Below the pieces are notes generated by a model. That model was given only the letters and a program-made list of their open reading frames with translations. It was not told the DNA's origin and did not search any database. From positions 1 through 64,000 of IMG/VR virus record IMGVR_UViG_3300047310_000431: a stretch of DNA of 64,000 nucleotides; one strand, given 5' to 3'. The stretch is from a virus. Made by a program: the position numbers and the translations under genes. Of this stretch, positions 1 to 64,000 are shown one piece after another (within the stretch, counting starts at the first letter, position 1; each line of letters starts with the position of its first letter).

Positions 1-69
1 GACTTTCTGGCGCAGCGTCGTGTTCAGGTTCTGATAAGTCATCCCGGTCGGAGCGAGGGGTGTCGCCAT
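1..69 (-). CDS. Partial CDS, N-terminus of a virion-cluster gene
   Basis: The first 23 codons of a leftward gene that runs off the window, beginning MATPLAPTG. Its ATG overlaps the TGA of the upstream 95-aa gene by one base (TGATG), so the two are probably translationally coupled. It lies just downstream of the head-tail adaptor gene, so a tail or neck component is likely, but too little is present to assign a family. Confidence 0.6.
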   Translation of the reverse strand, partial: MATPLAPTGMTYQNLNTTLRQKV

Positions 70-356
70 CAATCACCTTCCCGAAGCCAATCCTCAACAT
101 CGGGCCCACTTTCGAGTCGTTGGTCGGGCCGATGAAACGGCAGCGTGATCGGATCAGGTCGCCTTGCGGGAAGTCGATAAACGTCGTATTTATCGATACA
201 CCCTTCTGCAAGGTTCTTACACACCTTCAATCCGGGGGCATTGGGATCGCTCATCAACTCAGTAAGACTGCGCTTCGTCTGGCATCTATCACACGTTCCC
301 ACGCCCAGTGTGCTGTAGCCCCGCGTATCAAGAAACTTAGAGGTACTGCCCGACAT
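69..356 (-). CDS. Small cysteine-containing hypothetical protein (95 aa)
   Basis: Begins MSGSTSKFLDTRG. It has a CDRC pair near residue 22 and later cysteines (VCKNLAEGC), an arrangement that could bind a metal ion. The alternative upstream start would add seven residues; this start is preferred because the sequence after it looks like ordinary protein. The start overlaps, on the opposite strand, the start of the HNH endonuclease gene. It sits between head-tail genes in the leftward cluster and overlaps the next gene by one base. Function unknown. Confidence 0.55.
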   Translation of the reverse strand: MSGSTSKFLDTRGYSTLGVGTCDRCQTKRSLTELMSDPNAPGLKVCKNLAEGCIDKYDVYRLPARRPDPITLPFHRPDQRLESGPDVEDWLREGD

Positions 357-891
357 GACTGCCCCCCACGACCCCAAAGGACGAGATCAGATCAAAATTC
401 CCTGCGCGACCTGTGGAACCGCCGTCATCCGAGGACGAACGCATCATACGTGGTTCAAGACCAACCGGGGCCATCTTAAAGTATTCTGCTCCCGCATTTG
501 CCGCCACAACAGAGGCACCACCGCTCCACGAATCGCCATCAAGTGCCCGTTCTGCAAAACCATATTCGAGCGTAGAAAACGCGAGCGCGACAACGCCCAA
601 CGACTCGGACGAAAAATGTTCTGCTCTCGTGGCTGCCTCAACGGATACTACAAACGAACCAAGACCGGAAAATACCGGGAAACCACCAGAGAGGACGGGT
701 CCAGAGTTCTCGACCACAGGCATGTCATGGAAAAGCATCTCGGTCGTCGCCTCACTCGGTTAGAGCTAGTCCACCACAAAAACGGAAACAAAAAAGATAA
801 TCAACTGTCAAACCTAGAAGTAGTCACTCACAAAGAGCATTCCAATATTCATCGCAACTATGCCGTGTATGCTCCTAAGCCCATGTCGTAG
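355..891 (+). CDS. HNH endonuclease with zinc-finger N-terminus
   Basis: A 178-aa protein. The N-terminal half has two zinc-knuckle-like units (CATC followed by CSRIC; CPFC followed by CSRGC). The C-terminal half is a classic phage HNH nuclease: HRHVMEKHLGR, then LVHHKNGNKKDNQLSNLEV, ending in an HSNIH segment. Such proteins are usually free-standing homing-type endonucleases that nick or cut DNA. It is the only rightward gene in the first 19 kb. It sits between two leftward genes and overlaps the 3' end of the adaptor gene by 34 bases. Its A-rich lysine/asparagine codons differ from its GC-rich neighbours, which suggests recent acquisition as a mobile gene. Confidence 0.88.
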   Translation: MTAPHDPKGRDQIKIPCATCGTAVIRGRTHHTWFKTNRGHLKVFCSRICRHNRGTTAPRIAIKCPFCKTIFERRKRERDNAQRLGRKMFCSRGCLNGYYKRTKTGKYRETTREDGSRVLDHRHVMEKHLGRRLTRLELVHHKNGNKKDNQLSNLEVVTHKEHSNIHRNYAVYAPKPMS

Positions 892-1949
892 TTGGTCGGG
901 CTGGGATCGCGCTCCTCGCCCTCGGCCAGTTCAACTTCTTCAGCCTCTTCCTGACGCAGCATCTTGTAACGACTCACGTCTGCCTCGGCCAAAGACCGGC
1001 AAAGCCGCCGCGCCAGCATGGCCGTGATCGCATCGTACCAGCGGCGTGGCACATCGATGTCCTGCGTCGGCGCACTGATCGTATCGAGGTACTCCTGCGC
1101 CCAGACGCAGAGATGATCATACTTGAACGGCGAACTCGTAACCGGCCACATCAGCAGGTAAGGGCCGTTCAGGTCGCGTTGCTGGTAGTAGTTCACAGGC
1201 GTGCCCGGAGAGGTCTTGTTGGGCATCGCGTTGTATTCGTCGAGGTTCCACGGCTCGATGACGATTTCGCTTGGCGTATGGCCGAAGAACACCTGCTGCA
1301 CTACCAGCTTCACCGGAGCCTGTATGGGATCGCTGACCGGCACCTCGGCACGAATCCGCCAGCCCTTGGCCGGACGAGAGCCGTCGAGGTCGAACCACAC
1401 CCACTGATCGAGATGCGCGACGCCCTCGATGCCGCCGGGCAACGGCTGCCAGTTGATCCCGTCATCGGAGACGTCGACGAACAGCGTGTGGTTTATCTCG
1501 ACACCGTACTTCACGCCAACCGTGGTGATCTGGACCGGCTGATCGAACACCATGCCGATGGAGCCGTTGATGTCGGTCTGCTGGCACACCGTGTCGAGGT
1601 CATCGTCGAACGCCAACGCCGGATCACCGCCCTTGTCGCTGAAGGGCACACCATTGTTCGCCCGCGCCAGCGTGCGCCGCGTGACCTTGGAAACGACGTT
1701 GATTCCGTCCGGCAGATTGACCCGGTTGCTGTTCACGTAGAACGGCAGGATGTAACGCTGTCGCTTCCATAGCTGGATGCCGCGGTTCATCAGCGCCGGG
1801 AATATGAGGTTTAGCTGGTCGAGAGATTTTTCGACAATCTCAGACGTAAGCTGAACTGGCTTGATCCCGCAACGACTCGTCGCCTCCTCGATCATCTCTT
1901 GGGCGGTATAGGGCCGAAGCGCGCCCGTATTGCTGCCGGAGGTGGCCAT
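858..1949 (-). CDS. Head-tail adaptor-like protein with a discoidin-like insert
   Basis: A 363-aa protein. Residues ~14-75 (TAQEMIEEATSRCGI, then LDQLNLIFPALMNRGI and a WKRQRYILPF strand) resemble the helical start of podovirus neck/adaptor proteins that bind the portal. Residues ~110-215 form a beta-rich segment (FVDVSDDGINWQPLP, WVWFDLDG, GWRIRAEV) like a galactose-binding (F5/8 type C) domain. The C-terminal ~100 residues return to helices rich in Glu. AGGAG lies a few bases before the ATG. Position between capsid genes and the window edge fits a connector role. The insert may decorate the neck. Family assignment is by pattern only. Confidence 0.6.
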   Translation of the reverse strand: MATSGSNTGALRPYTAQEMIEEATSRCGIKPVQLTSEIVEKSLDQLNLIFPALMNRGIQLWKRQRYILPFYVNSNRVNLPDGINVVSKVTRRTLARANNGVPFSDKGGDPALAFDDDLDTVCQQTDINGSIGMVFDQPVQITTVGVKYGVEINHTLFVDVSDDGINWQPLPGGIEGVAHLDQWVWFDLDGSRPAKGWRIRAEVPVSDPIQAPVKLVVQQVFFGHTPSEIVIEPWNLDEYNAMPNKTSPGTPVNYYQQRDLNGPYLLMWPVTSSPFKYDHLCVWAQEYLDTISAPTQDIDVPRRWYDAITAMLARRLCRSLAEADVSRYKMLRQEEAEEVELAEGEERDPSPTNYDMGLGAYTA

Positions 1950-1961
1950 GGAAGACTCCTA

Positions 1962-2255
1962 TCAGACAAGCCCCGTCACTGTGGCGGTGGCCGTGGTTCC
2001 GGTTTTGGTCGCCCGAAGATAGGCGATAGGGCCCTCGATCAGAAGACCACCGGTTGCTGTCAATGCGGCGGCCATCGGTGCCCAGCTTAGGCCGTCCATC
2101 GAGCCCTCGATGAGAACCGTGTCGGGCGCGGTGATCGCCGACAAAAAGATTCTGCGCTGCTGAACCGATGAGTGCCGCCAGTCGCATGCGATTGGCGTGC
2201 CCGCTCCTGCTGCGCTCTGGCTCAGAAGCGTGGCCTGAGTATAGCGAATACTCAT
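1962..2255 (-). CDS. Small beta-rich virion-type protein (97 aa)
   Basis: Begins MSIRYTQATLL. This ATG is chosen over one five codons upstream because AAAGGA stands at proper distance before it. The body alternates short hydrophobic strands (TVLIEGSMDGLSW, GPIAYLRATKTG) with Ala/Thr/Gly turns, typical of small beta-sandwich capsid decoration or head-completion proteins. It lies directly downstream of the major capsid gene, separated by a long hairpin. No specific family recognised. Confidence 0.55.
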   Translation of the reverse strand: MSIRYTQATLLSQSAAGAGTPIACDWRHSSVQQRRIFLSAITAPDTVLIEGSMDGLSWAPMAAALTATGGLLIEGPIAYLRATKTGTTATATVTGLV

Positions 2256-2304
2256 AGCGCGTCCTTTCATTGTTAGCTGGAACTGCCAGCCCAGTCAGCA
2301 GGGG

Positions 2305-2352
2305 GTGGCGCGGCAAATCAGGGCGACTGCTGACCCTGACTCACCGCGCCAC
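2305..2352. terminator. Long two-tier hairpin after the capsid gene
   Basis: The outer arms GTGGCGCGG (2305-2313) and CCGCGCCAC (2344-2352) pair perfectly. After a symmetrical 4-base internal loop the inner arms TCAGGG and CCCTGA also pair, leaving a 10-base loop. It is 30 bases beyond the capsid stop codon. No T-run follows, so it may be a processing or mRNA-stability structure rather than a true terminator. Confidence 0.5.
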
Positions 2353-2382
2353 TGTCCGCGCGAGGTAGAGCGCAGGACCTCT

Positions 2383-3333
2383 TTACTGTCCCGGTGTACC
2401 GAAGACGGTGCGGAAGTTCGTCCAGCTTGTATCCCAGCGGCTGGTGACCTTGTAGCGCATGCTGTCGGTCTCGAAATCGCCTTCCATGCTCTTCTGCGCC
2501 ATGCGGCGCGTCAGGAACTGCAGGCCCATGCGTTCGTCGGTATTGATCCACCACGCCGTGGGGGACGTCAGACGGGTGATGACGCAGAAGCCCTTGGGGA
2601 GAATCTTCAGCGACATGATGGGGTTGATGTCGTTCACGGCGTATGTCGCCGAACCGGGTCCGGCACTTGTGCTGCTTGTGCGCAGCGCCGACTTGGTGAT
2701 GACCTCGGCTTGGAACTCGTTGTCAGGCGAGACGACAAGGCACAACGGATTGATGCGCACCCGCTTCTGATCGTTGTCCATCGACTTGCGAATCTGGATC
2801 AGCAGCGCCTCGACGCTGGTCTGAGACAGCGCCGCCGGAGTCGGCAGGACGTTCGACATCACGCCGCCCATGATCGGATGGGACGAGTTGACGAGAGACA
2901 CGCCGTCGCCGCCGAGATAGGGCGAAGAATTGGTGAACGAGAAGTTGAGGACGTTGGCGGTCGCCGTCTCCTCGGTCTCGACCATCGCCTGACCAAGCTG
3001 CTCGGAATAGATTTTTCCGAGGTTGATGTGATCACCGTCCTCGACGAGGACCTTCGTCATGGCGAAGGCGGCACCGTACTGCTTGTAGATGTAGCGCTTG
3101 TTGAACAGCACGCCGCCCTGTTTGTACTGGACGCCCGTGCCGTCCGGCATCTGCGGTGCAGAGCCAAGACCGAACATGACCGGCTCTTCGTGATAGGCGC
3201 GAGGCGTGCCGGGCTTGGTGGTGAAAATCTGCTTGTATTCGTCCTTGCGCTGAGAATAAACACCGTCGAAGTGCTCATTCATGATCGGCTCAACGATCAC
3301 CCGGAATTGGGTGCTATTCATCGGAACAGCCAT
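2383..3333 (-). CDS. Major capsid protein (Mu gpT-like HK97 fold)
   Basis: A 316-aa protein beginning MAVPMNSTQFRVIVEPIM. The sequence has the features of the phage Mu gpT-like major head subunit group: an N-terminal arm helix, RAYHEEPVMFGLG, KRYIYKQYGAAFAMTKVLVED, then LNFSFTN, SLVNSSHPIMGG, and a conserved tail with PLCLVVSPDNEFQAEVI and a TSPTAWWINTD strand. It would build the icosahedral shell from many copies. It is flanked by a decoration-type gene upstream and a small beta protein downstream, in the expected order after scaffold. Noncoding hairpins on each side fit a separately controlled, heavily expressed gene. Confidence 0.85.
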   Translation of the reverse strand: MAVPMNSTQFRVIVEPIMNEHFDGVYSQRKDEYKQIFTTKPGTPRAYHEEPVMFGLGSAPQMPDGTGVQYKQGGVLFNKRYIYKQYGAAFAMTKVLVEDGDHINLGKIYSEQLGQAMVETEETATANVLNFSFTNSSPYLGGDGVSLVNSSHPIMGGVMSNVLPTPAALSQTSVEALLIQIRKSMDNDQKRVRINPLCLVVSPDNEFQAEVITKSALRTSSTSAGPGSATYAVNDINPIMSLKILPKGFCVITRLTSPTAWWINTDERMGLQFLTRRMAQKSMEGDFETDSMRYKVTSRWDTSWTNFRTVFGTPGQ

Positions 3334-3406
3334 CTGAGGCTCCCAAAGTATCCTATCGTTCTAAGCGCCAGTCACTCAGAGGCAGCGCGACCCCTCATGA
3401 AAGATC

Positions 3407-3430
3407 GGGGTGTTTCATGTGAAACACCCC
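3407..3430. other. Inverted repeat containing a parS-like 16-mer
   Basis: GGGGTGTTTCA and TGAAACACCCC are 11-bp arms separated by two bases. The core at 3411-3426, TGTTTCATGTGAAACA, differs at one base from the ParB-binding parS consensus TGTTTCACGTGAAACA. It lies in the ~110-base gap between the capsid gene and the gene upstream of it. It could equally be an RNA hairpin (terminator or processing site). No T-run follows on either strand. Confidence 0.5.
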
Positions 3431-3442
3431 GGAGGTCTGCTG

Positions 3443-4000
3443 CTAGACTGTTGGGTTCCTAGATGCGATCTGCACCAGAATCCTCGTGAAGGCGTCGCCC
3501 CATGCGTTGTCTGCGTAGAGCGCCAGACCAACGATGATGAAAGTGCCAGCAGTGGCGTCGGTGCCAACATCCAGCGCCTGCGTGGAGAAGCCGGTGAAGG
3601 TCGAACCGCTGGTCGCAGCGCCGCTCACGTTGGCACCGCCGCCCATCTTGGAGGCAACTACGGAGCCCACTGACTGGCCCTCGTAGATGATGTCGGGGTC
3701 CATCGTGTACTTCGCGATCATCGTCCCCGCGTCGTAGGTCTGACCGGCCGGGAAGTAGGGCAGGACAAAGCGCTTGCCCGCGGCGCTGAACTCACAGCCC
3801 TGAAAGACGCCGATGCAAGTACCAGCGACGCCCGTTGTGAAGATGAGGGTGCCATCGGTCGTGCGGGTGACCGGCGTGCCGGTGAAGAGGCTGGACGTAT
3901 AGCCGGAGGCAATACCGTCGATCTGGTTTTCGATGCGGATGATGCCGGACGGATGTCGGGACGGAACGAGCCCATAGGGGGCTGCGGGTGTACCGCTCAT
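3443..4000 (-). CDS. Capsid decoration / head-fibre-like protein
   Basis: A 185-aa protein beginning MSGTPAAPYGLVPSRHPSG. The N-terminal phrase YGLVPSRHPSGIIR and the mostly beta, Gly/Thr/Ser-rich body (GVFQGCEFSAAGKRFVLPYFPAGQ, then a low-complexity GGGANVSGAATSGSTFTGF stretch and a strand-rich C-terminus) are typical of a virion protein encoded just before the major capsid gene in several podoviruses. Likely an outer-surface or minor head protein. It is preceded by a 344-base noncoding region, so it probably has its own start signals. Confidence 0.55.
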   Translation of the reverse strand: MSGTPAAPYGLVPSRHPSGIIRIENQIDGIASGYTSSLFTGTPVTRTTDGTLIFTTGVAGTCIGVFQGCEFSAAGKRFVLPYFPAGQTYDAGTMIAKYTMDPDIIYEGQSVGSVVASKMGGGANVSGAATSGSTFTGFSTQALDVGTDATAGTFIIVGLALYADNAWGDAFTRILVQIASRNPTV

Positions 4001-4344
4001 GGAGCACTCCCAGAGGTTTGATGTGAACGACTAGGCGCGACTCGACTAGCGAGTGTTTCGCCTGCTCCGTTCCGACACCAAGACCCCGCGCGGTTAAACC
4101 CGAACCAACTGGCTACAAGGACTCCGTCCGCGCGAGCGGCAACCTCCTACGAGAGTGGGCCGAGACTATGCTCGGCCCACCTGAGTCGTCAAGACGCTGA
4201 GTCGTTTTGCGCCTACACCAAAACACGTTTTTACCGAAGGTTGTTGGCCCGCTTGAAACTAAGCCACCTAGACATGTCGAGTCGTCGCCTGCCTCAAACC
4301 CTCAGTTTTACCGACAGTTAATGCCACTCCGAAATGCCTTGACG
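4001..4344. other. Noncoding region with hairpin and three GAGTCGT motifs
   Basis: I see no gene here. A perfect 10-bp hairpin, GTGGGCCGAG (4155-4164) and CTCGGCCCAC (4171-4180), lies inside it. The 7-mer GAGTCGT occurs at 4183, 4199 and 4279, the densest noncoding cluster of that motif. The region separates a leftward gene at 4345 from the decoration gene and probably holds promoter or processing signals for capsid expression. A TTGACG on the minus strand overlaps the 4183 motif, but no good -10 follows. Confidence 0.5.
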
Positions 4345-4938
4345 TCAGACCTCGAACTGGCGGGCGGGCGGCCGGGACATGCGCTTGCGCATGTCCTCCA
4401 TGCCCTCATCAAGCGTGACCTTGCCGCCAGCATCCTTGGCGCGGGACGCGGTCTCGTCGAGGTTCTGGTATATGCCCTGAGCCTGCTCGTAGGGCTGGTC
4501 GTGATGAAACTCCCGCATGTATTCGACGAAGTCTGCGACCGAGCATTCCATGGCGACCATTTCGCGCCACATCACCGCGCCCATGAAGTGGCCTTCCTTG
4601 ATGGAGTCCACGTCGGCGGCCCAGCCATCCTTGTTGACGTCCTCGTAGCGCACGAACCGGTATCCGTACCGTTTGCGGCGCAATGGCGTGTCGCTTGGAT
4701 GGGTCGTCGACACCCAGCAGCGATGCCAACCCGCCGTGGCGGGCAGATTCGGCAGGACGCTCTCGGACCACTTGGCGCGTATCGCCCGCCTGCGTTCCGG
4801 ATCGGTCATCTCCATGTTCTGCTCACGCTCTTGCGTGGTCATTTCATGCTCGCTGTAGTTCTCGCCCTGCCGGGCGTAGTCCTCACGGTCACTGAGCCGG
4901 TCGTCCTCGACCGGGGTGTTCGTCGGTTCCTTGGCCAT
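4345..4938 (-). CDS. Conserved-type hypothetical virion protein (197 aa)
   Basis: Begins MAKEPTNTPVEDD. A charged, probably disordered N-terminus (~50 aa, many Glu/Asp/Arg) is followed by a compact part with a distinctive segment GWHRCWVSTTHPSDTPLRRKR at residues ~70-90 (shown in outline only), GYRFVRYEDV, and a C-terminal helical region. Lies between the scaffold-like gene (2 bases upstream) and the capsid group, so a head-assembly role is likely. Not recognised as a named family. Confidence 0.55.
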   Translation of the reverse strand: MAKEPTNTPVEDDRLSDREDYARQGENYSEHEMTTQEREQNMEMTDPERRRAIRAKWSESVLPNLPATAGWHRCWVSTTHPSDTPLRRKRYGYRFVRYEDVNKDGWAADVDSIKEGHFMGAVMWREMVAMECSVADFVEYMREFHHDQPYEQAQGIYQNLDETASRAKDAGGKVTLDEGMEDMRKRMSRPPARQFEV

Positions 4939-4940
4939 GG

Positions 4941-6056
4941 CTAATTCCTTTCCTGCGCATCGCGGCCCAGCCTGCGCTGTCCTTCATCCCAACTCTTGAG
5001 CAGGCGCGTGCGCTTGGCTTTCTGCTCCTCGGTCAGACCGGCAAGGTGGAGCAGTCCCTCGCTGTCGAGATAGTCTCGGGCCATCGGATCGAGCCTGAAG
5101 GTTCTTCCGGCGCTGCGACGACTCGTCTGGCTTCCACTCGTCGGTGGCCGCCCGCCATTGGCGCGACGCGCGGGCGCTTCACGGCGCGGCGGCGAATTGT
5201 CGTCCTCCACATCGGCGTCGCCATCAGGAAGGATGCCGCGGCGCGCCAGCTTCTTCTCCAGCGTGATCCAGTATTGCTGGGTATTGGAGCGGTAACCCTC
5301 GGCCGCGACCGAGTCGTCGATGGCCTTGATGATCAGTGTTCGTTCATCGGTTCCCTGCGGATCGAAATCGAATCGATCCATGAAGGTCTCGGTGAAGTCC
5401 TGCGTCTTCTGGTCGAGATTGGATTGCGGCGGCTGGGACTGCGTTCCATTGGGCATCTGGCGCGGTCTGCCGCCCTGAGACATCTCCTGCTGAATGCCCT
5501 GTCGCGTGCGCGCAAGCTGCCACACGCGCCCCTGCGCCTCGTTCTTGAGGCCCAGCAATTCGTCGTAGCGCGCAAGGTCGCCCGCCAAAACGGCTTTCTT
5601 GATTTCGACCTCGGCCAAGGTCAGCGCCTGCTGCGCCGCGCCTAGCTGGGTGTCGATGTTGTTGATGGTCAGCCCGACTTGGTTCTGACCCATCGAGTTG
5701 ATCATGCCGGTCAGGTGATCGACCTTGGCATTGAGGTGATCGATGATCTGATCGCGCTGACCGACTACGGTCTTGCGCGCCCGGTTGCGGCGCTGACGAC
5801 GACTCACACCTCGCTCTTCGATTTCGTCGTCGTCCTGCACGTCATACGCCAGACGTGCGTCTTCCTCTATCTCGTCGTCGTCTCTGGCGCGCGACCGTCC
5901 CCCCGGTGGCGGCTTGGGGTCATCGAGTTCAACGTCGATTACTTCAGCCTTGTCTTTGCCACCGGGGATCAGGTTGTCCATGCCGCCAACCATTACGGTC
6001 GAGGCATCGCCCCCGCTTCCGGAAACCTCATCAATCTCTTCGCTTCGTCTCGCCAT
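4941..6056 (-). CDS. Scaffold-like protein, acidic with coiled coil
   Basis: A 371-aa protein beginning MARRSEEIDEVSG. Residues ~45-85 are strongly acidic (DDDEIEEDARLAYDVQDDDEIEE). Residues ~95-200 are a helical, coiled-coil-like region (DQIIDHLNAKVDHL, then LTLAEVEIKKAVLAGDLARY). A basic low-complexity stretch and a C-terminal helix rich in Lys/Arg (EEQKAKRTRLLKSW) follow. High helix content, charge segregation and position between portal and major capsid genes are the usual signature of internal scaffolding proteins that shape the procapsid and then leave. Sequence similarity within such proteins is low, so this rests on architecture and synteny. Confidence 0.65.
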   Translation of the reverse strand: MARRSEEIDEVSGSGGDASTVMVGGMDNLIPGGKDKAEVIDVELDDPKPPPGGRSRARDDDEIEEDARLAYDVQDDDEIEERGVSRRQRRNRARKTVVGQRDQIIDHLNAKVDHLTGMINSMGQNQVGLTINNIDTQLGAAQQALTLAEVEIKKAVLAGDLARYDELLGLKNEAQGRVWQLARTRQGIQQEMSQGGRPRQMPNGTQSQPPQSNLDQKTQDFTETFMDRFDFDPQGTDERTLIIKAIDDSVAAEGYRSNTQQYWITLEKKLARRGILPDGDADVEDDNSPPRREAPARRANGGRPPTSGSQTSRRSAGRTFRLDPMARDYLDSEGLLHLAGLTEEQKAKRTRLLKSWDEGQRRLGRDAQERN

Positions 6057-6090
6057 TTTAGACCCCCGCAGTCAGTTCAGTTCTGGACGT

Positions 6091-6591
6091 CTAGCTTGTG
6101 ACTACAGACAACGGATCGGCCGTGACTTTACCAATCAGGTCGGTGTCCTTGCACATCATGAAGATTGCAAACTCGTCAGGCGTCTCTCCGCCCGGAACAG
6201 GAACGACCCAACGGTCTCCCGCGTACATCGGCAGCCGGATGAAGTCGCCGGGATTGCACCAGTTGCCTTCGATCCACGGCGCGCCAGTCTGACGGTTTCT
6301 GAACGACGATGGGCCAAGCGACCGCACCAGTCCGGTCTGAACCCGGAACCTCTCGGCGTCTCGCACCTCGTCAGGAATGATCAGGCCGCCCTTGGTGAGT
6401 TTCCTCGGCGTCCGCAACTGGACGAGAACGAGATAACCGAACGGGATGATTCCGGGATCGACGTCGGGAAACGAGACCTTCAGAGCAGCCGTGTATTTTT
6501 TGCCCAACAGAGTATTGATGGCAGGGGCCTCGACAGGCACGCCGACAGAGCCTTTGGTCTTGTAGATAATGTTGTCCGGTATCGCATCCAT
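6091..6591 (-). CDS. GroES-like co-chaperonin
   Basis: A 166-aa protein. Residues ~47-130 match the cpn10 fold: the opening strand IIPFGYLVLVQL, then KLTKGGLIIPDEV (the mobile-loop/GGIIIPD region that touches GroEL), a glycine turn LGPSSF, and GDFIRLPMYAGDRW, equivalent to the GDxVxFxxYAG strand of GroES. It has an N-terminal extension of ~45 residues and a longer C-terminus than bacterial GroES (about 97 aa). Some phages encode such proteins (T4 gp31 is the classic case) to redirect host GroEL to fold their capsid protein. Its position in the head cluster, four genes from the capsid gene, supports that role. Confidence 0.78.
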   Translation of the reverse strand: MDAIPDNIIYKTKGSVGVPVEAPAINTLLGKKYTAALKVSFPDVDPGIIPFGYLVLVQLRTPRKLTKGGLIIPDEVRDAERFRVQTGLVRSLGPSSFRNRQTGAPWIEGNWCNPGDFIRLPMYAGDRWVVPVPGGETPDEFAIFMMCKDTDLIGKVTADPLSVVTS

Positions 6592-6597
6592 TGCAGT

Positions 6598-6798
6598 CTA
6601 CCTCTTACGATCCTGTTGATTGGCTTCCTCTACCTGTTCCTCGATGCGCTCTCGCAGCATACGCAAGACAGTGAGCATCCCGGCGACGCGCCCAAAGCCG
6701 AAAGCGTTCCGACTGTCGTCACTGGGATGCTCAACCGCTTCTACCGCCTCATCGCGCAGTCCATCGATGAGGCGGTACAAAGCCTCTAGCTGAAACAC
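6598..6798 (-). CDS. Small helical hypothetical protein (66 aa)
   Basis: Begins MFQLEALYRLIDGLRDEAV. It is almost entirely helical, with a heptad-like C-terminus (RMLRERIEEQVEEANQQD), so it may dimerise. The gene directly follows the 51-aa gene upstream with no gap and precedes the co-chaperonin gene by six bases. Function unknown. Confidence 0.5.
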   Translation of the reverse strand: MFQLEALYRLIDGLRDEAVEAVEHPSDDSRNAFGFGRVAGMLTVLRMLRERIEEQVEEANQQDRKR

Positions 6799-6954
6799 CT
6801 ACTTCACGTTCTTGGACGGAACATTCTTGGGGGCACCGTCGCCCTTGCCGAGATGAGACGCCGTCGCTTCCTGCAGCTTCTCGCCCGCAGCCAGCGACTT
6901 GTGAAGATTGACCGGGCCTTTGGCGACACCGCCCTTTGAAATCTTATCGCTCAT
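6799..6954 (-). CDS. Small basic hypothetical protein (51 aa)
   Basis: Begins MSDKISKGGVAKGPVNLHK. The ATG is preceded by a strong GGGAGGA ribosome binding site, which overlaps the end of the upstream gene; the upstream in-frame codons are therefore not part of this gene. It is rich in Lys and Gly, with no membrane segment. Function unknown. Confidence 0.5.
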   Translation of the reverse strand: MSDKISKGGVAKGPVNLHKSLAAGEKLQEATASHLGKGDGAPKNVPSKNVK

Positions 6955-7531
6955 ACGGATTCCTCCCTGCTGGAAAATTGTACTTGAATGAAAGCCCGCC
7001 GAAGGTGTTTGGCTTCGACCTCGGATCATCGTTCATCGTGTGACTGAGCAGCGCCGAAATAACCATCTCCGGCGTGAGATTGTAGGTCCCTGAACCGCTG
7101 AAGGTTCTCGACTGACCCGGCACCGTCGAAAAATTGGCTCCGATACCGCCACTGTCACCAAGTCGCTGGTTTAATCCGAAATTGAAATTCGGTCGAGTCG
7201 TCGATCCTTCAGGGCTCATGACGTGAGTGAACCCGCCGCCGAGATTGATCGGACCGGCGCGCAGGTTAAGGCTTGGAGAAATCGTCGACACGTTGGTATT
7301 CGGGTCAACGCTGCCTGATGCCATAATGCGCGCTATCAGCGGGTCCATGTCCTGCGTGTAGGCAATGTTGCCTGAGCGCGCCGGTTCAGGAGGACGCTCC
7401 CACCACGGCGTCGGTGCTTTAGGTCGGCTCTCGTTGAAGGCAAACGAGAACGGCCCCGCCCCGCCCGACACTCCGGTCGTTGTGTCAGGTGACAGCATCG
7501 CATAGAGACGAGCGAGGGCGTCGTCGGCCAT
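6944..7531 (-). CDS. Beta-rich hypothetical protein (195 aa)
   Basis: Begins MADDALARLYAMLSPD. After a Pro-rich linker the C-terminal ~110 residues alternate strands and Gly/Asn turns (LRAGPINLGGGFTHV, NFNFGLNQRLG, GANFSTVPGQ, TFGGLSFKYNFPAGRNP), resembling an amphipathic beta-barrel pattern that ends in an aromatic-rich last strand. No signal peptide is visible, so if it is a virion protein it would be delivered from the particle. Related patterns occur in internal proteins of large podoviruses, but I cannot name a family. Confidence 0.5.
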   Translation of the reverse strand: MADDALARLYAMLSPDTTTGVSGGAGPFSFAFNESRPKAPTPWWERPPEPARSGNIAYTQDMDPLIARIMASGSVDPNTNVSTISPSLNLRAGPINLGGGFTHVMSPEGSTTRPNFNFGLNQRLGDSGGIGANFSTVPGQSRTFSGSGTYNLTPEMVISALLSHTMNDDPRSKPNTFGGLSFKYNFPAGRNPYER

Positions 7532-7534
7532 GGA

Positions 7535-7672
7535 TCACCTCTTTTTCTTTTTAGATTTTCCCGCCGTGTTCATCGCAATCGCGATGGCCTGCTTCTGGGG
7601 TTTGCCCGCATGCATCTCCGTCCTGATGTTGGACGAGATGACTTTCTGGCTCGATCCTTTTTTGAGAGGCAT
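7535..7672 (-). CDS. Small basic phage protein, [10 protein letters not shown] type (45 aa)
   Basis: Reads [16 protein letters not shown], then [17 protein letters not shown] and a lysine-rich end. This belongs to a family of tiny basic proteins common near portal genes in podoviruses (the DUF6496-like pattern of a start with KKGS, then GKPQKQAVAIA and a poly-Lys tail). Function unknown; the charge suggests DNA or virion binding. Its ATG overlaps the stop of the membrane-protein gene upstream (TAATG). Confidence 0.65.
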
Positions 7673-7833
7673 TACCCTATCCCATGAAGATTGCCGGTGA
7701 GGAACAAGATCAGGAGAATGATCAGCACAAGGCCAAGCACGCCGCCAAGCCCCGGCGCGCCCCAGTTCGCATGTCCATACCAGCCGCCGCCAAACAGCAG
7801 CAGCACTAGAATGATGACGATGATGAGCGTCAT
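7672..7833 (-). CDS. Small membrane protein, DUF3309-like (53 aa)
   Basis: Begins [17 protein letters not shown] and ends [20 protein letters not shown]. Two hydrophobic helices are separated by a [11 protein letters not shown] turn, the arrangement of DUF3309 small membrane proteins found in bacteria and phages. It sits in the inner membrane if expressed. It could influence lysis or particle entry, but nothing shows which. Four bases separate it from another small membrane protein gene upstream. Confidence 0.62.
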
Positions 7834-7834
7834 G

Positions 7835-8005
7835 TCATCCCCTGACCGGGGGACCGAAGACTTGCCAGCCCAGCAGACCGAACAGGATGTAGCCGACAAC
7901 GCCGACACCGATGGGACCATAGGCACCAAGCACGGCGAAGTGCCAGCAGAGGGCGAGTATCAGCAGGATGATCATGATCACCCAGAACAGAAGACCTCGG
8001 GTCAT
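7835..8005 (-). CDS. Small two-helix membrane protein (56 aa)
   Basis: Reads MTRGLLFWVIMIILLILALC, followed by WHFAVLGAYGPIGVG and a second hydrophobic run ILFGLLGWQVF. The two predicted membrane helices are joined by a short Gly-rich turn. The ATG overlaps the stop of the upstream 69-aa gene (ATGA). Paired with the DUF3309-like gene it forms a two-gene membrane cassette inside the head cluster. A holin-like role is possible but unsupported; a likelier holin lies beside the endolysin at 19.5 kb. Confidence 0.55.
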   Translation of the reverse strand: MTRGLLFWVIMIILLILALCWHFAVLGAYGPIGVGVVGYILFGLLGWQVFGPPVRG

Positions 8006-8211
8006 CGCCTTGTCCTCCCGCCACCACAGAATTTGGGATCGTCATGGTACTGAACCTTGCCGCCCTTTTTCATGGGGGCAAAAGCCTGCGCCGGAATGTT
8101 AGGCTGGAAAGCATCCATCGGCGATGCCGCAGCCTGCATGGGTTTCGTCATCTTGGCGATGGCGGGCATCTTGGGACGTCCTACTGCTACTCCAAAATTC
8201 TTGCGAGCCAT
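8002..8211 (-). CDS. Small basic hypothetical protein (69 aa)
   Basis: Begins MARKNFGVAVGRPKMPAIAKM and contains a FAPMKKGGKVQYHDD segment. The KKGG patch is reminiscent of the Lys/Gly-rich patches seen in phage internal proteins. It is nine bases downstream of the portal stop codon in the same direction and overlaps the next gene by four bases. Function unknown. Confidence 0.5.
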   Translation of the reverse strand: MARKNFGVAVGRPKMPAIAKMTKPMQAAASPMDAFQPNIPAQAFAPMKKGGKVQYHDDPKFCGGGRTRR

Positions 8212-8219
8212 GGTTCCTC

Positions 8220-10919
8220 CTATTCACTAACGGCGCTACCTGTCGTCATGTTGCCGGGACCTTTGATCTTGGCCAGCTTCACCGCAGTCTCGTTGCCCAT
8301 CTCTTCGATTTCCACTTTCGATTCGTTCGCCGCATCAGCCACCGCCTCGCGCGATTCGTTGGTGGCGTCGATGCCGTCAAGACGCGCCTGATTGGCTTCT
8401 TGCGCGGTCTTGGCCTTTAGCTGATCCGCGTGCGCCTGCGCAAACGTCTTCTCCCGGTCGCTCTGCTCTTTCAGAGAGAGTTCGCGATCACGCAAGTCAC
8501 GATCACGCTCCTTGCCCTCCGCATCGGTCTGCATCTTGGTCTGGTCGAGCATGGCCTTGCGATCATCGGCCTGCTGCTTGGTCTGGGCCTGCACGATCTG
8601 AAGCTGCGTCTTCTTCTCGTCGCCCACCGCCTTGGCCTGATCGGCAGCCTCCTGCCGCGTCACGTCCTTCATGGCGACGACGCTCGGGTCCATCGGCATC
8701 GGCGGAGCGAGCCGTTGCTGGAGCATCTGGGCCTGCGCGATGATCGCCGGGAGACGCGCAAGCTGTTCATCCGCGAAGTCCATGACCTCGGGCGTCAACT
8801 CGGCCAGCAGACGGTCCAGCGGGGCCTCGTAGACCGGTCCGGCCATGCTCTCGATGGTGAGTTGAGGATCGCCGGTCTTCTCACGCAGCGCCACGTTGGC
8901 GGCGTCGAGCATGGCATCGGCGTACCACAAGGCGATGTGCTCGCTGAGATGTGGCAGGATGATCGGCAGGTACTTGGTCGCAATGATCGGGTTCGATCCG
9001 AACAATGGCGACTGGATAAACGCGCAATGCGTCGCCAGATGGGCTTCGTGATCCTGACCGGGGAACGCCTTGATGGGCTGGCCATTGGCCGCGGTGGTGT
9101 TCTCGGCAACCGCGTTCTGCTGGACCGGCTCGGGCGACGGAATGAGGAACTGGTCGGGATCGGGAACCTTCATCTGCTTGAGGAAGTATTTCTCCGAGGC
9201 CCGCAGATTATAAATCTGCGGCAGCAGGGTCGCGCGCTGCGTGATGACCTGCGCCATCGACTGGCGCTGAATGTCGCTGAAGATGCGCGGATCGGAAACC
9301 GGGACGATGCGCATCGGCCCTTGGAAGTCTTCTTTCCGGACGATCAGTTCACCGAACTGATCCTGTATCTTGACGTTGTCGACGGTCTCGGCGTTGATGT
9401 CCCACAACTGGCGCAGAAAGCGAGCCATCGAGCGATGAAGACGACCGTGAACCGCCCCGAAGTTCTTGAGCCCCTGCTCAATGAACATGTTGGCCGTACC
9501 GACTGGTGTCTGCCCGCCGAATTTGTCGAACTCATCGAATGTGGTCCGGATCACCCCCTGCGCCGCGTCTACAAGGAAGCCCAGAAGGTTGAAGAGTACC
9601 GAGGATGGCGGCGGGAATGGTAGCGGCATGTAGGTCTTGCGCACGTCGTCCTGCGACAGCGAGCCCTGCATCTCCGTCGTCTGCATCGGCTGGGCCTTGA
9701 TATTCTGCCCGCCTGCCGTCGCGCCGCCCTTGAGCCGCACACCTGTCTGGCTGTTATTGAGATGCGCCGCATCCATCAGGGCGCGCAGCGCTCCGGTCGC
9801 CGCGCCCGACAGGCCGCCAATCATGTGCGTCATGCCGATGGGGTAGCCGCCGCGCCACGGGTAGAACGGCCATTCGATAACGAAGTCTAGGCGCTTCTGG
9901 TCTTGGTCCTGCGGCTTCCAGTTGCGGTAGATCGCCAGACACTTACGTGACTGCTCGTCGACCGTCATGATGTAGGGCTCGGCCGGATCGTCGTCGTCGT
10001 TCAGGCCAACCATGACGGACGACTCGAACACACGACGCACTGAATCTATGTTCTCGGTCGGCTGATCGCGGCCCACGATGCGGTCGTTGGACTGCTCGGA
10101 GCGCGTCGATTCAGGAATATCCGATGACGACTCGACGTCCACCACATCAAGCCACAGACCGGTCCGGACGTTGTCGGTGAATGCCCACTTGTCGACATCC
10201 ATTTCGTGCGTAATACGCGGCTGGGTGTAGATCGACCCGTCGCTCCACGGCCGATGTACCTTGTCGATGGGAATCGCGATCACCGACATGCCCTGCGCTT
10301 CATAGAGCGTCTTGGTGTAGAACGCGCCGCCCAGAGAGCACTGGGTGAAGCCCATCTCGAACTCGTAGGCCACGTTGGGCATCAGTTCAGTAAGCTGGAG
10401 GTTCATATAGCGCGCCACGCGCTCGCCAATGTCGTCCTTCTGCTGAGACGGCTCGCCAATCGTCTTGGCCTTCACCGGTCCCTCGGGCGGCATCATCTCG
10501 TTCATGATGCGCGAGGCGAAGTCGATGGCCGAAGCCGTCAACATCGGGTGGACGACTCGCGAGGCACCGGGGAAGGTGGCACCGCCGGGAGCGTCGTCAC
10601 CAAGGCCTGTACGGCGCAGGCCCTCCTCGTACTGCTTGTCGCGCTTGGCGCGTGCCTGCTTGTCTATCTCGATGGAATCGAGCAGGTCGGACGCCAGCTT
10701 GTCGAGCCGCGTCGGATCGAGCGTCTCGGCCAGATTGGCAAAGTGGTCCTGCATGCTGGAGGGCGGCGGACCCGGCGGCATGTTGACGTCGACATTGCCC
10801 TGCTCGTCGATGGTGAGATCGGAATCCGGGGGAGTCGTCGTGCTCAGGACCGACTGGCCCAGATCACTGCCCGGCTCTGCGTAGGGGTCCTGCGCGCCGG
10901 GATCGAACGGGTTTGACAT
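8220..10919 (-). CDS. Portal protein (long podovirus type, 899 aa)
   Basis: Forms the 12-fold ring through which DNA is packaged and ejected. The centre (residues ~100-600) carries phage portal features: FPGASRVVHPMLTASAIDFASRIM, a surface-rich beta part with YNLQLTELM-type helices, WRGGYPIGMTHMIGG, and TFDEFDKFGGQTPVGTANMFIEQG near the clip/stem region. The C-terminal ~200 residues are a Gln/Lys/Glu-rich coiled coil resembling the barrel extension of P22-type portals. The N-terminal ~55 residues are acidic and Pro-rich. The length is above the usual 500-750 aa. The gene is coupled to the giant polyvalent gene upstream by a TGATG overlap and lies in the normal portal-scaffold-capsid order. 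Confidence 0.88.
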   Translation of the reverse strand: MSNPFDPGAQDPYAEPGSDLGQSVLSTTTPPDSDLTIDEQGNVDVNMPPGPPPSSMQDHFANLAETLDPTRLDKLASDLLDSIEIDKQARAKRDKQYEEGLRRTGLGDDAPGGATFPGASRVVHPMLTASAIDFASRIMNEMMPPEGPVKAKTIGEPSQQKDDIGERVARYMNLQLTELMPNVAYEFEMGFTQCSLGGAFYTKTLYEAQGMSVIAIPIDKVHRPWSDGSIYTQPRITHEMDVDKWAFTDNVRTGLWLDVVDVESSSDIPESTRSEQSNDRIVGRDQPTENIDSVRRVFESSVMVGLNDDDDPAEPYIMTVDEQSRKCLAIYRNWKPQDQDQKRLDFVIEWPFYPWRGGYPIGMTHMIGGLSGAATGALRALMDAAHLNNSQTGVRLKGGATAGGQNIKAQPMQTTEMQGSLSQDDVRKTYMPLPFPPPSSVLFNLLGFLVDAAQGVIRTTFDEFDKFGGQTPVGTANMFIEQGLKNFGAVHGRLHRSMARFLRQLWDINAETVDNVKIQDQFGELIVRKEDFQGPMRIVPVSDPRIFSDIQRQSMAQVITQRATLLPQIYNLRASEKYFLKQMKVPDPDQFLIPSPEPVQQNAVAENTTAANGQPIKAFPGQDHEAHLATHCAFIQSPLFGSNPIIATKYLPIILPHLSEHIALWYADAMLDAANVALREKTGDPQLTIESMAGPVYEAPLDRLLAELTPEVMDFADEQLARLPAIIAQAQMLQQRLAPPMPMDPSVVAMKDVTRQEAADQAKAVGDEKKTQLQIVQAQTKQQADDRKAMLDQTKMQTDAEGKERDRDLRDRELSLKEQSDREKTFAQAHADQLKAKTAQEANQARLDGIDATNESREAVADAANESKVEIEEMGNETAVKLAKIKGPGNMTTGSAVSE

Positions 10920-13900
10920 CAGAAGCTCCCTTGAATGCTAAGAGAGCCCCTGATCGGGTTGTTACCGCCCGCTCCACCACCCGTCCCGTTCATGCCGCCG
11001 CTCAACGCGCCCACGCCCTGACCGAGACCCTGCGGTGTCGGCGGCGGCATCGGCATGACGGAGTTGGCCATGTTGTTCAGGACGTTCTGCGGCTGGCCGG
11101 TATTGCCGGGCATGCTGGGCGGAACCTGTGCCGATTGTGGAGCCATGCTCCAATCCGCAGGTCTCCCCGTGAGCCAGTCAATTGGGCTATCGATCAACTG
11201 ACGAGGCTGTCCGTCGGGACCGTTCTGTCCCCACTGCGGCGTGTTCATGACCGACCCCATCGATCCCGGCGGACCGTTCTGTCCCCACTGCGGCGTGTTC
11301 ATGACCGACCCCATCGACCCCGGCGGCTGCACAGGCCCGCCGTCATCGAAGCCGGGGACGTAGCCGCCCATCGCGTAGTTCATCACATGGTAGCCAAGCA
11401 TGTCGTCGTCGACCGAACCGCCCGCGGCGTATATTGGCGGAATCTCCGGAACAGCAGCGCCTGCGCCACCCGCTCCACCCGCGCCGCCGAACATCTTCGC
11501 GATCATGGGCAGCGCGCTGAGACCCATGTTGAAGGCGCTCGATCCGCTGGAGCCCTGCCCAGCCTGCCCTGCACCCTGCGGCGCGGGCAGCGGAGGAAGC
11601 GTCGGAGGAGGCTGCACCTGTTTCTGCCCCGGTACATCGCCGAACTGGTCGACCGCGCCGGGGATGATGCCCTTGACGAACGCCATCGGGTCGCCACCGA
11701 GACGCGCAGACAGCGCTCCGCTTCCGACTACGCCCCCGTCGTCGAACTCAGGGAGACGGCGAGGGAAGTTGTCCCTGAGAAGATTGTACATGCCACTGAT
11801 TCCTTTTTTGATCGGCACAGTCTGCTCATCGGCCGCGTGCTTGATCTTGGCCATGTAGCTCGGCGCTGGATTTAGAAAAGAGGAAGCCATCGACATCAAC
11901 GGCTGGGTTCCCATCTGGAACGGCAGAGTCGTAGCGAAGGGCAGCACATCAGCAAGATCACGCAAGCCCGGATGAATGTTATCGCGAGCACCCTGCGTCA
12001 TCGCCTTCTGTCTGCCCACCTCGGCCGCATAGTCAAGCTGGTCGGGGTTCGTACCGTAGCGTGCAGCGATGTTATGGCTCAAGCCTCCGCTCATGTTCTC
12101 CAGCAGGATGCGGTTCATCATGCCCAACTGGCTGTTGGCCTGATCATTAGGGTTGTACTCTTTTCCTGACCACAACTCAGCCTGATTGGCCCTGTAATCA
12201 GAAATGCGCTTACCAAGATTTCCGAGATAGGAGCGCACGGGGTCCGTGCGTGTACCTGCATTCTGTAGGCGCTCCATCGACGCGCGTCTCTCGGCCGCGG
12301 TCGGCGTCAACCGGAACTCGCCGAAGTCGTCGCGTGGATTGCTGAAATTGTAATCGGTCGTGCCGATGGCCGGATAATCTGAATCGGGCGGACCGCCATC
12401 TTGGAAGTGCTGTACCGGACCGCCCTCCGCCTTGTTGTAGTCATCCCACGCGAAACTCGGCAGCAAACCAACCTTCTGGTCGGCATAGACGGTATCGTCC
12501 TGCGACGCTCCCCGATTGCGCTCGGCGTAGGGGCCGAAATTGGCCCATGAGTTTTGCCCGCGCAGTTCGCTGGTCATGGCGGGGATCGCATCGTCGGAGT
12601 AGAGCCGCGCATGGGCGCGCCATGCGCGATCCTCGCCCTTGTGACGGAAGTACGGATTGCCCGGTCCGAAGTGGCCGTACATGTCGTGGACGATGCGAAA
12701 GGCATCGTTGACCCGCGCATCTGGCAGGTCGCCAATCTGGCCCGCCTTCGTCATCTCCAGCGGATGATTGAGCGTCTCGTTGACCGAACCGAAGCCACCC
12801 TCGGTCGGGAACACCTTGAGCCGGTTGTTGGCCAGCACGTCGTGATAGCCCAGAGCGGGCGACTCCTTGTAGGGGTTGCCCTCGCCGGGCTTGAGGAACT
12901 CGAACTGCGTTCCGAGCGGCCGAAGCGCCCTGTACTGATCCATCGTCTCGTCGATCAGCGCCTCGTAGGAGCGCTTGGTGGCGGGATCAAACGGATTGTG
13001 CTGCATCGACTCGTAGGCCTCGGCGACCTTGCGGGCACGGTCCTCGTCGAAGGCCGGGAACGACTCGACAGGATAGTCTCTGCCCTGCTTGCGCGCGAAA
13101 CCGCCCGCGATGTCCTCAATCTCCTTGATCGGATAGCTCGGCATCTCGCCCACGCCGGGCAGCTTGACCGTCTTGGGCTTGCCCTCGGCCAGCCTGTTGA
13201 GAGTGCTCAGGACGCCCTTCTTGACGAAGCCCTCGGGACCGCCGAACTCGGGGACCATGCCGCCCTCGTCGTACGCGCCCGCCTTGCCGGTGATGATCAG
13301 ATCGCGCGCCGTCTCGGGTGACACGCCGAGTCGTTGCGCTGCCTTCATGATCTGACCAGACAGCAGTTCCAGCTTGGGCGAGCCGATGGTGCGCACGCCG
13401 GTTTGCGGCCCCAGCACGTTCCAGATCATCGCCTGAAGATCGCGCGGGTACATGTCGACTTTTCTGCTGGCCTGCTGCCACCACGGCAGGAAGTCGTCGT
13501 ACTCTGGGTTGGTCAGTTCCTTGAACAGACTGTCCTGAGACTTGGCCGTTCTCACATCGCCGTAGCCAACGCCGCGAGAAATGTGCGAATCGGCAATTGG
13601 ACTGCGCGGGTCGGACCAGATCGGATCGGTCGCCTGAACGTACGTCGGCACCTTGTGCCGGTCACTCCACAGCTTGCCGCTGGCTTCGAGGTTGATCAGG
13701 CCGGGGACATGCGCGGTCGTATGGTAGGCGTGGCTCGGCGCATCAAGCATGTCGGGAGGGAAGTTCTCCATCTCGTAACGACTCGGGATGTAGACGCCCT
13801 TCTTGGTCGAACCCTTCTCGCTGACACCGCCGAAATTGACGTAGTCTCCGAGCCGCCCCTGCTCGGCCATCATGTTGGCCAGCGTTCCTCGATTGGTCTC

Positions 13901-16900
13901 CGATACCGGTGACGCGCCCGCCGAATGCAGTCCGGTGCGCGCGTTGAACATGCGCTGATAGGCAGGATCGGTACCGAGGTAGCTCATGCGATCCCACAGC
14001 GGCTGCATCTCGTACCACGACCGCGTCAACCTCAATGTCGGATCATCCAGAGCCGCCTCGGCGATATTGGTGATGCGGTTCATGTTGCGGCCGGTCAGGA
14101 CCTGCGGCGATATCGCCGAACCGCGCCCGTTCTTGGGACGATAGGCGGGCGGTACCAACAGCAGGTTGGAGTAGTCACGCGCCGACTGCATCTCGTCCAG
14201 TTCATTGCGCCCGACACCGAACAGGCGACGCATAGCCTCCTCATCGCCCGCGTCGTACTTGGCCTTGGCCTCCGCGATAAGCTGAGATGGTGGTTTATAG
14301 ATGCCGGGGAAGCTGAGTCGTCGCGGATCATCAACCGTCTGGATGCTCGGCACCGGATTGAGCAGGATCGGCGCAGACTTGGGCTTGCGTGCCGCGTTGA
14401 GTTGTTTTTCCTGTTCGTTGAGCCGGGCAATGCGACGGCTCAATGCGGCCTCGGCTTTATCCTTCAAACCAACCTGTGTCAGAGCACCGACGTCGCTCAG
14501 GTCCGCGCCGCTATTGTCGGGTGCATTGCCGATGTCGCTCAGGTCGGCTGATGTATCGTCGGGCGCGTAGCCGATTTCGCCAAGACCACCAAAGCGATAA
14601 TTGCGCACGGCACCACCCTTGGATTTCTCGCGGTTGACGATGTCGATCAGGTCGGACGACTGCGGGAAGACAACGTAGTTGCGCGTGTCGCCCGATCCCT
14701 GACGACTGAACTTGTCGAGAAAGCGAACACCGGGGAAGCCTACTTCACTGAGATACGCTGACGTGTGCTTCTTGGGATCAGTGTCGCCACGCATCCAGTC
14801 GGAGCCCATCAACGATTCAGGCAACGACTCGTGGACATCGGGGGTCGTCAAAGAATGAAACAGTTCCCTGCCCTCATAGGCTCCGGGATCGGCGCTGAAT
14901 GGATTGAGGCCATGATTTTCAACGTGATAGTCGAGTGCGTCCCGCACCTTTGGATGAATGCGGTTCCATGTGTTTGAATCGACCGGCGCATCCCAGTCGA
15001 AGAACTCGCTCGGCTTGGCGTTAAGGTCGAGGTGATAGAGCCAGCCCGGCTTCTGCGTGCCGTAGCCGGGAGGCAGGCCCTCCATGATCGCCTTGATGTT
15101 CTCAGGCGAGTAGCGTTCGCCGCCTGCGCGTACGCCGAGACCATGCGCGATTCTTGATTCATCTTCGCCGCGAGCCGCACGTTCCCTGATCGACTTGGCG
15201 AGCAGGGAAAGCATGCGCGGGTCTTCGTCGTAAGGCAGATGCATGCCCGCCAGCGACTCAAGGACACGCTGCGATTCAAGATCGTCGACCGGCAATCCGT
15301 ACTTCGCCCAGCGACCGGGACTATCGCCCTTGCCTGCGGTGATACGGCGATACTCCTCGGCGACTGCCGGGTTCTCGGCCGAGTAGAACCCGTGACCGAA
15401 AGCGGCGCTGCCTTCGCCCTTGCCGATGAACGCCGGATCGAACTTGTCGAACTTGTAGGGCGAGCCGGTATAGGTGCGTATCTTGTTGAGCGCGCCCTTG
15501 ACGATGCCGGAGCCAAGGCCCTCGAAGTGCTGGACCGTGCCACCCTCGGCAAGCCACGGCCCGGTGAACTGGGGCAGCGTGTCCTCGGTGAGGCCGCGCG
15601 TGACCAGCGGATCGTAGGCGGCCGATTCGGGAATGACCTTACCGGCCTGCGAATTGAGCAGCTTGCGGAACGCATTGACGCCGCCCTCGGGATCGGCCGC
15701 GGTGTTCTGGTAACCGAAGCGGTTGCGTGCCTGATCGGACGGCTGCACCGAGAGCAGCGCCTTGTCGTACTGCATCATCTCGGCCTGCGTCATCATGCGA
15801 TGACGTCCGTCGTGTCCGACAACCATAGGATACTTGCCGATGGTCGGGGGCCCGCCAAGACCCTGCAGGAAGGCGTGCTCGCCGGTATTGCCGAACCGCA
15901 GCAGCGGAACCTCGTCCCACTTGCCTTCCCTGCCGACAGCGGCGTACTTGCGCAGCACGTCCTGAATGTTGCCGCGCTCGCGGTCGAACATCGAGAAGTG
16001 CGCGGCGTTGCTGTAGTCGGGGCTGTTCAGCGTCGCCAGCGGGATGCGCGGTGCGAGGTTCTTGAACTCCCACGGATCGATGACAGTCAGCAGGTTGGGA
16101 ACGTCGAGGGGAACATTCTTGTATCTGTCCCAACCCAACGACTCGTTCAGCGCGTGCTTGTCGAACAGCGATATGTCCGCGCCAAGGTCGGCGGCGTCGC
16201 GGAGCCGCAGCGCGCCCTTCTTGCCGTGGTTCTGCTCGACGAACTTCAGGCGGTCTTCCAGCGACATCGCGCCCGGCGACTGGATGTTGGGCGTCGGCAC
16301 AGGCCGAAGGAACGACGCCAGATCGGATGTCGCGTTGGTCGTCGGTCCCCACGTCGACGGAGTCGTCGGGAACTGCGGATTCGCGGCGACGAATGGATTC
16401 GGCTCCGGCATCTTCTTCAACTTGGTCTTGTCGATGTCGGCCAGCGCTGCGAAACCCTTCCTGACGATCTGGCTGCCCTTGCCCTCGAAGTGCTGCAACG
16501 CACCGCCCTCGGCGAACGTCTTCTCGCTGAACGACAGGGGTGGGCGATACCCGCCGGGGAAGCCGGTGGGCTCCGGCGTGAACTCGGTGCCCGTGCCCTG
16601 CGGGAAATAGGTCCGCATGAGTCGTTCGATGACCTCGTCAGGTTCGCCCACCTGATCAGACAACCGCGAAGGCTGGATGTTGACCAGCGCCTTGCCCTCG
16701 TTCATGCGCGCCAACATACGCATGCGGTGACGGGCTTCGTGGCCTTCGACCCAAGCCTTGTCGTCGGGGATGTTGGGGTCAGGCTCTCTCAGCCATAGCT
16801 GGCCGGGCTCCGATAGACCGCGCTTCTCTGCGTTCAGCCGCAAACCTGAAAGGTAGGCGTCGAGCGTCCGCTCGGTATGACCCGGCGGCAGAGGAAAGTT

Positions 16901-17191
16901 AAAATTGGTACGGCCGTAGGGTATTTCATTGGGCTGCATGATGGGCCGGGCGAACGACTCGAACTCACCCGGCGGCATCGCCATCAGCAGGCCTGCATTC
17001 TGTATTTTGGAGCCGCCGTAGTTTGGCGTCGACCCCATCAGGTTGCTCAGGCTCTTGGGGTTCCACAGGCCGAGGTTGACGCCTTCATCACCGGCCTGAA
17101 TCAGTCGCTCGGCCTGCGTCTTGCCATACTTGCGCTCGACGTCGGCGATGACGTCGGCGACCTTGCTGAATCTCGTAAGCCTGCCAGCCAT
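10919..17191 (-). CDS. Giant polyvalent virion protein with ADP-ribosyltransferase-like domain
   Basis: About 2,090 aa from the ATG at 17191 (a TTG four codons upstream is less likely). Two related N-terminal modules (residues ~10-250 and ~310-560) each start with a helix (VERKYGKTQAERL; VEQNHGKKGALRL), contain a GHxxRHRM motif, and end in AEGGxxQHFEGxGSxIV. Residues ~573-850 resemble ADP-ribosyltransferase-type domains of phage polyvalent proteins: TYTGSPYKFDKF, GEGSAAFGHGFYSAE, GVRFLDKFSR, RNYVVFP. Further conserved-looking segments lie near residues 1257 (DLQAMIWNVLGPQ) and 1500 (FRIVHDMYGHFGPG, RGQNSWANFGP). The end is Gly/Pro-rich with an 18-aa repeat. Such proteins are thought to be packaged and injected to act on the host early in infection. 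Confidence 0.72.
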   Translation of the reverse strand: MAGRLTRFSKVADVIADVERKYGKTQAERLIQAGDEGVNLGLWNPKSLSNLMGSTPNYGGSKIQNAGLLMAMPPGEFESFARPIMQPNEIPYGRTNFNFPLPPGHTERTLDAYLSGLRLNAEKRGLSEPGQLWLREPDPNIPDDKAWVEGHEARHRMRMLARMNEGKALVNIQPSRLSDQVGEPDEVIERLMRTYFPQGTGTEFTPEPTGFPGGYRPPLSFSEKTFAEGGALQHFEGKGSQIVRKGFAALADIDKTKLKKMPEPNPFVAANPQFPTTPSTWGPTTNATSDLASFLRPVPTPNIQSPGAMSLEDRLKFVEQNHGKKGALRLRDAADLGADISLFDKHALNESLGWDRYKNVPLDVPNLLTVIDPWEFKNLAPRIPLATLNSPDYSNAAHFSMFDRERGNIQDVLRKYAAVGREGKWDEVPLLRFGNTGEHAFLQGLGGPPTIGKYPMVVGHDGRHRMMTQAEMMQYDKALLSVQPSDQARNRFGYQNTAADPEGGVNAFRKLLNSQAGKVIPESAAYDPLVTRGLTEDTLPQFTGPWLAEGGTVQHFEGLGSGIVKGALNKIRTYTGSPYKFDKFDPAFIGKGEGSAAFGHGFYSAENPAVAEEYRRITAGKGDSPGRWAKYGLPVDDLESQRVLESLAGMHLPYDEDPRMLSLLAKSIRERAARGEDESRIAHGLGVRAGGERYSPENIKAIMEGLPPGYGTQKPGWLYHLDLNAKPSEFFDWDAPVDSNTWNRIHPKVRDALDYHVENHGLNPFSADPGAYEGRELFHSLTTPDVHESLPESLMGSDWMRGDTDPKKHTSAYLSEVGFPGVRFLDKFSRQGSGDTRNYVVFPQSSDLIDIVNREKSKGGAVRNYRFGGLGEIGYAPDDTSADLSDIGNAPDNSGADLSDVGALTQVGLKDKAEAALSRRIARLNEQEKQLNAARKPKSAPILLNPVPSIQTVDDPRRLSFPGIYKPPSQLIAEAKAKYDAGDEEAMRRLFGVGRNELDEMQSARDYSNLLLVPPAYRPKNGRGSAISPQVLTGRNMNRITNIAEAALDDPTLRLTRSWYEMQPLWDRMSYLGTDPAYQRMFNARTGLHSAGASPVSETNRGTLANMMAEQGRLGDYVNFGGVSEKGSTKKGVYIPSRYEMENFPPDMLDAPSHAYHTTAHVPGLINLEASGKLWSDRHKVPTYVQATDPIWSDPRSPIADSHISRGVGYGDVRTAKSQDSLFKELTNPEYDDFLPWWQQASRKVDMYPRDLQAMIWNVLGPQTGVRTIGSPKLELLSGQIMKAAQRLGVSPETARDLIITGKAGAYDEGGMVPEFGGPEGFVKKGVLSTLNRLAEGKPKTVKLPGVGEMPSYPIKEIEDIAGGFARKQGRDYPVESFPAFDEDRARKVAEAYESMQHNPFDPATKRSYEALIDETMDQYRALRPLGTQFEFLKPGEGNPYKESPALGYHDVLANNRLKVFPTEGGFGSVNETLNHPLEMTKAGQIGDLPDARVNDAFRIVHDMYGHFGPGNPYFRHKGEDRAWRAHARLYSDDAIPAMTSELRGQNSWANFGPYAERNRGASQDDTVYADQKVGLLPSFAWDDYNKAEGGPVQHFQDGGPPDSDYPAIGTTDYNFSNPRDDFGEFRLTPTAAERRASMERLQNAGTRTDPVRSYLGNLGKRISDYRANQAELWSGKEYNPNDQANSQLGMMNRILLENMSGGLSHNIAARYGTNPDQLDYAAEVGRQKAMTQGARDNIHPGLRDLADVLPFATTLPFQMGTQPLMSMASSFLNPAPSYMAKIKHAADEQTVPIKKGISGMYNLLRDNFPRRLPEFDDGGVVGSGALSARLGGDPMAFVKGIIPGAVDQFGDVPGQKQVQPPPTLPPLPAPQGAGQAGQGSSGSSAFNMGLSALPMIAKMFGGAGGAGGAGAAVPEIPPIYAAGGSVDDDMLGYHVMNYAMGGYVPGFDDGGPVQPPGSMGSVMNTPQWGQNGPPGSMGSVMNTPQWGQNGPDGQPRQLIDSPIDWLTGRPADWSMAPQSAQVPPSMPGNTGQPQNVLNNMANSVMPMPPPTPQGLGQGVGALSGGMNGTGGGAGGNNPIRGSLSIQGSF
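11219..11326. repeat. 54-bp tandem repeat inside the giant gene
   Basis: Two adjacent, nearly identical 54-bp units (one substitution noticed) encode PGSMGSVMNTPQWGQNGP twice. The frame is kept, so the protein gains 18 residues per copy. The high identity suggests a recent slippage or recombination event; copy number may vary between relatives. Confidence 0.85.
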
Positions 17192-17193
17192 GC

Positions 17194-17240
17194 GTCCCCG
17201 CAACCGGCCAGAGGCAGTCTGGTGGCCGGATAGCGGGGAC
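17194..17240 (-). promoter_or_regulatory. Hairpin that covers the giant gene's ribosome binding site
   Basis: Arms 17194-17201 and 17233-17240 (GTCCCCGC with GCGGGGAC) and inner arms 17204-17210 and 17223-17229 (CCGGCCA with TGGCCGG) pair, with a central loop. In the leftward mRNA the 3' arm contains GGGGA, the only ribosome binding site before the ATG at 17191. The structure could therefore hold back translation of the ~2,090-aa protein, or act as an attenuated terminator after the upstream gene. Confidence 0.5.
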
Positions 17241-17257
17241 CATACTCCATGTAGTTT

Positions 17258-17620
17258 TTAGGGGCTATCCCCCGATTCCACGTAATGCTCGCCGTTGGCG
17301 CTCTGCTTGATGGCCGATATCAGGCCCATGGCGTAGCCGATGTCTGGCTTGGTGCCCTCCTTGATCTGCTCGACCATGGTCTCCAGCAGGGACATCAATT
17401 CAGGCGCGCAGCACATGGCGGTGACCGCCTGCTCGATTTCGCCGCGGAACTCCTTGTCGTCCTCCTCGGGCGGACCATAGACGTTGGCGATGACGTGACG
17501 GCAACCGCCGTAGATGCGGTAGTCGTTCCTGTAGCGACGAGCGCGCCAGCCACGCAGGAAGGGCGGCATCGGCACGATGGGGTGTTCGCGACTGGGCGGC
17601 GGATCGGGATATGGCTTCAT
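17258..17620 (-). CDS. Hypothetical protein (120 aa)
   Basis: Begins MKPYPDPPPSREHPIVPMPP. The Pro-rich N-terminus is followed by a basic segment (RGWRARRYRNDYRIYGG), an acidic turn and a helical C-terminus (LMSLLETMVEQIKEG). No family recognised. A good sigma-70-like promoter on the same strand places its predicted start site almost at the ATG, so the transcript may be nearly leaderless. It is the last small gene before the giant virion gene. Confidence 0.5.
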   Translation of the reverse strand: MKPYPDPPPSREHPIVPMPPFLRGWRARRYRNDYRIYGGCRHVIANVYGPPEEDDKEFRGEIEQAVTAMCCAPELMSLLETMVEQIKEGTKPDIGYAMGLISAIKQSANGEHYVESGDSP

Positions 17621-17626
17621 TCCGGT

Positions 17627-17655
17627 ATTATCGCATAATCGACACGATAAATCAA
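17627..17655 (-). promoter_or_regulatory. Leftward promoter with operator-like box in the spacer
   Basis: On the minus strand TTGATT (17655-17650), a 17-base spacer, then GATAAT (17632-17627) make a good sigma-70-type promoter seven bases before the ATG at 17620. The spacer carries TGTCGATT, matching the box found beside the four rightward promoters. It could drive the leftward head gene cluster. Confidence 0.5.
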
Positions 17656-18056
17656 CAGGTGCCTACCTCGGGCGCAGGCGTGATCACTACCGGATCGAGC
17701 GTCGGCATGACGTGCAGGCGAAAGCGCACCTTGACCTGAAATTCATTCGTCTCGTTCATCTCGAAATCACGACCGGGCGCGGCGTAGATTTGCGGCCTGA
17801 GCCGCCACACCACGCTGTATTTCTTGAGGTCGTCCGGCGGCAGGCCCGCATCGACCAAGGTCCGCAGCATGTGCATCATGGCGGCGTGGTCGTTGCGGCT
17901 GTCGAGCCGGGTGATGAACTCATCGTACGGTATGCCGAACTGGCTGTAGGCCCGCGGCAGGCCGTCGATCACCCGGCCAAACTGCTGTTCGATGTGCGCG
18001 GTGAGCCAATCGGTTACCGCCGTGCCGCGCTCGGCCACATAGTCCTTGGCGTTCAT
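17652..18056 (-). CDS. Hypothetical protein (134 aa)
   Basis: Begins MNAKDYVAERGTAVTDWLTAHI. The first half is helical; the C-terminal half is strand-rich and ends EFQVKVRFRLHVMPTLDPVV. No motif is recognised. It overlaps the stop of the upstream gene by four bases (ATGA) and so belongs to the operon running leftward from the Tad2-like gene. That context suggests an accessory, host-interaction role, but the sequence does not show one. Confidence 0.5.
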   Translation of the reverse strand: MNAKDYVAERGTAVTDWLTAHIEQQFGRVIDGLPRAYSQFGIPYDEFITRLDSRNDHAAMMHMLRTLVDAGLPPDDLKKYSVVWRLRPQIYAAPGRDFEMNETNEFQVKVRFRLHVMPTLDPVVITPAPEVGTC

Positions 18057-18445
18057 CCGACTCTCCCCAGCGCCTTATGCAGGAACATGATCGCTGTCTC
18101 GATGTGGGTAGTGGCGATAGACGCCTCTAGCTTGGCGCGATCAAGACCGGCGTTGTACCGGATGTTGGGCACATGATCATCGCCGTTGAGCAGCTTTGTA
18201 TCGCGTGGATGCGCGCCCTGTATCGCCATCGCCTGAGTGATCAGAGCCGCGCCCAGCAGATTGACCTTGCCGATGTCGGTCCGCCGCAGGGGATTATGAT
18301 CAGCGCGCAGCATCTCCAGAGCTTCGTCTGAAATCGTCAGGATGGGAGCGATCTTGTAACACTTGCCCAGCAGATCGTAGTCGACCTGCTGGGCCTCGAA
18401 GCCTTCGACCAGCAGCTTATCGGGTTCGTTGTGCATCGTGGTCAT
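18053..18445 (-). CDS. Possible Acb2/Tad1-hairpin family protein (130 aa)
   Basis: Begins MTTMHNEPDKLLVEGFEAQ, with GAGGGA upstream. The C-terminus reads EASIATTHIETAIMFLHKALGR. This resembles the end of Acb2/Tad1 hairpin-domain proteins, whose recalled pattern is IA-x-TH-x5-M-x-L-x2-A-x2-R. Known members sequester cyclic nucleotide or gcADPR signals made by CBASS or Thoeris defence. The N-terminal ~60 residues do not obviously match, and the protein is longer than some known members. It lies three genes downstream of a Tad2-like gene in one operon, which raises the plausibility. The resemblance is by eye and could be chance. Confidence 0.4.
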   Translation of the reverse strand: MTTMHNEPDKLLVEGFEAQQVDYDLLGKCYKIAPILTISDEALEMLRADHNPLRRTDIGKVNLLGAALITQAMAIQGAHPRDTKLLNGDDHVPNIRYNAGLDRAKLEASIATTHIETAIMFLHKALGRVG

Positions 18446-18461
18446 TGCAGTCCCTCGATAT

Positions 18462-18974
18462 TCAGCGTCTGATTTTAGGGGGAGGTCGGGGATTGTAGCG
18501 CACCGACATGACTTCTTCGTAGTCGAAACTATCAATGCACTCGCTGATCAGGACTAGCGGTCCCTCGGTGCTGAGAACATCAGCATTGTACGTCCACACA
18601 TACTTGGGCACGCGAAGACGATTGGTAGCGAACAGCACGCCTTTTTCGGTAACACGCCACTGGCCGGAATGCTTTTTGGCCGGGTCCTTGCTCGGCTTGC
18701 GCTCGCACATGTCCCACCATCGCATGGTGGGAAGCTGGTTAGAGCCAAGGACGAAACGCGGCGCGGTCTTAGGCACCCGAATGAACTCGCCATCGGGAGT
18801 CGTCATGTGCGAAAGCCAAGCAATGCTAGCCGCCATGGTATGGTTGATGCCTCGCCGGTAGTTCTTGCCGTGCCTGTCGCAGCACGGACACAGGCCACCG
18901 TCCTCCTCCCGCATCCGCTCCCATTTTTGTCGCGCTTCTGCCAGCGTCATGGTCATCCGCGCGGCTCCGCTCAT
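18462..18974 (-). CDS. Hypothetical protein with CPCC motif (170 aa)
   Basis: Begins MSGAARMTMTLAEARQKWERM. A CPCC motif at residues ~29-32 is followed by DRHGKNYRRGINHTMAASIAWL, a conserved-looking helix, then HMTTPDGEFIRVPKTAPRFVL, WWDMCERK, and GQWRVTEKGVLFATNR with a winged-helix-like feel. The pattern GxWxVTxxGxxFA is common in small DNA-binding or zinc-ribbon phage proteins. The start overlaps the previous stop (ATGA). No certain function. Confidence 0.5.
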   Translation of the reverse strand: MSGAARMTMTLAEARQKWERMREEDGGLCPCCDRHGKNYRRGINHTMAASIAWLSHMTTPDGEFIRVPKTAPRFVLGSNQLPTMRWWDMCERKPSKDPAKKHSGQWRVTEKGVLFATNRLRVPKYVWTYNADVLSTEGPLVLISECIDSFDYEEVMSVRYNPRPPPKIRR

Positions 18975-19189
18975 ATCAGACCCCTGCTCTTGAGCAGCCA
19001 TTCCGGCGCGGTCAGTGTCCGTAGCGGGCCGCTCTCACCGGGCTTCTCCAACTGGGCCTGCGACTTGGGAATCCAGACCATGTTCAACTTGCCGTCGTCC
19101 TTGAGCGTGCCGTCGTGAACCAGCCACGCCTTCTCGGTCTCATGCACCAACTCGACGTCGATGTCGTACAGATCGCTACGTCCGCTCAT
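18971..19189 (-). CDS. Hypothetical protein (72 aa)
   Basis: Begins MSGRSDLYDIDVELVHETEKAWLVHD. A short beta-rich opening (IDVELVHETEKAWLVHDG) and WIPKSQAQLE look like a small fold of the kind common in phage accessory operons. Its ATG overlaps the stop of the Tad2-like gene by four bases, so the two are probably co-translated. Function unknown. Confidence 0.5.
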   Translation of the reverse strand: MSGRSDLYDIDVELVHETEKAWLVHDGTLKDDGKLNMVWIPKSQAQLEKPGESGPLRTLTAPEWLLKSRGLI

Positions 19190-19422
19190 GCCATCTCCCA
19201 ATCGGTTGCCAGCAGGTCGGTCTGCGAGCACAACCACGGCACAAGGTCGCCCTGCGCGGTGCTCATGTAGACGTAGGGCAGCGTCATCTTGGAATGTTCG
19301 TCGGGCACCTGAAGTTCAAGCCACATGCCCTTGCCGTTCCAACCGGCGCGGCGAACCTTGTCGCCGTGGCGCATCAGATTGATCGCCCAGCCAATCGTCC
19401 CGCCAATTATTTGCACAGCCAT
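19186..19422 (-). CDS. tad2: Tad2-like (DUF2829) anti-Thoeris protein
   Basis: A 78-aa protein starting MAVQIIGGTIGWAINLM, with a strong AGGAGG ribosome binding site. The signature of DUF2829 is complete: a first helix, GDKVRRAGWNGKGMWLELQV, a strand LPYVYMSTAQGDLVPWL, then SQTDLLATDWE at the end. DUF2829 proteins include Tad2, shown in published work to bind and hide the signalling nucleotide of the Thoeris defence system. The length fits the family (about 80-100 aa). It is first in a leftward operon of small unknown genes, the usual place for a phage anti-defence island. The anti-Thoeris activity itself is inferred from family membership. Confidence 0.85.
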   Translation of the reverse strand: MAVQIIGGTIGWAINLMRHGDKVRRAGWNGKGMWLELQVPDEHSKMTLPYVYMSTAQGDLVPWLCSQTDLLATDWEMA

Positions 19423-19523
19423 GTTGTCCTCCTGACACTTGCGAAACATCGACAGCATACATGGTACGCGGCGCTGTGCTAGGGTATTTATCGACTGCAC
19501 CAACGACTCGCGCTGGTGCTCGG
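19423..19523. promoter_or_regulatory. Divergent control region between anti-defence and lysis genes
   Basis: About 100 bases separate the leftward Tad2-like gene from the rightward lysis genes, so both need signals here. ATCGACAG at 19448-19455 matches the core of the promoter-associated box seen at 30.07-40.67 kb. A weak TTGCGA with a downstream TAGGGT/TATTTAT is the best rightward promoter candidate. One GAGTCGT-class motif (ACGACTC) lies at about 19503. Confidence 0.4.
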
Positions 19524-19703
19524 ATGCGCAAGACCCCGTTCGATCCGCTCGACTACTTCATGCAGTGGTTCAACCCCGGCCCCCTGATCAGGTGGCTGTG
19601 GTGGTTCCTGACCGCCCATATGCCGCCCAGCCTGATGACAATCCTGCTGATTGTATGGCTGGCGGTGATGGCGTATCTGCTGATGGCGATCCTCCAATCC
19701 TGA
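19524..19703 (+). CDS. Small membrane protein, holin candidate (59 aa)
   Basis: Begins MRKTPFDPLDYFMQWFNPG. Residues ~20-57 are strongly hydrophobic (LIRWLWWFLTAHMPP, then SLMTILLIVWLAVMAYLLMAIL), giving one long or two short membrane helices. It is encoded ten bases before the M15 endolysin gene in the same direction, the normal place for a holin or pinholin that releases the endolysin across the inner membrane. It is short for a holin and has no strongly charged tail, so the call rests mainly on context. Confidence 0.6.
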   Translation: MRKTPFDPLDYFMQWFNPGPLIRWLWWFLTAHMPPSLMTILLIVWLAVMAYLLMAILQS

Positions 19704-19713
19704 CAGGTGCAAC

Positions 19714-20148
19714 ATGAACATCACTCACTTCACGATGGAAGAGTTCCTGATCAGCGATACCGCCGAAAGCATCGGGGCGAACAACTACCCGACGTGGGAG
19801 GTCGCCAAGAACCTCGAACGACTCGCCACCGTTATGGAACACGTCCGCAACGGACTGGGGGCCAGACCCGTCACTATCCTGTCGGGCTACCGCTCACCGC
19901 CGGTCAACACGGAGGTCGGCGGTGCGACCAACTCGGCCCACCTCTACGGACTGGCCTGTGACTTCGTGGTCAACGGCCTCACTCCGCTGGAGGTATGCAA
20001 GGCCATCGAACCGCACATGGCGATGCTGGAGATAGATCAATTGATCTGGGAATACGGCGACTGGGTCCATCTGGGACTAAGCGAAGGTCCGGCCCGGTGT
20101 CAGTGCCTGACCATCAACAACGCAGGAACCTCTGAGGGTTTTCCATGA
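19714..20148 (+). CDS. Endolysin, peptidase M15 family
   Basis: A 144-aa protein that probably cuts peptide cross-links of peptidoglycan at lysis. The M15 zinc site is visible: SGYRSPPVNTEVGG, with H76 in NSAHLYGLACD, D83 in ACDF, and H119 in WVHLGL. It has one catalytic domain, typical of phages of Gram-negative hosts, and no signal peptide, so release depends on the holin. It begins ten bases after the putative holin and overlaps the next gene by four bases. Confidence 0.87.
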   Translation: MNITHFTMEEFLISDTAESIGANNYPTWEVAKNLERLATVMEHVRNGLGARPVTILSGYRSPPVNTEVGGATNSAHLYGLACDFVVNGLTPLEVCKAIEPHMAMLEIDQLIWEYGDWVHLGLSEGPARCQCLTINNAGTSEGFP

Positions 20149-20312
20149 GCCATACGACCACCATACCCTTCAAGCAGGACGGTAAGCGCCGCTACATCAC
20201 CCGCCTCGACATCGAAGACAGTAATGCCGTGTCCGCGTTCTACCGGCGCTTCAAGCACTGCTTTGAGCATGATCCTCTGAAAGATTACTTCTACCTGATC
20301 GAGGAAAAGTAA
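20145..20312 (+). CDS. Small hypothetical protein of the lysis operon (55 aa)
   Basis: Begins MSHTTTIPFKQDGKRRYITRL and ends KDYFYLIEEK. Its ATG overlaps the endolysin TGA, so it is co-translated with it. It has no membrane segment or lipobox, so it is not an obvious spanin. The mixed charge and aromatic C-terminus give no family clue. A strong terminator starts at the base after its stop codon. Confidence 0.6.
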   Translation: MSHTTTIPFKQDGKRRYITRLDIEDSNAVSAFYRRFKHCFEHDPLKDYFYLIEEK

Positions 20313-20342
20313 CGCCGCCATCGGGGGAGACCGATGGCGGCG
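20313..20342. terminator. Bidirectional terminator between converging operons
   Basis: A perfect 12-bp stem (CGCCGCCATCGG with CCGATGGCGGCG) and a GGGAGA loop start directly after the lysis operon stop codon. On the minus strand the stem is followed by GTTACTTTTC, so it can also stop leftward transcripts. A second smaller inverted repeat (CCGGAC with GTCCGG) lies near 20375-20399 before the converging gene. Confidence 0.82.
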
Positions 20343-20408
20343 CTTGCTGCACACAGGCAGCGCTGAGTTCCAACCGGACGGATGCCATGCCTGTCCGGCT
20401 GGGCCCCC

Positions 20409-20666
20409 TCAGAACGGACGTTCATCGGCGACAGGCGGACCATCAGGCGCGTCGGGCTCTGGCGGCTCGCCTGCGCCGGGCTCGGGCGGCCCCGGCTCGG
20501 CCCTCGCCCCATTGGCGCGGCGCGGACGAACCACCGCACCGGGAAAGGTGACAGCGACGTCGATGCCCATCTCGGTCAGCGCGGTGACAACCTCCTCCCA
20601 TGGGCCATCGACCGTGTAGTCGCGCCGGTATCGGTGGCCGTTCATCTGGTAGCGCAGTGTGATCAT
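20409..20666 (-). CDS. Small protein of the MITLRY family, Pro-rich tail (85 aa)
   Basis: Begins MITLRYQMNGHRYRRDYTVDG and continues through EEVVTALTEMGIDVAVTFPG. The first ~43 residues match a 43-aa protein at 31214-31345 (MITLRYVIKGLRFRRTY, ending GIAVTVTVTA). The two are paralogues with a common pattern MITLRY-x3-G-x-R-x-RR-x-Y ending in a GIxVxVT strand. This copy has an added Pro/Glu/Gly-rich tail. It lies just downstream of the large terminase gene. Function unknown. Confidence 0.6.
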   Translation of the reverse strand: MITLRYQMNGHRYRRDYTVDGPWEEVVTALTEMGIDVAVTFPGAVVRPRRANGARAEPGPPEPGAGEPPEPDAPDGPPVADERPF

Positions 20667-20722
20667 GAAGCAGTCTCCTTGTGGCTCGAAGAGTGCCGCC
20701 GAAGACGCGGGAGTGTCAATAA

Positions 20723-22249
20723 TTAATCGTAAGGATTGCGGACCTCGGCGTCGCTCCTGTGCAGCGAGTCGTAGAGCGCTTGGTTCTCGCCGAGGTCGAC
20801 CTCCAGTTCCATCGAGTCGTCCTTGAACTCGCCGGTCACGCCGGTCGTCACGCCTGCGGTGAGCCAGCGATCCGCGAAATACCGAACCGCTTGCGAGAAG
20901 CTGTCGACGAAGTCGTCATTGCGAGTCGTTCCGGGACCTGAGTAGACCGTCACCTCTTTAAGAAACGGCTCGCACCATGAGCGAGGCTCACCCCGCTTTA
21001 CTTTGCTCTCAGGAAGCCAAATGCGGCCCGCCGAGGCCACATGGGAGACGCCATGGAGCCGAGACAGCTTGTCGGCCCTGCCGGGGTTGTAGGGCCACGA
21101 ATCGACGCCCTCGTACTGCAGCGTCTGTCTGAGGGAGATGCCGGAACCCTTGTCCTCGATGATCAGCAGGTCGGGCGTCTTGATCTGCTCATGGTACTGG
21201 GGCTCGCCCACCACCGGCCTGAAGATCAGGTCGCGGCGTCGGCCATAGCGCGCCTTCATCTCCTGCTTGGCCCGCTTGATCAACTCGGGAAAGCCAATCT
21301 GCTCGTGCCAGCATTCGAGCATCATCATGTTCCAGCGGCGCTTCTCGGGGAACACGCCCCACACCGTGCAGGCGGTGAAGTCGGGCTCGTAGTCTTTCTT
21401 GTCGAACGTCTTCTCGGTCAGCGCCGTGTCGAGGCTGACGAACACGAAATCGAACCACGGCAGCGGCCGGTCGTGCGTCCATAGCTGCAGCCAGCTTCGC
21501 TTGATGATCGCCGCCTCGCCGACCTCCAGCAGTTCGCCCAGCACCTCCTGCCGATAGATTTGCGTGCCCTCGTACTGCTGCAGTTCGTCGAAGAACGCCT
21601 CGGCAAGGTTGGCGCGGTTCTCCATGGTGGTGCCGACGACAACCTTGACGTCGCGCCGCGCCAGCATGTCCTTGAGCCAGTCGAGCGGACGTGGCGTCGT
21701 CGTGTAGAGTCGTTGAGGCTGGACGCGGCGATTATCGACAGTCGTATAAAACAGACGGGTCGATAGATCGATGTTGCTGATCACCGCCTCTGCCGTGGTG
21801 TTCCACGCCGCCGCCTCGTCGCCCCATGTGAAGTGCGCCTGCGGACCGCGCAGACGGTCGGGCGACTCGGCCGAGAAGCCCTTGATGATCGAGCCGTTGA
21901 TGAGTCGTATCTCGAAGATCGAGTTGTTGATGCTCGCGACCATCTGGTGCGGGATCATATTGATCAGGCCGGATGGACCGCCGAAGACCACTCCACGAAG
22001 ATCGCCGTAAGTGGGGGCGATGACGTGAATGACGCAGCCGGGATATAGACCAGCCTGTCGTCGAACCCAGTTCGATCCCACCAAGGTCTTGCCGAAGCCT
22101 CGACCCGCCTGCACCACGCACAGTGACCAGCCTGACACTGGCAGCAACTGCTTGAGCCGGGCGCGGCGGCTCCAGCGGTTCTCGGCTTCGATGAAGGCGA
22201 GTTCGTGGTCATTAGCGACTCTGAGTCGTTGTGCGTTGATGACCGGCAT
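20723..22249 (-). CDS. terL: Terminase large subunit
   Basis: A 508-aa DNA-packaging motor. The ATPase domain has Walker A AGRGFGKT (residues 48-55) and Walker B with catalytic Glu in TWGDEAA (141-147). The nuclease domain has its acidic triad in SLDTALTE (D274), LLIIEDKGSG (D366) and NDDFVDSFSQA (D446/D449). The length is normal for the family. It pumps DNA into the procapsid through the portal and cuts the concatemer. The gene is followed by a 43-residue-module protein and preceded by an Ig-like protein gene; the portal lies ~10 kb away, so the packaging genes are split. Confidence 0.93.
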   Translation of the reverse strand: MPVINAQRLRVANDHELAFIEAENRWSRRARLKQLLPVSGWSLCVVQAGRGFGKTLVGSNWVRRQAGLYPGCVIHVIAPTYGDLRGVVFGGPSGLINMIPHQMVASINNSIFEIRLINGSIIKGFSAESPDRLRGPQAHFTWGDEAAAWNTTAEAVISNIDLSTRLFYTTVDNRRVQPQRLYTTTPRPLDWLKDMLARRDVKVVVGTTMENRANLAEAFFDELQQYEGTQIYRQEVLGELLEVGEAAIIKRSWLQLWTHDRPLPWFDFVFVSLDTALTEKTFDKKDYEPDFTACTVWGVFPEKRRWNMMMLECWHEQIGFPELIKRAKQEMKARYGRRRDLIFRPVVGEPQYHEQIKTPDLLIIEDKGSGISLRQTLQYEGVDSWPYNPGRADKLSRLHGVSHVASAGRIWLPESKVKRGEPRSWCEPFLKEVTVYSGPGTTRNDDFVDSFSQAVRYFADRWLTAGVTTGVTGEFKDDSMELEVDLGENQALYDSLHRSDAEVRNPYD

Positions 22250-22258
22250 CGAGCAGCC

Positions 22259-22888
22259 TTAGACCGTCGGCTCCTGCCCCACCATGTCGTCCTCGTCGGG
22301 AATGAATGGCACGTCTTTGACCTCCGGTTCAGGGGGCGGCGGCATGTGGGTCGGCGGCAGGTTAATGGCGACCTGCGGATTGGGAGTCGTTTCCGAGAAC
22401 GTAGGTGTAGGAACGACCACCACCTCGATGACGGGGGGAGCGACGTAGGCCGCCACCACGTCGTTCGACAGCGCAGGCAGCGACGAGCCATAGGCATTGG
22501 CGACGATCAACTGGCAGGCAAAGGTGTGGCCATCGTCGTCGGGCTGCAACGTGTAGCTGGGGTCGCGCATCATCGCTATCGCCACGCCGTCGCATAGCCA
22601 GTGATAGTCGCGACTCGTCGGCTCGCCCTCCCAGTTGCCTGCCGTACAGGTCAGCGTGTTCGTGTCCGCCGTCTGCTCGGCGTAGGGACGGTCGACCACG
22701 ATGGGCTCGTTGCCCGCTACCACGTCATGGACCGGCAACGCCTCGGCTGGCTGCGACCCGTAGGTGATGGGCGGCTGACCGGGATCACCCGGCTGGGCCA
22801 GCGGAACGACGAGCGTCTCGACGCTCGGCGGAGCCGCGGGGGACGGATAGTACGTCGTGCCTACCGCGGGGTCGCTGATGTCGCTCAT
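22259..22888 (-). CDS. Ig-like-domain protein, possible decoration protein (209 aa)
   Basis: Begins MSDISDPAVGTTYYPSP. Residues ~75-145 look like an immunoglobulin-like domain: NTLTCTAGNWEGEP, YHWLCDGVAI, SYTLQPDDDGHTFACQLIVANAYG, with the two Cys of a beta-sandwich. Long Pro-rich acidic linkers lie on both sides. Ig-like domains in phages usually decorate capsids or tails and bind host-surface sugars weakly. It is nine bases upstream of the terminase gene, an unusual place for a virion protein. No signal peptide. Confidence 0.6.
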   Translation of the reverse strand: MSDISDPAVGTTYYPSPAAPPSVETLVVPLAQPGDPGQPPITYGSQPAEALPVHDVVAGNEPIVVDRPYAEQTADTNTLTCTAGNWEGEPTSRDYHWLCDGVAIAMMRDPSYTLQPDDDGHTFACQLIVANAYGSSLPALSNDVVAAYVAPPVIEVVVVPTPTFSETTPNPQVAINLPPTHMPPPPEPEVKDVPFIPDEDDMVGQEPTV

Positions 22889-22932
22889 GTTCTCCCTCCA
22901 TCTTTGCGATTGAGGGCGGCATCATGCGAGCA

Positions 22933-23226
22933 TCAGTCGTCCTTGTCCAAGAGTCGTTGGAGGTTTTCGTCCTGCTCTTCCTCCTCCAGCTTTTCGATGG
23001 CCAGCGTACACAGCGCCTCGATGGCCAGACCGGCGTTGGCGTCGTCCTCGTCCAGCAGTTCACGCATGCGTTCGAGTATCCTGATGGTCTCCTGCTTGGT
23101 CTCTTCCTTGATCATCATGTCGCTTTGCGTGCCCATGGATAACTCCCTGACCAAATGCCATGCGTCATCGCGATGGCAATATAATTTTCCCGTCAGCATG
23201 TTGTAGTGCAGGGTTCCTTCAGCCAT
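22933..23226 (-). CDS. Small hypothetical protein (97 aa)
   Basis: Begins MAEGTLHYNMLTGKLYCHRDDAWHL. A short N-terminal hydrophobic/aromatic part is followed by a long acidic helix (LERMRELLDEDDANAG, then AIEKLEEEEQDENLQRLL). It is probably elongated and may form a coiled coil. It belongs to a run of tiny leftward genes upstream of the terminase gene. Function unknown. Confidence 0.5.
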   Translation of the reverse strand: MAEGTLHYNMLTGKLYCHRDDAWHLVRELSMGTQSDMMIKEETKQETIRILERMRELLDEDDANAGLAIEALCTLAIEKLEEEEQDENLQRLLDKDD

Positions 23227-23230
23227 CTGC

Positions 23231-23506
23231 CTACTTCGCGAAGTACGATTTGACCGCGCACATCTGCGTAATCTCCATCTGCGATATGGCGATTGACGCC
23301 ATGCGCTTCATGGGGTCGGTGGCATTAGCGCCGTCGCGGAGTTCGATCATCTTCTGGATCACCGCCGCACACATCCCCTTGACCACGGCAACGTCGCTGC
23401 TGGTGCTTGGATTGAAGTCGAACAGCACGGCATCGAGCGCCCGAACACTGGGGGTGATGATGTCGCTGTAGTTATCGCCTATGTCGATTCGTACTACGAC
23501 CGCCAT
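23231..23506 (-). CDS. Small hypothetical protein (91 aa)
   Basis: Begins MAVVVRIDIGDNYSDIITPS at an ATG preceded by AAAAGGA; the in-frame TTG two codons upstream is less likely. The C-terminal half is helical with SVRALDAVLFDF and MKRMASIAISQMEITQM segments. No motif recognised. It lies four bases from the gene downstream and three bases from the gene upstream, a tightly spaced operon. Confidence 0.5.
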   Translation of the reverse strand: MAVVVRIDIGDNYSDIITPSVRALDAVLFDFNPSTSSDVAVVKGMCAAVIQKMIELRDGANATDPMKRMASIAISQMEITQMCAVKSYFAK

Positions 23507-23508
23507 GA

Positions 23509-23754
23509 TCAATTCCTTTTCTGTCCGGTGGTGTCGGATAAGTGCGTATTGGGACCGATGAACTGCTTGAACTTTTTCATCAGCCTGTCGAGCGTGCTCT
23601 CGTAGTCGATGATGATGTCGCCCGTGAAGCCCAGTTCATCAGCCGTCACATGGATCGGGCTGCCTGCCTTGAGCGCGCGGATATTGTCCTCGGTGATGCC
23701 GAAGATGATGACACCGCGACCCGTCCTGTCATCGCGCGCAGACATCTTGATCAT
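23509..23754 (-). CDS. Small hypothetical protein (81 aa)
   Basis: Begins MIKMSARDDRTGRGVIIFGITEDNIRAL. The N-terminal part (VIIFGITEDNIRALKAGSPIHV) reads like a small alpha/beta unit of the type found in phage proteins with ITxENxxRLxxGxPI; the C-terminal end is basic. Such modules are widespread in Gram-positive and Gram-negative phages without known role. GGGAC precedes the ATG. Confidence 0.5.
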   Translation of the reverse strand: MIKMSARDDRTGRGVIIFGITEDNIRALKAGSPIHVTADELGFTGDIIIDYESTLDRLMKKFKQFIGPNTHLSDTTGQKRN

Positions 23755-23770
23755 TGTCCCTCACCACCCA

Positions 23771-23998
23771 TCAGTTCTTCCTCAAAAACGTCGGCACCTC
23801 TATCTTGTCGCGAACCGTGTCGCGTATGCTCAACAGCAGCGCGTTCATCTCGGTGATCAGTTCGATCATCACACCGAGTCGTTGGTGCATGCGCGCGGTG
23901 TCGCGCTCGATGTGACCAACCCGCTCGGCAAGGTTATCCAGTTCAGCGTCGGTCATGGCAACCCTCTCGGCAAGGTTATCCAGTTCAGCGTCGGTCAT
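23771..23998 (-). CDS. Small coiled-coil protein with N-terminal duplication (75 aa)
   Basis: Begins MTDAELDNLAERVA twice in a row: the second copy is a 42-bp in-frame tandem duplication that includes a second ATG, so translation could start at either. The rest is a long helix (HIERDTARMHQRLGVMI, ELITEMNALLLSIRDTV), pointing to a coiled-coil oligomer. It overlaps the zinc-motif gene upstream by 14 bases. Function unknown. Confidence 0.55.
   Translation of the reverse strand: MTDAELDNLAERVAMTDAELDNLAERVGHIERDTARMHQRLGVMIELITEMNALLLSIRDTVRDKIEVPTFLRKN
23924..23998. repeat. Direct repeat, 33-bp unit offset by 42 bp
   Basis: Copies 23924-23956 and 23966-23998 are identical over 33 bases and code for the doubled MTDAELDNLAERV peptide. 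Being exact, the duplication is likely recent. Confidence 0.85.
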
Positions 23999-24170
23999 TT
24001 TCCGCCTGCCTCTTCAGTCTCTCTTCATTGGCTTTGGTCCCTGCAAGATCATAGGCGTACTCAGGGCATTTGCATTCGCTGCAGGGTCGCGGTGCGCTAC
24101 GGTCAGTATCACTCCATGCGTGGCTCTCGACGACGTGGCCGCAGGCGCAGAGGTAACTGCCGCGCAGCAT
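23985..24170 (-). CDS. Small zinc-motif protein (61 aa)
   Basis: Begins MLRGSYLCACGHVVESHAW. The cysteines CAC and CSECKC with nearby histidines form a likely zinc ribbon: CACGHVVESH and PCSECKCPEY. The C-terminus is charged (KANEERLKRQAEN). Its ATG overlaps the TGA of the upstream zinc-ribbon gene by one base. Tiny zinc ribbons like this are frequent in phage early operons and often bind proteins or nucleic acid; no specific role can be given. Confidence 0.6.
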   Translation of the reverse strand: MLRGSYLCACGHVVESHAWSDTDRSAPRPCSECKCPEYAYDLAGTKANEERLKRQAENDRR

Positions 24171-24325
24171 CACCAGTGCCCACAGACAGAACAGAACAGG
24201 TCGCGTCCGTTGGTGGCGACTGGAGCCTTGACACCGCACCAGCCGCAATGATGCAGCCAGCGCTTGTAGGTTATGGCACCGGGATGACGCTTGATCGGCA
24301 CACCGTTCGCTGTCTTGGCGATCAT
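24170..24325 (-). CDS. Tiny zinc-ribbon protein (51 aa)
   Basis: Reads MIAKTANGVPIKRHPG, then YKRWLHHCGWCGVKAP and DLFCSVCGHW. The two CxxC pairs (CGWC and CSVC) about 18 residues apart make a complete four-cysteine zinc ribbon. It overlaps its neighbours on both sides (ATGA with the upstream gene, TGATG with the downstream gene), which supports a real gene despite its size. Function unknown. Confidence 0.62.
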   Translation of the reverse strand: MIAKTANGVPIKRHPGAITYKRWLHHCGWCGVKAPVATNGRDLFCSVCGHW

Positions 24326-24528
24326 GGCTTCACCTTGTCCGTCAGTATCAGACGACCCTTGAGGTGAGCCCGCGCCATCAGACGTCCAGTGCCGTGACTC
24401 AGCACGACATAGGAATACGCCGCCTGCCCCGGCTGCTCGGTCGCCAGCACCATGCCATGCTTCTCGAAAAGATTGCTGAGTTCATCGAGAAACTTTGGCA
24501 CATCATGAGTTAGGGGATAGACGGTCAT
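24322..24528 (-). CDS. Hypothetical protein (68 aa)
   Basis: Begins MTVYPLTHDVPKFLDELSNLFEKHG and ends ILTDKVKP. A short alpha/beta pattern (helix, then YSYVVLSHG and GRLILTD strands). The last residues DKVKP are identical to the end of the upstream Lar-like protein, perhaps a trace of local duplication. It overlaps both neighbours by four bases (ATGA). Confidence 0.5.
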   Translation of the reverse strand: MTVYPLTHDVPKFLDELSNLFEKHGMVLATEQPGQAAYSYVVLSHGTGRLMARAHLKGRLILTDKVKP

Positions 24529-25022
24529 GGCTTAACCTTGTCGATAGCTGCTTGGGCGCGGGCTGCCAGCAGTTTGTGCAAATCGTTAACGAAGGATGTC
24601 GTCTCGGCATCAGCCGCGACCGTGACTGGCTTGCAGATGTCATGGAGCGCTTCCAGCAGGATGCGGATGGTGGCGTCGGCCTCGCGCTGGTTCCATGCAG
24701 CGATGGCTTCACGTTGACCCGTCTTCACGGGTCCATCGGCCTTGCAATTGTTGCACGTCAGATAGTTTCCGTCCGGAAGTGTCTCGCTGTCGCCCAAAGA
24801 GATATTGAAACTGAGACAGAACGGACAGGGATGAAAGGGATGGGGCCGCCGGTTCCATGCAGCGATGATTGTGGAGCGCTGGTTGCTGGTGACAGAGGTC
24901 GCCCAGCAACTCTCGCATTGCACTCGCAATAACTGTGTGTGGACGTTGGGCGAAATCTTCAGAGCATCGCTACCGCAGAATGGGCACAGCAACAGCGTGT
25001 CCTGTTTTGACGCTGTGGTCAT
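24525..25022 (-). CDS. Lar-like restriction-alleviation protein with two zinc ribbons
   Basis: A 165-aa protein with two copies of the Lar-type ribbon. The first is LLCPFCGSDALKI with VQCESCWATS and IAAWNRR. The second is HPCPFCLSFNISL with LTCNNCKADG and AIAAWNQR. The fixed phrase AWNxR after the second Cys pair is diagnostic of the Lar family, named for the E. coli Rac prophage protein that eases type I restriction and boosts modification. Tandem copies are less common than single. A helical C-terminus follows. It overlaps the methyltransferase-like gene by four bases, so the pair may act together against host restriction. Confidence 0.75.
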   Translation of the reverse strand: MTTASKQDTLLLCPFCGSDALKISPNVHTQLLRVQCESCWATSVTSNQRSTIIAAWNRRPHPFHPCPFCLSFNISLGDSETLPDGNYLTCNNCKADGPVKTGQREAIAAWNQREADATIRILLEALHDICKPVTVAADAETTSFVNDLHKLLAARAQAAIDKVKP

Positions 25023-25936
25023 CTCACTCTCACGATCTGAGTTGCGTTAACGACTCGGTGCCCGAACACAAACCATGCGAAGTCGACCGCGCCGCTGTGG
25101 CCTTGGTCGGGCACGCCGGGCGGCAGCATCTTGAGTCGTCCGCAGATGATGATCTTGTGCAGATGCTTCAACAGGTCGGCGCGCTTTTGGGCGGCGATCC
25201 ACGTCAGCCGCAACAGCACACACACCTTGCCATCGCTCGGGATGATCTTGAGCGCGTGGCGCACATGATCGTCGCTCTGGTCGAATGGAGGATTCATAAT
25301 TATGCTGTCGGTCGTTCCAAGACATCCTATGAAGTCATATCCATACTTGACTTGGGTGCGCATACCGTCAATCGGCACATAGACAAACTTGTCGCTGCCA
25401 TGCGCCCGCTGACCGGCATGGATCAGCGCCTTGACGATCTTGCCGCGCCCGCAACTCGGGTCCCACATCACGCCGGTCAGCGTCACGTTGCTCAGTAGAT
25501 GATCGACCGCCTCGTCAGGCGTCTCGTAGTTGTCACGCTCGTCGCGCTCGTTGTCCATCAGACCGTACTGGCCTGCCGCACGACGTGCGCGCCTCCTGAG
25601 AATGTTAACACCGTCATCGAGCGCCCTCCGCAGATGATTGGTGACAAGACGTCCTTGGTCGCGCTTGGGTTGGTTCTTAACCTGTATCTTTATGCCGCGC
25701 CGCTGGACCTCGGCCCTGAGCAAACGCAGTTCATCTTCAAGCGATAACTTAGCCGTGTCCGTTCGTCCTGCCGTTCGTGATGCGCGGGCCTGCGAGCGGG
25801 TCGGTGAGGTCGCGCTCTTCCGGCTGGTCGTTGGTGGTGGCGAGTCTTTCGCCGCGCTCTTGGCTGTCTTGCGCTTCACGTCGGGCTGCCTCCATGACAT
25901 CACGTCGCCGGGCAGTATCACTATCCTGTCGCTCAC
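25019..25936 (-). CDS. Adenine DNA methyltransferase-like protein
   Basis: The catalytic part starts near ERDNYETPDEAVDHLL. It has motif I DPSCGRGK (159-166 from the longest start) for S-adenosylmethionine binding and motif IV NPPF (215-218), typical of N6-adenine methyltransferases. The start is uncertain: the longest frame overlaps the upstream gene by ~190 bases with a basic low-complexity stretch, while an ATG at 25558 would leave only the domain (179 aa). The 25559-25748 stretch (LSLEDELRLLRAEVQRRG) looks coding, so a start upstream is favoured. Paired with a Lar-like gene, it may protect phage DNA or mark it. The target sequence cannot be read. Confidence 0.7.
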   Translation of the reverse strand: MSDRIVILPGDVMSWRQPDVKRKTAKSAAKDSPPPTTSRKSATSPTRSQARASRTAGRTDTAKLSLEDELRLLRAEVQRRGIKIQVKNQPKRDQGRLVTNHLRRALDDGVNILRRRARRAAGQYGLMDNERDERDNYETPDEAVDHLLSNVTLTGVMWDPSCGRGKIVKALIHAGQRAHGSDKFVYVPIDGMRTQVKYGYDFIGCLGTTDSIIMNPPFDQSDDHVRHALKIIPSDGKVCVLLRLTWIAAQKRADLLKHLHKIIICGRLKMLPPGVPDQGHSGAVDFAWFVFGHRVVNATQIVRVR

Positions 25937-26423
25937 TGTCCAGCACAGTCTCTGGCGTGATGTCGACGAAGTCCTCGCCGCCTTCGAGTCGTGCGTTGAC
26001 CAAGCCGGTCACCACCGCCTCAATCACAGATTGAATATCTCCTCTGCGGCGTTCGTCCTCGGGATCGACGTCATCCTTGCGGTGGCCAACCTTGCCCTCG
26101 ATCCGGTCGGCCACCTGCGACCATGCCTGCATGTCGCCGCGCAGGCCCTTGAGCACCGCGGCCTCGGCCCACGCGATGACCGCCGGGAGGGCGCGCCGCT
26201 CGGTCACGCCTTCGTCTCCGACAGGGACAGTTTCGGCGAACGACTCGGCGCGCACTTCCAGTTCCTCGACCGGCCGCATCAGCGCCAGCCAGAGGGCAAC
26301 TTTGACCGGGTGCCGCATCCCCACCAGCGCCCGCCAGTCGCGGTCGGCCAGCCGCAGGCCGGGGACTGCATCAAGCGTGCTAATAGCGGTCAGATCGGAG
26401 GTGTTTGGGGGCCGCGCAGGCAT
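25749..26423 (-). CDS. Possible terminase small subunit (224 aa)
   Basis: Begins MPARPPNTSDLTAIST. Residues ~80-115 (AVIAWAEAAVLKGLRGDMQAW, DRIEGKVGHR) carry the GD-x2-A-x4-DRIEGK phrase common to small terminase-type and DUF5681-like phage proteins that bind DNA for packaging. The C-terminal third is acidic and low-complexity. The order small terminase, unrelated genes, large terminase in one direction is acceptable, though 3.5 kb separates them. An AAGG precedes the ATG; a TTG one residue earlier is less likely. Confidence 0.5.
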   Translation of the reverse strand: MPARPPNTSDLTAISTLDAVPGLRLADRDWRALVGMRHPVKVALWLALMRPVEELEVRAESFAETVPVGDEGVTERRALPAVIAWAEAAVLKGLRGDMQAWSQVADRIEGKVGHRKDDVDPEDERRRGDIQSVIEAVVTGLVNARLEGGEDFVDITPETVLDSERQDSDTARRRDVMEAARREAQDSQERGERLATTNDQPEERDLTDPLAGPRITNGRTNGHG

Positions 26424-26670
26424 CAAAACCGCCTTGTACTACGGGTGCTACACCCCCCTCCTAACACTTTTCTCACCGTATATAATATTCACGTTTACTA
26501 CCCCCCAAAAACGCATCTCGCGTACGTTACCCAGACACTAGGTGTAATAGGTGTAGTACCGTAAACACCGTTGATTTTATTAGATAATTTCATGCTACGC
26601 TTATGCTACGGTACTACGCCTCCCGGCACCAAACTGGCGGTATATCTTCACTGTACGTGATGATACTGCG
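26424..26670. other. AT-rich noncoding region with GTACTAC repeats, origin candidate
   Basis: No gene is seen. The core is AT-rich in a GC-rich genome (near 26471-26500 and 26571-26605). The 7-mer GTACTAC occurs at 26436, 26611 and 26720 and in reverse at 26553, mostly next to C-runs or GGTGTA copies. The region sits directly downstream of the VapE-like helicase and primase-polymerase genes. A minus-strand TATTAT within it could serve the gene at 26423. Repeats plus an AT-rich stretch near replication genes fit an origin or operator cluster, unproven. Confidence 0.42.
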
Positions 26671-26709
26671 TCAAAACGGCGTTATATCTTCACTGTACGT
26701 GATGATACT
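26641..26709. repeat. 27-bp direct repeat at the end of the VapE-like gene
   Basis: Identical 27-bp copies at 26641-26667 and 26683-26709. The second encodes the protein's C-terminal SIITYSEDI; the first lies just past the stop codon. It looks like a duplicated gene end, perhaps from a tandem duplication that shortened or lengthened the protein. Confidence 0.85.
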
Positions 26710-28344
26710 CAGCCCATTTGTACTACGCACCCCCTCTCTGGCTACGGGGTCGACCGGCACCCAGCAGCGCAGCGCTTTGTGGACCCCGTTGCGCCGGTAG
26801 CTGGTCACCGTCGAACGCCAGCCCAGCCGGGTGAGGGCCTGCGTGATGGAGTACTGGTGGCGCTCCGCCTGATCGTGCGGGATGCGCAGCCACTGCACCG
26901 CCACCCGGAGCGGCGTCACCACATTGCCCCAGCGCTGCGGGCTGGTGAAATTGCCCAGCGTCGGATCGGGCGGCTCGATGGCCGGGCTGCTCACCGAGCC
27001 GTCATACAGGCCCGCTCCGAGCAGATGCTCGCGGATGGTCTCCTCATACATCGAGACCTGCTGGTGCCTCTCCACGGCCTGCGCATGAGCCGCGGCGGGC
27101 ACTTCCCACCACGTCGCGCCATCCTCGTAGAGGCTCAACCCCTCGGCGATCAGTTGATCGCGGTGGGTGCGCAGCCAGTCGACATTGATCACGCCGCAGG
27201 TCACCGGCCAGAAGCGGCGGCCCCCGGTCTCATCGCGCAGCCACGCCCGCTGGTTGCCGGTTCCTGTCGGAACGAATCTCCGCTTGTGATGCTTGCTGGT
27301 GCGGCCGTACGGCACCCTGAACTTGTCGGAGGCGCACGACAGCGCCTGCTTGACCTTGGCCATGTCGACGCGCGTCGAAACGATGGACGCCAGTTCAGCG
27401 ATCTCGCCCAGCCACACGCCCTGAATCTGCAGATAGAAATCCTTGTTGGCCGGGTTCTCGCTGATTTCGGCGAAGAACGGTCCGCCCAGTATCTGCATGG
27501 CGGTCGACTTGAGCGTGCCCTGCGCGCCCAAGAACACCGGCATGGTGTCCATCTTGCAGCCTGCCCTGAGCGCGCGTGCCGTCATGCTGACGACCATGTT
27601 GCGGCCGACTGCCTCAAGGTATTCCAGCGTCTGGCCCTGTTCGTCGTCGACCACGGCACCGAAGCCAATCGTCATCATGTCCTTGAGTCGTTCTACCCTG
27701 TCCCACTGCGGCACGCCCTTGACGTGGTCGACCAGCACGTCGCGGCAGTCCAGTTCAGCGACATAGAACACCGCCTGCTCGACGGTGCGCATATGCACGT
27801 TGCCCAGTACCTCGATGTTGAGCGCCATCATCCACATCATGATCTTGCGCATCACCGCGTCGTCGACATCGTAGGCCTCGACCACGTCCTCGCTGCGGTC
27901 GCACTTCCAGTCGGTCCTGATCTGATTCAAGAACGTATCGAACCACAGGCGGCCCCGGCGCTGGCGCAACAGCAATCCGACGCACACGAACAGCGGCGAT
28001 TCGCTTTGCAGCATCTCGTCGATGTTGGTCACCGCCGCCATCGCGCCGGGCTCGCGTGCGGCGCGCCGCAGCTTCCTGATCAGCGCCTTTTTCAAATCGC
28101 CGAGGAAGCCGCGCGTGTCGGTCCATGACAGCAGGTTAAGGCCATCGGGATTGTCGCGATGCACGACCTTGACCATGCTGACGAACGAATTGACGGACTC
28201 TTCCGAGCCCAGCCGCGCCGCCAGCGCGGCGACCTTGGGCAGGATGGTGCCGTAGATCGTCATCTCGGCATCGGCCAGATAGTCGCGCGCCAGTGCGCGC
28301 AGTTCCTCGGTCCGGGTCGGACCGGCCTCCGACGGATCAGGCAT
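26671..28344 (-). CDS. VapE-like SF3/primase-associated helicase
   Basis: A 557-aa protein; start MPDPSEAGP chosen just after the stop of the upstream gene. The C-terminal half matches the virulence-associated E (VapE) ATPase family: Walker A GAQGTLKS (273-280), Walker B WLGEIAEL (311-318), and the arginine-finger region GTGNQRAWLRDETGGRRF (~361-378). Such proteins act as replicative helicases beside phage primases. The N-terminal ~250 residues are helical and probably adaptor. Two genes upstream lies a primase-polymerase-like gene, so the two likely start phage DNA synthesis together. Confidence 0.8.
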   Translation of the reverse strand: MPDPSEAGPTRTEELRALARDYLADAEMTIYGTILPKVAALAARLGSEESVNSFVSMVKVVHRDNPDGLNLLSWTDTRGFLGDLKKALIRKLRRAAREPGAMAAVTNIDEMLQSESPLFVCVGLLLRQRRGRLWFDTFLNQIRTDWKCDRSEDVVEAYDVDDAVMRKIMMWMMALNIEVLGNVHMRTVEQAVFYVAELDCRDVLVDHVKGVPQWDRVERLKDMMTIGFGAVVDDEQGQTLEYLEAVGRNMVVSMTARALRAGCKMDTMPVFLGAQGTLKSTAMQILGGPFFAEISENPANKDFYLQIQGVWLGEIAELASIVSTRVDMAKVKQALSCASDKFRVPYGRTSKHHKRRFVPTGTGNQRAWLRDETGGRRFWPVTCGVINVDWLRTHRDQLIAEGLSLYEDGATWWEVPAAAHAQAVERHQQVSMYEETIREHLLGAGLYDGSVSSPAIEPPDPTLGNFTSPQRWGNVVTPLRVAVQWLRIPHDQAERHQYSITQALTRLGWRSTVTSYRRNGVHKALRCWVPVDPVAREGVRSTNGLSIITYSEDITPF

Positions 28345-28346
28345 CG

Positions 28347-28847
28347 CTAGGCCCGGCCCGCGGGATGCATGACGCGGGCGGCCAGCGTCGGGTCCATGGA
28401 GTACCCCGGCTTGTCGTAGTCCTTGACAAGCCGTGCCTTCAGGATCGGCAACGGGTCTTTCCCGCCCCACGGCACGCAGTCGTTGCACACCGCGATGATG
28501 GCGTCGTACGGCTCGGGCACATAGGCCTTGGCCTGCCTGAAGCGGCGCGGGTCGGCCTTGGGGTTGGGGATCAGTTGCCTGTTGTACAGCGCCACGGCGG
28601 GCCGGGAGTTCGGATCAAATTGCTTCTCGCAGCAGAAGCACACCGGGCTCTTGCGGCCACCCTTCACGACCTTGCTGGTGAACTCCATAAGCTGCGGCAT
28701 GTAATCGACGACCAGCGGGCCTTCGATCATGGTGATGTTGAACACGAAGATATAGGCCCCCTCGTCGGGTGCCGAGTCGTCGGGGAAATTGACGATCTTG
28801 GGCATCTCGCCCTTGGCCTTGGCGGCGCGTCGTTGCTCTCGGTTCAT
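28347..28847 (-). CDS. Zinc-motif protein between helicase and primase genes (166 aa)
   Basis: Begins MNREQRRAAKAKGEMPKIVNF. A basic N-terminus is followed by strands (YIFVFNITMIEGPLVVDYM) and two Cys pairs, CFCCEKQFD (residues ~70) and CNDCVPWGG (~120), which could form one zinc site. The C-terminus ends RVMHPAGRA. It sits between the VapE-like and primase-like genes in the same operon, suggesting a replication accessory role, but no family is recognised. Confidence 0.55.
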   Translation of the reverse strand: MNREQRRAAKAKGEMPKIVNFPDDSAPDEGAYIFVFNITMIEGPLVVDYMPQLMEFTSKVVKGGRKSPVCFCCEKQFDPNSRPAVALYNRQLIPNPKADPRRFRQAKAYVPEPYDAIIAVCNDCVPWGGKDPLPILKARLVKDYDKPGYSMDPTLAARVMHPAGRA

Positions 28848-28860
28848 GCAGTCCTCCCTC

Positions 28861-29847
28861 TCAATATGTCATGTAGCGTGGTCGTGCGCGTGGCCTGCGC
28901 GGTTGCATCCGCTTCCAGCGCTCGCGCCGGAGAAGCCTGCGCCAGTGCTGGCGCAGGTCGTAGTCGCGCTCGACATTCTCGATGTGCCCGACCGCCCATT
29001 CCCGGAGATAGTCAAATTCACGATTGACCGCGTCGGCGTTGTCGATGTCGTGGATGCTGGCCAGCATCATGCCCATCATGCGCGTCATCGCCTCGAAGCG
29101 GGTGATGTCGGTCTCGCCGTGATTGATCCGGCGGGCCGGGAGTTCGTCCATCGGCACCACGCGGGAAAAGCCAAGAAGATTGGGTTGTTCTTCCGAGTCG
29201 TTCGCCGGACCCTGACCCTGCTCGGTACGCGCGCCGCCCAGCCGCTGCTCGGCGTCTTCGACCGCCAGCAGGCTGTCGGTCTGGTAGGCAATCGTCACCG
29301 GCATCGGCGCGCCCTTGCGGTGGACGCTGCCCGCTATCCTGATCGGCTGGTGAGGGCTCTGGAACGAGCCGTCGGCCTGCACATGATCGGCGGCGGCACG
29401 ACGCAGCCGCGCCACCCGCGGTGCCGCGCAGTCGCCGCTGAGTCGCCAGAACAGATGCGTCTTGGGCTGACCGTCGAGCAGGCCGCCGGAGTGGACGGCC
29501 AGTGCGGGCGATCCCAAGAGTTCGATCAGCCTGATGCACTTGCCTGCGATATCACCGGTATCGAAATCGACACACAGGGTCGGCAGGCTGACGACATCGG
29601 CGGCACCCGCCGCGCGCCCGCGTACAAACCCCGGTACGCAATACGCCGCCAGTCCGCGCTGGTCGCAGATTCTGGCGAAATCGACCACGCCCTCGATCCA
29701 GTTGGCATGGAACGGGTTGATCCACGGCGTGTAGGGCACGCCGTCTTTGCCGCGCTCGGCGTAACCACGAAGGGCAATCAGGCTGCCAAGTGGCGGATTT
29801 TCAAAGACAATTTGGCAATATTGCCGAATAGCGACAGGATTAAGCAC
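28861..29847 (-). CDS. Primase-polymerase-like protein (archaeo-eukaryotic type)
   Basis: A 328-aa protein with a GTG start and AGGAG seven bases before it. The motifs follow the pattern of phage RepB-like/prim-pol AEP primases: acidic VDFDTGD (residues 93-99), then HSGGLLDGQPKTHLFWRLSG (~119-138) with the conserved small-residue/His motif, and PIRIAGSVHRKGAP (~168-181). It would make RNA or DNA primers. It heads the leftward operon that includes the VapE-like helicase. A perfect hairpin lies just before its ribosome binding site. Assignment rests on motif order and neighbourhood. Confidence 0.68.
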   Translation of the reverse strand: MLNPVAIRQYCQIVFENPPLGSLIALRGYAERGKDGVPYTPWINPFHANWIEGVVDFARICDQRGLAAYCVPGFVRGRAAGAADVVSLPTLCVDFDTGDIAGKCIRLIELLGSPALAVHSGGLLDGQPKTHLFWRLSGDCAAPRVARLRRAAADHVQADGSFQSPHQPIRIAGSVHRKGAPMPVTIAYQTDSLLAVEDAEQRLGGARTEQGQGPANDSEEQPNLLGFSRVVPMDELPARRINHGETDITRFEAMTRMMGMMLASIHDIDNADAVNREFDYLREWAVGHIENVERDYDLRQHWRRLLRRERWKRMQPRRPRARPRYMTY

Positions 29848-29863
29848 CGGGCAGACTCCTAGA

Positions 29864-29880
29864 CCGGCAAAAAATGCCGG
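29864..29880 (-). promoter_or_regulatory. Leader hairpin before the primase gene
   Basis: CCGGCA (29864-29869) and TGCCGG (29875-29880) pair perfectly with a five-base loop, a few bases upstream of the AGGAG of the primase-like gene on the minus strand. It may be a small terminator/attenuator or a translation control element. Confidence 0.45.
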
Positions 29881-29900
29881 TTGAACAGTGACTCAAACAC

Positions 29901-29928
29901 CGCTAGGTCTGTCCTAGCGTTTCTTGTT
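29901..29928 (+). terminator. Rightward terminator in the central control region
   Basis: CGCTAGG (29901-29907) and CCTAGCG (29913-29919) pair with a TCTGT loop and are followed by TTTCTTGTT on the plus strand, the form of an intrinsic terminator. It would stop stray rightward transcripts from beyond the primase operon before the first rightward promoter module. Confidence 0.6.
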
Positions 29929-29986
29929 CGCACTCGGAACGTACGCCCAATGCCAACGCCCCCGCAATGGCAAAAGGCAAAACGGG

Positions 29987-30018
29987 GAGGCTCGGTGGCT
30001 TGAAATCCACCGGGCCTC
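29987..30018. other. 12-bp stem hairpin in the central control region
   Basis: GAGGCTCGGTGG and CCACCGGGCCTC form a 12-bp stem (one G-T pair) with loop CTTGAAAT, about 55 bases before the first rightward promoter module. No T-run follows on the plus strand; on the minus strand CCCCGTTTTGCC follows, so it may end leftward transcripts. The rest of 29848-30070 shows no gene. Confidence 0.5.
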
Positions 30019-30070
30019 AACTGTTTGTGGGGCACACACCGATGGACCACCACGGACAGTACATCAATAA

Positions 30071-30151
30071 TCCTGTCGATTGTTGTTGACGTCCCATAGA
30101 GTTCCATGAGATAACATTTTCCTCGGGCGACAGAGCCCGCAACCCAAGGAG
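30071..30151 (+). promoter_or_regulatory. Rightward promoter-leader module 1
   Basis: TCCTGTCGATT box (30071-30081), TTGACG (30086-30091), 18-base spacer, GATAAC (30110-30115), leader hairpin CGGGC/GCCCG (30124-30139), then AAGGAG (30146-30151) before the ATG at 30161. It matches module 2 over ~80 bases. It probably starts early expression of the small plus-strand genes. Confidence 0.8.
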
Positions 30152-30160
30152 AACGATCAC

Positions 30161-30694
30161 ATGGCTACCCCGACCAACCACTTCCACGCCGTCGACCCGC
30201 AGGGCAACGTCCACACCCGCAGCACCAAGCGCACCTACAGCCACACCGTGGTTGTCCTCCTCGGCGACGCCTACGCCGCCAAGCGTCTGGCCGACCGCCT
30301 CGCCTACACCGTCAAGCAGGCCCCGGAGGACTACGCCTTCCACACCTCGATGGTCGACCGTAGCTGGCACTACGTCGGCGGCAAGGTGGGCGGCACGCTG
30401 CGCTACCCGACGATCACCGACGAGGCGAGCATGGCCAAGGAAGCCGCGGAGCACGCCGAGAGACTCGGCGGCCTGACGGTCGAGCAGTACACCGAGCGCG
30501 CACTGGCGGAGGTCCGTGCCGACCACGCCGCCGACGTCGCCAAGGGCGAGTACAGCAAGTTCTTCAACGTCGGCTGGTGCAGCCGCCTCGACCTCGCCCG
30601 CAAGCTGGCCGACGGCGGCCACCGCTTCACCAACCCGGAGAAGGTGGTGATCCTCGAAGCGGTGCGCGGCAAGCCCGACAAGGCGGTGCGCTAA
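30161..30694 (+). CDS. Hypothetical early protein (177 aa)
   Basis: Begins MATPTNHFHAVDPQGNVHTRSTKRTYSH. The start segment VDPQGNVHTRSTKRTYSHTVVV looks like a small beta-hairpin found in several phage early proteins; the middle is helical (MAKEAAEHAERLGGL) and the end reads GHRFTNPEKVVILEAV. First gene behind promoter module 1, with an excellent AAGGAG ribosome binding site, so it is likely abundant early in infection. GC-rich codon use matches its neighbours. No family named. Confidence 0.6.
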   Translation: MATPTNHFHAVDPQGNVHTRSTKRTYSHTVVVLLGDAYAAKRLADRLAYTVKQAPEDYAFHTSMVDRSWHYVGGKVGGTLRYPTITDEASMAKEAAEHAERLGGLTVEQYTERALAEVRADHAADVAKGEYSKFFNVGWCSRLDLARKLADGGHRFTNPEKVVILEAVRGKPDKAVR

Positions 30695-30903
30695 TGGCCA
30701 CTTTCATGGACCTCATCGAGCCGTGGGATGACGACTCGTTCGACATCCCACCCAAGTACTACGTCAGCTACCCCGCGGGCGTGACCGACGACTACGGCCA
30801 GCGCGGCTACTACTTTCGCACCCTGCGCGGGGCCAAGTACATGGCCCGGCGCGCCTTCAAGGCCCGCCCCGGCCACGTCCTCTTCCTGAAGAAGGACTGG
30901 TGA
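30694..30903 (+). CDS. Small hypothetical protein (69 aa)
   Basis: Begins MATFMDLIEPWDDDSFDIPPK. Acidic start, then YYVSYPAGVTDDYGQRGYYF and a basic end ARRAFKARPGHVLFLKKDW. Its ATG overlaps the previous TAA by one base. It is followed by a strong GC hairpin at 30924. Function unknown. Confidence 0.55.
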   Translation: MATFMDLIEPWDDDSFDIPPKYYVSYPAGVTDDYGQRGYYFRTLRGAKYMARRAFKARPGHVLFLKKDW

Positions 30904-30923
30904 AGGCCCGCCCGGCCCCATAC

Positions 30924-30958
30924 AGCCCCGCCCGGCCCTGACAAGCCGGTGCGGGGCT
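30924..30958 (+). terminator. GC-rich hairpin after the second early gene
   Basis: AGCCCCGC and GCGGGGCT (30924-30931 with 30951-30958) plus inner CCGGC with GCCGG and one bulged T form a long stem with an eight-base loop. No T-run follows, so it is more likely an attenuator or RNA-stability hairpin than a full terminator; genes continue 30 bases on. Confidence 0.5.
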
Positions 30959-30989
30959 TCCGGGTGCCACCAACCAAGGAGCACGCACA

Positions 30990-31214
30990 ATGGCCTATAA
31001 AGTCTACCTGATCGTCGAATTGCCGGAGAGCTACGAGGACAAGGACGCCGCCATGGACGCCGCCGTGCAGGCTCTGCAGGACGCGGTGGTCATCGAGACC
31101 GAGCGAGTCGTCAACCCGCACCGCACGATGGTCGCCAAGGTCTACGCCGAGGGCGACCTGCTGGCCGCCAAGCCACACGCCTTCGTGGTCGACATCTGCG
31201 ACGGCTGCATCTGA
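30990..31214 (+). CDS. Small hypothetical protein (74 aa)
   Basis: Begins MAYKVYLIVELPESYEDKDAAM. Ferredoxin-like strand-helix-strand pattern (VYLIVELPES, then AAVQALQDAVVIETERV, TMVAKVYAEGDLL), ending FVVDICDGCI with two cysteines near the end. AAGGAG precedes the ATG. Small proteins of this form are common among phage early genes. Overlaps the next gene by one base (TGATG). Confidence 0.58.
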   Translation: MAYKVYLIVELPESYEDKDAAMDAAVQALQDAVVIETERVVNPHRTMVAKVYAEGDLLAAKPHAFVVDICDGCI

Positions 31215-31345
31215 TGATCACCCTGCGCTACGTCATCAAGGGCCTCCGCTTCCGGCGCACCTACCGCGACAGCCGTGAGGCTGCCGTCCGCATCGACATC
31301 CTGCGCAGGCAGGGTATCGCCGTCACCGTGACGGTGACGGCATGA
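31214..31345 (+). CDS. Tiny MITLRY-family protein (43 aa)
   Basis: MITLRYVIKGLRFRRTYRD, then REAAVRIDILRRQGIAVTVT. It is a paralogue of the N-terminal part of the 85-aa protein at 20409-20666, sharing MITLRY-x3-G-x-R-x-RR and the GIxVxVT end. The basic residues on the first hairpin suggest nucleic-acid or protein binding. Its start and stop overlap both neighbours (TGATG, ATGA). Confidence 0.6.
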   Translation: MITLRYVIKGLRFRRTYRDSREAAVRIDILRRQGIAVTVTVTA

Positions 31346-31536
31346 GCGAACCCCTCGCCTACCTGTTCGACCAGCACGGCTGGGCCCTGCTGAAGAAGGT
31401 CAAGAAGGGCCTGTACGGCGATGGCACGCACCTGACGCCCGACACAAGGCGCGACCTTGCCAACATGCTGGAGGCGGCCATGATGCAGGTCATCCCCATC
31501 GACGAGAAAGGCATATACGTTCAACGTGACACCTGA
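31342..31536 (+). CDS. Small hypothetical protein (64 aa)
   Basis: Begins MSEPLAYLFDQHGWALLKKVKKGLYGD. Two short helices flank an acidic/basic middle (TPDTRRDLANMLEAAMMQVI). Last gene of the module-1 operon; the 174 bases after it (31537-31710) show no gene and lead into an intrinsic terminator. Function unknown. Confidence 0.55.
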   Translation: MSEPLAYLFDQHGWALLKKVKKGLYGDGTHLTPDTRRDLANMLEAAMMQVIPIDEKGIYVQRDT

Positions 31537-31710
31537 GACGCGGGGCTCCGGGTCCATCTCCTTTACGGCGGCAAGGACCGCCCGAAACAGCAAGCCGCTC
31601 CTGCCTAGTGCGCGTTCGCCCCTCGCTTGCACAGGGCGCGCATGTGGTCAAACCCCCGACCCGGCCGGACCTTCCGGAAAGTAGTGGGTGTAAGGCGGCA
31701 TCCGAGAGAC

Positions 31711-31750
31711 CCCGCCCGGTGGTTCCAGCCATCGGGCGGGTTTATTTTTG
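31711..31750 (+). terminator. Strong intrinsic terminator ending the module-1 operon
   Basis: CCCGCCCGGTGG and CCATCGGGCGGG pair over 12 bp (one G-T pair) with loop TTCCAG, followed by TTTATTTTTG. The T-run ends at the base before promoter module 2, so each early operon is insulated. Confidence 0.9.
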
Positions 31751-31831
31751 TCCTGTCGATTTCTGTTGACGTCCCATACGGTTCCATGAGACAAGCTGTT
31801 CCTCGGGCGACACAGCCCGCAACCCAAGGAG
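31751..31831 (+). promoter_or_regulatory. Rightward promoter-leader module 2
   Basis: Same register as module 1: TCCTGTCGATT (31751-31761), TTGACG (31766-31771), 18-base spacer, GACAAG (31790-31795), CGGGC/GCCCG hairpin (31804-31819), AAGGAG (31826-31831), then ATG at 31841. The -10 is weaker than module 1 (C for T). Confidence 0.8.
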
Positions 31832-31840
31832 CGCCACTTC

Positions 31841-32203
31841 ATGATCAAGCAAGCCGAAACCATCACCCCCGCCGTCAAGGCCACTTTCGAGACCGCCATC
31901 GTCAAGCTGCAGGCCGAGAAGGCCGAGATGCTCGCCGTGCTGCGCGCGGGCGTGAACGACAAGGTCCTCATGCTCGACGGCGTCGGCGGCACCTGCATCG
32001 CCATGATCGACGGCAAGCCGGAAGCCCGCCACGCCCACAAGGCGACCGCCTTCACCGCGAAGAACGCGCCGATGTTCCGCAACGGCGTCGGCACCCCCTA
32101 CAACCTCGTGTGCCGCGCCCACGCCATCTCCAAGGGCATCGAGAGCATCGATGCGGGCCTCAAGTACATGCAGGAGGCGGTCAGCCTCCCGGTGGCGGCA
32201 TGA
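31841..32203 (+). CDS. Hypothetical early protein (120 aa)
   Basis: Begins MIKQAETITPAVKATFETAIVKL. An N-terminal helix pair rich in Lys/Glu/Ala is followed by LMLDGVGGTCIAMIDGKPE and a basic segment ARHAHKATAFTAKNAPM. First gene behind promoter module 2. No family recognised; high expression is expected from its signals. Confidence 0.58.
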   Translation: MIKQAETITPAVKATFETAIVKLQAEKAEMLAVLRAGVNDKVLMLDGVGGTCIAMIDGKPEARHAHKATAFTAKNAPMFRNGVGTPYNLVCRAHAISKGIESIDAGLKYMQEAVSLPVAA

Positions 32204-32391
32204 GCCGGGTCACCTACGACATCCGTTTCAACGGTACCGGGTACGAGGTGTTCCGCACTCGGACCTTCTATCTCGCACAGCCGGTCTCGGTGGTGGTCGA
32301 CACGTTCGACACTCGCGAGGCCGCCGAGGTCGAAGTCAAGTTTCAAGAGGCGCTCGACCGCGACAAGGCTCGCGACCGGGCCGGACGCTAA
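32200..32391 (+). CDS. Small hypothetical protein (63 aa)
   Basis: MSRVTYDIRFNGTGYEVFRTRTF, then PVSVVVDTFDTREAAEVEVKF. A beta-hairpin of mixed charge followed by a helix. Overlaps the preceding gene by four bases (ATGA). Function unknown. Confidence 0.58.
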   Translation: MSRVTYDIRFNGTGYEVFRTRTFYLAQPVSVVVDTFDTREAAEVEVKFQEALDRDKARDRAGR

Positions 32392-32423
32392 TTCAGACCA
32401 CCCAACCCGAAAGGAACCAGACA

Positions 32424-32759
32424 ATGACTGCCATCACTCAAGTTTCCAACGACTCGATCCCGGCCAACGACCAGACGTCCTCGCTGGTCGACCAGATCGG
32501 CACCATGAAGGCGCGGCTCGCCCCGCTGCTCAACCAACTCAAGGAACTGGAGGCCGCCCTCAAGGCCTACGGCGAAGGCCGCTACCTCGGCTCGTCCTAC
32601 GAGGCCAAGGTGTTCGTCCAGCAGCGCGACACGCTCGACATGAAGGCGGTCCGCGACCATCTCAGCCGCCAGTTCATCGCCGCCCACACCAACACCAGCG
32701 ATGTCACCGTGCTCAAGGTGACGGCGCGCCAGATCAGCCTCGCCCCGGTGGAGGGCTAG
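32424..32759 (+). CDS. Hypothetical protein (111 aa)
   Basis: Begins MTAITQVSNDSIPANDQTSSLV with AAAGGA upstream. The first ~25 residues are polar, followed by a leucine-rich helix (MKARLAPLLNQLKELEAALKAY), then GEGRYLGSSYEAKVFVQQRDTLDMKAV and a C-terminal strand. Similar helix-plus-strand proteins occur beside single-stranded DNA-binding genes in phages and sometimes bind nucleases, but no family can be named. Confidence 0.55.
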   Translation: MTAITQVSNDSIPANDQTSSLVDQIGTMKARLAPLLNQLKELEAALKAYGEGRYLGSSYEAKVFVQQRDTLDMKAVRDHLSRQFIAAHTNTSDVTVLKVTARQISLAPVEG

Positions 32760-32954
32760 ATGCCCGGCCCCAAGGTCGCGCGCGACCTCAAGTTTCAGGG
32801 CAACAAGTTCTCCATGGCGGTCAACCGCGCCAACCTGATGGCCATGGAGCAGATCGCCCGCGACCTCGAAAAGTCATCCGGTGTGCGGCTGACCCGCACA
32901 CAGGTGCTCCAGCACCTGATTTCGTTTTACAACTCCCGAAAGGACCCCTCATGA
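32760..32954 (+). CDS. Small possible DNA-binding protein (64 aa)
   Basis: MPGPKVARDLKFQGNKFSMAVNRANLMAM, then EQIARDLEKSSGVRLTRTQVLQHLI. The last 40 residues have a strand and two helices reminiscent of ribbon-helix-helix proteins, with a basic N-terminus; likely a dimeric DNA binder. Its ATG directly follows the previous stop codon. The call is by pattern only. Confidence 0.5.
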   Translation: MPGPKVARDLKFQGNKFSMAVNRANLMAMEQIARDLEKSSGVRLTRTQVLQHLISFYNSRKDPS

Positions 32955-33118
32955 CGCGCCTTACCTTCGCCTGCCTGATCGCCCTCGCCGTGTTCGTCGG
33001 AGCCGCCACCGCCGCCAAGGCGGACGGCTGCTACTACCTGAACATCTGGATGGACGGTAAGCTCAAGCTCTGCACGGTCTGCGAATGGGCAGGCGTGCGC
33101 AACGTGACCTGTTCCTGA
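32951..33118 (+). CDS. Small secreted cysteine-containing peptide (55 aa)
   Basis: MTRLTFACLIALAVFVGAATAAKA is a clear signal peptide with an AKA cleavage site. The mature part (about 31 aa) begins DGCYYLNIWMDGKLKL and contains four cysteines (GC, LC, VC, TC), enough for two disulphides. It is exported to the periplasm. Its ATG overlaps the preceding stop codon and its TGA overlaps the next ATG, so it belongs to the module-2 operon. A host-envelope or superinfection role is possible but cannot be deduced. Confidence 0.68.
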   Translation: MTRLTFACLIALAVFVGAATAAKADGCYYLNIWMDGKLKLCTVCEWAGVRNVTCS

Positions 33119-33450
33119 TGCAGTTCGTCATCAACGCCGACAAGTCGGTCGAACCGATGGACGACGCCGTCGAATGGATGGCGCGTCTGGAGACCGATGA
33201 CCGAGTCGTCGAGGTCACCAGTGTGGGCAAAACCCTGATATCCACGATGTTCACAGGGATTTCCACCGGTCTCGACGACTCGGGCAGGCCACTCGTTTTC
33301 GAGACCGTGATCCAGAAAGGCCCGCTCCACGGGACGACCCGCCGCTACCCTACCTTTGGCAGGGCTCAGGCGGGCCATATGCGGCTCGTAGACGAGGTTA
33401 TCGAGGCCTACCGGGCGTCCGGCTCATCCGAATCCCCGGCCTCTTCCTGA
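33118..33450 (+). CDS. Hypothetical protein (110 aa)
   Basis: Begins MQFVINADKSVEPMDDAVEWM. Strand-helix-strand start (QFVINAD, VEWMARLETDDRVVEV), then LISTMFTGISTGLDDSGRPLVF and a C-terminal helix. The last ~40 bases overlap the converging leftward gene. Last gene of the module-2 operon. Function unknown. Confidence 0.55.
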   Translation: MQFVINADKSVEPMDDAVEWMARLETDDRVVEVTSVGKTLISTMFTGISTGLDDSGRPLVFETVIQKGPLHGTTRRYPTFGRAQAGHMRLVDEVIEAYRASGSSESPASS

Positions 33451-34151
33451 GCCTCTCTGGGGGCCTGTGGAGCGGCCTCCGCAGCGGGCGTGCCGGGCGC
33501 GGCGGGCAGGGGGTAGAAAGCCCACTCGGGGGCTTTCTCCCACAGGCGATTGAACGACTCGGCCAGCAGGACCGAACTCGCCATGACCTCTATGGTGGCC
33601 TCGCGGTCTTCCGGGTGTTCGCGCCCATTCACCATCCAGATCAGGCTGTACGGGACGATATGGGCCACCTCGATGTCGTTTTCGCTGAACGCCAGCCGCA
33701 CGAACATGGCCGCCACCGAGGTCTCGAAATTGGCCCGCGGGTCGTCCGGGGGCAGCTTGTCCATGGCGCTGCGCAACGCCTCCGCCAGTGACTGGCGCTC
33801 CTGCATCGAGACGCTGGCCGGGTGCCGGTTGAGCATCATGCCGAACACCGCGCTGCACGGCTCGGCGATGTCCTGCAGGCGCAGGGCGACCAGCGCGGTC
33901 CGGATCAGCGACAGGCAGGCCCGCCAACGACTCGTCGAGTCGATAAGACCTACGCAACTCTCGATGCGGTCCTTGCCGTTGAGCATCGCCCCCACGTTCT
34001 GCTCGGTGCGCACCCTGAAGATTTGGCCGAACGGCAGGCCGCGCGTCACCTCCCACAGCATCGGCTGGCTGATAATCTCGGGCGCGCTGCGCCACTGGAA
34101 ACGCTCATTCGGCAACTGGATGCCGTGCGTGACCACGTAGGCTGTTTTCAT
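33408..34151 (-). CDS. Hypothetical protein (247 aa)
   Basis: Begins MKTAYVVTHGIQLPNERFQWR with GGAGAAGAG upstream; the further in-frame ATG is not preceded by a good site. Mostly helical (LSLIRTALVALRLQDIAEP, EALRSAMDKLPPDDPRANF, FVRLAFSENDIEVAHIV), with a Pro/Ala-rich acidic tail. No motif recognised. Last gene of the leftward SSB operon, after a strong terminator-like hairpin at 34172-34210. Confidence 0.5.
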   Translation of the reverse strand: MKTAYVVTHGIQLPNERFQWRSAPEIISQPMLWEVTRGLPFGQIFRVRTEQNVGAMLNGKDRIESCVGLIDSTSRWRACLSLIRTALVALRLQDIAEPCSAVFGMMLNRHPASVSMQERQSLAEALRSAMDKLPPDDPRANFETSVAAMFVRLAFSENDIEVAHIVPYSLIWMVNGREHPEDREATIEVMASSVLLAESFNRLWEKAPEWAFYPLPAAPGTPAAEAAPQAPREAQEEAGDSDEPDAR

Positions 34152-34171
34152 CGTCTCTTCTCCGCTGGATG

Positions 34172-34210
34172 GGGGCAAACGAAACGGCGCGTGCCGTCAG
34201 CACGCGCCGT
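34172..34210 (-). terminator. Leftward terminator after the SSB-like gene
   Basis: ACGGCGCGTGC (34184-34194) and GCACGCGCCGT (34200-34210) form a perfect 11-bp stem with loop CGTCA. Reading leftward it is followed by TTTCGTTTGCC, so it can end the SSB-like transcript. Confidence 0.75.
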
Positions 34211-34224
34211 ACGAGTCGTTGACG

Positions 34225-35061
34225 TCAGAAAGGAATCTCAGAATCCAGCGCCACGGCGGCGGTGGCGGCGGTGCGCGGTGTGGTCGACGGATCGGGCATC
34301 GCCCGCGCGGTCCCGGCATCAATCTGTTCGCGCAGCTTCTGCGCCTCCGCGAAGACCGCCCTGCCGCCGTTCACCTCCAGCAGCTTGCTGCCCGGCTCGA
34401 CGCGCCAACCGTACCATGAGCCAAGATCGTTGCTCTCCTGCACGGTCTGCATGCTGTAGACCCGTGAGTATATCGGCGGCTCGAACGACGTGCCGTCAGC
34501 CTTGGTGATCTTGAGCATGTTGATCAGCGCATTGAGCCTCTTGCTCTTGCGGTACTGCGACCCGGTCATGTTGAGCACCACCGGCATGGTTGCGCCATCC
34601 TCGAAGATGATCAGTCCGTAGTAGGTCGCATTGGGCACGATGTCGTTGCCCTCGCTGGTGCGGTGCGTGCCGTAGTCTCCACTGGACGCCTCGTACTTCG
34701 ATGCATTGGTGCCCCAGTTCTTCACCAAGCCGCCGCGGTTGGGCTTCCATTCGACGAACGTGGTCTCGTACTTCACCGGGACGAAAGCGATACGCTGACG
34801 CGGCTCGCGGGTCAGGGAATCGATGATGTCGCCGGGTCGGGCCGCCTCGACGAACGCCGGGTCGTTGCGCTGAACGTAGCCGCTGGTCGCCTGCACGATC
34901 TGCAAAAACGGGATCAGCAGGTCGTCTTTCTTGAAGTCATTGGTGGGCTTCGCGTTCTCCATCAGCGCAATGTCTTCGACCGACAGAGTCGTCGGCAGAT
35001 TGGTTTGGCTGGTCGTCTGCAGAGTGGCTTCGTTATTCGTTGTCACGTTGCTATTGGTCAT
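34225..35061 (-). CDS. Single-stranded DNA-binding protein candidate
   Basis: A 278-aa protein from MTNSNVTTNNEATLQ. The last six residues, DSEIPF, match the acidic amphipathic SSB tail (DDDIPF in bacterial SSB) that recruits replication proteins. The body (DLLIPFLQIVQATSGYVQRND, IAFVPVKYETTFVEWKP, ATYYGLIIFEDGATMPVVLNM, SFEPPIYSRVYSMQTV) is strand-rich as expected for an OB-fold binder and looks like a group of phage single-stranded DNA-binding proteins that start after a variable N-terminus. AGGA precedes the ATG. Its neighbours are an unknown helical protein and replication genes across the promoter region. Confidence 0.68.
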   Translation of the reverse strand: MTNSNVTTNNEATLQTTSQTNLPTTLSVEDIALMENAKPTNDFKKDDLLIPFLQIVQATSGYVQRNDPAFVEAARPGDIIDSLTREPRQRIAFVPVKYETTFVEWKPNRGGLVKNWGTNASKYEASSGDYGTHRTSEGNDIVPNATYYGLIIFEDGATMPVVLNMTGSQYRKSKRLNALINMLKITKADGTSFEPPIYSRVYSMQTVQESNDLGSWYGWRVEPGSKLLEVNGGRAVFAEAQKLREQIDAGTARAMPDPSTTPRTAATAAVALDSEIPF

Positions 35062-35581
35062 TTGATGTTCCTGCTTTTTTGGTGAAGCGTGCCCGCTGGA
35101 AGACAGAGACGCCAATCAGGTCCAGCGGTGTCGGCTGACCGGCGACGATTCGGTCGCGTATCCTTGCGCCGAGAGTCATGGGGTGAATCGTTTCGTCAAG
35201 AGCGACCTTGGCAGTGCCCAGCGCGGCGAGTCGTTCGTACTCGACCTGCGCCTTGGCGCGGTCCCCGCGGGTCCATGAGGCGGCGAGGCGGCATTCGATC
35301 AGGTTCTCGAAGCCGTTGGCGGACAGCCACTCCAGCGCAGCGGCGCGGGCGGCCGGGTCCTTGGGCAGGGAGCCCTCCGACATGGTCGACAGGGTGATGC
35401 GGCTGCCATCCTCCAGTTGGATGCTTGTCACGCCGGACTCGGTGAACAGTTCCGGCAGGATGTCGCGCTCCATCGCCTTGCGCCGGTCGTTGAGGGTGAC
35501 AAGGGCGGCATCGTGTTCAGCGATGTCGGCCAAGATTTCGCGAAGTTCGTGGGCGGCGGTCCTGAGTCGTGCAGAAGTCAT
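35051..35581 (-). CDS. Helical SSB-operon protein (176 aa)
   Basis: Begins MTSARLRTAAHELREILADIAEHDAAL. The N-terminal ~50 residues are a coiled coil; then GVTSIQLEDGSRITL, AALEWLSANGFENLIECRL, a basic loop, and HPMTLGARIRDRIVAGQPTPLDLIGV. This set of motifs (short coiled coil, a strand pair, an LxWLxxNGxxxLI helix, HPxTLxAxVR) is one I know from many phage genomes near single-stranded DNA-binding genes, with no known function. It overlaps the SSB-like start by 11 bases. Confidence 0.6.
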   Translation of the reverse strand: MTSARLRTAAHELREILADIAEHDAALVTLNDRRKAMERDILPELFTESGVTSIQLEDGSRITLSTMSEGSLPKDPAARAAALEWLSANGFENLIECRLAASWTRGDRAKAQVEYERLAALGTAKVALDETIHPMTLGARIRDRIVAGQPTPLDLIGVSVFQRARFTKKAGTSNDQ

Positions 35582-35597
35582 GGGGTCCTCGCAAAGA

Positions 35598-35624
35598 GGG
35601 CCGCGCCCCGGATGGGCGCGGCCC
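35598..35624 (-). terminator. Perfect GC hairpin after the first gene of the SSB operon
   Basis: GGGCCGCGCCC and GGGCGCGGCCC pair over 11 bp with loop CGGAT, nine bases beyond the stop of the gene at 35633. Leftward it is followed by TCTTTGCG. It is a weak terminator or attenuator inside the operon. Confidence 0.55.
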
Positions 35625-35632
35625 GATATTGA

Positions 35633-36169
35633 CTAGGCGTCGACGCCTTCCGGTTCAACCGGCTGCGGGATGGTGAGAGGGTCATCGCCATCCACCCGGC
35701 CGCACACGAAAGTGGCGACGTAGCCCCTCGCCGCGGGGCTGATGCGGACCTCGAAGAGGTCGTCGGGCTTGCCGCTCTCCAAGGTGCCCGCGAACGTCAC
35801 CCCGCCCATCTTGATGAGCATGAGGTTGCCGGGCAACACGGTGACCACGTCCTTGTCGAACGTGCCGACCGTCGACGGGACGGCCTGCGGGAAGCCCTCC
35901 CGGCCCTTGTTGTACTCGACGTAGCCCGCCCAGTTGAGCAGCGACCCCGGCACCGTCCGGACCTGCCGGTAGCCCTTGGCGGCGGCGGCATAGGTCAGGG
36001 CGAAGCGACGCATCGCGGTGGTCCTGTCGATTTCCGCATCCTCGGCGCGGGCCATGCCCTCGGAGATGCGCCTGCGGATGAAATCCACAACCGCGCCCCG
36101 CAGGTCGAAGGCAAGAGCCGAACGCTCGTTGGCAACGGTAACCTCGAACGTCTTCACAGTGACAGTCAT
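35633..36169 (-). CDS. Hypothetical early protein (178 aa)
   Basis: Begins MTVTVKTFEVTVANERSALAFDL. The N-terminus is strand-like, followed by a helix (VVDFIRRRISEGMARAED), and a C-terminal beta part (VVTVLPGNLMLIKMGGVTFAGTL, FEVRISPAARGYVATFV). First gene of the leftward SSB operon, next to promoter module 3 on the other strand, so its promoter is in 36170-36270. Function unknown. Confidence 0.5.
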   Translation of the reverse strand: MTVTVKTFEVTVANERSALAFDLRGAVVDFIRRRISEGMARAEDAEIDRTTAMRRFALTYAAAAKGYRQVRTVPGSLLNWAGYVEYNKGREGFPQAVPSTVGTFDKDVVTVLPGNLMLIKMGGVTFAGTLESGKPDDLFEVRISPAARGYVATFVCGRVDGDDPLTIPQPVEPEGVDA

Positions 36170-36269
36170 AGTACACAGTCCCTTTCTTCATACCCTATTT
36201 GGCGTAGTCGACGCCGGGCAGAGTGGCGACCCGGCGGTTGTACAGGACCGAAAAGGGCTCGTCTACATA
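36170..36269. other. Intergenic stretch upstream of the SSB operon
   Basis: About 100 bases with no gene. It must hold the leftward promoter for the gene at 36169; TAGGGT near 36193 on the minus strand is the best -10 candidate, with no convincing -35. Confidence 0.35.
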
Positions 36270-36364
36270 AATCGACAGGAAAAAATCGACAGGAAAGATT
36301 TGACGTCGAGTCGTTTCCGTGAGATAAGCTGCCTACCGGGCGACACAGCCCGCAACCCAAGGAG
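36270..36364 (+). promoter_or_regulatory. Rightward promoter-leader module 3 with doubled operator box
   Basis: AATCGACAGGA occurs twice, at 36270-36280 and 36284-36294. Then come TTGACG (36300-36305), a 17-base spacer, GATAAG (36323-36328), hairpin CGGGC/GCCCG (36337-36352), and AAGGAG (36359-36364). A GAGTCGT motif lies inside the spacer. It drives the amidoligase gene. Confidence 0.8.
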
Positions 36365-36371
36365 ACTGCAT

Positions 36372-37658
36372 TTGACCAACTTTCGCCAATTCGGGATGGA
36401 GTTCGAGACCTTCAACGAGAACGTCCCCACCGGGGGCCGTGGCCGCACCGGGGCGTCTGGCCTCAAGATCGCTGCCGCCATCAATGCCATGGGCTTTCAG
36501 GCGGTCTCCACCGAGCGCCACTTCGACACCAATTACCGCGTGTGGCAGGTCAAGCCCGACGTCACCGTGGCCCCCACCAAGGGCGGCCTCGAAGTCGTCT
36601 CGCGCACCCTGCCGGGCACGCAGGCGTCGCTCGACGAGGTCACCAAGGTCTGCAATTGGCTGGAATCGAACGGCTACGACGTCGACGTGTCGTGCGGCTA
36701 CCACGTCCATATCGATGCCGGTGACCTGACGTCCTACGAGTGCGCCGCCATCGCCCTGCGCTACCATCACTGCCAAGTCGACATCAATGGCATCCTGCCG
36801 CCGTCGCGTCGTGGCGGCCAGTGGGCCCAGAACCTGACCGGCAGCAGCCTGAACAAGATTCTCACCACCATCACCAGCGGCGAGCGCTCGCAGCGTTGGG
36901 ATTCGCGCGAACGCTACGTCAGCGTCAACCTCCAGCACGTCGCCAACGGCCGGTCGAGCCGCCGCATCGAGTTCCGCCAGCACAGCGGCACGGTCAACGC
37001 CAGCAAGGTGATCGGCTGGTACAAGTTCCTCTGTGATTTCGTCGCCGAGACGCTGCGCCTGCTGGCCGAGATTGGCGGTGGCGCGGTGACCACGCCGACC
37101 AATGCGCCCACCATCATTCGCCAGCAGACTCGCCGCCGCTCCGGAGCGCGCACGGTCAGCATCGTGACCGGCACCACCATGTCGCCGCAGGTCCCGCTCA
37201 TCGATCCGAACACCGACTACGATTGCTTCCTGCGCACCATCGAACAGAACGGCGTCATCACCACCGATGACGCGCGCACTTTCGGCTGGATGGATGGCGG
37301 CACCAACAGCACCAACAGCCGCCTGCGCGTGACCGCGCACTGGCTGCGCCGTCACGGTGCCGAGTTGCTGACCACTCAGCGCAACGGTGAACTGGCCTAT
37401 GTCGGCGTCAATGGCGCACGCACCCGTGCGCAGATTTTCACCGCCCCGGCGCAGATTCGCCAGCGCGTGACGGTGTCCGGTGCGCCGAATGCCGCCGCCG
37501 CAGTGCCTACCACCACCCGCCAGCGCGACCTGCTGCATAAACTGTCGACGACGGACGTGATGTCCGGCCTGTCGACCGAAACGGCGAGGTGGTTCTCGGA
37601 CCGCATGATAGAGATCGCCGCGGCCGACGCCCGCCGCGCGGCGCGGAGGACCATCTGA
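36372..37658 (+). CDS. Amidoligase (ATP-grasp COOH-NH2 ligase) family protein
   Basis: A 428-aa protein from a TTG start eight bases after AAGGAG. The Amidoligase_2 pattern is clear: GMEFETFNE (8-16), GGLEVVSRTLPG (~71-82), SCGYHVHID (107-115) with the conserved CGxHVH metal/nucleotide site, and RRIEFRQHSGT (~197-207) ending the domain. Members are thought to ligate carboxyl to amino groups using ATP. The C-terminal ~190 residues look like a separate winged-helix-like region. The next gene encodes a gamma-glutamylcyclotransferase-like protein, a pairing described for predicted phage peptide-modification systems. Confidence 0.82.
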   Translation: MTNFRQFGMEFETFNENVPTGGRGRTGASGLKIAAAINAMGFQAVSTERHFDTNYRVWQVKPDVTVAPTKGGLEVVSRTLPGTQASLDEVTKVCNWLESNGYDVDVSCGYHVHIDAGDLTSYECAAIALRYHHCQVDINGILPPSRRGGQWAQNLTGSSLNKILTTITSGERSQRWDSRERYVSVNLQHVANGRSSRRIEFRQHSGTVNASKVIGWYKFLCDFVAETLRLLAEIGGGAVTTPTNAPTIIRQQTRRRSGARTVSIVTGTTMSPQVPLIDPNTDYDCFLRTIEQNGVITTDDARTFGWMDGGTNSTNSRLRVTAHWLRRHGAELLTTQRNGELAYVGVNGARTRAQIFTAPAQIRQRVTVSGAPNAAAAVPTTTRQRDLLHKLSTTDVMSGLSTETARWFSDRMIEIAAADARRAARRTI

Positions 37659-38509
37659 TGACCGACGCCATCCCCATGACCGTCCTCAAGGTTTCCCACC
37701 ACACCCCCAAGCACATGGCCGAGCGCTATCCCTACGCGGGATACGGCAGCAACCTGTGGATGTCGCAGATCACCGAGCGCTGCCCGCATGTCGAATTGGT
37801 CATCGCCGGGCGCATCCTCGATCATCGGCTCGATTTCGCCCGCGTCGCCACCATCACGCAGGACAAGACGTCGACCGTGCCGGTGGGCATCTACAGGCTG
37901 ACCGCCGACGACATCGAGAAACTCGACCGCAAGGAAGGCTTGGGCAAGGCCTACGACCGCTACCTGATCACGCCTATCACCGACGACAACCGTGCGCTGC
38001 GCTGCTTCACTTACATCAAGCGCGACCCGACGCTGGAGCCGCCGACCGACAAATACTTCATGAAGCTGGTGGCAGGCTACCGCGACTGGCACTTCGACGA
38101 CCGCCGCCTGCGCCATGCGCGGTCGCGCGCCGCGGCGGCGTGGTTGGCCGGTGCGCCGGAGCGTGACAGAAAACGCAACGCCGATATCATCGCCGACGTC
38201 GAGCGCATCCGCCAGAAGTATGTCGGCAAGAGCGCGGGTGAGGCGTGGCGTCAGGGCGAGATGTGGGAGCCGGTGGACGACGTCGAGCCGGTTCGCCCCA
38301 AGCGCTACGTCACGATGCGTCACGATGGCGTGGAGTTTGGCACGCGCGACGGCGTTTTCTACTTTCGCCAGTTGGGCACACGGGTATGGTATCGTGACGT
38401 TTCTGGACACGAGCATATCAGCAGCGGCATGGTGTGCGGCGAACTGGCCGAGAACCTGCCCGGTGCCAAGGCCTACAAGCCCATCGACAATAAGCGAGGC
38501 AAGAAATGA
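37658..38509 (+). CDS. Gamma-glutamylcyclotransferase-like protein (283 aa)
   Basis: The first ~130 residues match the AIG2/GGCT fold: YAGYGSNLWMSQI (26-38), HRLDFARVATI (~56-66), VPVGIYRLTADDIEKLDRKEG (~75-94) with the catalytic-type Glu93, and a following aromatic strand YDRYLITPI. Enzymes of this group release gamma-glutamyl groups as pyroglutamate. The C-terminal ~150 residues are a separate Arg-rich helical and beta region not typical of the family. It overlaps the amidoligase stop by one base (TGATG), so the two are almost certainly made together and may form and remove a glutamyl-type linkage. Confidence 0.8.
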   Translation: MTDAIPMTVLKVSHHTPKHMAERYPYAGYGSNLWMSQITERCPHVELVIAGRILDHRLDFARVATITQDKTSTVPVGIYRLTADDIEKLDRKEGLGKAYDRYLITPITDDNRALRCFTYIKRDPTLEPPTDKYFMKLVAGYRDWHFDDRRLRHARSRAAAAWLAGAPERDRKRNADIIADVERIRQKYVGKSAGEAWRQGEMWEPVDDVEPVRPKRYVTMRHDGVEFGTRDGVFYFRQLGTRVWYRDVSGHEHISSGMVCGELAENLPGAKAYKPIDNKRGKK

Positions 38510-38658
38510 AATACCGGGTCGTCTTGGCGATGAACATAATCTACGAGATAGAGGCTGACAGCGAGGACGCGGCGGTCAAGGTCGCTGTCGGAAAGACACC
38601 CAAGGAGGTCGACTACGTTGAAGTTGTCGAGGTCGCTGTCATGCCTGAAGCGCATTGA
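38506..38658 (+). CDS. Small hypothetical protein (50 aa)
   Basis: MKYRVVLAMNIIYEIEADSEDAAVKV, then GKTPKEVDYVEVVEVAVMPEAH. It is a ferredoxin-like strand-helix-strand mini-protein of the sort seen often in phage early operons (VxIEADSExxA). Overlaps both neighbours closely: ATGA with the cyclotransferase, and the DNA polymerase begins three bases after its stop. Function unknown. Confidence 0.6.
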   Translation: MKYRVVLAMNIIYEIEADSEDAAVKVAVGKTPKEVDYVEVVEVAVMPEAH

Positions 38659-38660
38659 CA

Positions 38661-40622
38661 ATGGTCAGACGAATCGAAGACCCGCGCCAGAACAGCCTCG
38701 GCCTGAACGAGCCGCTGCGCACGTTTACGCCGCCCGCCGGTTGGGCAGTTCAAGAGTCGTTCCCGGAACTGGAAGGGATCGTCGCCATCGATCTTGAGAC
38801 CAAGGACATCGGCATCACCAATGGCGTCGGTCCGTGCTGGCCGCATCGCGGCGAAGGCTTCATCTGCGGCGTCGCGATCTGCTGGCGGCGCAGCAAGTTC
38901 TATGTGCCGCTGATGCATGCCGCCGGGAACCTCGACCCTGACCGGCATCACCGCTTCTGGGTGTGGCTGAAAGAGCAGGCCGAGAAGCCTGACGTCACGT
39001 TCGTGATGGCCAACGCGGTGTACGACACTGGCTGGCTCAGGCGGTTGAGCATCGTGCCGCACAACCCGCCCATCGACGTGCAGGTCATGGCATTCCTGCT
39101 CGACGAGCACCGCATGAGCTACTCCCTGTCGTCGCTGTCGAAGCACTACCTGCACCGCGACAAGGGTACGCTGACGCTGTTCGACATGGCCAAGAGCCTG
39201 CACATCAAGCATCCGATGTCGAACATGGACAAGCTGCCTGCGTGGATCGTCGAGCCCTACGCGCTGGACGACGTCGACCTGACGTACTGTCTCTACTACG
39301 ACCTGATCCCCAAGATTGCCGCCGAGAAACTGGGCGAGCCGCTCAGGCTGGAGAGCGAATGCACCATGGTCTCGGTCGACATGCGCTGGGAAGGCGTGCG
39401 GGTCGATCAGCGACGACTCGAACTTCTTGGCGCGCAATTCGCCCTCAAGGTCGAGCGCGCTCTGGCACAGATCATCGATCTGACCGGTATCCGGGTCGAG
39501 CCGTTCGACAACGGCGAAGCGATGAAGGCACTGCGTGCGGAGAACAGCGCGGTGCAGTTTGGCATCACCGAGAAAGGCCGCGACAGCGTCGACCGCTTCG
39601 CCCTGCAGGCCATCGGCTCGCCGGTCGCCATGGCGATCCTCGAAGCGCGCAAGTACGAGAAGGCACGCGGCACATTCGTCGAGTCGTTGGGTCATTACAT
39701 CCGCAACGGACGCATCCATGCCGAGTTTCATTCAACGAGGAATAACTCCTCCAATAACGACGATATGTTTGGCGACGACTCGATGTATGGAGCAACGTCA
39801 GGCCGCTGGGCGTCGTCGCATCCCAACCTGCAGAACATCCCGGCCCGCGACGACGTGATAGGCCCGGCCGTGCGCTCATGCTTTATTCCGGAAGACGGCG
39901 AGCGCTGGCTCAAGTTGGACTACGCATCGCAGGAGCCGCGCCTCACCGTCCACTTCGCCAGCATGGCGACGATCAACGGCAACCGTCTCACGGGTGCCGC
40001 CGAGATGGTCGAGCGTTTCCAGAAAAACCCGATGACCGACCTGCACGGCGAATGTGCCGCCCTGATGGGCGTCTCTCGCGCGCAGGCCAAGACGATCAAC
40101 CTTGCACTGGCCTACGGCATGCAGGGCGGCGCGCTGTGCAAATCTCTCGGACTGCCCACCAAGACCATGACGATGTTCAACGGAAACGAAATCGAAGTCG
40201 CGGGCGATGAAGGCGAGATACTCCTGCGCAAGCACTTCAATGCAGTACCTTTCGTCAGGCAGTTGTTCGATCTGGCCAAGCACACGGCGAAGTCGCGGGG
40301 CTACGTCAAGACCATCACCGGCCAGAAGATTCGCTTTGAGCGGTATGCCGATGGCAAATTCGCTCGCGTTCATAAGGCGCTCAATGGCGTCATCCAAGGC
40401 TCTGCCGCGGGCCAGATGAAGATGGCGCTGGTCGCCCTGCGCCGGGAGAACATGCCGGTCAACCTGACGGTCCATGACGAGGCCGATTGCTCGGTCCCCA
40501 TGGGCGAGGCGGGAGAGATACTGATCGACCGCATGACGACCATCATGGAGGAGGTCATAAAAATCGCCGTGCCGATGGTCGCCGAGGCCAAAACCGGGCC
40601 ATCGTGGGGGGAGTGCAAATAA
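38661..40622 (+). CDS. DNA polymerase, family A with 3'-5' exonuclease
   Basis: A 653-aa phage DNA polymerase. Exonuclease motifs: DLET (D44, E46), NAVYDTGWL (D122) and YALDDVD (Y200, D204). Polymerase motif A LDYASQEPR (D420), motif B RAQAKTINLALAYG (R473, K477, Y485), motif C VHDEAD (H605, D606, E607). All catalytic residues are present, so it should proofread and synthesise. Motif A has DYASQEPR where Pol I has DYSQIELR, as in T7-like enzymes. The ATG is chosen three bases after the upstream stop, over an upstream TTG. It is encoded on the opposite strand from the primase and VapE helicase. Confidence 0.93.
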   Translation: MVRRIEDPRQNSLGLNEPLRTFTPPAGWAVQESFPELEGIVAIDLETKDIGITNGVGPCWPHRGEGFICGVAICWRRSKFYVPLMHAAGNLDPDRHHRFWVWLKEQAEKPDVTFVMANAVYDTGWLRRLSIVPHNPPIDVQVMAFLLDEHRMSYSLSSLSKHYLHRDKGTLTLFDMAKSLHIKHPMSNMDKLPAWIVEPYALDDVDLTYCLYYDLIPKIAAEKLGEPLRLESECTMVSVDMRWEGVRVDQRRLELLGAQFALKVERALAQIIDLTGIRVEPFDNGEAMKALRAENSAVQFGITEKGRDSVDRFALQAIGSPVAMAILEARKYEKARGTFVESLGHYIRNGRIHAEFHSTRNNSSNNDDMFGDDSMYGATSGRWASSHPNLQNIPARDDVIGPAVRSCFIPEDGERWLKLDYASQEPRLTVHFASMATINGNRLTGAAEMVERFQKNPMTDLHGECAALMGVSRAQAKTINLALAYGMQGGALCKSLGLPTKTMTMFNGNEIEVAGDEGEILLRKHFNAVPFVRQLFDLAKHTAKSRGYVKTITGQKIRFERYADGKFARVHKALNGVIQGSAAGQMKMALVALRRENMPVNLTVHDEADCSVPMGEAGEILIDRMTTIMEEVIKIAVPMVAEAKTGPSWGECK

Positions 40623-40660
40623 TTATAAATGATAAATAATCATTAATAATCATCCTAAAT
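40623..40660. other. AT-only-like tract before promoter module 4
   Basis: About 38 bases composed almost wholly of A and T with a repeated AATAATCAT core (TTAATAATCAT and ATAATCATTAA) directly after the polymerase stop. It could be an UP element for promoter module 4 or a DNA-unwinding part of an origin. Confidence 0.45.
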
Positions 40661-40738
40661 AATCGACAGGATTGTTGACATACCCAACTGGACGTGAGAT
40701 ATAACGCTTCTCGGGCCACACGCCCACAACCCAAGGAG
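40661..40738 (+). promoter_or_regulatory. Rightward promoter-leader module 4
   Basis: AATCGACAGGA (40661-40671), TTGACA (40675-40680, a perfect -35), 17-base spacer, GATATA (40698-40703) in GATATAAC, weaker GGGC/GCCC hairpin (40713-40725), then AAGGAG (40733-40738) and ATG at 40749. It should be the strongest of the four, preceded by the AT tract. Confidence 0.82.
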
Positions 40739-40748
40739 ATTTCAAGTC

Positions 40749-41513
40749 ATGTCGATCTTCCCCACCCGCTACAGCAACTACGCCCCCCGCACTGGCTACC
40801 GCAGCAACTCGGCCCGCCGCGACTACGCAGCGGCCCCCACCCGGCAGGCCCCCGTGACCGTCAACTTCAATGCCCCCAAGTGGGTCGCCTACAAGGCCGT
40901 CCAGCCGGTTCGCGCCGCGTGGGTCGAGGCGAAGGCCGCGACCTTCGAGTTCGCCGCCTCCATGTACGCCTCGGTCATCCGTTTCGGCGATCTCAGCCAG
41001 AAGCAGGGCGAGACGGTCGACCGCTTGGCCGCCCGTGACGCCGAGTGGGCCTCGCAGCGGGCCATATCTGCCCCGCAGGGCCCGGCGGCGACCTACCCCA
41101 ACATCCGGGCCGCCTTCGACACGGTCGTGCTGGGCGGGGCCCACAGGGCCGCCATCACCATCGGCGACATCACCCTCTCGCTGGCCCCGGCGACCGGCGT
41201 CAATGCCGGTGCCCTCTACGTCAAGGTCGGTGCCCAGTACTGCGGCAAGATCGTCGGCACGCCGACCGGTCCGGTGTTCCGCGCCGTGCGCGAGTGCCCG
41301 GCCGACGTGGCTGCCAAGCTGGCGGTCATCGAGGCCGACCCGCAGGCCGCGATCCAGCAGCACGCCGCGGGCATCGCCGCCCGGCTGGCCGCCGCTGAAG
41401 CGCGCGGCGAGCAGCTTGACCTGCCGTGCGGCTGCTGCGGCATCCTGCTGACCGACCCGGTCAGCCGGGCCCGCGGCATCGGCCCGATCTGCGCCTCCAA
41501 GTGGGGCTTCTAA
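40749..41513 (+). CDS. DUF6011-like zinc-site protein (254 aa)
   Basis: Begins MSIFPTRYSNYAPRTGYRSN. The N-terminus is Arg/Tyr-rich; the middle is helical, with a strand-rich part VVLGGAHRAAITIGDITLSL. The end LPCGCCGILLTDPVSRARGIGP is the zinc motif of DUF6011-like phage proteins (CxxC, L-x-D-P-x-S, GIGPxC), with the last Cys in CASKWGF. Related ends occur in proteins of DNA-processing phage operons. It is the first gene of the module-4 operon with the SF2 helicase. Function unknown. Confidence 0.65.
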   Translation: MSIFPTRYSNYAPRTGYRSNSARRDYAAAPTRQAPVTVNFNAPKWVAYKAVQPVRAAWVEAKAATFEFAASMYASVIRFGDLSQKQGETVDRLAARDAEWASQRAISAPQGPAATYPNIRAAFDTVVLGGAHRAAITIGDITLSLAPATGVNAGALYVKVGAQYCGKIVGTPTGPVFRAVRECPADVAAKLAVIEADPQAAIQQHAAGIAARLAAAEARGEQLDLPCGCCGILLTDPVSRARGIGPICASKWGF

Positions 41514-41755
41514 TGGCCGACACCGTCACCCTCGCGGACCTCAATCGCAACGAGGTCCGCATCCTGCGGCAGGCGCTGAAGCGCCTGCAGTACGAGACCC
41601 AGCGCAGCCTCAAGGCCAACATCAGCAACGGCTGGACCCCCCAGCCGGGCAAGGTCGACATGAACCCGCTGATCCTGCAGACGATCAATAAACTGATTGA
41701 CCGGCTGCCGTATCCCAACTATCCTGTCGATCTTAACCAAGGGGAACAACTTTGA
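41513..41755 (+). CDS. Small hypothetical protein (80 aa)
   Basis: MADTVTLADLNRNEVRILRQALKRL, then ETQRSLKANISNGWTPQPGKV. Helical and basic. Its 3' end contains TCCTGTCGAT (41722-41731), the operator-like box, inside the coding sequence shortly before the helicase start. It overlaps the upstream TAA by one base and the helicase start by four bases. Function unknown. Confidence 0.58.
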   Translation: MADTVTLADLNRNEVRILRQALKRLQYETQRSLKANISNGWTPQPGKVDMNPLILQTINKLIDRLPYPNYPVDLNQGEQL

Positions 41756-43473
41756 TCATCACCATCAACCAAGCGAGCATTCGGATCGACGACTCGACCA
41801 ACCTCGACGTCATCGAGATAAACGGCAACGCACCGGAGCCCGCCACGAACGGCGTGCTGCGCGCCAGTCACGCCAACCTCGCGTGGCTGCTCGACAACTA
41901 CCCCAGCGCCACCTTTCGAGACCCCGGCAACCGCCTGCTGGAGGTTCGCGCCGCGCGCATCATCGCCGCGCAGAACCGGCCGACTGCCGGGGAGTATGAG
42001 CGCAACTGGCCCTTCAAGGTCGCGCCGCTGCCCTTCCAGATCGACATCTTCGCCGCCGCCCGGCTGATGCCGGTCTTCGCGCTGGCTCCCGTGGCGATGG
42101 GCACCGGCAAGACCAAGATGACCCTCGACATCGCCGCCGACAAGTTCATGCGCGGCGAGATTGACGGCGTCCTTGTGATCGCCCCCAACGGTGTCCAGAA
42201 GCAGTGGGTCAACCGGGCGATCCCGGAGCACATGACGCATGCTGTCAGAGCCTACGCCGCGGTGTGGAAGCCCACCCTGAAGGAGCCGCTGCCCAAGGCT
42301 GTGGCCGAGGCGCACCCCGGTGTGCTGCGCATCGCCGCCATGAACGTCGAGGCCTTCTCGGCCGAATCCGGCAAGGCCTTCATCGCTGCCCGCGCGTTCC
42401 TCGCATCGGGCCGGATGATGCTGGTGATGGACGAGTCGTCGCGCATCAAGTCGCCCAAGGCGGTTCGCACCAAGATCATCGACCGGCTGCGCCAGTACAG
42501 CGTGGTCCGCTGCACCCTGTCCGGCACACCCATCACCAGAGGGCTTGAGGACCTCTTCACGCAGTATCAGTTCCTCGACCCGTCGATCATCGGCATCTCG
42601 TCGTACTGGGCCTTCCGGGGCCGCTATTGCGTTCTGTCGCCCATTCCCGGCGCGCGGCAGGGTGCGATGAAGATCACCGGCTACCGCAACGTCGAGGAGT
42701 TCGTCCGCCTGATCGCCCCGGTGACCTTCGTGGTGCCCAAGACGGTGCTGGGGCTGCCGCCCAAGACCTACGAACAGCGCGAGGTCGAAATGACGGCGGA
42801 CCAGAAGCGCCTCTACAAGGCCCTTAACGACGAACTGGTGGCGGACCTGCGGGCGCGCCGCATCGCCACCCCGGCCAATGCCGCGGTCAGGCTCCTGCGC
42901 ATGCAGCAGCTTCTCAGCGGCCACATCGTCGAAGTCGAAGAGACCGTGAACGGTGCCGGTGAAGAAGTCCGCATCCTGACCAGCCAGCCCATCGAATCGC
43001 GCCGCCTCGAAGTGCTCTACGACGTGCTCGCCGAGCATGACGGCCCGGCCGTGATCTGGGCGCGCTTCACCAACGACATCGATGACATCTCCAGCTTCCT
43101 GAGAGAGCAGGGACATCGAGTCGTCACCTATTTCGGTGAGACATCAGCGGCGGCCCGCGAAGAGGCTGTGCGGTCTTTTAAGAACGGCGAGGTCGACTAC
43201 TTCGTGGCCAACCCGGACGCCGCGGGCACCGGCCTCGACGGCCTGCAGGTCGCCCAGCTTGCGGTCTACTACTCGAACAGCTTCCGGGCGGAATCCCGTT
43301 GGCAGAGCGAGGACCGCATCCACCGCCTCGGCATGGCCGGGAGCGCCCACTTCATCGATCTGGTGGTTCCCAACAGCACCGACACGCTGGTACTGCGGAA
43401 CCTCACGGAGAAGGGCAACATCGCCCGCGCCGTGTTTGAGAATCCCGCCCTCTTGGAAGGGGGCGGCGAATAG
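41752..43473 (+). CDS. SF2/SNF2-like DNA helicase
   Basis: A 573-aa protein from a TTG start with GGGGAA upstream. Motif I MGTGKT (116-121), motif II DESS (227-230), motif III SGTP (257-260), motif V ANPDAAGTGLDG (486-497) and motif VI WQSEDRIHRLG (517-527) are complete. The DESS box, the spacing and QSEDRxHRxG fit the phage SNF2-type ATPases that remodel or unwind DNA during replication or recombination. The leading ~95 residues are a separate N-terminal domain. In many phages such a helicase is next to a small VRR-NUC nuclease; here a nuclease lies 1.3 kb away. Confidence 0.88.
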   Translation: MIITINQASIRIDDSTNLDVIEINGNAPEPATNGVLRASHANLAWLLDNYPSATFRDPGNRLLEVRAARIIAAQNRPTAGEYERNWPFKVAPLPFQIDIFAAARLMPVFALAPVAMGTGKTKMTLDIAADKFMRGEIDGVLVIAPNGVQKQWVNRAIPEHMTHAVRAYAAVWKPTLKEPLPKAVAEAHPGVLRIAAMNVEAFSAESGKAFIAARAFLASGRMMLVMDESSRIKSPKAVRTKIIDRLRQYSVVRCTLSGTPITRGLEDLFTQYQFLDPSIIGISSYWAFRGRYCVLSPIPGARQGAMKITGYRNVEEFVRLIAPVTFVVPKTVLGLPPKTYEQREVEMTADQKRLYKALNDELVADLRARRIATPANAAVRLLRMQQLLSGHIVEVEETVNGAGEEVRILTSQPIESRRLEVLYDVLAEHDGPAVIWARFTNDIDDISSFLREQGHRVVTYFGETSAAAREEAVRSFKNGEVDYFVANPDAAGTGLDGLQVAQLAVYYSNSFRAESRWQSEDRIHRLGMAGSAHFIDLVVPNSTDTLVLRNLTEKGNIARAVFENPALLEGGGE

Positions 43474-43483
43474 GAGACTGCAA

Positions 43484-43831
43484 ATGTTCAAGATAGAATT
43501 TTATGTCGACGACAAGAATCTTGGTGAGACGTTCAAACGACTCAGCGGTCTGGCGCGGGAAATCACCCATTCGTATGTTCCGAATGCGGTCGTTGACTCC
43601 GGCGGACGACTCAAAACGACCACGGAAAACTCTCTGAAGTTGATCGAGAACGAAATCCGCAAACTCGGCGGTACGATCAATGCCGGTAAGATGCAGGAGG
43701 CTATTGGAACCCTTGGGTTCTCGCCCGCCTCCTACAGCTACTTCATGCAACAGATGACCAAGCGGAAGATTCTCCGAAGGGTGCCCGGCGGAAAAGTGAA
43801 CAATAAGAACACCTACGAGTGGGTGAAGTAA
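43484..43831 (+). CDS. Hypothetical protein (115 aa)
   Basis: Begins MFKIEFYVDDKNLGETFKRLSGLA with GGAG upstream. Strand, helix, strand at the start, then NSLKLIENEIRKLGGTINAGKMQEAI and a C-terminal part (FSPASYSYFMQQMTKRKILRRV) that looks like a winged-helix DNA- or RNA-binding unit. No family named. First of five tiny genes after the helicase. Confidence 0.55.
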   Translation: MFKIEFYVDDKNLGETFKRLSGLAREITHSYVPNAVVDSGGRLKTTTENSLKLIENEIRKLGGTINAGKMQEAIGTLGFSPASYSYFMQQMTKRKILRRVPGGKVNNKNTYEWVK

Positions 43832-44091
43832 TGACCCTCCGTCTTTACAAGAGCTACATGTTCCGCACCAAGGACCCGGTGATCGACGAGCTAAGGACCA
43901 TCGTTCAGAACGAGACCGGCGATCAACGACTCCGATCCAAGACCCTCAAGGTCATCGAGTCCGACGGCGGTCCGACAGTCGGCTGCATGCAGGGCTGGTT
44001 CAGGGGCAAGACCAAGCGGCCCCAGAGCGCGTCCCTCGAAGCGGCGGGCCGCGCTATCGGCTACAAACGAGTATGGGTGAAGGAACGATGA
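43831..44091 (+). CDS. Possible small DNA-binding protein (86 aa)
   Basis: MTLRLYKSYMFRTKDPVIDELRTIV, then RLRSKTLKVIESDGGPTVGCMQGWF and ASLEAAGRAIGYKRVWV. The second half has the helix-turn-helix rhythm of small phage regulators (KVIESDGGPTVGCMQGWFRGK with SLEAAGRAIGY). The ATG shares a base with the preceding stop. Regulator function is inferred only. Confidence 0.5.
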   Translation: MTLRLYKSYMFRTKDPVIDELRTIVQNETGDQRLRSKTLKVIESDGGPTVGCMQGWFRGKTKRPQSASLEAAGRAIGYKRVWVKER

Positions 44092-44447
44092 CCGACATCG
44101 CGGAACGAATACTCGCTCTGGCCCCCGCTCTCTCCGCATTGGTGGCTGAACTGCGGGCGCTGGAGGAGAAAGCGACGACGGGGACAGGTCTCGACGCCAC
44201 CCTGATTGTCACCATGCGCAACGCGCTTATCACGTTGTTGGACGCCCTAGAACAGGTGAAGGCAATGACCACCGCCAAGGAGAAATCCTGTCCTTACGCC
44301 AAGAGCGACATGACACCGTGTTACTATCGCGACGGCAAGATTACAGAAGTCGTGATACACGGTCGCAAGTCCTGCGTAGGCTGCGAGCATTCATTTGAAT
44401 GGCTGGATGGATTTGCGCTCGTGCAATCCCTCCTGATGAAGCCATGA
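44088..44447 (+). CDS. Hypothetical protein with CxxC motif (119 aa)
   Basis: Begins MTDIAERILALAPALSALVAEL. The first 60 residues are helical. The second half has CPYAKSDMTPCYY and KSCVGCEHSFEWL, two cysteine pairs that could hold zinc. ATGA overlaps with both neighbours, and AAGGAA stands before the ATG. Function unknown. Confidence 0.55.
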   Translation: MTDIAERILALAPALSALVAELRALEEKATTGTGLDATLIVTMRNALITLLDALEQVKAMTTAKEKSCPYAKSDMTPCYYRDGKITEVVIHGRKSCVGCEHSFEWLDGFALVQSLLMKP

Positions 44448-44599
44448 CCGACATGAGCGATGACCTGACCCAACGGGTTGCCGATCTTGAGAAAGTTGCG
44501 GCACGGTTGATAGAGCAGATGGACAGGATGGATAAAATGCTCACCCACATCCTTGCGATACTCAAGGCGATGCGCGTCTACGGAAGTGAGGGAGTGTGA
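44444..44599 (+). CDS. Small coiled-coil protein (51 aa)
   Basis: MTDMSDDLTQRVADLEKVAARLI, then EQMDRMDKMLTHILAILKAM. Nearly the whole protein is one amphipathic helix with regular heptads, so it should form a coiled coil. Overlaps both neighbours (ATGA, TGATG). Function unknown. Confidence 0.55.
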   Translation: MTDMSDDLTQRVADLEKVAARLIEQMDRMDKMLTHILAILKAMRVYGSEGV

Positions 44600-44778
44600 T
44601 GCCCGACATTGTGGAGCGGCTGCGCTTCAAAACAGGACAACATGTATCAATCGTAGATACGATGTCTGAAGCCGCCGACGAAATCGAGCGGCTGCGTAAA
44701 CTGCTAGCAGCTACGGAGCGCGACTTAGGGAGAGCACTGTTCGCACTCGAACATCACATGAAGGAACGCGGTGATTAA
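44599..44778 (+). CDS. Small phage protein of the DIVERLR type (59 aa)
   Basis: MPDIVERLRFKTGQHVSIVDTM, then EAADEIERLRKLLAATERDLGRAL. The opening DIVERLR and the AADEIERLR helix are a familiar pair in small phage proteins near replication genes. It is the last plus-strand gene here and converges by four bases with the leftward nuclease gene. Confidence 0.6.
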   Translation: MPDIVERLRFKTGQHVSIVDTMSEAADEIERLRKLLAATERDLGRALFALEHHMKERGD

Positions 44779-45098
44779 AGCCGGTAGAACGGCGGCGGCG
44801 TACAGGGGTCTCCAATCGGGAGACCCCTGAACCATTTCATCTTGCCGCCGTGGTTGAACAGGCACCAGCACGGTCCGCCCTGCCGCAGGGCTTCGATGAT
44901 CATGTCGTACTGGCCGCTCTCAAGGCGGTTGACGCCCGGCTTGCCGATTTTCAGTTCGATGATGTGTGTCTCGGATTTGTAGAAGCCGAACACGTCGAGC
45001 ATGCCGCGCGGCGTGTCGGCTTCTACGCGCCACCATCTGCCGATCAAACGAGTCGACAGATGGTTCTCCCAAAGCAGCTTTTCGGTCTTGAACCTCAC
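44775..45098 (-). CDS. PD-(D/E)XK-like nuclease (VRR-NUC type candidate)
   Basis: A 107-aa protein from a GTG start (MRFKTEKLLWENHLSTRL). The fold pattern TPRGMLDVFGFYKSETHIIELKIGKP gives the nuclease triad (D in LDVF, E and K in ELK), followed by SGQYDMIIEALRQGG and CWCLFNHGGKMKWF. Such small enzymes resolve or trim DNA and often work with an SF2 helicase, which lies 1.3 kb away on the other strand. The GTG overlaps the stop of the upstream 56-aa gene (GTGA). The length fits a minimal nuclease domain. Confidence 0.68.
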   Translation of the reverse strand: MRFKTEKLLWENHLSTRLIGRWWRVEADTPRGMLDVFGFYKSETHIIELKIGKPGVNRLESGQYDMIIEALRQGGPCWCLFNHGGKMKWFRGLPIGDPCTPPPFYRL

Positions 45099-45265
45099 GC
45101 ATCCCACTTCAGATCGCTGCACGGCCAGTAAGGCGTGACTACACGCGCCATGCGGTCGGCAAGGTACTTGATCAGCGGTGGTCGTTCGTCGATCTTTATG
45201 ATCGAACCCTGCAAGGTGCGTGGGTTGACGTAACCGACCGCTATGCGTTCGCTCGCCTTGATCAT
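45095..45265 (-). CDS. Small hypothetical protein (56 aa)
   Basis: MIKASERIAVGYVNPRTLQGSI, then PPLIKYLADRMARVVTPYW. It is too short for easy detection, but it overlaps both neighbours by four bases in the ATGA/GTGA style of this genome, which makes it convincing. Charged helices and no cysteine pattern. Function unknown. Confidence 0.58.
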   Translation of the reverse strand: MIKASERIAVGYVNPRTLQGSIIKIDERPPLIKYLADRMARVVTPYWPCSDLKWDA

Positions 45266-46023
45266 GGCCGGATGAGTCGTTCCTTGACCGCGCCAAAATC
45301 CAACTCTTGCGGCAAAAGTCCTTCGCTTTTGGCAAGACTCAGCAGCAGGTCGAAACAGACCAGACCGGCGCAGAACAGGCCATCGGGCCGTCGCACCCGC
45401 TTGATGCGACGCCCGCCATCGACCGCTTCGAGGTTACCGGTACGCATGCGCTCGATGATGTGGAACCCGACGTCAATCGCCTTGCTGCTCGACAGGCCGT
45501 CGATCAGTGCCTTGGCGGCCGGACGACTCTCGACGGTGACCATGTAGCCGCGCCTGCTCATGTTCTTGGCGATCTGGCTGATCTTGCTGTCGCTCAGGAT
45601 CATGTGGTGAAAACACTTCACCGCCTTGCTGACCTCGGAGAGTTGGCTCGACATCAGCTTGACCGGCTCCTCGTAGCCGCGCCAGCGCTGCAGCGCCATC
45701 GACGGTCCGATGAGGAACGAACCCTCACGCTGGACGCCGACACCGAGGTGGGCGCGGCGATCCTTGAAGTGCGAGTTAAGCAGAAGAAAACTTATGCCGT
45801 CCTGACGACTCGCGGCCACCAGATGCCGCCCGTCCTTGGCCTTGGCGTGCAGGCTGTCCTCATGGCGACGACCCTGAATCGCCACGACCGGGACCATGTT
45901 GTAGATCGACCGGACATGGCGCAGGAACGCTGCCGTGTCGAGGACGCTCTGATCCTTCTTGTTCTTGCGCGGCGCGGCAGCCGGTGCCGTTTTGGTCAGC
46001 TTGGGCAGGGTAAGCTCGGTCAT
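45262..46023 (-). CDS. Hypothetical protein, weakly DUF932-like (253 aa)
   Basis: Begins MTELTLPKLTKTAPAAAPRK. A Lys/Pro-rich start is followed by FLRHVRSIYNMVPVVAI, SFLLLNSHFKDRRAHLGVGVQREG, ALQRWRGYEEPV, then helices. The LLNSHFK and GVGVxREG turns recall DUF932-type phage/plasmid proteins, which contain LNSHDG, but the match is loose. It starts a leftward three-gene operon (this gene, a 56-aa protein, a small nuclease), all ATGA-coupled. Its promoter overlaps one for the rightward cyclotransferase. Confidence 0.5.
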   Translation of the reverse strand: MTELTLPKLTKTAPAAAPRKNKKDQSVLDTAAFLRHVRSIYNMVPVVAIQGRRHEDSLHAKAKDGRHLVAASRQDGISFLLLNSHFKDRRAHLGVGVQREGSFLIGPSMALQRWRGYEEPVKLMSSQLSEVSKAVKCFHHMILSDSKISQIAKNMSRRGYMVTVESRPAAKALIDGLSSSKAIDVGFHIIERMRTGNLEAVDGGRRIKRVRRPDGLFCAGLVCFDLLLSLAKSEGLLPQELDFGAVKERLIRP

Positions 46024-46034
46024 GCACAGCCTTT

Positions 46035-46078
46035 ATCTTACGGGTTAATCTTGTTTTATCGCAAGGATAGTGTATCAT
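46035..46078. promoter_or_regulatory. Divergent promoters between nuclease operon and cyclotransferase 2
   Basis: Leftward: TTGCGA (46064-46059), 18-base spacer, TAAGAT (46040-46035), shortly before the ATG at 46023. Rightward: TTGTTT (46051-46056), 16-base spacer, TATCAT (46073-46078), seven bases before the ATG at 46085, which would make a leaderless mRNA. Both are partial matches to sigma-70 consensus. Confidence 0.5.
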
Positions 46079-46084
46079 CGGGAC

Positions 46085-46549
46085 ATGACAAAAACCACAT
46101 CCTATCTCGTCTTCGTCTACGGTACTCTCAAATCGGCTTACGGAAACAACCGGGTCATGACCGAGGGTGGTACCGCCAAGCTGCTGGGCAAGGCAACTAC
46201 CTTGTCGAAATTTTATATGGCAGGCGAGGGGATTCCTCGCGTCGCCAAGCAGGTCCTCGGTGACTTCCCGGCCAGTCTTGACCGCAACGACTACAGCGGT
46301 CAGATCAGGGGAGAACTCTGGCAGATCGATTCCGAGTCGCTGAAAAACTGCGACCGGCTGGAGGGCCACCCGACGTTCTACAAGCGCGAGCAAATTCCGG
46401 TCACCCTCGACAAAGATCGCTCGCGCCACACCGCGTGGCTGTACTTCATCGTCGAACCGTTCCGGGGGCATCTCTGCTTCGCGAAGAACAAGAGCGGCGT
46501 TCTGGAATGGCCGTCGGAACGCCAGTATAGAATGTCCCGCCATGCATAA
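46085..46549 (+). CDS. Gamma-glutamylcyclotransferase-like protein 2 (154 aa)
   Basis: A single-domain AIG2/GGCT protein: VYGTLKSAYGNN (11-22) is the substrate-binding loop, and CDRLEGHPTFYKRE (89-102) holds the catalytic Glu93 and its typical following aromatic-basic run. FVEPFRG-like C-terminus. The length matches the minimal family. A GTG fifteen bases upstream is a weaker alternative start. It is separate in place and sequence from the longer cyclotransferase at 37.7 kb, so this phage carries two such enzymes with one amidoligase. It is coupled to a tiny membrane protein gene by an overlap. Confidence 0.85.
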   Translation: MTKTTSYLVFVYGTLKSAYGNNRVMTEGGTAKLLGKATTLSKFYMAGEGIPRVAKQVLGDFPASLDRNDYSGQIRGELWQIDSESLKNCDRLEGHPTFYKREQIPVTLDKDRSRHTAWLYFIVEPFRGHLCFAKNKSGVLEWPSERQYRMSRHA

Positions 46550-46715
46550 GCCCGAACTCACCGATGCTTTCATCCGCAACGCCATTGCGAGCGGCGCTAT
46601 CGTGCCGCCGTCGGGGGAGCCCTCTTCCCCCGGCTACCGCATCCTCGCCGTCACAGGCTGGTTTATGGCCTTCCTCGCGGCTATGGCGCTGGCCACTGCG
46701 TACTACCTTAGCTGA
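46542..46715 (+). CDS. Small single-helix membrane protein (57 aa)
   Basis: MHKPELTDAFIRNAIASGAIV, then PGYRILAVTGWFMAFLAAMAL and ATAYYLS. Residues ~34-55 form one membrane helix; the N-terminal ~30 residues are soluble and face the cytoplasm if the orientation is typical. It overlaps the cyclotransferase stop by eight bases and converges with the tail-protein gene. The context with cyclotransferase 2 hints at an envelope-linked role, unproven. Confidence 0.58.
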   Translation: MHKPELTDAFIRNAIASGAIVPPSGEPSSPGYRILAVTGWFMAFLAAMALATAYYLS

Positions 46716-46717
46716 CG

Positions 46718-47347
46718 TCACCAGACACTGTAGATGCGGGCGTACGATCCTGACGTCAGGACAAGACCATCGTCCGCGGCGACGCCAATTCCGGTCAACG
46801 ACCCGCCCGCCAGACCAGAACAGTACATTGACGAGGTGACGTCGACCGGGACACCGGCATTGTCGTTACCGAATATGTGCCCGTTGCCGTACACAATGTC
46901 GTCCCCGGCTTTCCAGCTAAACCGGCAATGCCCATAGCATGACGTGACACCGCCGATTAGCGTCCAGAAGGTGGCAGGTAGGGGGGCGATTCCCGAAACG
47001 GTGGCCCCTTTCGATTGAGTATTCTGGGCGTGATGCGCTGAAGCCACGGCATGCGGAGCGCCGTTCTTGTAACAGGCCAGCGCCACGTTCCTGTTGGACA
47101 CACCCAATTGAAGGACGAACTCAAGGTCGATCATCTTCGCGCCCGGAGGGATGGCCGGTAGCATCTGGGTGCCGCTCGCCCAGACGACCTCGCTGTAGAG
47201 TTTAACGATGCCCTGCGATCCGGTTGTCGTCGCCTGCGCGATCCACAGACCGGGCGAGGGAGTCGTCGACCAGACGTACACCAGACCGTTGGGTGCCGTG
47301 AACTGCTGACCGTTGGTGACGCCGGGGGGAAAGTCTATCGCTGCCAT
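46718..47347 (-). CDS. Tail-fibre-type protein (209 aa)
   Basis: Begins MAAIDFPPGVTNGQQFTAPNG. The first ~40 residues (FPPGVTNGQQFTAPNGLVYVWST) match the start of the 593-aa collagen-like fibre upstream ([21 protein letters not shown]), a common attachment-type module in phage tail proteins. The rest is beta-rich with Gly and aromatic residues (LEFVLQLGVSNRNVALACYK, YGHCRFSWKAGDDIVYGN). Likely a short fibre or tip component. Last of the leftward tail genes. Confidence 0.65.
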   Translation of the reverse strand: MAAIDFPPGVTNGQQFTAPNGLVYVWSTTPSPGLWIAQATTTGSQGIVKLYSEVVWASGTQMLPAIPPGAKMIDLEFVLQLGVSNRNVALACYKNGAPHAVASAHHAQNTQSKGATVSGIAPLPATFWTLIGGVTSCYGHCRFSWKAGDDIVYGNGHIFGNDNAGVPVDVTSSMYCSGLAGGSLTGIGVAADDGLVLTSGSYARIYSVW

Positions 47348-47356
47348 GATTTTCTC

Positions 47357-49138
47357 CTATGCGATCCTGATACCCATGATCTGACTATCTGAGTTTCCGT
47401 TGCCTGCGCCGAACGTCAGCGCCTGCAGGCGAACCACGGCAGCGCCGATGAAGGTCTTGGTGCCGTAGATCGTAACACCCGAATTGTTGCCAATGGCGAC
47501 AGTCCAAACTGCATCCATGCCAAAGGCAGCATTCGCGGTCACGTCGAACAGGCGAGTCTGGTAGAACTGAACACCTCCCGCCGTCTGGTCAACGATCATG
47601 GTTCCCCAGAACGCCCACGTTTGCGTCTGGCTGGCGGCTCCGACAGCGATTTCGACCTGATCTGTGTAGGCCCCGGTCAATGCCGAACCGAAGCCTTTTT
47701 TGGCGGTGGCGAAGCTCGACCCCGGCACGGCTCCCGCCGGGCCTTGTGGTCCTGCCGGTCCTTGGATGCCCTGCGGACCCTGCGCACCGGTTGGTCCCGT
47801 AGGGCCGGGCACCGTGCTCGCGGCACCGGTCGCCCCCGTGGCTCCGACAGCGCCTGTGGCACCCGTGGCACCGGTCGCCCCGGTCGCGCCGACGTTCCCC
47901 GGTACACCCTGAAACCCTTGCGGTCCCTGCGGGCCGGTCGCGCCGGTCGACCCGGTTGGCCCGGCAGGACCGGGGACGCTGGTACCCGCGGGAACCCACT
48001 GAGTCGTGTTACCGTCAAAGTACGAAATGTAGAGCGCACCGCCGCCAACGACTCCCTCGGTGTAGTACCAAAGCTGACCCTGAATCGCAGGAGGAGGCGA
48101 CGCACCGATGACTGTCGTGCCGGACGAACCCGTCGCCCCTGTCGGTCCTGTCGTTCCTTGGATACCCTGCGGACCGGTCGCCCCGGTTGCGCCGATGTTT
48201 CCCGGTATGCCCTGAAACCCTTGCGGTCCCTGCGGGCCGGTAGCGCCGGTAGGTCCGACAGGTCCTGTAGCGCCGGGCGGGCTTGTCGCGGCGGGAACCC
48301 ACTGAGTCGTACTGCCATCGAAGTACGAGATGTAAAGCGCGCCGCCGCCAACGACTCCCTCGGTGTAGTACCAAAGCTGGCCATTGGCGGAAGCGGGAGG
48401 CAACGCTCCGACTGTGGTCGTGCCGACTGGCCCGGTCGCGCCGGTAGGCCCGGTCGCCCCGGTGATTCCCTGAATGCCTTGGATGCCTTGCGGCCCCGTC
48501 GCACCCGTTGGGCCTGTCGGGCCGGGCACCGTGCTCGCGGCACCAGTCGCTCCGGTCGCCCCTGTCGGGCCTATCTGCGCAACGGCAGCGGGCACCCACT
48601 GGATGGTATTGACGTCCTGATAGCCGATATAAAGCTGACCGCCGCCGGTCGTGGTGTCGGTGTAGTACCAAAGCTGACCATTGATCAAAGGCGGCGGCAA
48701 CGCTCCCACCGATGTCGTGCCAACCGCGCCCGTTGCTCCTGTCGGTCCTGTCGTTCCTTGGATACCCTGCGGACCGGTCGCCCCGGTCGCTCCGGTTGGC
48801 CCTGCGGGTCCTGTCGCTCCGGTCGGGCCGGGCACCGTGCTCGGAGGACCGGGATCACCCTTCGCGCCAACCGCGGCCGGTACCCATTGAGTCGTATCGA
48901 TGTCGGTGTAGCTGATGTAAAGCTGACCGCCGCCAATCACGCTGTCGCTGTAGTACCAAAGCTGGCCGGGGGTAGGTGTCGGGGGAGGAGTCGGTCCCAC
49001 CCACGTCGCACCCGAAGGTACTGGCGGAGTCACCGACACCACCATCCAGTACGTTCCCGTCCAGCGGTAGGTCACGCCGTTGCCCGCCGTGAACTCCTGA
49101 TTAACTGCCGGTGAATTGGGGAAGTCGATGACTGCCAT
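47357..49138 (-). CDS. Collagen-like modular tail fibre (593 aa)
   Basis: From [21 protein letters not shown]; the ATG follows the upstream stop by two bases. Long GxT/GxP collagen-like blocks ([16 protein letters not shown] type) alternate with about five copies of a ~40-residue beta module built on PPPxxGQLWYYT, GGGxLYISY and TTQWVPAA. The last ~130 residues ([20 protein letters not shown], then [16 protein letters not shown]) form a globular C-terminal tip, probably the receptor-binding part. Collagen-like segments form trimeric rods in phage fibres. Repeats make the gene prone to length change by recombination. Confidence 0.8.
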
Positions 49139-49140
49139 GG

Positions 49141-50547
49141 CTATGCCCCCGCGACCCACGCTGTTCCGTTCCACACTTTAGCGGGCTTTGTAACCCACGC
49201 ACTTCCCGTCCAAACCTTGGCGGGTTTGCTCGTCCATATGCTGCCGTTCCACACCTTCACCTTGCCCGGAGGCGGCAGTGCGATTCCCGTGGCGGCCAGC
49301 GTCAGCGCGCCCAGCGTCACGTTGAATGTGCCCTTGACCGCAACCTTGCCGGTGGCGGCCAGCGTCAACGCACCGAGCGTCGTATTGAGCGTGCCGCTCG
49401 ATATGACAGCGGCACCACTGCCGAAAGCGACCAGCGTCAGCGGATCGAGCGTGACGTTCAGCGTGCCTTTGACCGCGACCTTGCCGGTCGCCGCCAACGT
49501 CAGCGGATCGAGCGTGACGTTGAAGGTGCCCTTGGCCGGGGCCTTGCCGGTCGCTGCCAGTGTCAGCGCATCGAGCGTCACGTTGAGCGTGCCGCTGGAA
49601 AGAGCCTTGCTGGTCGCCACCAGAGTCAGCGCACCGAGCGTGACGTTCAGCGTGCCCTTGCTTGGAACGACTCCGGTCGCCGCCAGTGTCAGCGCGTCCA
49701 GCGTGACGTTGAGCGTGGCACCGATGGTAGGCAACGATGCATTGAATGCGCCGGGATAGAAAGCGGCACCGTTGAACGCGAAGCCCACGTTTGGATTCGC
49801 GACCGTGCCTGTGGCAACCAGTGTCAGCGCACCGAGCGTGACGTTTAAGGTGCCCTGAGAACGCGGCGCGGTACCCGTTGCCGTCATCGTCAGCGCGCCC
49901 AGCGTGACGTTGAGCGTGCCGAGCGAAACCGTGGCAAGTCCGGTAGCCGCCAGTGTCAGGGCACCGAGCGTGACGTTGAGCGTGCCCTCGACGTATTCGC
50001 TGAACGTCACTGTCTCGGTCAGCGTGACGTTGCTATCCGCCGAGTTCGCGGTGCTGTTGTTGTACTGCATCGTACAGGTGCGAGCGGAACCCATGGTGCC
50101 GCCAGCAGCCGTGATGTGCATCTTGATGACGAGTCGTTCACCGATGGCGAACGCTGTCGAGGTTGGCGTGAACGACCAAGTGTAGGCGGCGTTGCTGGTC
50201 GTGAACTCGGTGCCCTGATCCCACGGCGAACCGGTGATTTCAGTCTCGACGCCTGCGGTCGAGCGCCTGTAGAGGCGCAGGCGTGCCCCTGAGTTGGCTT
50301 GGATGGCGCTTTCGAGCGCCCACAGCTTGACGTTGACCGTTCCCGCCAGCGTCCACGCAGTCGTTGACTTACCGGTGACCCATTGGATTAGCGCGCCACC
50401 AGCAGTCGCGGTCCACTGGATGTTGGTCCCGCCCGATGCCGTATTGACGATGCCGGTGGCGGTGGCCGCGCCGACAGCGGTGGCGACATCGAAGCTGCTG
50501 GCGATGCCGTTGAGCGTGGTATTGCGCAGATAGAGGATGGTGGCCAC
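49141..50547 (-). CDS. Ten-repeat beta protein, probable tail fibre (468 aa)
   Basis: The first ~175 residues are a globular start ([38 protein letters not shown]). Then come ten copies of a ~20-residue unit, consensus [15 protein letters not shown], with one copy interrupted by a ~35-residue insert. The C-terminus has three copies of [10 protein letters not shown]-like units. The regular spacing suggests a beta-solenoid or fibre shaft. It lies among tail fibre genes. No family recognised; the C-terminal WNG-x-W unit resembles short repeats seen at the ends of other phage fibre proteins. Confidence 0.65.
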
Positions 50548-50567
50548 GACTCATCCCCCTCGCTGGC

Positions 50568-50780
50568 TCAGTGCGCGATTTCTTCGCCCTTGTCGGCACC
50601 GTTGGCAGGAGGCCGCGCCGCCGCCTGTTGAACGGCTTCGATGGAGGCTGATGTCTGCTGGCGGATGATGGAAATGAGGTCCGCCACTTCATTGAACGGA
50701 CATGCACCCAGCTTGGAGAGCATGAGGTTCACCTGATCGAAGCGCAGGGTCATCTTTATGACGATGTCTTTAGGGTCCAT
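50568..50780 (-). CDS. Small hypothetical protein (70 aa)
   Basis: Begins MDPKDIVIKMTLRFDQVNLML. A strand and helix (KMTLRFDQVNLMLSKLGA), then EVADLISIIRQQTSASIEAV and a disordered tail. It sits between tail fibre genes and might be a fibre chaperone or a moron; neither can be shown. Confidence 0.5.
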   Translation of the reverse strand: MDPKDIVIKMTLRFDQVNLMLSKLGACPFNEVADLISIIRQQTSASIEAVQQAAARPPANGADKGEEIAH

Positions 50781-50783
50781 GGT

Positions 50784-51044
50784 TTATTCCTTGTTAAATG
50801 GACTATGCTCTTCGTGCAGCAGGTCGTGCTTGGCGGTTTCGAGGAACCCCACCGTCTCGATGCGATTGATGTCACCGGACTGGTAGACCGCGAACGACCG
50901 GTCAGGGCGCACCGCGACGCACACCATGCCGGAGATGCCCTCGTTCTCGATGTCGGCGACGAGTTGGCGTGCCACGTCCAGCAGACGTTCCTTGAACTCC
51001 TGCTGGACGGTCGGCTTGCCGACGACTTTAAGATCAGCGGTCAT
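50784..51044 (-). CDS. Small hypothetical protein (86 aa)
   Basis: Starts MTADLKVVGKPTVQQEFKERLL, chosen because the upstream stretch belongs to another frame of the tail gene and AAAG stands before this ATG. A helix (EFKERLLDVARQLVADIEN), a strand pair (MVCVAVRPDRSFAVYQSG), and a polar end. A short fold of this type is common among phage accessory proteins. Function unknown. Confidence 0.5.
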   Translation of the reverse strand: MTADLKVVGKPTVQQEFKERLLDVARQLVADIENEGISGMVCVAVRPDRSFAVYQSGDINRIETVGFLETAKHDLLHEEHSPFNKE

Positions 51045-51046
51045 CT

Positions 51047-51289
51047 TTAAGCTTTCTTTGTACCGGCTACGGGTGTGACGAACGCCTTGAACGCCGTGCT
51101 GCAAGCGGGGCAGAGGAACATCGTCGTGCCGCCCATGCCCGGTGGCGGCATCCCCGTCGGCGGTGCCTCGGCGGGCGTCTCCTGCGCGGTGAGCCGCGTC
51201 CACCCGACGGGGGGCGTGCTGGATACTTGCGGTGGCGTGGTGACGGCATCGCGGTCGCAGACGAAGGTGTAGTTGGTTTCCATAGTCAT
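51047..51289 (-). CDS. Small Pro-rich protein with CxxC motif (80 aa)
   Basis: MTMETNYTFVCDRDAVTTPPQV, Pro/Gly-rich middle (EAPPTGMPPPGMGG), then FLCPACSTAFKAFVTPV. One CPAC pair plus an N-terminal C could bind a metal. AAAGGGAAA precedes the ATG. The gene lies in the tail region but the protein looks soluble and small. Function unknown. Confidence 0.48.
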   Translation of the reverse strand: MTMETNYTFVCDRDAVTTPPQVSSTPPVGWTRLTAQETPAEAPPTGMPPPGMGGTTMFLCPACSTAFKAFVTPVAGTKKA

Positions 51290-51304
51290 TTTGATTTCCC
51301 TTTC

Positions 51305-53359
51305 CTACCCGAGACGCACTGCGCCGATCATGCTGTCGCCGTTGATCGAGCCGACAGATGTGGCGTCGGTCGTCCCTCGGATGGTGAACGTGGTCGCGGC
51401 GGTCAGCGTGACGATGGCAAACATATTCGTCCAGACCACCGTGTTGGCCGTAAAGACGCCGATCGATTGCGTATCGACCGCCGCCGTGCCGTTCCAGATT
51501 TGCACCGTGTGATAGTGCTGCGCGGCCACAGTCTGATCGACGCCGACGCGCGCGAAGACCAACCACACCTGACCACTTGCACCAATCGAGCCGGTGTTTG
51601 CGTTGGAGACATAGGTGCCGATGGAAGTGAACGCCGTACTGGAGCCGAACTTGGCGGGGACTTTGCTGGTCGCCGTCGCGCCTGCGGTCTTAACGAAAGC
51701 CGTCGTCGCCACTGTGGTGTCGGCAGTTGTAGCGGCTGGCGTCGGCATCGTTATCGGCACGGTGGAAGTGACGCCGCCAGTGGCGATGCTGAACCGGACG
51801 ACATTGACGGTAGCGAAGTCGATCTCGGCGGCCGTGCCGCCCATCAACGTTGCGTAGGCTGCCGTGCCTGCCCACGTTGCGCCAGCAACCGAACCCTCGA
51901 TGCCAAACGCCGCAGTGTTTCCAGTGCTGGAAAAAAGATTGTAGGCACCGTTGGTCCCCAAGCCGGTGGCGCTGACGATAGCGCCGCTGCCTTTTGTCGA
52001 AGTGATCGTGCCGCTGAACGTGCCGAGCACGCTGTAGACGTTGGACCACTGAAGCCCACTGCGTCCCAAGCCCTTGGTATTGTCACCGCCCGGCGTGAAA
52101 TCGACAGTTGTCGCAACGGCGCAAGTTCCAGCGGCGGGGCCATTCGTGTTTAAGTACACGCTACCGCCGCCCTTGCCGTAGAGCACGAAGTTGATCTGGG
52201 TATCGGCACCGACCACGCCGAGGTTGGGATACACGCTACCCGCTGCCGTCTGACCGAAATAAAAGCCGTTGCCGCTGATGCCGCCGATCTGAAGGTCTTT
52301 GTAGACCGAGACGCGCTGGTTGAGCCCGTCGAGCAGCATGAAGCTCTGCGCGGTGCTGTTTCCAATGTCGATCCAGAAGCCCATGCCCGCAGGCGAGCGA
52401 TGCGTGGCGTCGTTCAACCCTTGCAGGTCAACGTGGATGCCGCCCCATTCGGTATAGCCCGCGTTGTTGATGCCGTGAAAACGGATCTGACCAACCGCGC
52501 TGTTACTGGGAGCAGTCCCGGTCGAGCCGTTGGCGCGCCATAGGCTGATATTGGCGGGCGCATAGGAACCGTCGTCAAACGACGTGACGCCAAGGCTGGG
52601 TCCGTTGCCGCCTTTGTTGAAGGCGTACAACTCGGTCGTGCCGTTGCGATTGAAGTTCCATTGGTAGCCCTGTGTCGCGTAGGCATCATCGTTCGGCTGA
52701 AATATCAGCGTGCCGCTGCTGTCCTCGTAGACGCGCCACTTCCTCTGATTGGCGGGGTTGCTGGTGTCGTCGAAAAAGAGGCTCGTATCGGTCGTGTTTC
52801 GGATGACCAATTGGGGCGAAGTGACTTGGCCTCCGAAGGTGCCGGTGTTGTTGGCGATGAGGTAAGGCGCGGTGAAAACGCCGTCGCGCCCGAAAATGAA
52901 AAGCTGCTGCTCGACCGTGATGGCATCGTTGAGGGCGCGGAGATACAACTTGCCGTCTGTTCTTAACGCAAAATCCCAGAACTTGAGGTCAGTCGCATTG
53001 CCGGCCGCGTCCCACCAAAAATCGGGCGCGGTTGCCGCGACCGCTTGCACCGCGCTTGCATAGATGTTGCCCGTGAAGCTCGCCGTCGTGCCGGTCAGTG
53101 GTCCCGTCAGCGTGCCGCCCGCGAGCGGCAGGAAGACCCCCGTCGCCACCGCGAGCTTGCCCGCCAGAAACGCCAGCGATGCGTCGAGCAGGATTTCAGC
53201 CGTGTTCGCCTGACCAGCCGTCGCATCGGCGCGGCCCAGCAACGATGACGGTCCCTGCTGGATCGTATGCGCGGCATTCCAGTCCGGGCCTTGAAGCTGA
53301 TTCGGATCAAGGTTGTCGCCAACCGTGCTGACGCGCAGATGGCGAAGATTGACCGTCAT
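51305..53359 (-). CDS. Large tail fibre / tailspike-type protein (684 aa)
   Basis: Begins MTVNLRHLRVSTVGDNLDPNQL. An N-terminal attachment part (LRVSTVGDNLDPNQLQGPDWN, then FLPLAGGTLTGPLTGTTASFTG) is typical of phage tail fibre heads and recurs as [15 protein letters not shown] in the fibre at 53788. Long beta-rich middle with DFWWDAAGNATDLKFWDF and repeated short strands follow. The C-terminal ~120 residues (FTSIGTYVSNANTGSIGASGQ, then VDQTVAAQHYHTVQIWNG) look like a compact receptor-binding tip. Probably a trimeric receptor-binding fibre. Confidence 0.68.
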   Translation of the reverse strand: MTVNLRHLRVSTVGDNLDPNQLQGPDWNAAHTIQQGPSSLLGRADATAGQANTAEILLDASLAFLAGKLAVATGVFLPLAGGTLTGPLTGTTASFTGNIYASAVQAVAATAPDFWWDAAGNATDLKFWDFALRTDGKLYLRALNDAITVEQQLFIFGRDGVFTAPYLIANNTGTFGGQVTSPQLVIRNTTDTSLFFDDTSNPANQRKWRVYEDSSGTLIFQPNDDAYATQGYQWNFNRNGTTELYAFNKGGNGPSLGVTSFDDGSYAPANISLWRANGSTGTAPSNSAVGQIRFHGINNAGYTEWGGIHVDLQGLNDATHRSPAGMGFWIDIGNSTAQSFMLLDGLNQRVSVYKDLQIGGISGNGFYFGQTAAGSVYPNLGVVGADTQINFVLYGKGGGSVYLNTNGPAAGTCAVATTVDFTPGGDNTKGLGRSGLQWSNVYSVLGTFSGTITSTKGSGAIVSATGLGTNGAYNLFSSTGNTAAFGIEGSVAGATWAGTAAYATLMGGTAAEIDFATVNVVRFSIATGGVTSTVPITMPTPAATTADTTVATTAFVKTAGATATSKVPAKFGSSTAFTSIGTYVSNANTGSIGASGQVWLVFARVGVDQTVAAQHYHTVQIWNGTAAVDTQSIGVFTANTVVWTNMFAIVTLTAATTFTIRGTTDATSVGSINGDSMIGAVRLG

Positions 53360-53373
53360 CGGTCTGTCCTACT

Positions 53374-53778
53374 CTAAGCGTTGGCGTCCGTGAGCGTGAA
53401 CGCCGTGACACTCACCGTCTGGCCAAGAACCAAGGTGGTGTTATCAAGCTGCAAGTCGCCTGATCCCTGTCCCACGGTGCCTTGCATCTCGCATACCGTA
53501 CCTGCGGTATTGTGGATGCGGAAATGTGCGGCCACGCCACCAGCATCGGCCGACACGTCCTGCCATGGCCCGCCCAAGATCGACTTCGCGCCCGCCGCCG
53601 CCGCCGCCAACCAGTCGGAAGGAAGGTTGATCGTGGCGAGCACGGTGCCGCTGTTCGCCGCTCCGCAGTTCGCAGGCTGCGCGCCGGTCCTGATCGTCAG
53701 AAGGGGCGCGGTGCCGAGCGTGGTTTCGATTGCATCGAGCCGCGCGTTGCGCGTCAGCACTCCAAGTTGAACGGCCAT
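53374..53778 (-). CDS. Small virion-type protein (134 aa)
   Basis: Begins MAVQLGVLTRNARLDAIETTLG. Recognisable as a widespread small phage protein whose pattern is LRNARLDAIET..GTAPLLxIxTGA, then PANCGAANSGTVLATINLP, and SxAGGVAAHFRIHNTAG with DLQLDNTTLVLGQTVSV and TAFTLTDAN at the end. It is beta-rich and occurs near tail fibre genes, probably a virion component. Its role is not established. Confidence 0.65.
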   Translation of the reverse strand: MAVQLGVLTRNARLDAIETTLGTAPLLTIRTGAQPANCGAANSGTVLATINLPSDWLAAAAAGAKSILGGPWQDVSADAGGVAAHFRIHNTAGTVCEMQGTVGQGSGDLQLDNTTLVLGQTVSVTAFTLTDANA

Positions 53779-53787
53779 GGCATTCTC

Positions 53788-55530
53788 CTAATTGGTATCA
53801 ACCCATATATCATTGACGGCTGGTGAAGATGGAGCCGTCGTTCCCACGGTGACTTGCGGCGTGCGTGCGTGGACGAAAGCCGTCGAGGCCAGCAATGCGC
53901 TGTTGGTGGCAGGGACCTCGGTCACGCCGGTAATCGAGCCGGGGAAGTAGCTGCTGCCGTCGCGTCCGAAGTACCACGATTTGACGCTGGTATAATCGTC
54001 AAGCGCGGCAGTCAGGTGAAAAGTGCCGACGCTATCCTGCGACATGTACCAAAGGCGCGTGTTCGCAGCGAGGTCGCTGCGATTGATGTCGATCCCACCC
54101 CAATCGCTGGACGTTGCATTTATTTCCAGCCATCCATTGGCGGACATCCAAGTGCCCGCGCTGGGATCGCCAATCGTAAGATCGCCCGTGAGCGTGCCGC
54201 CCGTGAGCGGCAGGAACGCACCGCTTCCACCGGCCCCGGCACCAGAAGGCGATGCCGGAACCCACTGTGCCGAGTTGCCGTCGTTGAACCAGATGTACAG
54301 CGCGCCGCCGCCACTGGTCGTGGCGTTGGGGTTGTACCAGAACTGTCCGTTGGTCGGAGAGACTGGCGGGGTCGGAGTCGTTTCGGTGGCGGAGCCTCCA
54401 CCTCCACCTGTCCCCGGCGGTCCCACCGGCCCCGGCACCGACACGGCGGCGGGTACCCACTGGCTCGTATCGGGATCGCTGTACCAGATGTACAGCATGC
54501 CGCCGCCAGCGGAGTCGTTGTTGAACCACCAAAGCTGGCCGGGGGTTGGCGAGACGGGAGCCGTGAGGCTGATCGTGGTCGCCGCGACTCCGGTTGCGCC
54601 GGTCGCACCCGCCGGTCCGGTCGCACCCGTTGACCCAGTCGCGCCGGTTGGCCCCGGCTCGCCGCGTGCGCCTATGGCGGCAGGCACCCACTGAGTCGTG
54701 TCGGCATCGGTGTAGCGGATGTAAAGCTGACCGCCATAGGTCGACGTGGCCTCGTTGTAATACCAAAGCTGGCCGTTGATGGGCGACGGCGGCTCGGTGA
54801 GACCGATGTAGGTCGTGCCGGGTGCGCCTGTCGGACCCGCGGGTCCTACCGAACCCGGCGGACCGGGAACCGTGCTCGCCGCGCCTTGCGGGCCGCCGGG
54901 TCCTTGTGGCCCCGTGGCTCCTGCCGGTCCGGTGGGGCCGGGCACCGTGCTGGCAGGACCTGTCGCTCCGATAGGCCCTGCAGCCCCTGCGGGGCCCGCA
55001 GGACCTGACGGACCTGTCGGGCCGGGTGGACCTACCGCACCGCCGCCTCCTGCCACCCACACGCCATTCTGGCGGCCATAGACGGTACCGTCGAAGGGTG
55101 CCTCCTCGACGAACCACTTCTGAACCCATTCAGTGGTGGCGAGTATTTTCGAGTTCTCGCCTGCCGACAGGAGATTACCGTTGGCCAGCACGTTGACCGG
55201 TATCGTCAGATTTCCGGGCCAGTCGAACTGGGCGAGATGCACTCTCGACGACTCAGTTCCGTCGGTGCCTACGAACGACAGATTGCCGGGGCCGGTCGAA
55301 TAGATGCCCGGTGTCTTATCGCCTTCGAGCGTCCACTGGATCGACGGATTCCAGAAGTCTCCCTTCTCGACGTGAATGACGCCCTGAAAGAACGGATCGA
55401 TGAAGATCGGCCCGGTATTGAACACCAGCGCGCCGTAGCCAGTCGTCGGGTACGGAGCCCCGCGCTGGTCGACAAGCTGCATCGGTGTCCCACCGGCAGT
55501 GACGATGGTGATGGTTTGAATCGGGATCAT
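53788..55530 (-). CDS. Collagen-like tail fibre with shared adhesion modules (580 aa)
   Basis: Begins [24 protein letters not shown]. After an N-terminal globular part (~150 aa), a collagen-like GPP/GPT block is followed by three beta modules of the [26 protein letters not shown] type, also found in the other collagen-like fibre, a Gly-rich linker, the [15 protein letters not shown] attachment phrase, and a C-terminal beta part ending with [12 protein letters not shown] and a short tail. It is probably one of several fibres on the same tail. Its start overlaps the glucosaminidase gene by four bases. Confidence 0.76.
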
Positions 55531-56477
55531 CGATAATTACGCGCCGTCGCCAGCAGGTCGTAGATGGGACCGCCGCGTGCCCGTGTGTCCGGCTCGCTCG
55601 CATCGGGGGTGACAGCTTTTGGCGGCACGATGGCAGGCAGGCTCTTGATGATGCCGCGCAGCTTTTCGATGTACTTGCTGTCGGTCGCATAGCCGCTCTT
55701 GCCGAGCGCCTCCAACTGGGCATCCAGCCCTTTTGCGTTCAGGTAGTCCTTGTAACGCGATTGGGTCTTGAGGAACGTGACGTAATCTCGCGCGCTTTCG
55801 GCCGGGTCCTTGTAAGTGCGAAACGACTCGCGCCTCGGCACCATCTTGCCGTCGACCTCCTCGAACGTGTCGCGCTCCTGCCCACCGGGTTGGCCGTGGC
55901 TCTTGACGTTGAAGTAGTTGTTGCCGACGACTCCCTTGCCGTAGCCGGTCTCCAGCGCCATCTGCGCCAGCACCAGACGCGGATCGAGACCGGTGAGTCG
56001 TGAGACCTCCAGCACATGCGGCGTCATCTGGCTGACGAACTCGGCGACATTGGCGGGCGGATTCGCCGCCACCTGAACGTCGGGCGTCGCAGGCGCAGCA
56101 GGTACCGCAGGCACAGGCGCGGCAGCCGCCTGCTGTTCGAGCAGCTTTTTGGCCTTCTCCACCGCGTCGTCCTGCGGGGGAACCGCCAGACCTTTCTTCG
56201 TCCCGTAAATATCTTCCGGCTCGACGCGCGGCGGGTCAGGCATCTTTGGAATCGGACCCAGAGAAACCGGCTGGGTTTCGCGCGACGCCGCGACCGGCTT
56301 GCCGATGATCCCCGGCAACGGACTGACGCCGTAGTTGGGCTGCGATGCCGAGGTCCGCATGTCGTCGATGACCTTCGTCAGTTTGCTGCGAAAGTCAGTC
56401 AGGCCCTCGGGCACCGGCAATTGAGGCGCGCCGCTGTTCGCCAGATACTGGCGGATCATGTCGGTTGGGTCGGCCAC
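55527..56477 (-). CDS. Virion glucosaminidase (GH73-type) protein (316 aa)
   Basis: Residues ~145-260 are a GH73 N-acetylglucosaminidase-like domain: catalytic Glu176 in [11 protein letters not shown], then NNYFNVKS (186-193) and [15 protein letters not shown] (~222-237), as in FlgJ-type enzymes. The N-terminal ~135 residues are Pro/Ala-rich and poorly ordered, the C-terminal 50 are variable. It would cut glycan strands to let the tail or internal proteins through the wall during entry, separate from the M15 endolysin used at lysis. It sits between ejection-type and fibre genes. Confidence 0.82.
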
Positions 56478-56480
56478 GGC

Positions 56481-58763
56481 TCACCTCACCCTTCTCAACG
56501 CTCCGCCGCGCGCCCGTTCAGGCCGCGACGTATTCATGAGGGCCGCCGCCGACAGTGCCGGGGACGGTGTGTAGTTCAATCCCGGATCGACCGTCGGGGG
56601 CGCAGGATTGATCAGCGACTGCGCCCGCTCGCCCTCGGCGGCGTTGGCGGCGCGCTCCATGCTTTGACCCTTCTTGGGGCCCAGCCATTCGCTGATCAGC
56701 TTGCTGGGTCCGTAGTGAGCGCCTACGCCGCCCGCGGTGAAACCACCACCGATGCCCGCCGGGCCGAGCCCGCTCGCATGGCCAAGCAACGCACCTATGA
56801 TGGTGCCCGCCGTGTCGGTGTACGCCCCTACGCGGGCCTTGCCCTTCGCCTCGAACTCCTTCGAGCGGTCGAGGGCCTCCTTGACCTGCGCGGTCTTGGG
56901 CGGGTTCTTGGGCTGGGTGAAGCTGCCGACACGGTCCAGAACCTCCTGATGCCGAGCCAGTTGCGCCAACTCGTCTGGCGTAAAGAGCGTCTTGTAGATG
57001 TCGGCCTGCGGCCCGTTAAGCGCCGCCTTGATCGCGTTGGACGACAGCTTGGGCGACAACGGGTCGTAGGTTTTGCCGAGGAACAGGTTCTGCAGCGCGC
57101 CTTCCTTCATTGCCGCCAAGCCTGCCGGATCGTTGGCAAAGACGTCCTTCAGGCGTTCGATGGACGTGATAGCCTCGCCACTCTTGAATGCGCCGCTGCC
57201 AAACAGTCGATTGAACTGGGCGAGACCGCTCTCCTCCGGATGCTGCATGATCTTGAGCGCGGTATTGAGGTCCTTCGCCTGCCAGCGTCCCGGCTCGAAT
57301 GTCTTGACGCGATCCGAATGCATCGCACGCGCGTCATTGAGTAGTGGATTGCCCTTGCCCAATTGCTCGTCGAAAGCGTCGAGAATCTGGCGCATGGCGT
57401 AGAGGTCAGTGCCGTTGGCCTTGGCTGACTCGCGCAGTCCATTGACATACTTGCGCATAATGTCGACCGACTTCCACGATGCCCCCGACGTACCGGGCGG
57501 CGGCAACATCTCGGCGGGCAATGCACTGGGGAGTCGTCCACTGGCGGCCCATTCCTGCAATGCCTTGAGGGCCTGCGCCGCATTGGGGGCCGCCTCGGCG
57601 GTGGTGACGAAGCCGTTGCCCAGCATCTTGTTGACGGCAGCGTCCGGCACACCCTTGAGGACCGTCTCGTTGACCGACGGTGGGATACCGCGATTGGCCA
57701 GTTCGACCGGATCAAAGGCTTTTTCGTAGGCCGCCTTGACATTGTTGCGGGCTGCCTGATTGGCAACATTGTAGCGCTCGGAAATTGTTTCACCGACTGC
57801 CTTGGGCTCCATCGCCGTGGGATTGCCCGTCAGGTCCGCACGAACCTTGTCGCCGCGCTCGACCAGACCGGCGCGGCGCGCTTCGTCGGCGTCGTTGATG
57901 ATGTCGGCCGCCCGCATACCCTGCGTGCCATTCCTCATGTTGTCTTCGAGAAGCTGCTTTTCGCGGCTGCCTGTCGCCATGCTGTTGGTCGGCGCGACCC
58001 CGGCCTCGTCGAACAGCGTGTGCTGATACTCCTGCGCCATCTTGGCCTTGTCCCAGCCCAGTTCATTGCCGCGCACGCGCAGCCGCTCGATCTGATCAGG
58101 CAGGAGATGGTCGGTCCTGATGCCCATGTCGGTCAGCCGCTGAACGGCGGCGGCGGCATCGGCTGCCGCAATTGTCTTGGGGATCACGCCTACCGCGCGT
58201 CCGGCCGCGGTGAGCGCAGCCTCGCCTCCGGTCTTGACGACTCGCGCCGCCGGACCGACTACGGGAAGAACATCGCTCGCCGTGCCCAACGGATGTTCAG
58301 CGACATGACGGCCCACCGTCTGGACGCCATGCTTGGGCGAGAAGGGCCCCATGCCCTCGCCGCCGCTCAACCATCCGCCGTAACTGTCCTGCAGGCCATA
58401 AAGGGCTTCGAGGCCCGGCTGCATGACTTCCTTTTTGAGTCGTTCAGCCTGCGCATCCTTGCCAAACAGCTTGGCCGCGCCGTACGCGGTGCCGGTGATG
58501 GGCAGGCTGGCGAGACTGAGCAGCGACTCGGCCATCGCGCCGAGGCCTTCCTTGATTACGGACGGCTTTTTGGCGACCGTATTCAAGGTTTTGGGAATGT
58601 CCTCAGTGATGAACTTGCCTACCGACTCGGCGGCCTTCCCCGGAACCTCGGACGGTTCGTAGATGCGCTTCTCTTCAGTCCCGGCATAGGGGCTATTGAC
58701 GGTCGTCGAAGTCGGCGTCACCGACTCCTTGGCCTCAGTCCCCTCGTAAGGATTGGGAGGCAT
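56481..58763 (-). CDS. Internal/ejection-type virion protein (760 aa)
   Basis: Begins MPPNPYEGTEAKESVTPTST. A Thr/Ser/Pro-rich start, then long helices (SLLSLASLPITGTAYGAAKLF, QPGLEALYGLQDSYGGWL) and Ala/Gly-rich regions (ARVVKTGGEAALTAAGRAVG, FTAGGVGAHYGPSKLISEWL) that look like membrane-active helices. Such large helical proteins upstream of the virion lysozyme and fibre genes are the typical internal cores that leave the capsid with DNA. No family is certain. Function inferred from architecture and position. Confidence 0.5.
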   Translation of the reverse strand: MPPNPYEGTEAKESVTPTSTTVNSPYAGTEEKRIYEPSEVPGKAAESVGKFITEDIPKTLNTVAKKPSVIKEGLGAMAESLLSLASLPITGTAYGAAKLFGKDAQAERLKKEVMQPGLEALYGLQDSYGGWLSGGEGMGPFSPKHGVQTVGRHVAEHPLGTASDVLPVVGPAARVVKTGGEAALTAAGRAVGVIPKTIAAADAAAAVQRLTDMGIRTDHLLPDQIERLRVRGNELGWDKAKMAQEYQHTLFDEAGVAPTNSMATGSREKQLLEDNMRNGTQGMRAADIINDADEARRAGLVERGDKVRADLTGNPTAMEPKAVGETISERYNVANQAARNNVKAAYEKAFDPVELANRGIPPSVNETVLKGVPDAAVNKMLGNGFVTTAEAAPNAAQALKALQEWAASGRLPSALPAEMLPPPGTSGASWKSVDIMRKYVNGLRESAKANGTDLYAMRQILDAFDEQLGKGNPLLNDARAMHSDRVKTFEPGRWQAKDLNTALKIMQHPEESGLAQFNRLFGSGAFKSGEAITSIERLKDVFANDPAGLAAMKEGALQNLFLGKTYDPLSPKLSSNAIKAALNGPQADIYKTLFTPDELAQLARHQEVLDRVGSFTQPKNPPKTAQVKEALDRSKEFEAKGKARVGAYTDTAGTIIGALLGHASGLGPAGIGGGFTAGGVGAHYGPSKLISEWLGPKKGQSMERAANAAEGERAQSLINPAPPTVDPGLNYTPSPALSAAALMNTSRPERARGGALRRVR

Positions 58764-58766
58764 GGA

Positions 58767-60368
58767 TCACCTTCCTCCAAGGATTTTTTCGGCGGCACCG
58801 GGGCCGTAGTGCGCGTTGAACACATCGATGTCGCGGTTCTTGCGCAGCAAGTCGATGGCCGTCTGACCCGGCGTTGGCCACGTTTTTTCATTTGGCTTTT
58901 TTACCGTGACGCCCCACGCCTGCTTGCCTTCAGGCGTCGTGATGTCGCGCGTCATGACATGGTCGAGGACCTGCGCGGAATTATTGCCCAGCAGATCATC
59001 AAGCGTATGGACTCGACGATTTCCGAAATCCTGAGTCTTCTGCTCTGCCAGAGATACCGCCTTACCTTCGAGCAGCTTGATCGATTTGCGAATGATGGCC
59101 TGCAACGCTGCAGGCCCCTTGGCTGAATCGAACAGACTGGCGATTTCCTCCTTGGAGGCCTGCGCCACCTGCGCCCCGCCAAGGTACTTCGCCAGTTCAT
59201 CACCGATGAACTTTTTGGCTGTCTCGAAATCAGCAATCTCAGTCGAGCCGGTACCACCGGCAATGGTATTCTTGACGCGGTTCAGCATAGACAAGTCGCC
59301 ATTATCAAGGGCAGCGATGGCGGGCATCATCTCGCCAATATGGTTCATGCTGGTGCGCAGCGACGTCACGCTCTTGGCGTTCTGGTGATCACCGGTCCAC
59401 GACGCACTGGCGGTCTGGACGTTGCCGTACTTGCCGGGATTGAAACTGCGATCAACGTCGAGGGCATCATCGATAATGTGAACCATGCCCTGCTTGCCGC
59501 GCCGCTGATCCGTGATCGATTTGGGATCAAGATCGTAGTTGAGAACCTTCCAGAGTTTCCGGGCATAGCGCGGGTCCTGTGCCGCGATCTCGGCCAACTT
59601 GGCGTAATCAATGTCGGGGCTGACCATCTTCGACGGGTCGATGGTCGGATCGACGTTCTTCTGCAGAAACGGCACTACCTCTTCCGCCGTCTTGGGCGGA
59701 TCGACCACGCCGGGATTGGCGGGCCCACCGGCCGGTCCGATAGGCTTGGTACCGGGGCCACCGACTTCGACGATGACGTGAGGATTATCCTGTCGCACGA
59801 TGCCATAGCGCCCCGGCCCGAAGGCGTTGGGGTAGATGACACTGCCGTCGGCCGTATTGACCACAGGCTTGCCGGTGCGCAGGCCCGCCACTTCGATCTG
59901 TTCGATCATCCTGCGAGTCGATTCGTCGGTCTTCTCCAGATACTTCTGCTTCTCGACCAGCGGCTCCTGCTCGAACTCGCCGCGCTTGCGCTGCAGGTCG
60001 GCCAGTATCTGAAACGAATCGCGATCCTTGTTCTCCAGACCGGCGATGACCGGCGCGGCGTTCGCCATGGCGCTGCCTAGCTCGGTGGCGTAGTTCGACG
60101 CGACGCCGGGCGTGCCCTTGAGGAACCCGGCCGACATGGCGGCGCTCACCGCCGGGTCGCTTCCCATGTATCCCGTGCGCGAGTTCTTCAGACCGGTGAT
60201 CGCCTCATCGATGGCGGCGAGATTGCGCGACGTCACGTCCTGCCGCTCGTTCATCACGCTCGACAGAGCGCCGCGTGTCTGATCGGATTGCTTGCGGTAC
60301 TTGGCGGCCAGTGCGTCAGCCGCCTCCTTGTCGACGCCGCCATAGTCGACGACTGCTGGATCACTCAT
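58767..60368 (-). CDS. Internal/ejection-type virion protein (533 aa)
   Basis: Begins MSDPAVVDYGGVDKEAADALAAKY. The first ~180 residues are a long helical region with many charged residues (QRKRGEFEQEPLVEKQKYL). A middle Pro/Gly linker follows, then a globular alpha part (DYAKLAEIAAQDPRYARKLW, SMNHIGEMMPAIAALDNGD) and C-terminal WPTPGQTAIDLLRKNRDID. The LRKNRDIDxFNAxYGPGAAE phrase is common at the ends of large phage internal proteins. Probably co-packaged with the 760-aa protein encoded after it. Confidence 0.5.
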   Translation of the reverse strand: MSDPAVVDYGGVDKEAADALAAKYRKQSDQTRGALSSVMNERQDVTSRNLAAIDEAITGLKNSRTGYMGSDPAVSAAMSAGFLKGTPGVASNYATELGSAMANAAPVIAGLENKDRDSFQILADLQRKRGEFEQEPLVEKQKYLEKTDESTRRMIEQIEVAGLRTGKPVVNTADGSVIYPNAFGPGRYGIVRQDNPHVIVEVGGPGTKPIGPAGGPANPGVVDPPKTAEEVVPFLQKNVDPTIDPSKMVSPDIDYAKLAEIAAQDPRYARKLWKVLNYDLDPKSITDQRRGKQGMVHIIDDALDVDRSFNPGKYGNVQTASASWTGDHQNAKSVTSLRTSMNHIGEMMPAIAALDNGDLSMLNRVKNTIAGGTGSTEIADFETAKKFIGDELAKYLGGAQVAQASKEEIASLFDSAKGPAALQAIIRKSIKLLEGKAVSLAEQKTQDFGNRRVHTLDDLLGNNSAQVLDHVMTRDITTPEGKQAWGVTVKKPNEKTWPTPGQTAIDLLRKNRDIDVFNAHYGPGAAEKILGGR

Positions 60369-60371
60369 CGC

Positions 60372-62033
60372 CTACCTCATCATGTTCAGCGCACCGGGAG
60401 GTGGCATCATCGGCATACCACCTCCCCCGCCGCCGCCGGAGAACACACCGGGAGGAGCCATGCCCTGCGGCAGGACACCCATGCCGGGAGGGGGCATGGG
60501 CGGACGACTGTTCATCATCATCATGCCGCGCTCGACCGGGACGGAGCCGCCCACGTCGTAGCGGCTCACCGCGCCGCCCCGCGCGTAGGGCCGCGGCGTG
60601 GCATTCACCGGGAAACCCCGCGCGCGACGACTCAGCACGCCGCGCGGCTCGACGATGGGCCCGAACGCGGTGCCGCCTTGGGCGTAGCGTCGGATCATTC
60701 CGCCGCGCGCCGCCCCTGCCTGTACGATTGTCGGTGCAACGCCCGCGCCCGACGTCGCGATGCCTGCCGCTGTGTAGGGATTGTTAAGCGACGTGTAGTT
60801 AGGTCCAGTGAAACCGTTGGGCCCGCCGAAGGTATCGGAAGCTGCGTTGTAAAGGTTTTCGATTCCGCCCACACCATCCTTGGCCCCCACTGCATTGGCG
60901 GCGGTGAGGCCGCCCATGATGGTGCCCAAGGTCGACGGCGTATTGCTCGACGAGCCGGTCCCGGTCTGCGTGCTCTGCTCGGTGGTGGTCGTGGGAATCT
61001 TGAAAGGGGCCTGCACGTTGGCCAGAAAGTTGGCCATCTGGAACGGGTACTGCTTCTGGGCCAGCCAGTCGTTGTAGGCGAAGGTGCGCGGCAACTGGCC
61101 CTGCGTCTGCTGCGCAGTGCCCCAGTCCATCAGCGCCTTGTTGTTGGCGTTCTGGACGTTGTTGTAGCTGGTCCCCAAGGCTCCGTAGCTGTTGGCCAGA
61201 TTGATTCCGTTGTTGATCGATCCTGTCGTTATCCGAGAATAGGCGTCGGCGAGGTTCGTGTTCGCCTTCATGTTGGTATCGGCAACATTGGCGAGGTTCA
61301 GGCCGAGGTTCTGCCAGTTGCTGCGGTCGGCGTTGAACTGCCCGGCATTCTTGAAGTAGTCGTTGCTGGTCTGCGTCAGGTCGTTGCCCGACATCTCGTT
61401 GCCGAAGGTCCGCAGCGCCTTCTGCATGCTGGTATTGTAGCCGGTCCGTCCGATGGCCCCGTAGCCGCTGGCGAAGCGCGAGTTGAGGCCGTTCAGCGTC
61501 TCATCGAAGCCGCGGGTGGCAAGCTGGTTGCCGCGGTTTATCGCGCCTGCGAGGTAGGGGTTCTGGTAGGCCGCCTGAACATTTGGATCGGTCCAGTCGC
61601 GACCCGCCATCGAGAGCGCGCCCGCGCCAGCATCCCACGGCCGAATCGAATTTCCCGCCTGATCGAGAAACGGCTGGGCGCTGGCCAGAGAGTCACGACC
61701 CGACACCGCGTCGAGCGCGCCTTTGCCTGATCCGAACAGCGGATCGACATTGCCCTGCGCGGCGCGTATGCGGTCGCCCGCGGCGGTCTGGTCGGCCGAG
61801 AACGGCTCGAACAGCTTGCTGGAGTCGTACGACTCGTACGGCGTGTTTGCTGCGGTCTGCGCCCGGTCGAGAACGCCTTGTGTGTAATTGTTGTACCAAG
61901 ACGGGTAATTGACCGAAGTCGTGCGGTTCAGGTTCTGGGCGGAGGTCGACGCGCCTGAGCCCTTGTTCAAGGCAGAACTTGCCGCACCGACAACGGAAGA
62001 TGCGACCATCGCCGCTGGCAACATCCAAGCCAT
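60372..62033 (-). CDS. Internal virion/ejection-type protein (553 aa)
   Basis: Begins MAWMLPAAMVASSVVGAASSAL, a hydrophobic, Ala-rich start like that of phage pre-ejection proteins that insert into membranes. The middle is Asn/Gln-rich and helical (RGNQLATRGFDETLNGLNSRF, GYGAIGRTGYNTSMQKALRTFG), and the end is Gly/Pro-rich (PMPPPGMGVLPQGMAPPG). Related proteins with an MxWxxPAxxAxSxxGA start occur beside large internal proteins. It shares one base with the upstream gene's stop (TGATG). It contains the palindromic motif pair at 61822-61835. Confidence 0.52.
   Translation of the reverse strand: MAWMLPAAMVASSVVGAASSALNKGSGASTSAQNLNRTTSVNYPSWYNNYTQGVLDRAQTAANTPYESYDSSKLFEPFSADQTAAGDRIRAAQGNVDPLFGSGKGALDAVSGRDSLASAQPFLDQAGNSIRPWDAGAGALSMAGRDWTDPNVQAAYQNPYLAGAINRGNQLATRGFDETLNGLNSRFASGYGAIGRTGYNTSMQKALRTFGNEMSGNDLTQTSNDYFKNAGQFNADRSNWQNLGLNLANVADTNMKANTNLADAYSRITTGSINNGINLANSYGALGTSYNNVQNANNKALMDWGTAQQTQGQLPRTFAYNDWLAQKQYPFQMANFLANVQAPFKIPTTTTEQSTQTGTGSSSNTPSTLGTIMGGLTAANAVGAKDGVGGIENLYNAASDTFGGPNGFTGPNYTSLNNPYTAAGIATSGAGVAPTIVQAGAARGGMIRRYAQGGTAFGPIVEPRGVLSRRARGFPVNATPRPYARGGAVSRYDVGGSVPVERGMMMMNSRPPMPPPGMGVLPQGMAPPGVFSGGGGGGGMPMMPPPGALNMMR
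61822..61835. repeat. Palindrome made of two GAGTCGT motifs
   Basis: GAGTCGTACGACTC is a perfect 14-base palindrome formed by two head-to-head copies of the dispersed 7-mer. It codes for part of YESYDSSK in the ejection-type protein. It is the only such pairing seen in the window. Confidence 0.85.
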
Positions 62034-62482
62034 CAGAGCACCTTCATCATTGTATGCGCACCGGGCACCCAGCCGAGACGTCCGAGGACACGGACCCAGC
62101 CTTTACGCCCGACAACGCAAGTGAACTTGCAGCCTTGTGCGTGTGCATACTGGGTAAAGGCCGCATCAAACGACTCGATCCAGTCCTTCATGCCGTCGCC
62201 GCCAATCGCCACCAGATTGAGCGCCTTGCCGCGCGAGCCCCGCTCGATGCGGGTGATGAAGGTTCCCAGCAGTCGCTTGCGCTTCTCGACCACCCACAGC
62301 GTCGAGTTGCGGCGCACGATGTCGTGGAACATGTCTGCGGCGGTGACCAGAGAATGCGACTGGTCGAAGGCACGGTCGAGCCAGTGGTGGACACGGCTCC
62401 ACACCTCGATGGGATGCTCGACCGGATGAACGTGGATATGGTCCACCGGGTACGAGTCGTTGAGGATCGAGTGGACGCTCAT
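62033..62482 (-). CDS. GNAT-like acetyltransferase-fold protein (149 aa)
   Basis: Starts MSVHSILNDSYPVDHIHVHPV; the ATG overlaps the stop of the HNH gene (ATGA). Middle strands FHDIVRRNSTLWVVEK and LLGTFITRIERGSRGKALNLVAIGGDGM and the end GCKFTCVVGRKGWVRVLGRLGWVPGAHTM (in outline) follow the GNAT fold, whose last part is the G-x-x-GW-x-x-LxxLGF motif. Podoviruses often carry such a small protein before the internal core genes; some are thought to be virion proteins without enzyme activity. The acetyl-CoA loop is not clear. Confidence 0.6.
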   Translation of the reverse strand: MSVHSILNDSYPVDHIHVHPVEHPIEVWSRVHHWLDRAFDQSHSLVTAADMFHDIVRRNSTLWVVEKRKRLLGTFITRIERGSRGKALNLVAIGGDGMKDWIESFDAAFTQYAHAQGCKFTCVVGRKGWVRVLGRLGWVPGAHTMMKVL

Positions 62483-62988
62483 GCCGTGTGCCTCCGAACG
62501 CTGCGCTTGCGCTTGTTCCGACGCTGATCTTCGCTGGTCGCCCAACGGCAATTTTTTGGTGAATAGGGGCCGTCGTTGTTTTTGCGGTCCAACGTCATGC
62601 CTGCCGGGCGCTCCCCCATATCGGCAAGGAAATTATCGAACGACTCCCAACGTGAGACGTAGGTGATTCCGCGTCCGCCGTAGTCGCGATAGCGATTGTT
62701 CTTGGAATTTTTGCAGCGCCCCTTCATCGAGTACCAAGACCCGTATGTTGGTGTGTGCGTCAGGCCGTGCGTAGTCGATGCCGCCTTGACCAACTCTTTA
62801 CGCAAACAGCCACATGAACGAATAAGCCCCTGCTTCACATCGCCGACGCGCAGCACCTTGATGTTCCCGCACTTGCAGCCATAGGCCGCGAGCTTGTTGT
62901 GTCTGTTAACTCGACGAGTCAGTACGCCCAGCAACGTCAGACGGGACGGGATCGCAGAACTGTCGCGTGAAATTCCGGCAGAAAGCAT
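62479..62988 (-). CDS. HNH homing-type endonuclease (169 aa)
   Basis: Begins MLSAGISRDSSAIPSRL. The first ~70 residues hold a zinc-type unit (YGCKCGNIKVLRVGD and RSCGCLRKE). The C-terminal ~95 residues follow the phage HNH pattern YGSWYSMKGRCKNSKNNRYRDYGGRGI (in outline), WESFDNFLADMG, then GMTLDRKNNDGPYSPKNCRW with RWATSEDQRRNK. This is a typical free-standing homing endonuclease. It overlaps both neighbours, so it has been absorbed into the operon. Many A-rich codons set it apart from the GC-rich genes beside it. Confidence 0.82.
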   Translation of the reverse strand: MLSAGISRDSSAIPSRLTLLGVLTRRVNRHNKLAAYGCKCGNIKVLRVGDVKQGLIRSCGCLRKELVKAASTTHGLTHTPTYGSWYSMKGRCKNSKNNRYRDYGGRGITYVSRWESFDNFLADMGERPAGMTLDRKNNDGPYSPKNCRWATSEDQRRNKRKRSVRRHTA

Positions 62989-63815
62989 TACGAATCTCTC
63001 GGTAAATACGATTCAGGTTGTCTGGCATTTGGCGAGAACTTGCCCTTGGCCAATGCCGCGCCTTTGTGCTTGCGCACGTTGGCCCGGAACTTGTCCATCA
63101 CCTTGGCTCCAGCATCTGGGCTGCCGTCGCCTAACATACTCATTGTCTCACTATCCACAACGTACTCATTGGGACTGAGCCGGGCTTCGACCTTGTCGGA
63201 CCGGCCGTTCTGGCCGTCCGGCGACACGAACCTCTGGCTGTCCGGACCGCCCGTCGCGAAGTGATGGCGGACCGGCAGACGCGGGTCCTCGGGCAGGCCG
63301 ATGAGGTCGGGGTAGCCGCCGCGGGCGAGGCCGCCGCCGCCACCGCCGGACTGCGCCATCAGGCTCCTGATCTGGTCCGTCGGGTTGCCGCCGCCGATAC
63401 CGGGAGGCAGTCCCTGCGGCATGCCCCCCGGCATGCCGGGCATGCCGCCAGCCATGCCGGAAACCCCTGACATGATGCCCTTCACCGCCTCGGCCGCGCC
63501 CTGCTTCATGGCCTCGGCCAGCGCCTGCTGGTGCTCCATACGCTGGCGTTGCTGGGTCTCTCCGGAAATAAGGCCGAGGACCCGATTGATCAGCCCCTCG
63601 TTGCCCGGCTTGGGAGGCCGTACAGAGGGGGCTGGCGGGGCCACTGGAGGGCCACCGGGAGGAAGGGCACCGGGAGGGCCCGCCATGCCGGGCGGCCCTC
63701 CCATGGGCATCTGCATGGCTTGGGGAGGAGGTCCTCCCGGCATCGGCGGTGGACCTGACTGCGGAGATGCGACCTGCGACAGCGCCCCCTGTGGCGGGGG
63801 AGGAAATGGCGGCAT
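62988..63815 (-). CDS. Pro/Gly-rich virion-type protein (275 aa)
   Basis: Begins MPPFPPPPQGALSQV with GGGAG upstream (an in-frame ATG upstream lacks one). The first ~150 residues are Pro/Gly/Met-rich (GGPPPQAMQMPMGG and MAGGMPGMPGGMPQGL). The C-terminal ~90 residues are conserved-looking: GGPDSQRFVSPDGQNGRSDKV, ARLSPNEYVVDSETMSMLGDG, AGAKVMDKFRANVRKHKGAAL. This ARLSPNEYVVxxxxVxxLGDGS phrase is frequent in podovirus internal or neck-associated proteins. Probable virion protein. Confidence 0.6.
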   Translation of the reverse strand: MPPFPPPPQGALSQVASPQSGPPPMPGGPPPQAMQMPMGGPPGMAGPPGALPPGGPPVAPPAPSVRPPKPGNEGLINRVLGLISGETQQRQRMEHQQALAEAMKQGAAEAVKGIMSGVSGMAGGMPGMPGGMPQGLPPGIGGGNPTDQIRSLMAQSGGGGGGLARGGYPDLIGLPEDPRLPVRHHFATGGPDSQRFVSPDGQNGRSDKVEARLSPNEYVVDSETMSMLGDGSPDAGAKVMDKFRANVRKHKGAALAKGKFSPNARQPESYLPRDS

Positions 63816-63917
63816 GACGAAACGACTCCCGTTGCAGTCGATCCGCCGCCGCAAAGCCGCCGATGAGCGTGGCCTACCCGTAGCTGACAGAAGATCGACA
63901 GATTACACCCACAAGAC
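63816..63917. other. Short intergenic region with operator-like box
   Basis: About 100 bases between two leftward genes. ATCGACAG at 63894-63901 matches the core of the promoter-associated box, here read in the opposite sense to the gene. One ACGACTC motif lies at about 63821. No clear promoter hexamers. Confidence 0.4.
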
Positions 63918-64000
63918 TCAAAGCGCCAAGGCGGACCGTAGAGCCAGCGCCCACTCGCGCCAGTCGTCGAACTGGGCGTGATAGGGCGTATCAGGGACGT
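63918..64000 (-). CDS. Partial CDS, C-terminus only
   Basis: The last 26 codons of a leftward gene that enters from beyond the window, ending PYHAQFDDWREWALALRSALAL. This aromatic, acidic-basic ending (HYAQFxDWREWAxxL) is a recognisable tail of some podovirus virion or internal proteins, but no function can be given from it. Confidence 0.5.
   Translation of the reverse strand, partial: VPDTPYHAQFDDWREWALALRSALAL

Follow-up and report, generated by a model that had tools for sequence, protein, structure and literature searches.

A coupled amidoligase and gamma-glutamyl cyclotransferase gene pair in a tailed phage, with a predicted winged-helix domain on the ligase

Results

The gene pair and its setting

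An amidoligase gene and a gamma-glutamyl cyclotransferase (GGCT) gene lie next to each other in a 64,000-base stretch of viral DNA (the window), which is part of an IMG/VR virus record of 69,077 bases (IMGVR_UViG_3300047310_000431). Because it encodes a terminase, a portal-like protein, a family A DNA polymerase, and SNF2-type and VapE-type helicases, we assign the record, by its gene content, to a tailed phage. The closest named phages by terminase are the Caulobacter phages GB2A, RLK, KcrB and RW (45% identity), and the host is plausibly an alphaproteobacterium. Elsewhere, the window encodes a Peptidase M15 protein that is a probable endolysin (19714–20148, plus strand), a protein of 2,090 aa that matches no Pfam family (10919–17191, minus strand), and a 179-aa DNA methyltransferase-like protein (25019–25558, minus strand), which matches positions 207–367 of the 458 of PHROG 799 and is short for that family.

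Table 1 Features of the gene pair, its surroundings and associated protein families
Feature	Position	Strand	Description
Tandem 14-bp repeat	36269–36296	+	AAATCGACAGGAAA, two copies in the divergent intergenic gap; possible operator
Promoter-like element	36300–36328	+	TTGACG-N17-GATAAG; aligns with the g45, g40 and g58 leaders
Shared leader	36338–36364	+	GGGCGACACAGCCCGCAACCCAAGGAG; short hairpin and ribosome-binding site
Amidoligase gene	36372–37658	+	428 aa; TTG start, AAGGAGA ahead; TGA stop at 37656–37658
Predicted GS-fold amidoligase core	36384–37031	+	Amidoligase_2, residues 5–220
Predicted winged-helix domain	37215–37406	+	residues 282–345; α1-β1-α2-α3-β2-β3
C-terminal helix (predicted)	37575–37652	+	residues 402–427
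GGCT gene	37658–38509	+	283 aa, YGSNL type; ATG start; stop at 38507–38509
Codon of catalytic glutamate E93	37934–37936	+	LDRKEG; invariant in 32 of 32 GGCTs
50-aa ORF	38506–38658	+	overlaps the GGCT stop
DNA polymerase (family A)	38661–40622	+	in one gene run with the pair
Second cyclotransferase	46085–46549	+	154 aa, GGACT type, FVYGTLK
76-aa family members	L063:8717–8944; L006:4731–4967; L047; L095–L099; about 50 loci beyond L063		
Zinc-ribbon protein (PHROG 2945)	L008:4449–4667; L164:2938–3150; 18 more loci		

The original prediction, made from the sequence of the window, had placed both reading frames correctly and had recognized that they share a base: the A of the amidoligase stop codon TGA doubles as the A of the GGCT start codon ATG. 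Since a promoter-like and leader element precedes the amidoligase gene, the pair heads a rightward gene run that continues with the 50-aa ORF and the DNA polymerase gene. No family match or relative of the 50-aa ORF was found among the families searched and the loci compared, and the placement of the pair ahead of a DNA polymerase gene is not kept in relatives among the compared loci. Single-sequence searches of IMG/VR returned only one contig, 100% identical, and wider relatives (loci numbered with the prefix L) were reached with alignments; the pair region is identical in a second IMG/VR contig, 3300046516_001702.

Both enzymes retain their catalytic residues

Both proteins had been assigned to their families from short motifs, and profile searches bear this out. 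The amidoligase matches Pfam Amidoligase_2 (PF12224) over residues 5–220 (E = 1.3e-18; 68.2 bits against a cut-off of 22) and PHROG 2443, amidoligase (1.3e-17). It keeps the 12 residues that are invariant among 46 aligned phage amidoligases (G8, E10, E12, W58, D63, E74, G109, H111, H113, R146, E200 and R202); a further family residue, H204, is kept in the window ligase and replaced by alanine in its two closest relatives. In the structure model (mean pLDDT 77, with low-confidence linkers at residues 237–272 and 359–379), the core resembles the GS-fold ligases YbdK, glutamine synthetases and the Pup ligase PafA (Foldseek probability 0.94–1.0, E 5e-3 to 2e-2), and matches to viral amidoligases reach E-values down to 1e-11.

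The GGCT matches Pfam GGACT/AIG2 (PF06094; E = 1.6e-5, 25.9 bits against a cut-off of 22.8) and PHROG 2520, gamma-glutamyl cyclotransferase (9.6e-20). The loop Y29-G30-S31-N32-L33 and the catalytic glutamate E93 are present. Across 32 GGCTs, Y29, G30, N32, D90, E93 and Y99 are invariant and the YGSNL motif is near-invariant overall; E93 aligns with the glutamate in the LDEQEG motif of human GGCT, which the model also resembles in fold (Foldseek E = 3.6e-8, TM 0.70 by target). Judged by these profiles and models, the first protein is an intact Amidoligase_2 enzyme, predicted to act as an ATP-dependent amide ligase, and the second an intact gamma-glutamyl cyclotransferase, predicted to release 5-oxoproline. 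Neither outcome that would have refuted the original prediction, a failed family placement or lost catalytic residues, was seen.

A second cyclotransferase, passed over in the original prediction, is encoded at 46085–46549 and is similar to gp22 of phage LUZ24 (32% identity, E = 3e-10). The records of L093 and L094 contain a second cyclotransferase as well.

The C-terminal region of the ligase

Both proteins had been described as carrying long, unexplained C-terminal regions. This description stands for the GGCT, whose model is of low confidence at residues 197–216 and 250–283 and whose C-terminal extension has no relative in any other locus compared. It no longer applies to the amidoligase, where a predicted winged-helix domain and a conserved tail helix make up the region, which is common to two related phages. 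Residues 282–345 are modeled as helix-strand-helix-helix-strand-strand (pLDDT about 70–88), the topology of a winged helix, and two helices follow. Foldseek matches to this part, spanning 66–81 columns and individually weak (E 0.5–1.6), are dominated by the winged-helix repressors AntR, MecI, CadC and HlyU and by F-112 of SSV1. The run G(L/I)..x(Y/W)F..R that opens the tail helix (residues 398–411) is conserved in most phage amidoligases, and R411 is nearly invariant.

In a single-sequence search, the ligase C-terminus is shared recognizably with only two other loci, L094 (E = 8e-7) and L093 (E = 7e-5), on contigs of 68–70 kb, and no relative of the ligase architecture was found in the cellular genomes searched. 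A profile of the region scored 27–29 against DUF3489-like modules of other phage amidoligases (hhalign probability 62–76%). The controls peaked at 19.5 (100 column shuffles) and at 22.1 (92 unrelated families). The domain of L094 matches the DUF3489-like HMM at 1e-4. No match above controls was obtained with the AT-hook-associated set (A9), and no Pfam HTH family matches the window ligase. An apparent domain shared between g39 (28861–29847) and the L094 amidoligase was rejected: the match is local, arose by chance and falls outside the winged helix.

DUF3489 is listed in Pfam as a domain of unknown function, and a paper that assigns it to a SCOP superfamily leaves that superfamily unnamed where it mentions the domain, which it does once. 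Of 46 phage amidoligases, five have a DUF3489 match in Pfam itself, the best at E = 7e-18. With HMMs, a C-terminal DUF3489-like module was detected on about 15 of 103 non-redundant amidoligases and an N-terminal HTH-like region on 10 more, counts that are partly definitional because the HMMs were built from member sequences. An AT-hook-like RGRP motif stands just ahead of the module in five amidoligases, and the [RK]GRP motif is present in 6/103 amidoligases compared with 13/960 other long ORFs. Many phage amidoligases lack a recognized DNA-binding module. HTH, winged-helix or AT-hook modules, as predicted here, recur on other phage amidoligases, and these DNA-binding-like modules suggest that the ligase acts at DNA or regulates its own expression. 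We found no published description of these modules on phage amidoligases, which is not in itself proof of novelty.

The control region upstream of the ligase

The divergent gap ahead of the ligase gene is 202 bp long (36170–36371) and contains the tandem repeat, the promoter-like element and the leader listed in Table 1. The core of the repeat, ATCGACAGGA, is found again between genes at 30071, 31751 and 40662, and AAATCGACAGGA, allowing up to two mismatches, occurs 22 times against 4.0 expected. The TTGACG-N17-GATAAG element was not reported by a generic sigma-70 consensus scan; together with the leader, it aligns with the leaders of g40 and g45 and less well with that of g58. The GGGCGACACAGCCCGCAACCCAAGGAG leader has three copies in the window, with none expected in shuffles. 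In all, four similar promoter/leader elements with the ATCGACAGGA motif stand before rightward gene blocks (30040–30151, 31749–31831, 36269–36364 and 40623–40740) and probably represent an early or middle control signal that belongs to the phage itself. A role of the tandem repeat as private operator of the ligase gene was considered and rejected: with the same motif core and leader ahead of g40, g45 and g58, it resembles a control element in general use by the phage.

Pairing across phages

The original prediction stated that such pairings had been published for phages, and five papers indeed describe them (PMC5498523, PMC11945000, PMC11318856, PMC11253131, PMC5513430); most of these descriptions trace back to Iyer et al. 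2009. Our own survey, based on loci that were the best matches to the queries and that include related contigs, and thus not a random sample, gave the same picture. A cyclotransferase is present at 57 of 80 IMG/VR amidoligase loci (on the strand of the amidoligase in 55 cases and downstream in 54, with a median gap of 17 bp). Conversely, 68 of 78 GGCT-seeded loci hold an amidoligase, always upstream and on the same strand; eight of the other ten begin less than 300 bp from a contig end, so that 68 of the 70 loci that could be tested are paired. Named phages with the couple include Geobacillus GR1, Bacillus 031MP004, the Heliusvirales, Terrisporobacter TPDSL_ph1 and Arthrobacter Kovu. The pairing is already known in many phages, cultured ones included, and among the records checked some phage amidoligases have no cyclotransferase. 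Two tandem GGCT genes follow a single amidoligase gene at L104, L107, L110, L119, L121 and L156.

A conserved third partner enzyme was sought and rejected, as the neighbors differ between loci; with no conserved neighborhood, the surroundings point to no single pathway. At 51 loci, the gene immediately after the amidoligase gene (often within 20 bp) or after the GGCT gene encodes a member, at significant E-values, of a family of proteins of about 76 aa. The family has no PHROGs match and only a sub-threshold Pfam match, and its proteins might serve the ligase as substrate, carrier or regulator; the window contains no member. At L047, L063, L076, L077 and similar loci, which resemble Porphyromonas phage L006, a 76-aa protein lies downstream of an amidoligase with an N-terminal HTH-like region; among the records of such amidoligases that were checked, no cyclotransferase was found in L047, L063, L085 and L040. 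In Heliusvirales-like loci, the gene after the GGCT, mostly overlapping its stop, encodes a zinc-ribbon protein (PHROG 2945, about 68 aa).

Further enzymes accompany the two in the cassette typified by LUZ24 gp16–gp22, which we took as reference. No class II GATase (PF13522, GATase_6) was found in the 69,077-base record, which may be incomplete, by a search that was positive in all 14 control genomes. A COOH-NH2 ligase (PF14395) was likewise not found in the record, with a search that finds the LUZ24 and CW02 copies. The search for a RimK-type ATP-grasp protein (PF08443) found none in the record; it recovered the CW02 copy and missed the RimK-annotated gene of LUZ24. None of the three was found in the records of the two closest relatives either. 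As far as these searches go, the pair can stand alone.

Discussion

The window pair is an instance of a known pairing that had been read correctly at the family level. What is new here, as far as sequence comparison and models can indicate, is the predicted winged-helix architecture of the ligase, the second cyclotransferase, and the promoter/leader element shared with other gene blocks.

Possible functions of the pair

The chemistry of GGCT and GGACT enzymes is established, and cyclotransferases require a glutamyl residue whose alpha-amino group is free. Starting from what was computed here (both folds, intact catalytic residues, the coupling of the genes, the conserved pairing, the predicted winged helix and the shared promoter/leader), our preferred, if tentative, reading is that the pair may be a cytoplasmic writer and eraser of gamma-glutamyl groups on an amine. 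In an ATP-driven step, the GS-fold amidoligase would form an amide between an amine and a carboxylate, which is most likely the one at the gamma position of glutamate. The cyclotransferase would cleave the gamma-glutamyl-amine bond, with the alpha-amino group of the glutamate free, into 5-oxoproline and the free amine, which would thus be tagged or protected only temporarily. The winged helix would either place the ligase at DNA or let it repress its own operon, as BirA does. We infer here the glutamyl donor, the reversal of the ligase's own product by the GGCT and the functional link to DNA. A shared substrate is likely in view of the fixed order and near-obligate pairing in phages, and writing followed by erasing would be the simplest reading, with a precedent, by analogy, in butirosin synthesis; against it, the ligase and the GGCT could act on different molecules.

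A role in the cell wall has been published for phages of the phiEco32, RIO-1 and LUZ24 groups, where a cassette of amidoligase, GGCT, GATase, ATP-grasp and COOH-NH2 ligase genes was proposed to modify the peptidoglycan and to keep out superinfecting phages (PMC5498523, PMC11945000). Applied to our pair, the ligase would give peptidoglycan precursors an unusual peptide link and side-chain links would be degraded by the cyclotransferase, blocking superinfection. The cassette does contain both enzyme types, and the second cyclotransferase resembles its GGCT. However, the GATase, COOH-NH2 ligase and RimK-type partners were not found (the last by a search that also missed the LUZ24 protein), the paired GGCT has no BLAST similarity to LUZ24 gp22, and the two ligases are only 22% identical. 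The alpha-amino group of the stem-peptide D-Glu is bound to L-Ala, which disfavors this residue as a target since the cyclotransferase needs that group free, and a predicted DNA-binding domain would be unexpected on such an enzyme. We therefore consider a cell-wall role unlikely here, the published cassette reading fitting this phage poorly. An auxiliary metabolic function, in which the pair acts on free gamma-glutamyl amino acids, polyamines or thiols and shifts amine, glutamate or redox pools during infection, appears to us similarly doubtful. It would agree with the closest solved relatives of the two proteins (YbdK and glutamine synthetases for the ligase, the human enzyme acting on gamma-glutamyl amino acids for the GGCT) and with the PHROGs classification of GGCT among auxiliary metabolic genes, but if the two enzymes made and destroyed one free metabolite with no step in between, the cycle would be futile, and the predicted DNA-binding module would be left unexplained.

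Two further readings concern the winged helix itself. It might serve purely as a BirA-like autorepressor at the divergent promoter region (36170–36371), the enzyme chemistry being unrelated to DNA. The ligase gene does head its operon, and the gap contains the tandem repeat; yet the motif core and leader are shared with other gene blocks, as expected of a general control element, and no matching repeat was found upstream in L093 or L094, so we regard a purely autoregulatory role as quite unlikely. Very unlikely, in our estimate, is a fully DNA-directed gamma-glutamyl system, in which an interchangeable HTH, winged-helix or AT-hook module would bring the amidoligase to DNA to glutamylate DNA-bound proteins, polyamines or bases, with the cyclotransferase as eraser. 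DNA hypermodification by a thymidylate-synthase route was rejected: the record has no ThyA homologue, and ThyA occurs in 1 of 30 records searched.

The pair matters beyond this phage in that it recurs across many unrelated phages. For the accepted cell-wall reading, we found no tests in the literature, and the repeated attachment of differing DNA-binding-like modules to the ligase offers a different, testable clue to its target.

Comparison with known systems

In the protect/deprotect systems for butirosin synthesis (BtrJ and BtrG) and putrescine (PuuA and PuuD), a ligase puts a gamma-glutamyl group on an amine and a second enzyme takes it off. BtrJ is an ATP-grasp ligase, BtrG belongs to the AIG2/GGCT family, and PuuD is a class I GATase-like hydrolase. 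The likeness to the window pair is one of function only, and the known substrates are those of these two systems.

The LUZ24/phiEco32/RIO-1 podovirus cassette also combines an Amidoligase_2 protein with a GGCT-family enzyme, among early or replication genes. The ligase and paired GGCT of the window, however, belong to other subfamilies, and since the GATase and COOH-NH2 ligase were also not found, the pair does not appear, by sequence comparison, to be a member of this cassette type. In the set found in Arthrobacter cluster AL phages such as Kovu, the amidoligase gene likewise adjoins a cyclotransferase gene, and the ligase carries an HTH-like extra region, comparable to the predicted winged helix of the window ligase (PMC5513430). 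In contrast to the window, the gene order there is reversed (GGCT-amidoligase-GATase), a GATase is added, and the HTH-like region is N-terminal.

The two-gene pairs of PHROG 2443 and PHROG 2520 in Geobacillus GR1, Candidatus Heliusvirales gut phages, Terrisporobacter TPDSL_ph1 and C. clostridioforme prophages agree with the window in families, order, strand and adjacency, and in the Heliusvirales and Terrisporobacter phages the paired GGCT is likewise of the YGSNL type (PMC11318856, PMC11253131). The window pair differs from them in its one-base overlap, the predicted C-terminal winged helix of its ligase, the long C-terminal extension of its GGCT, and the additional GGACT gene.
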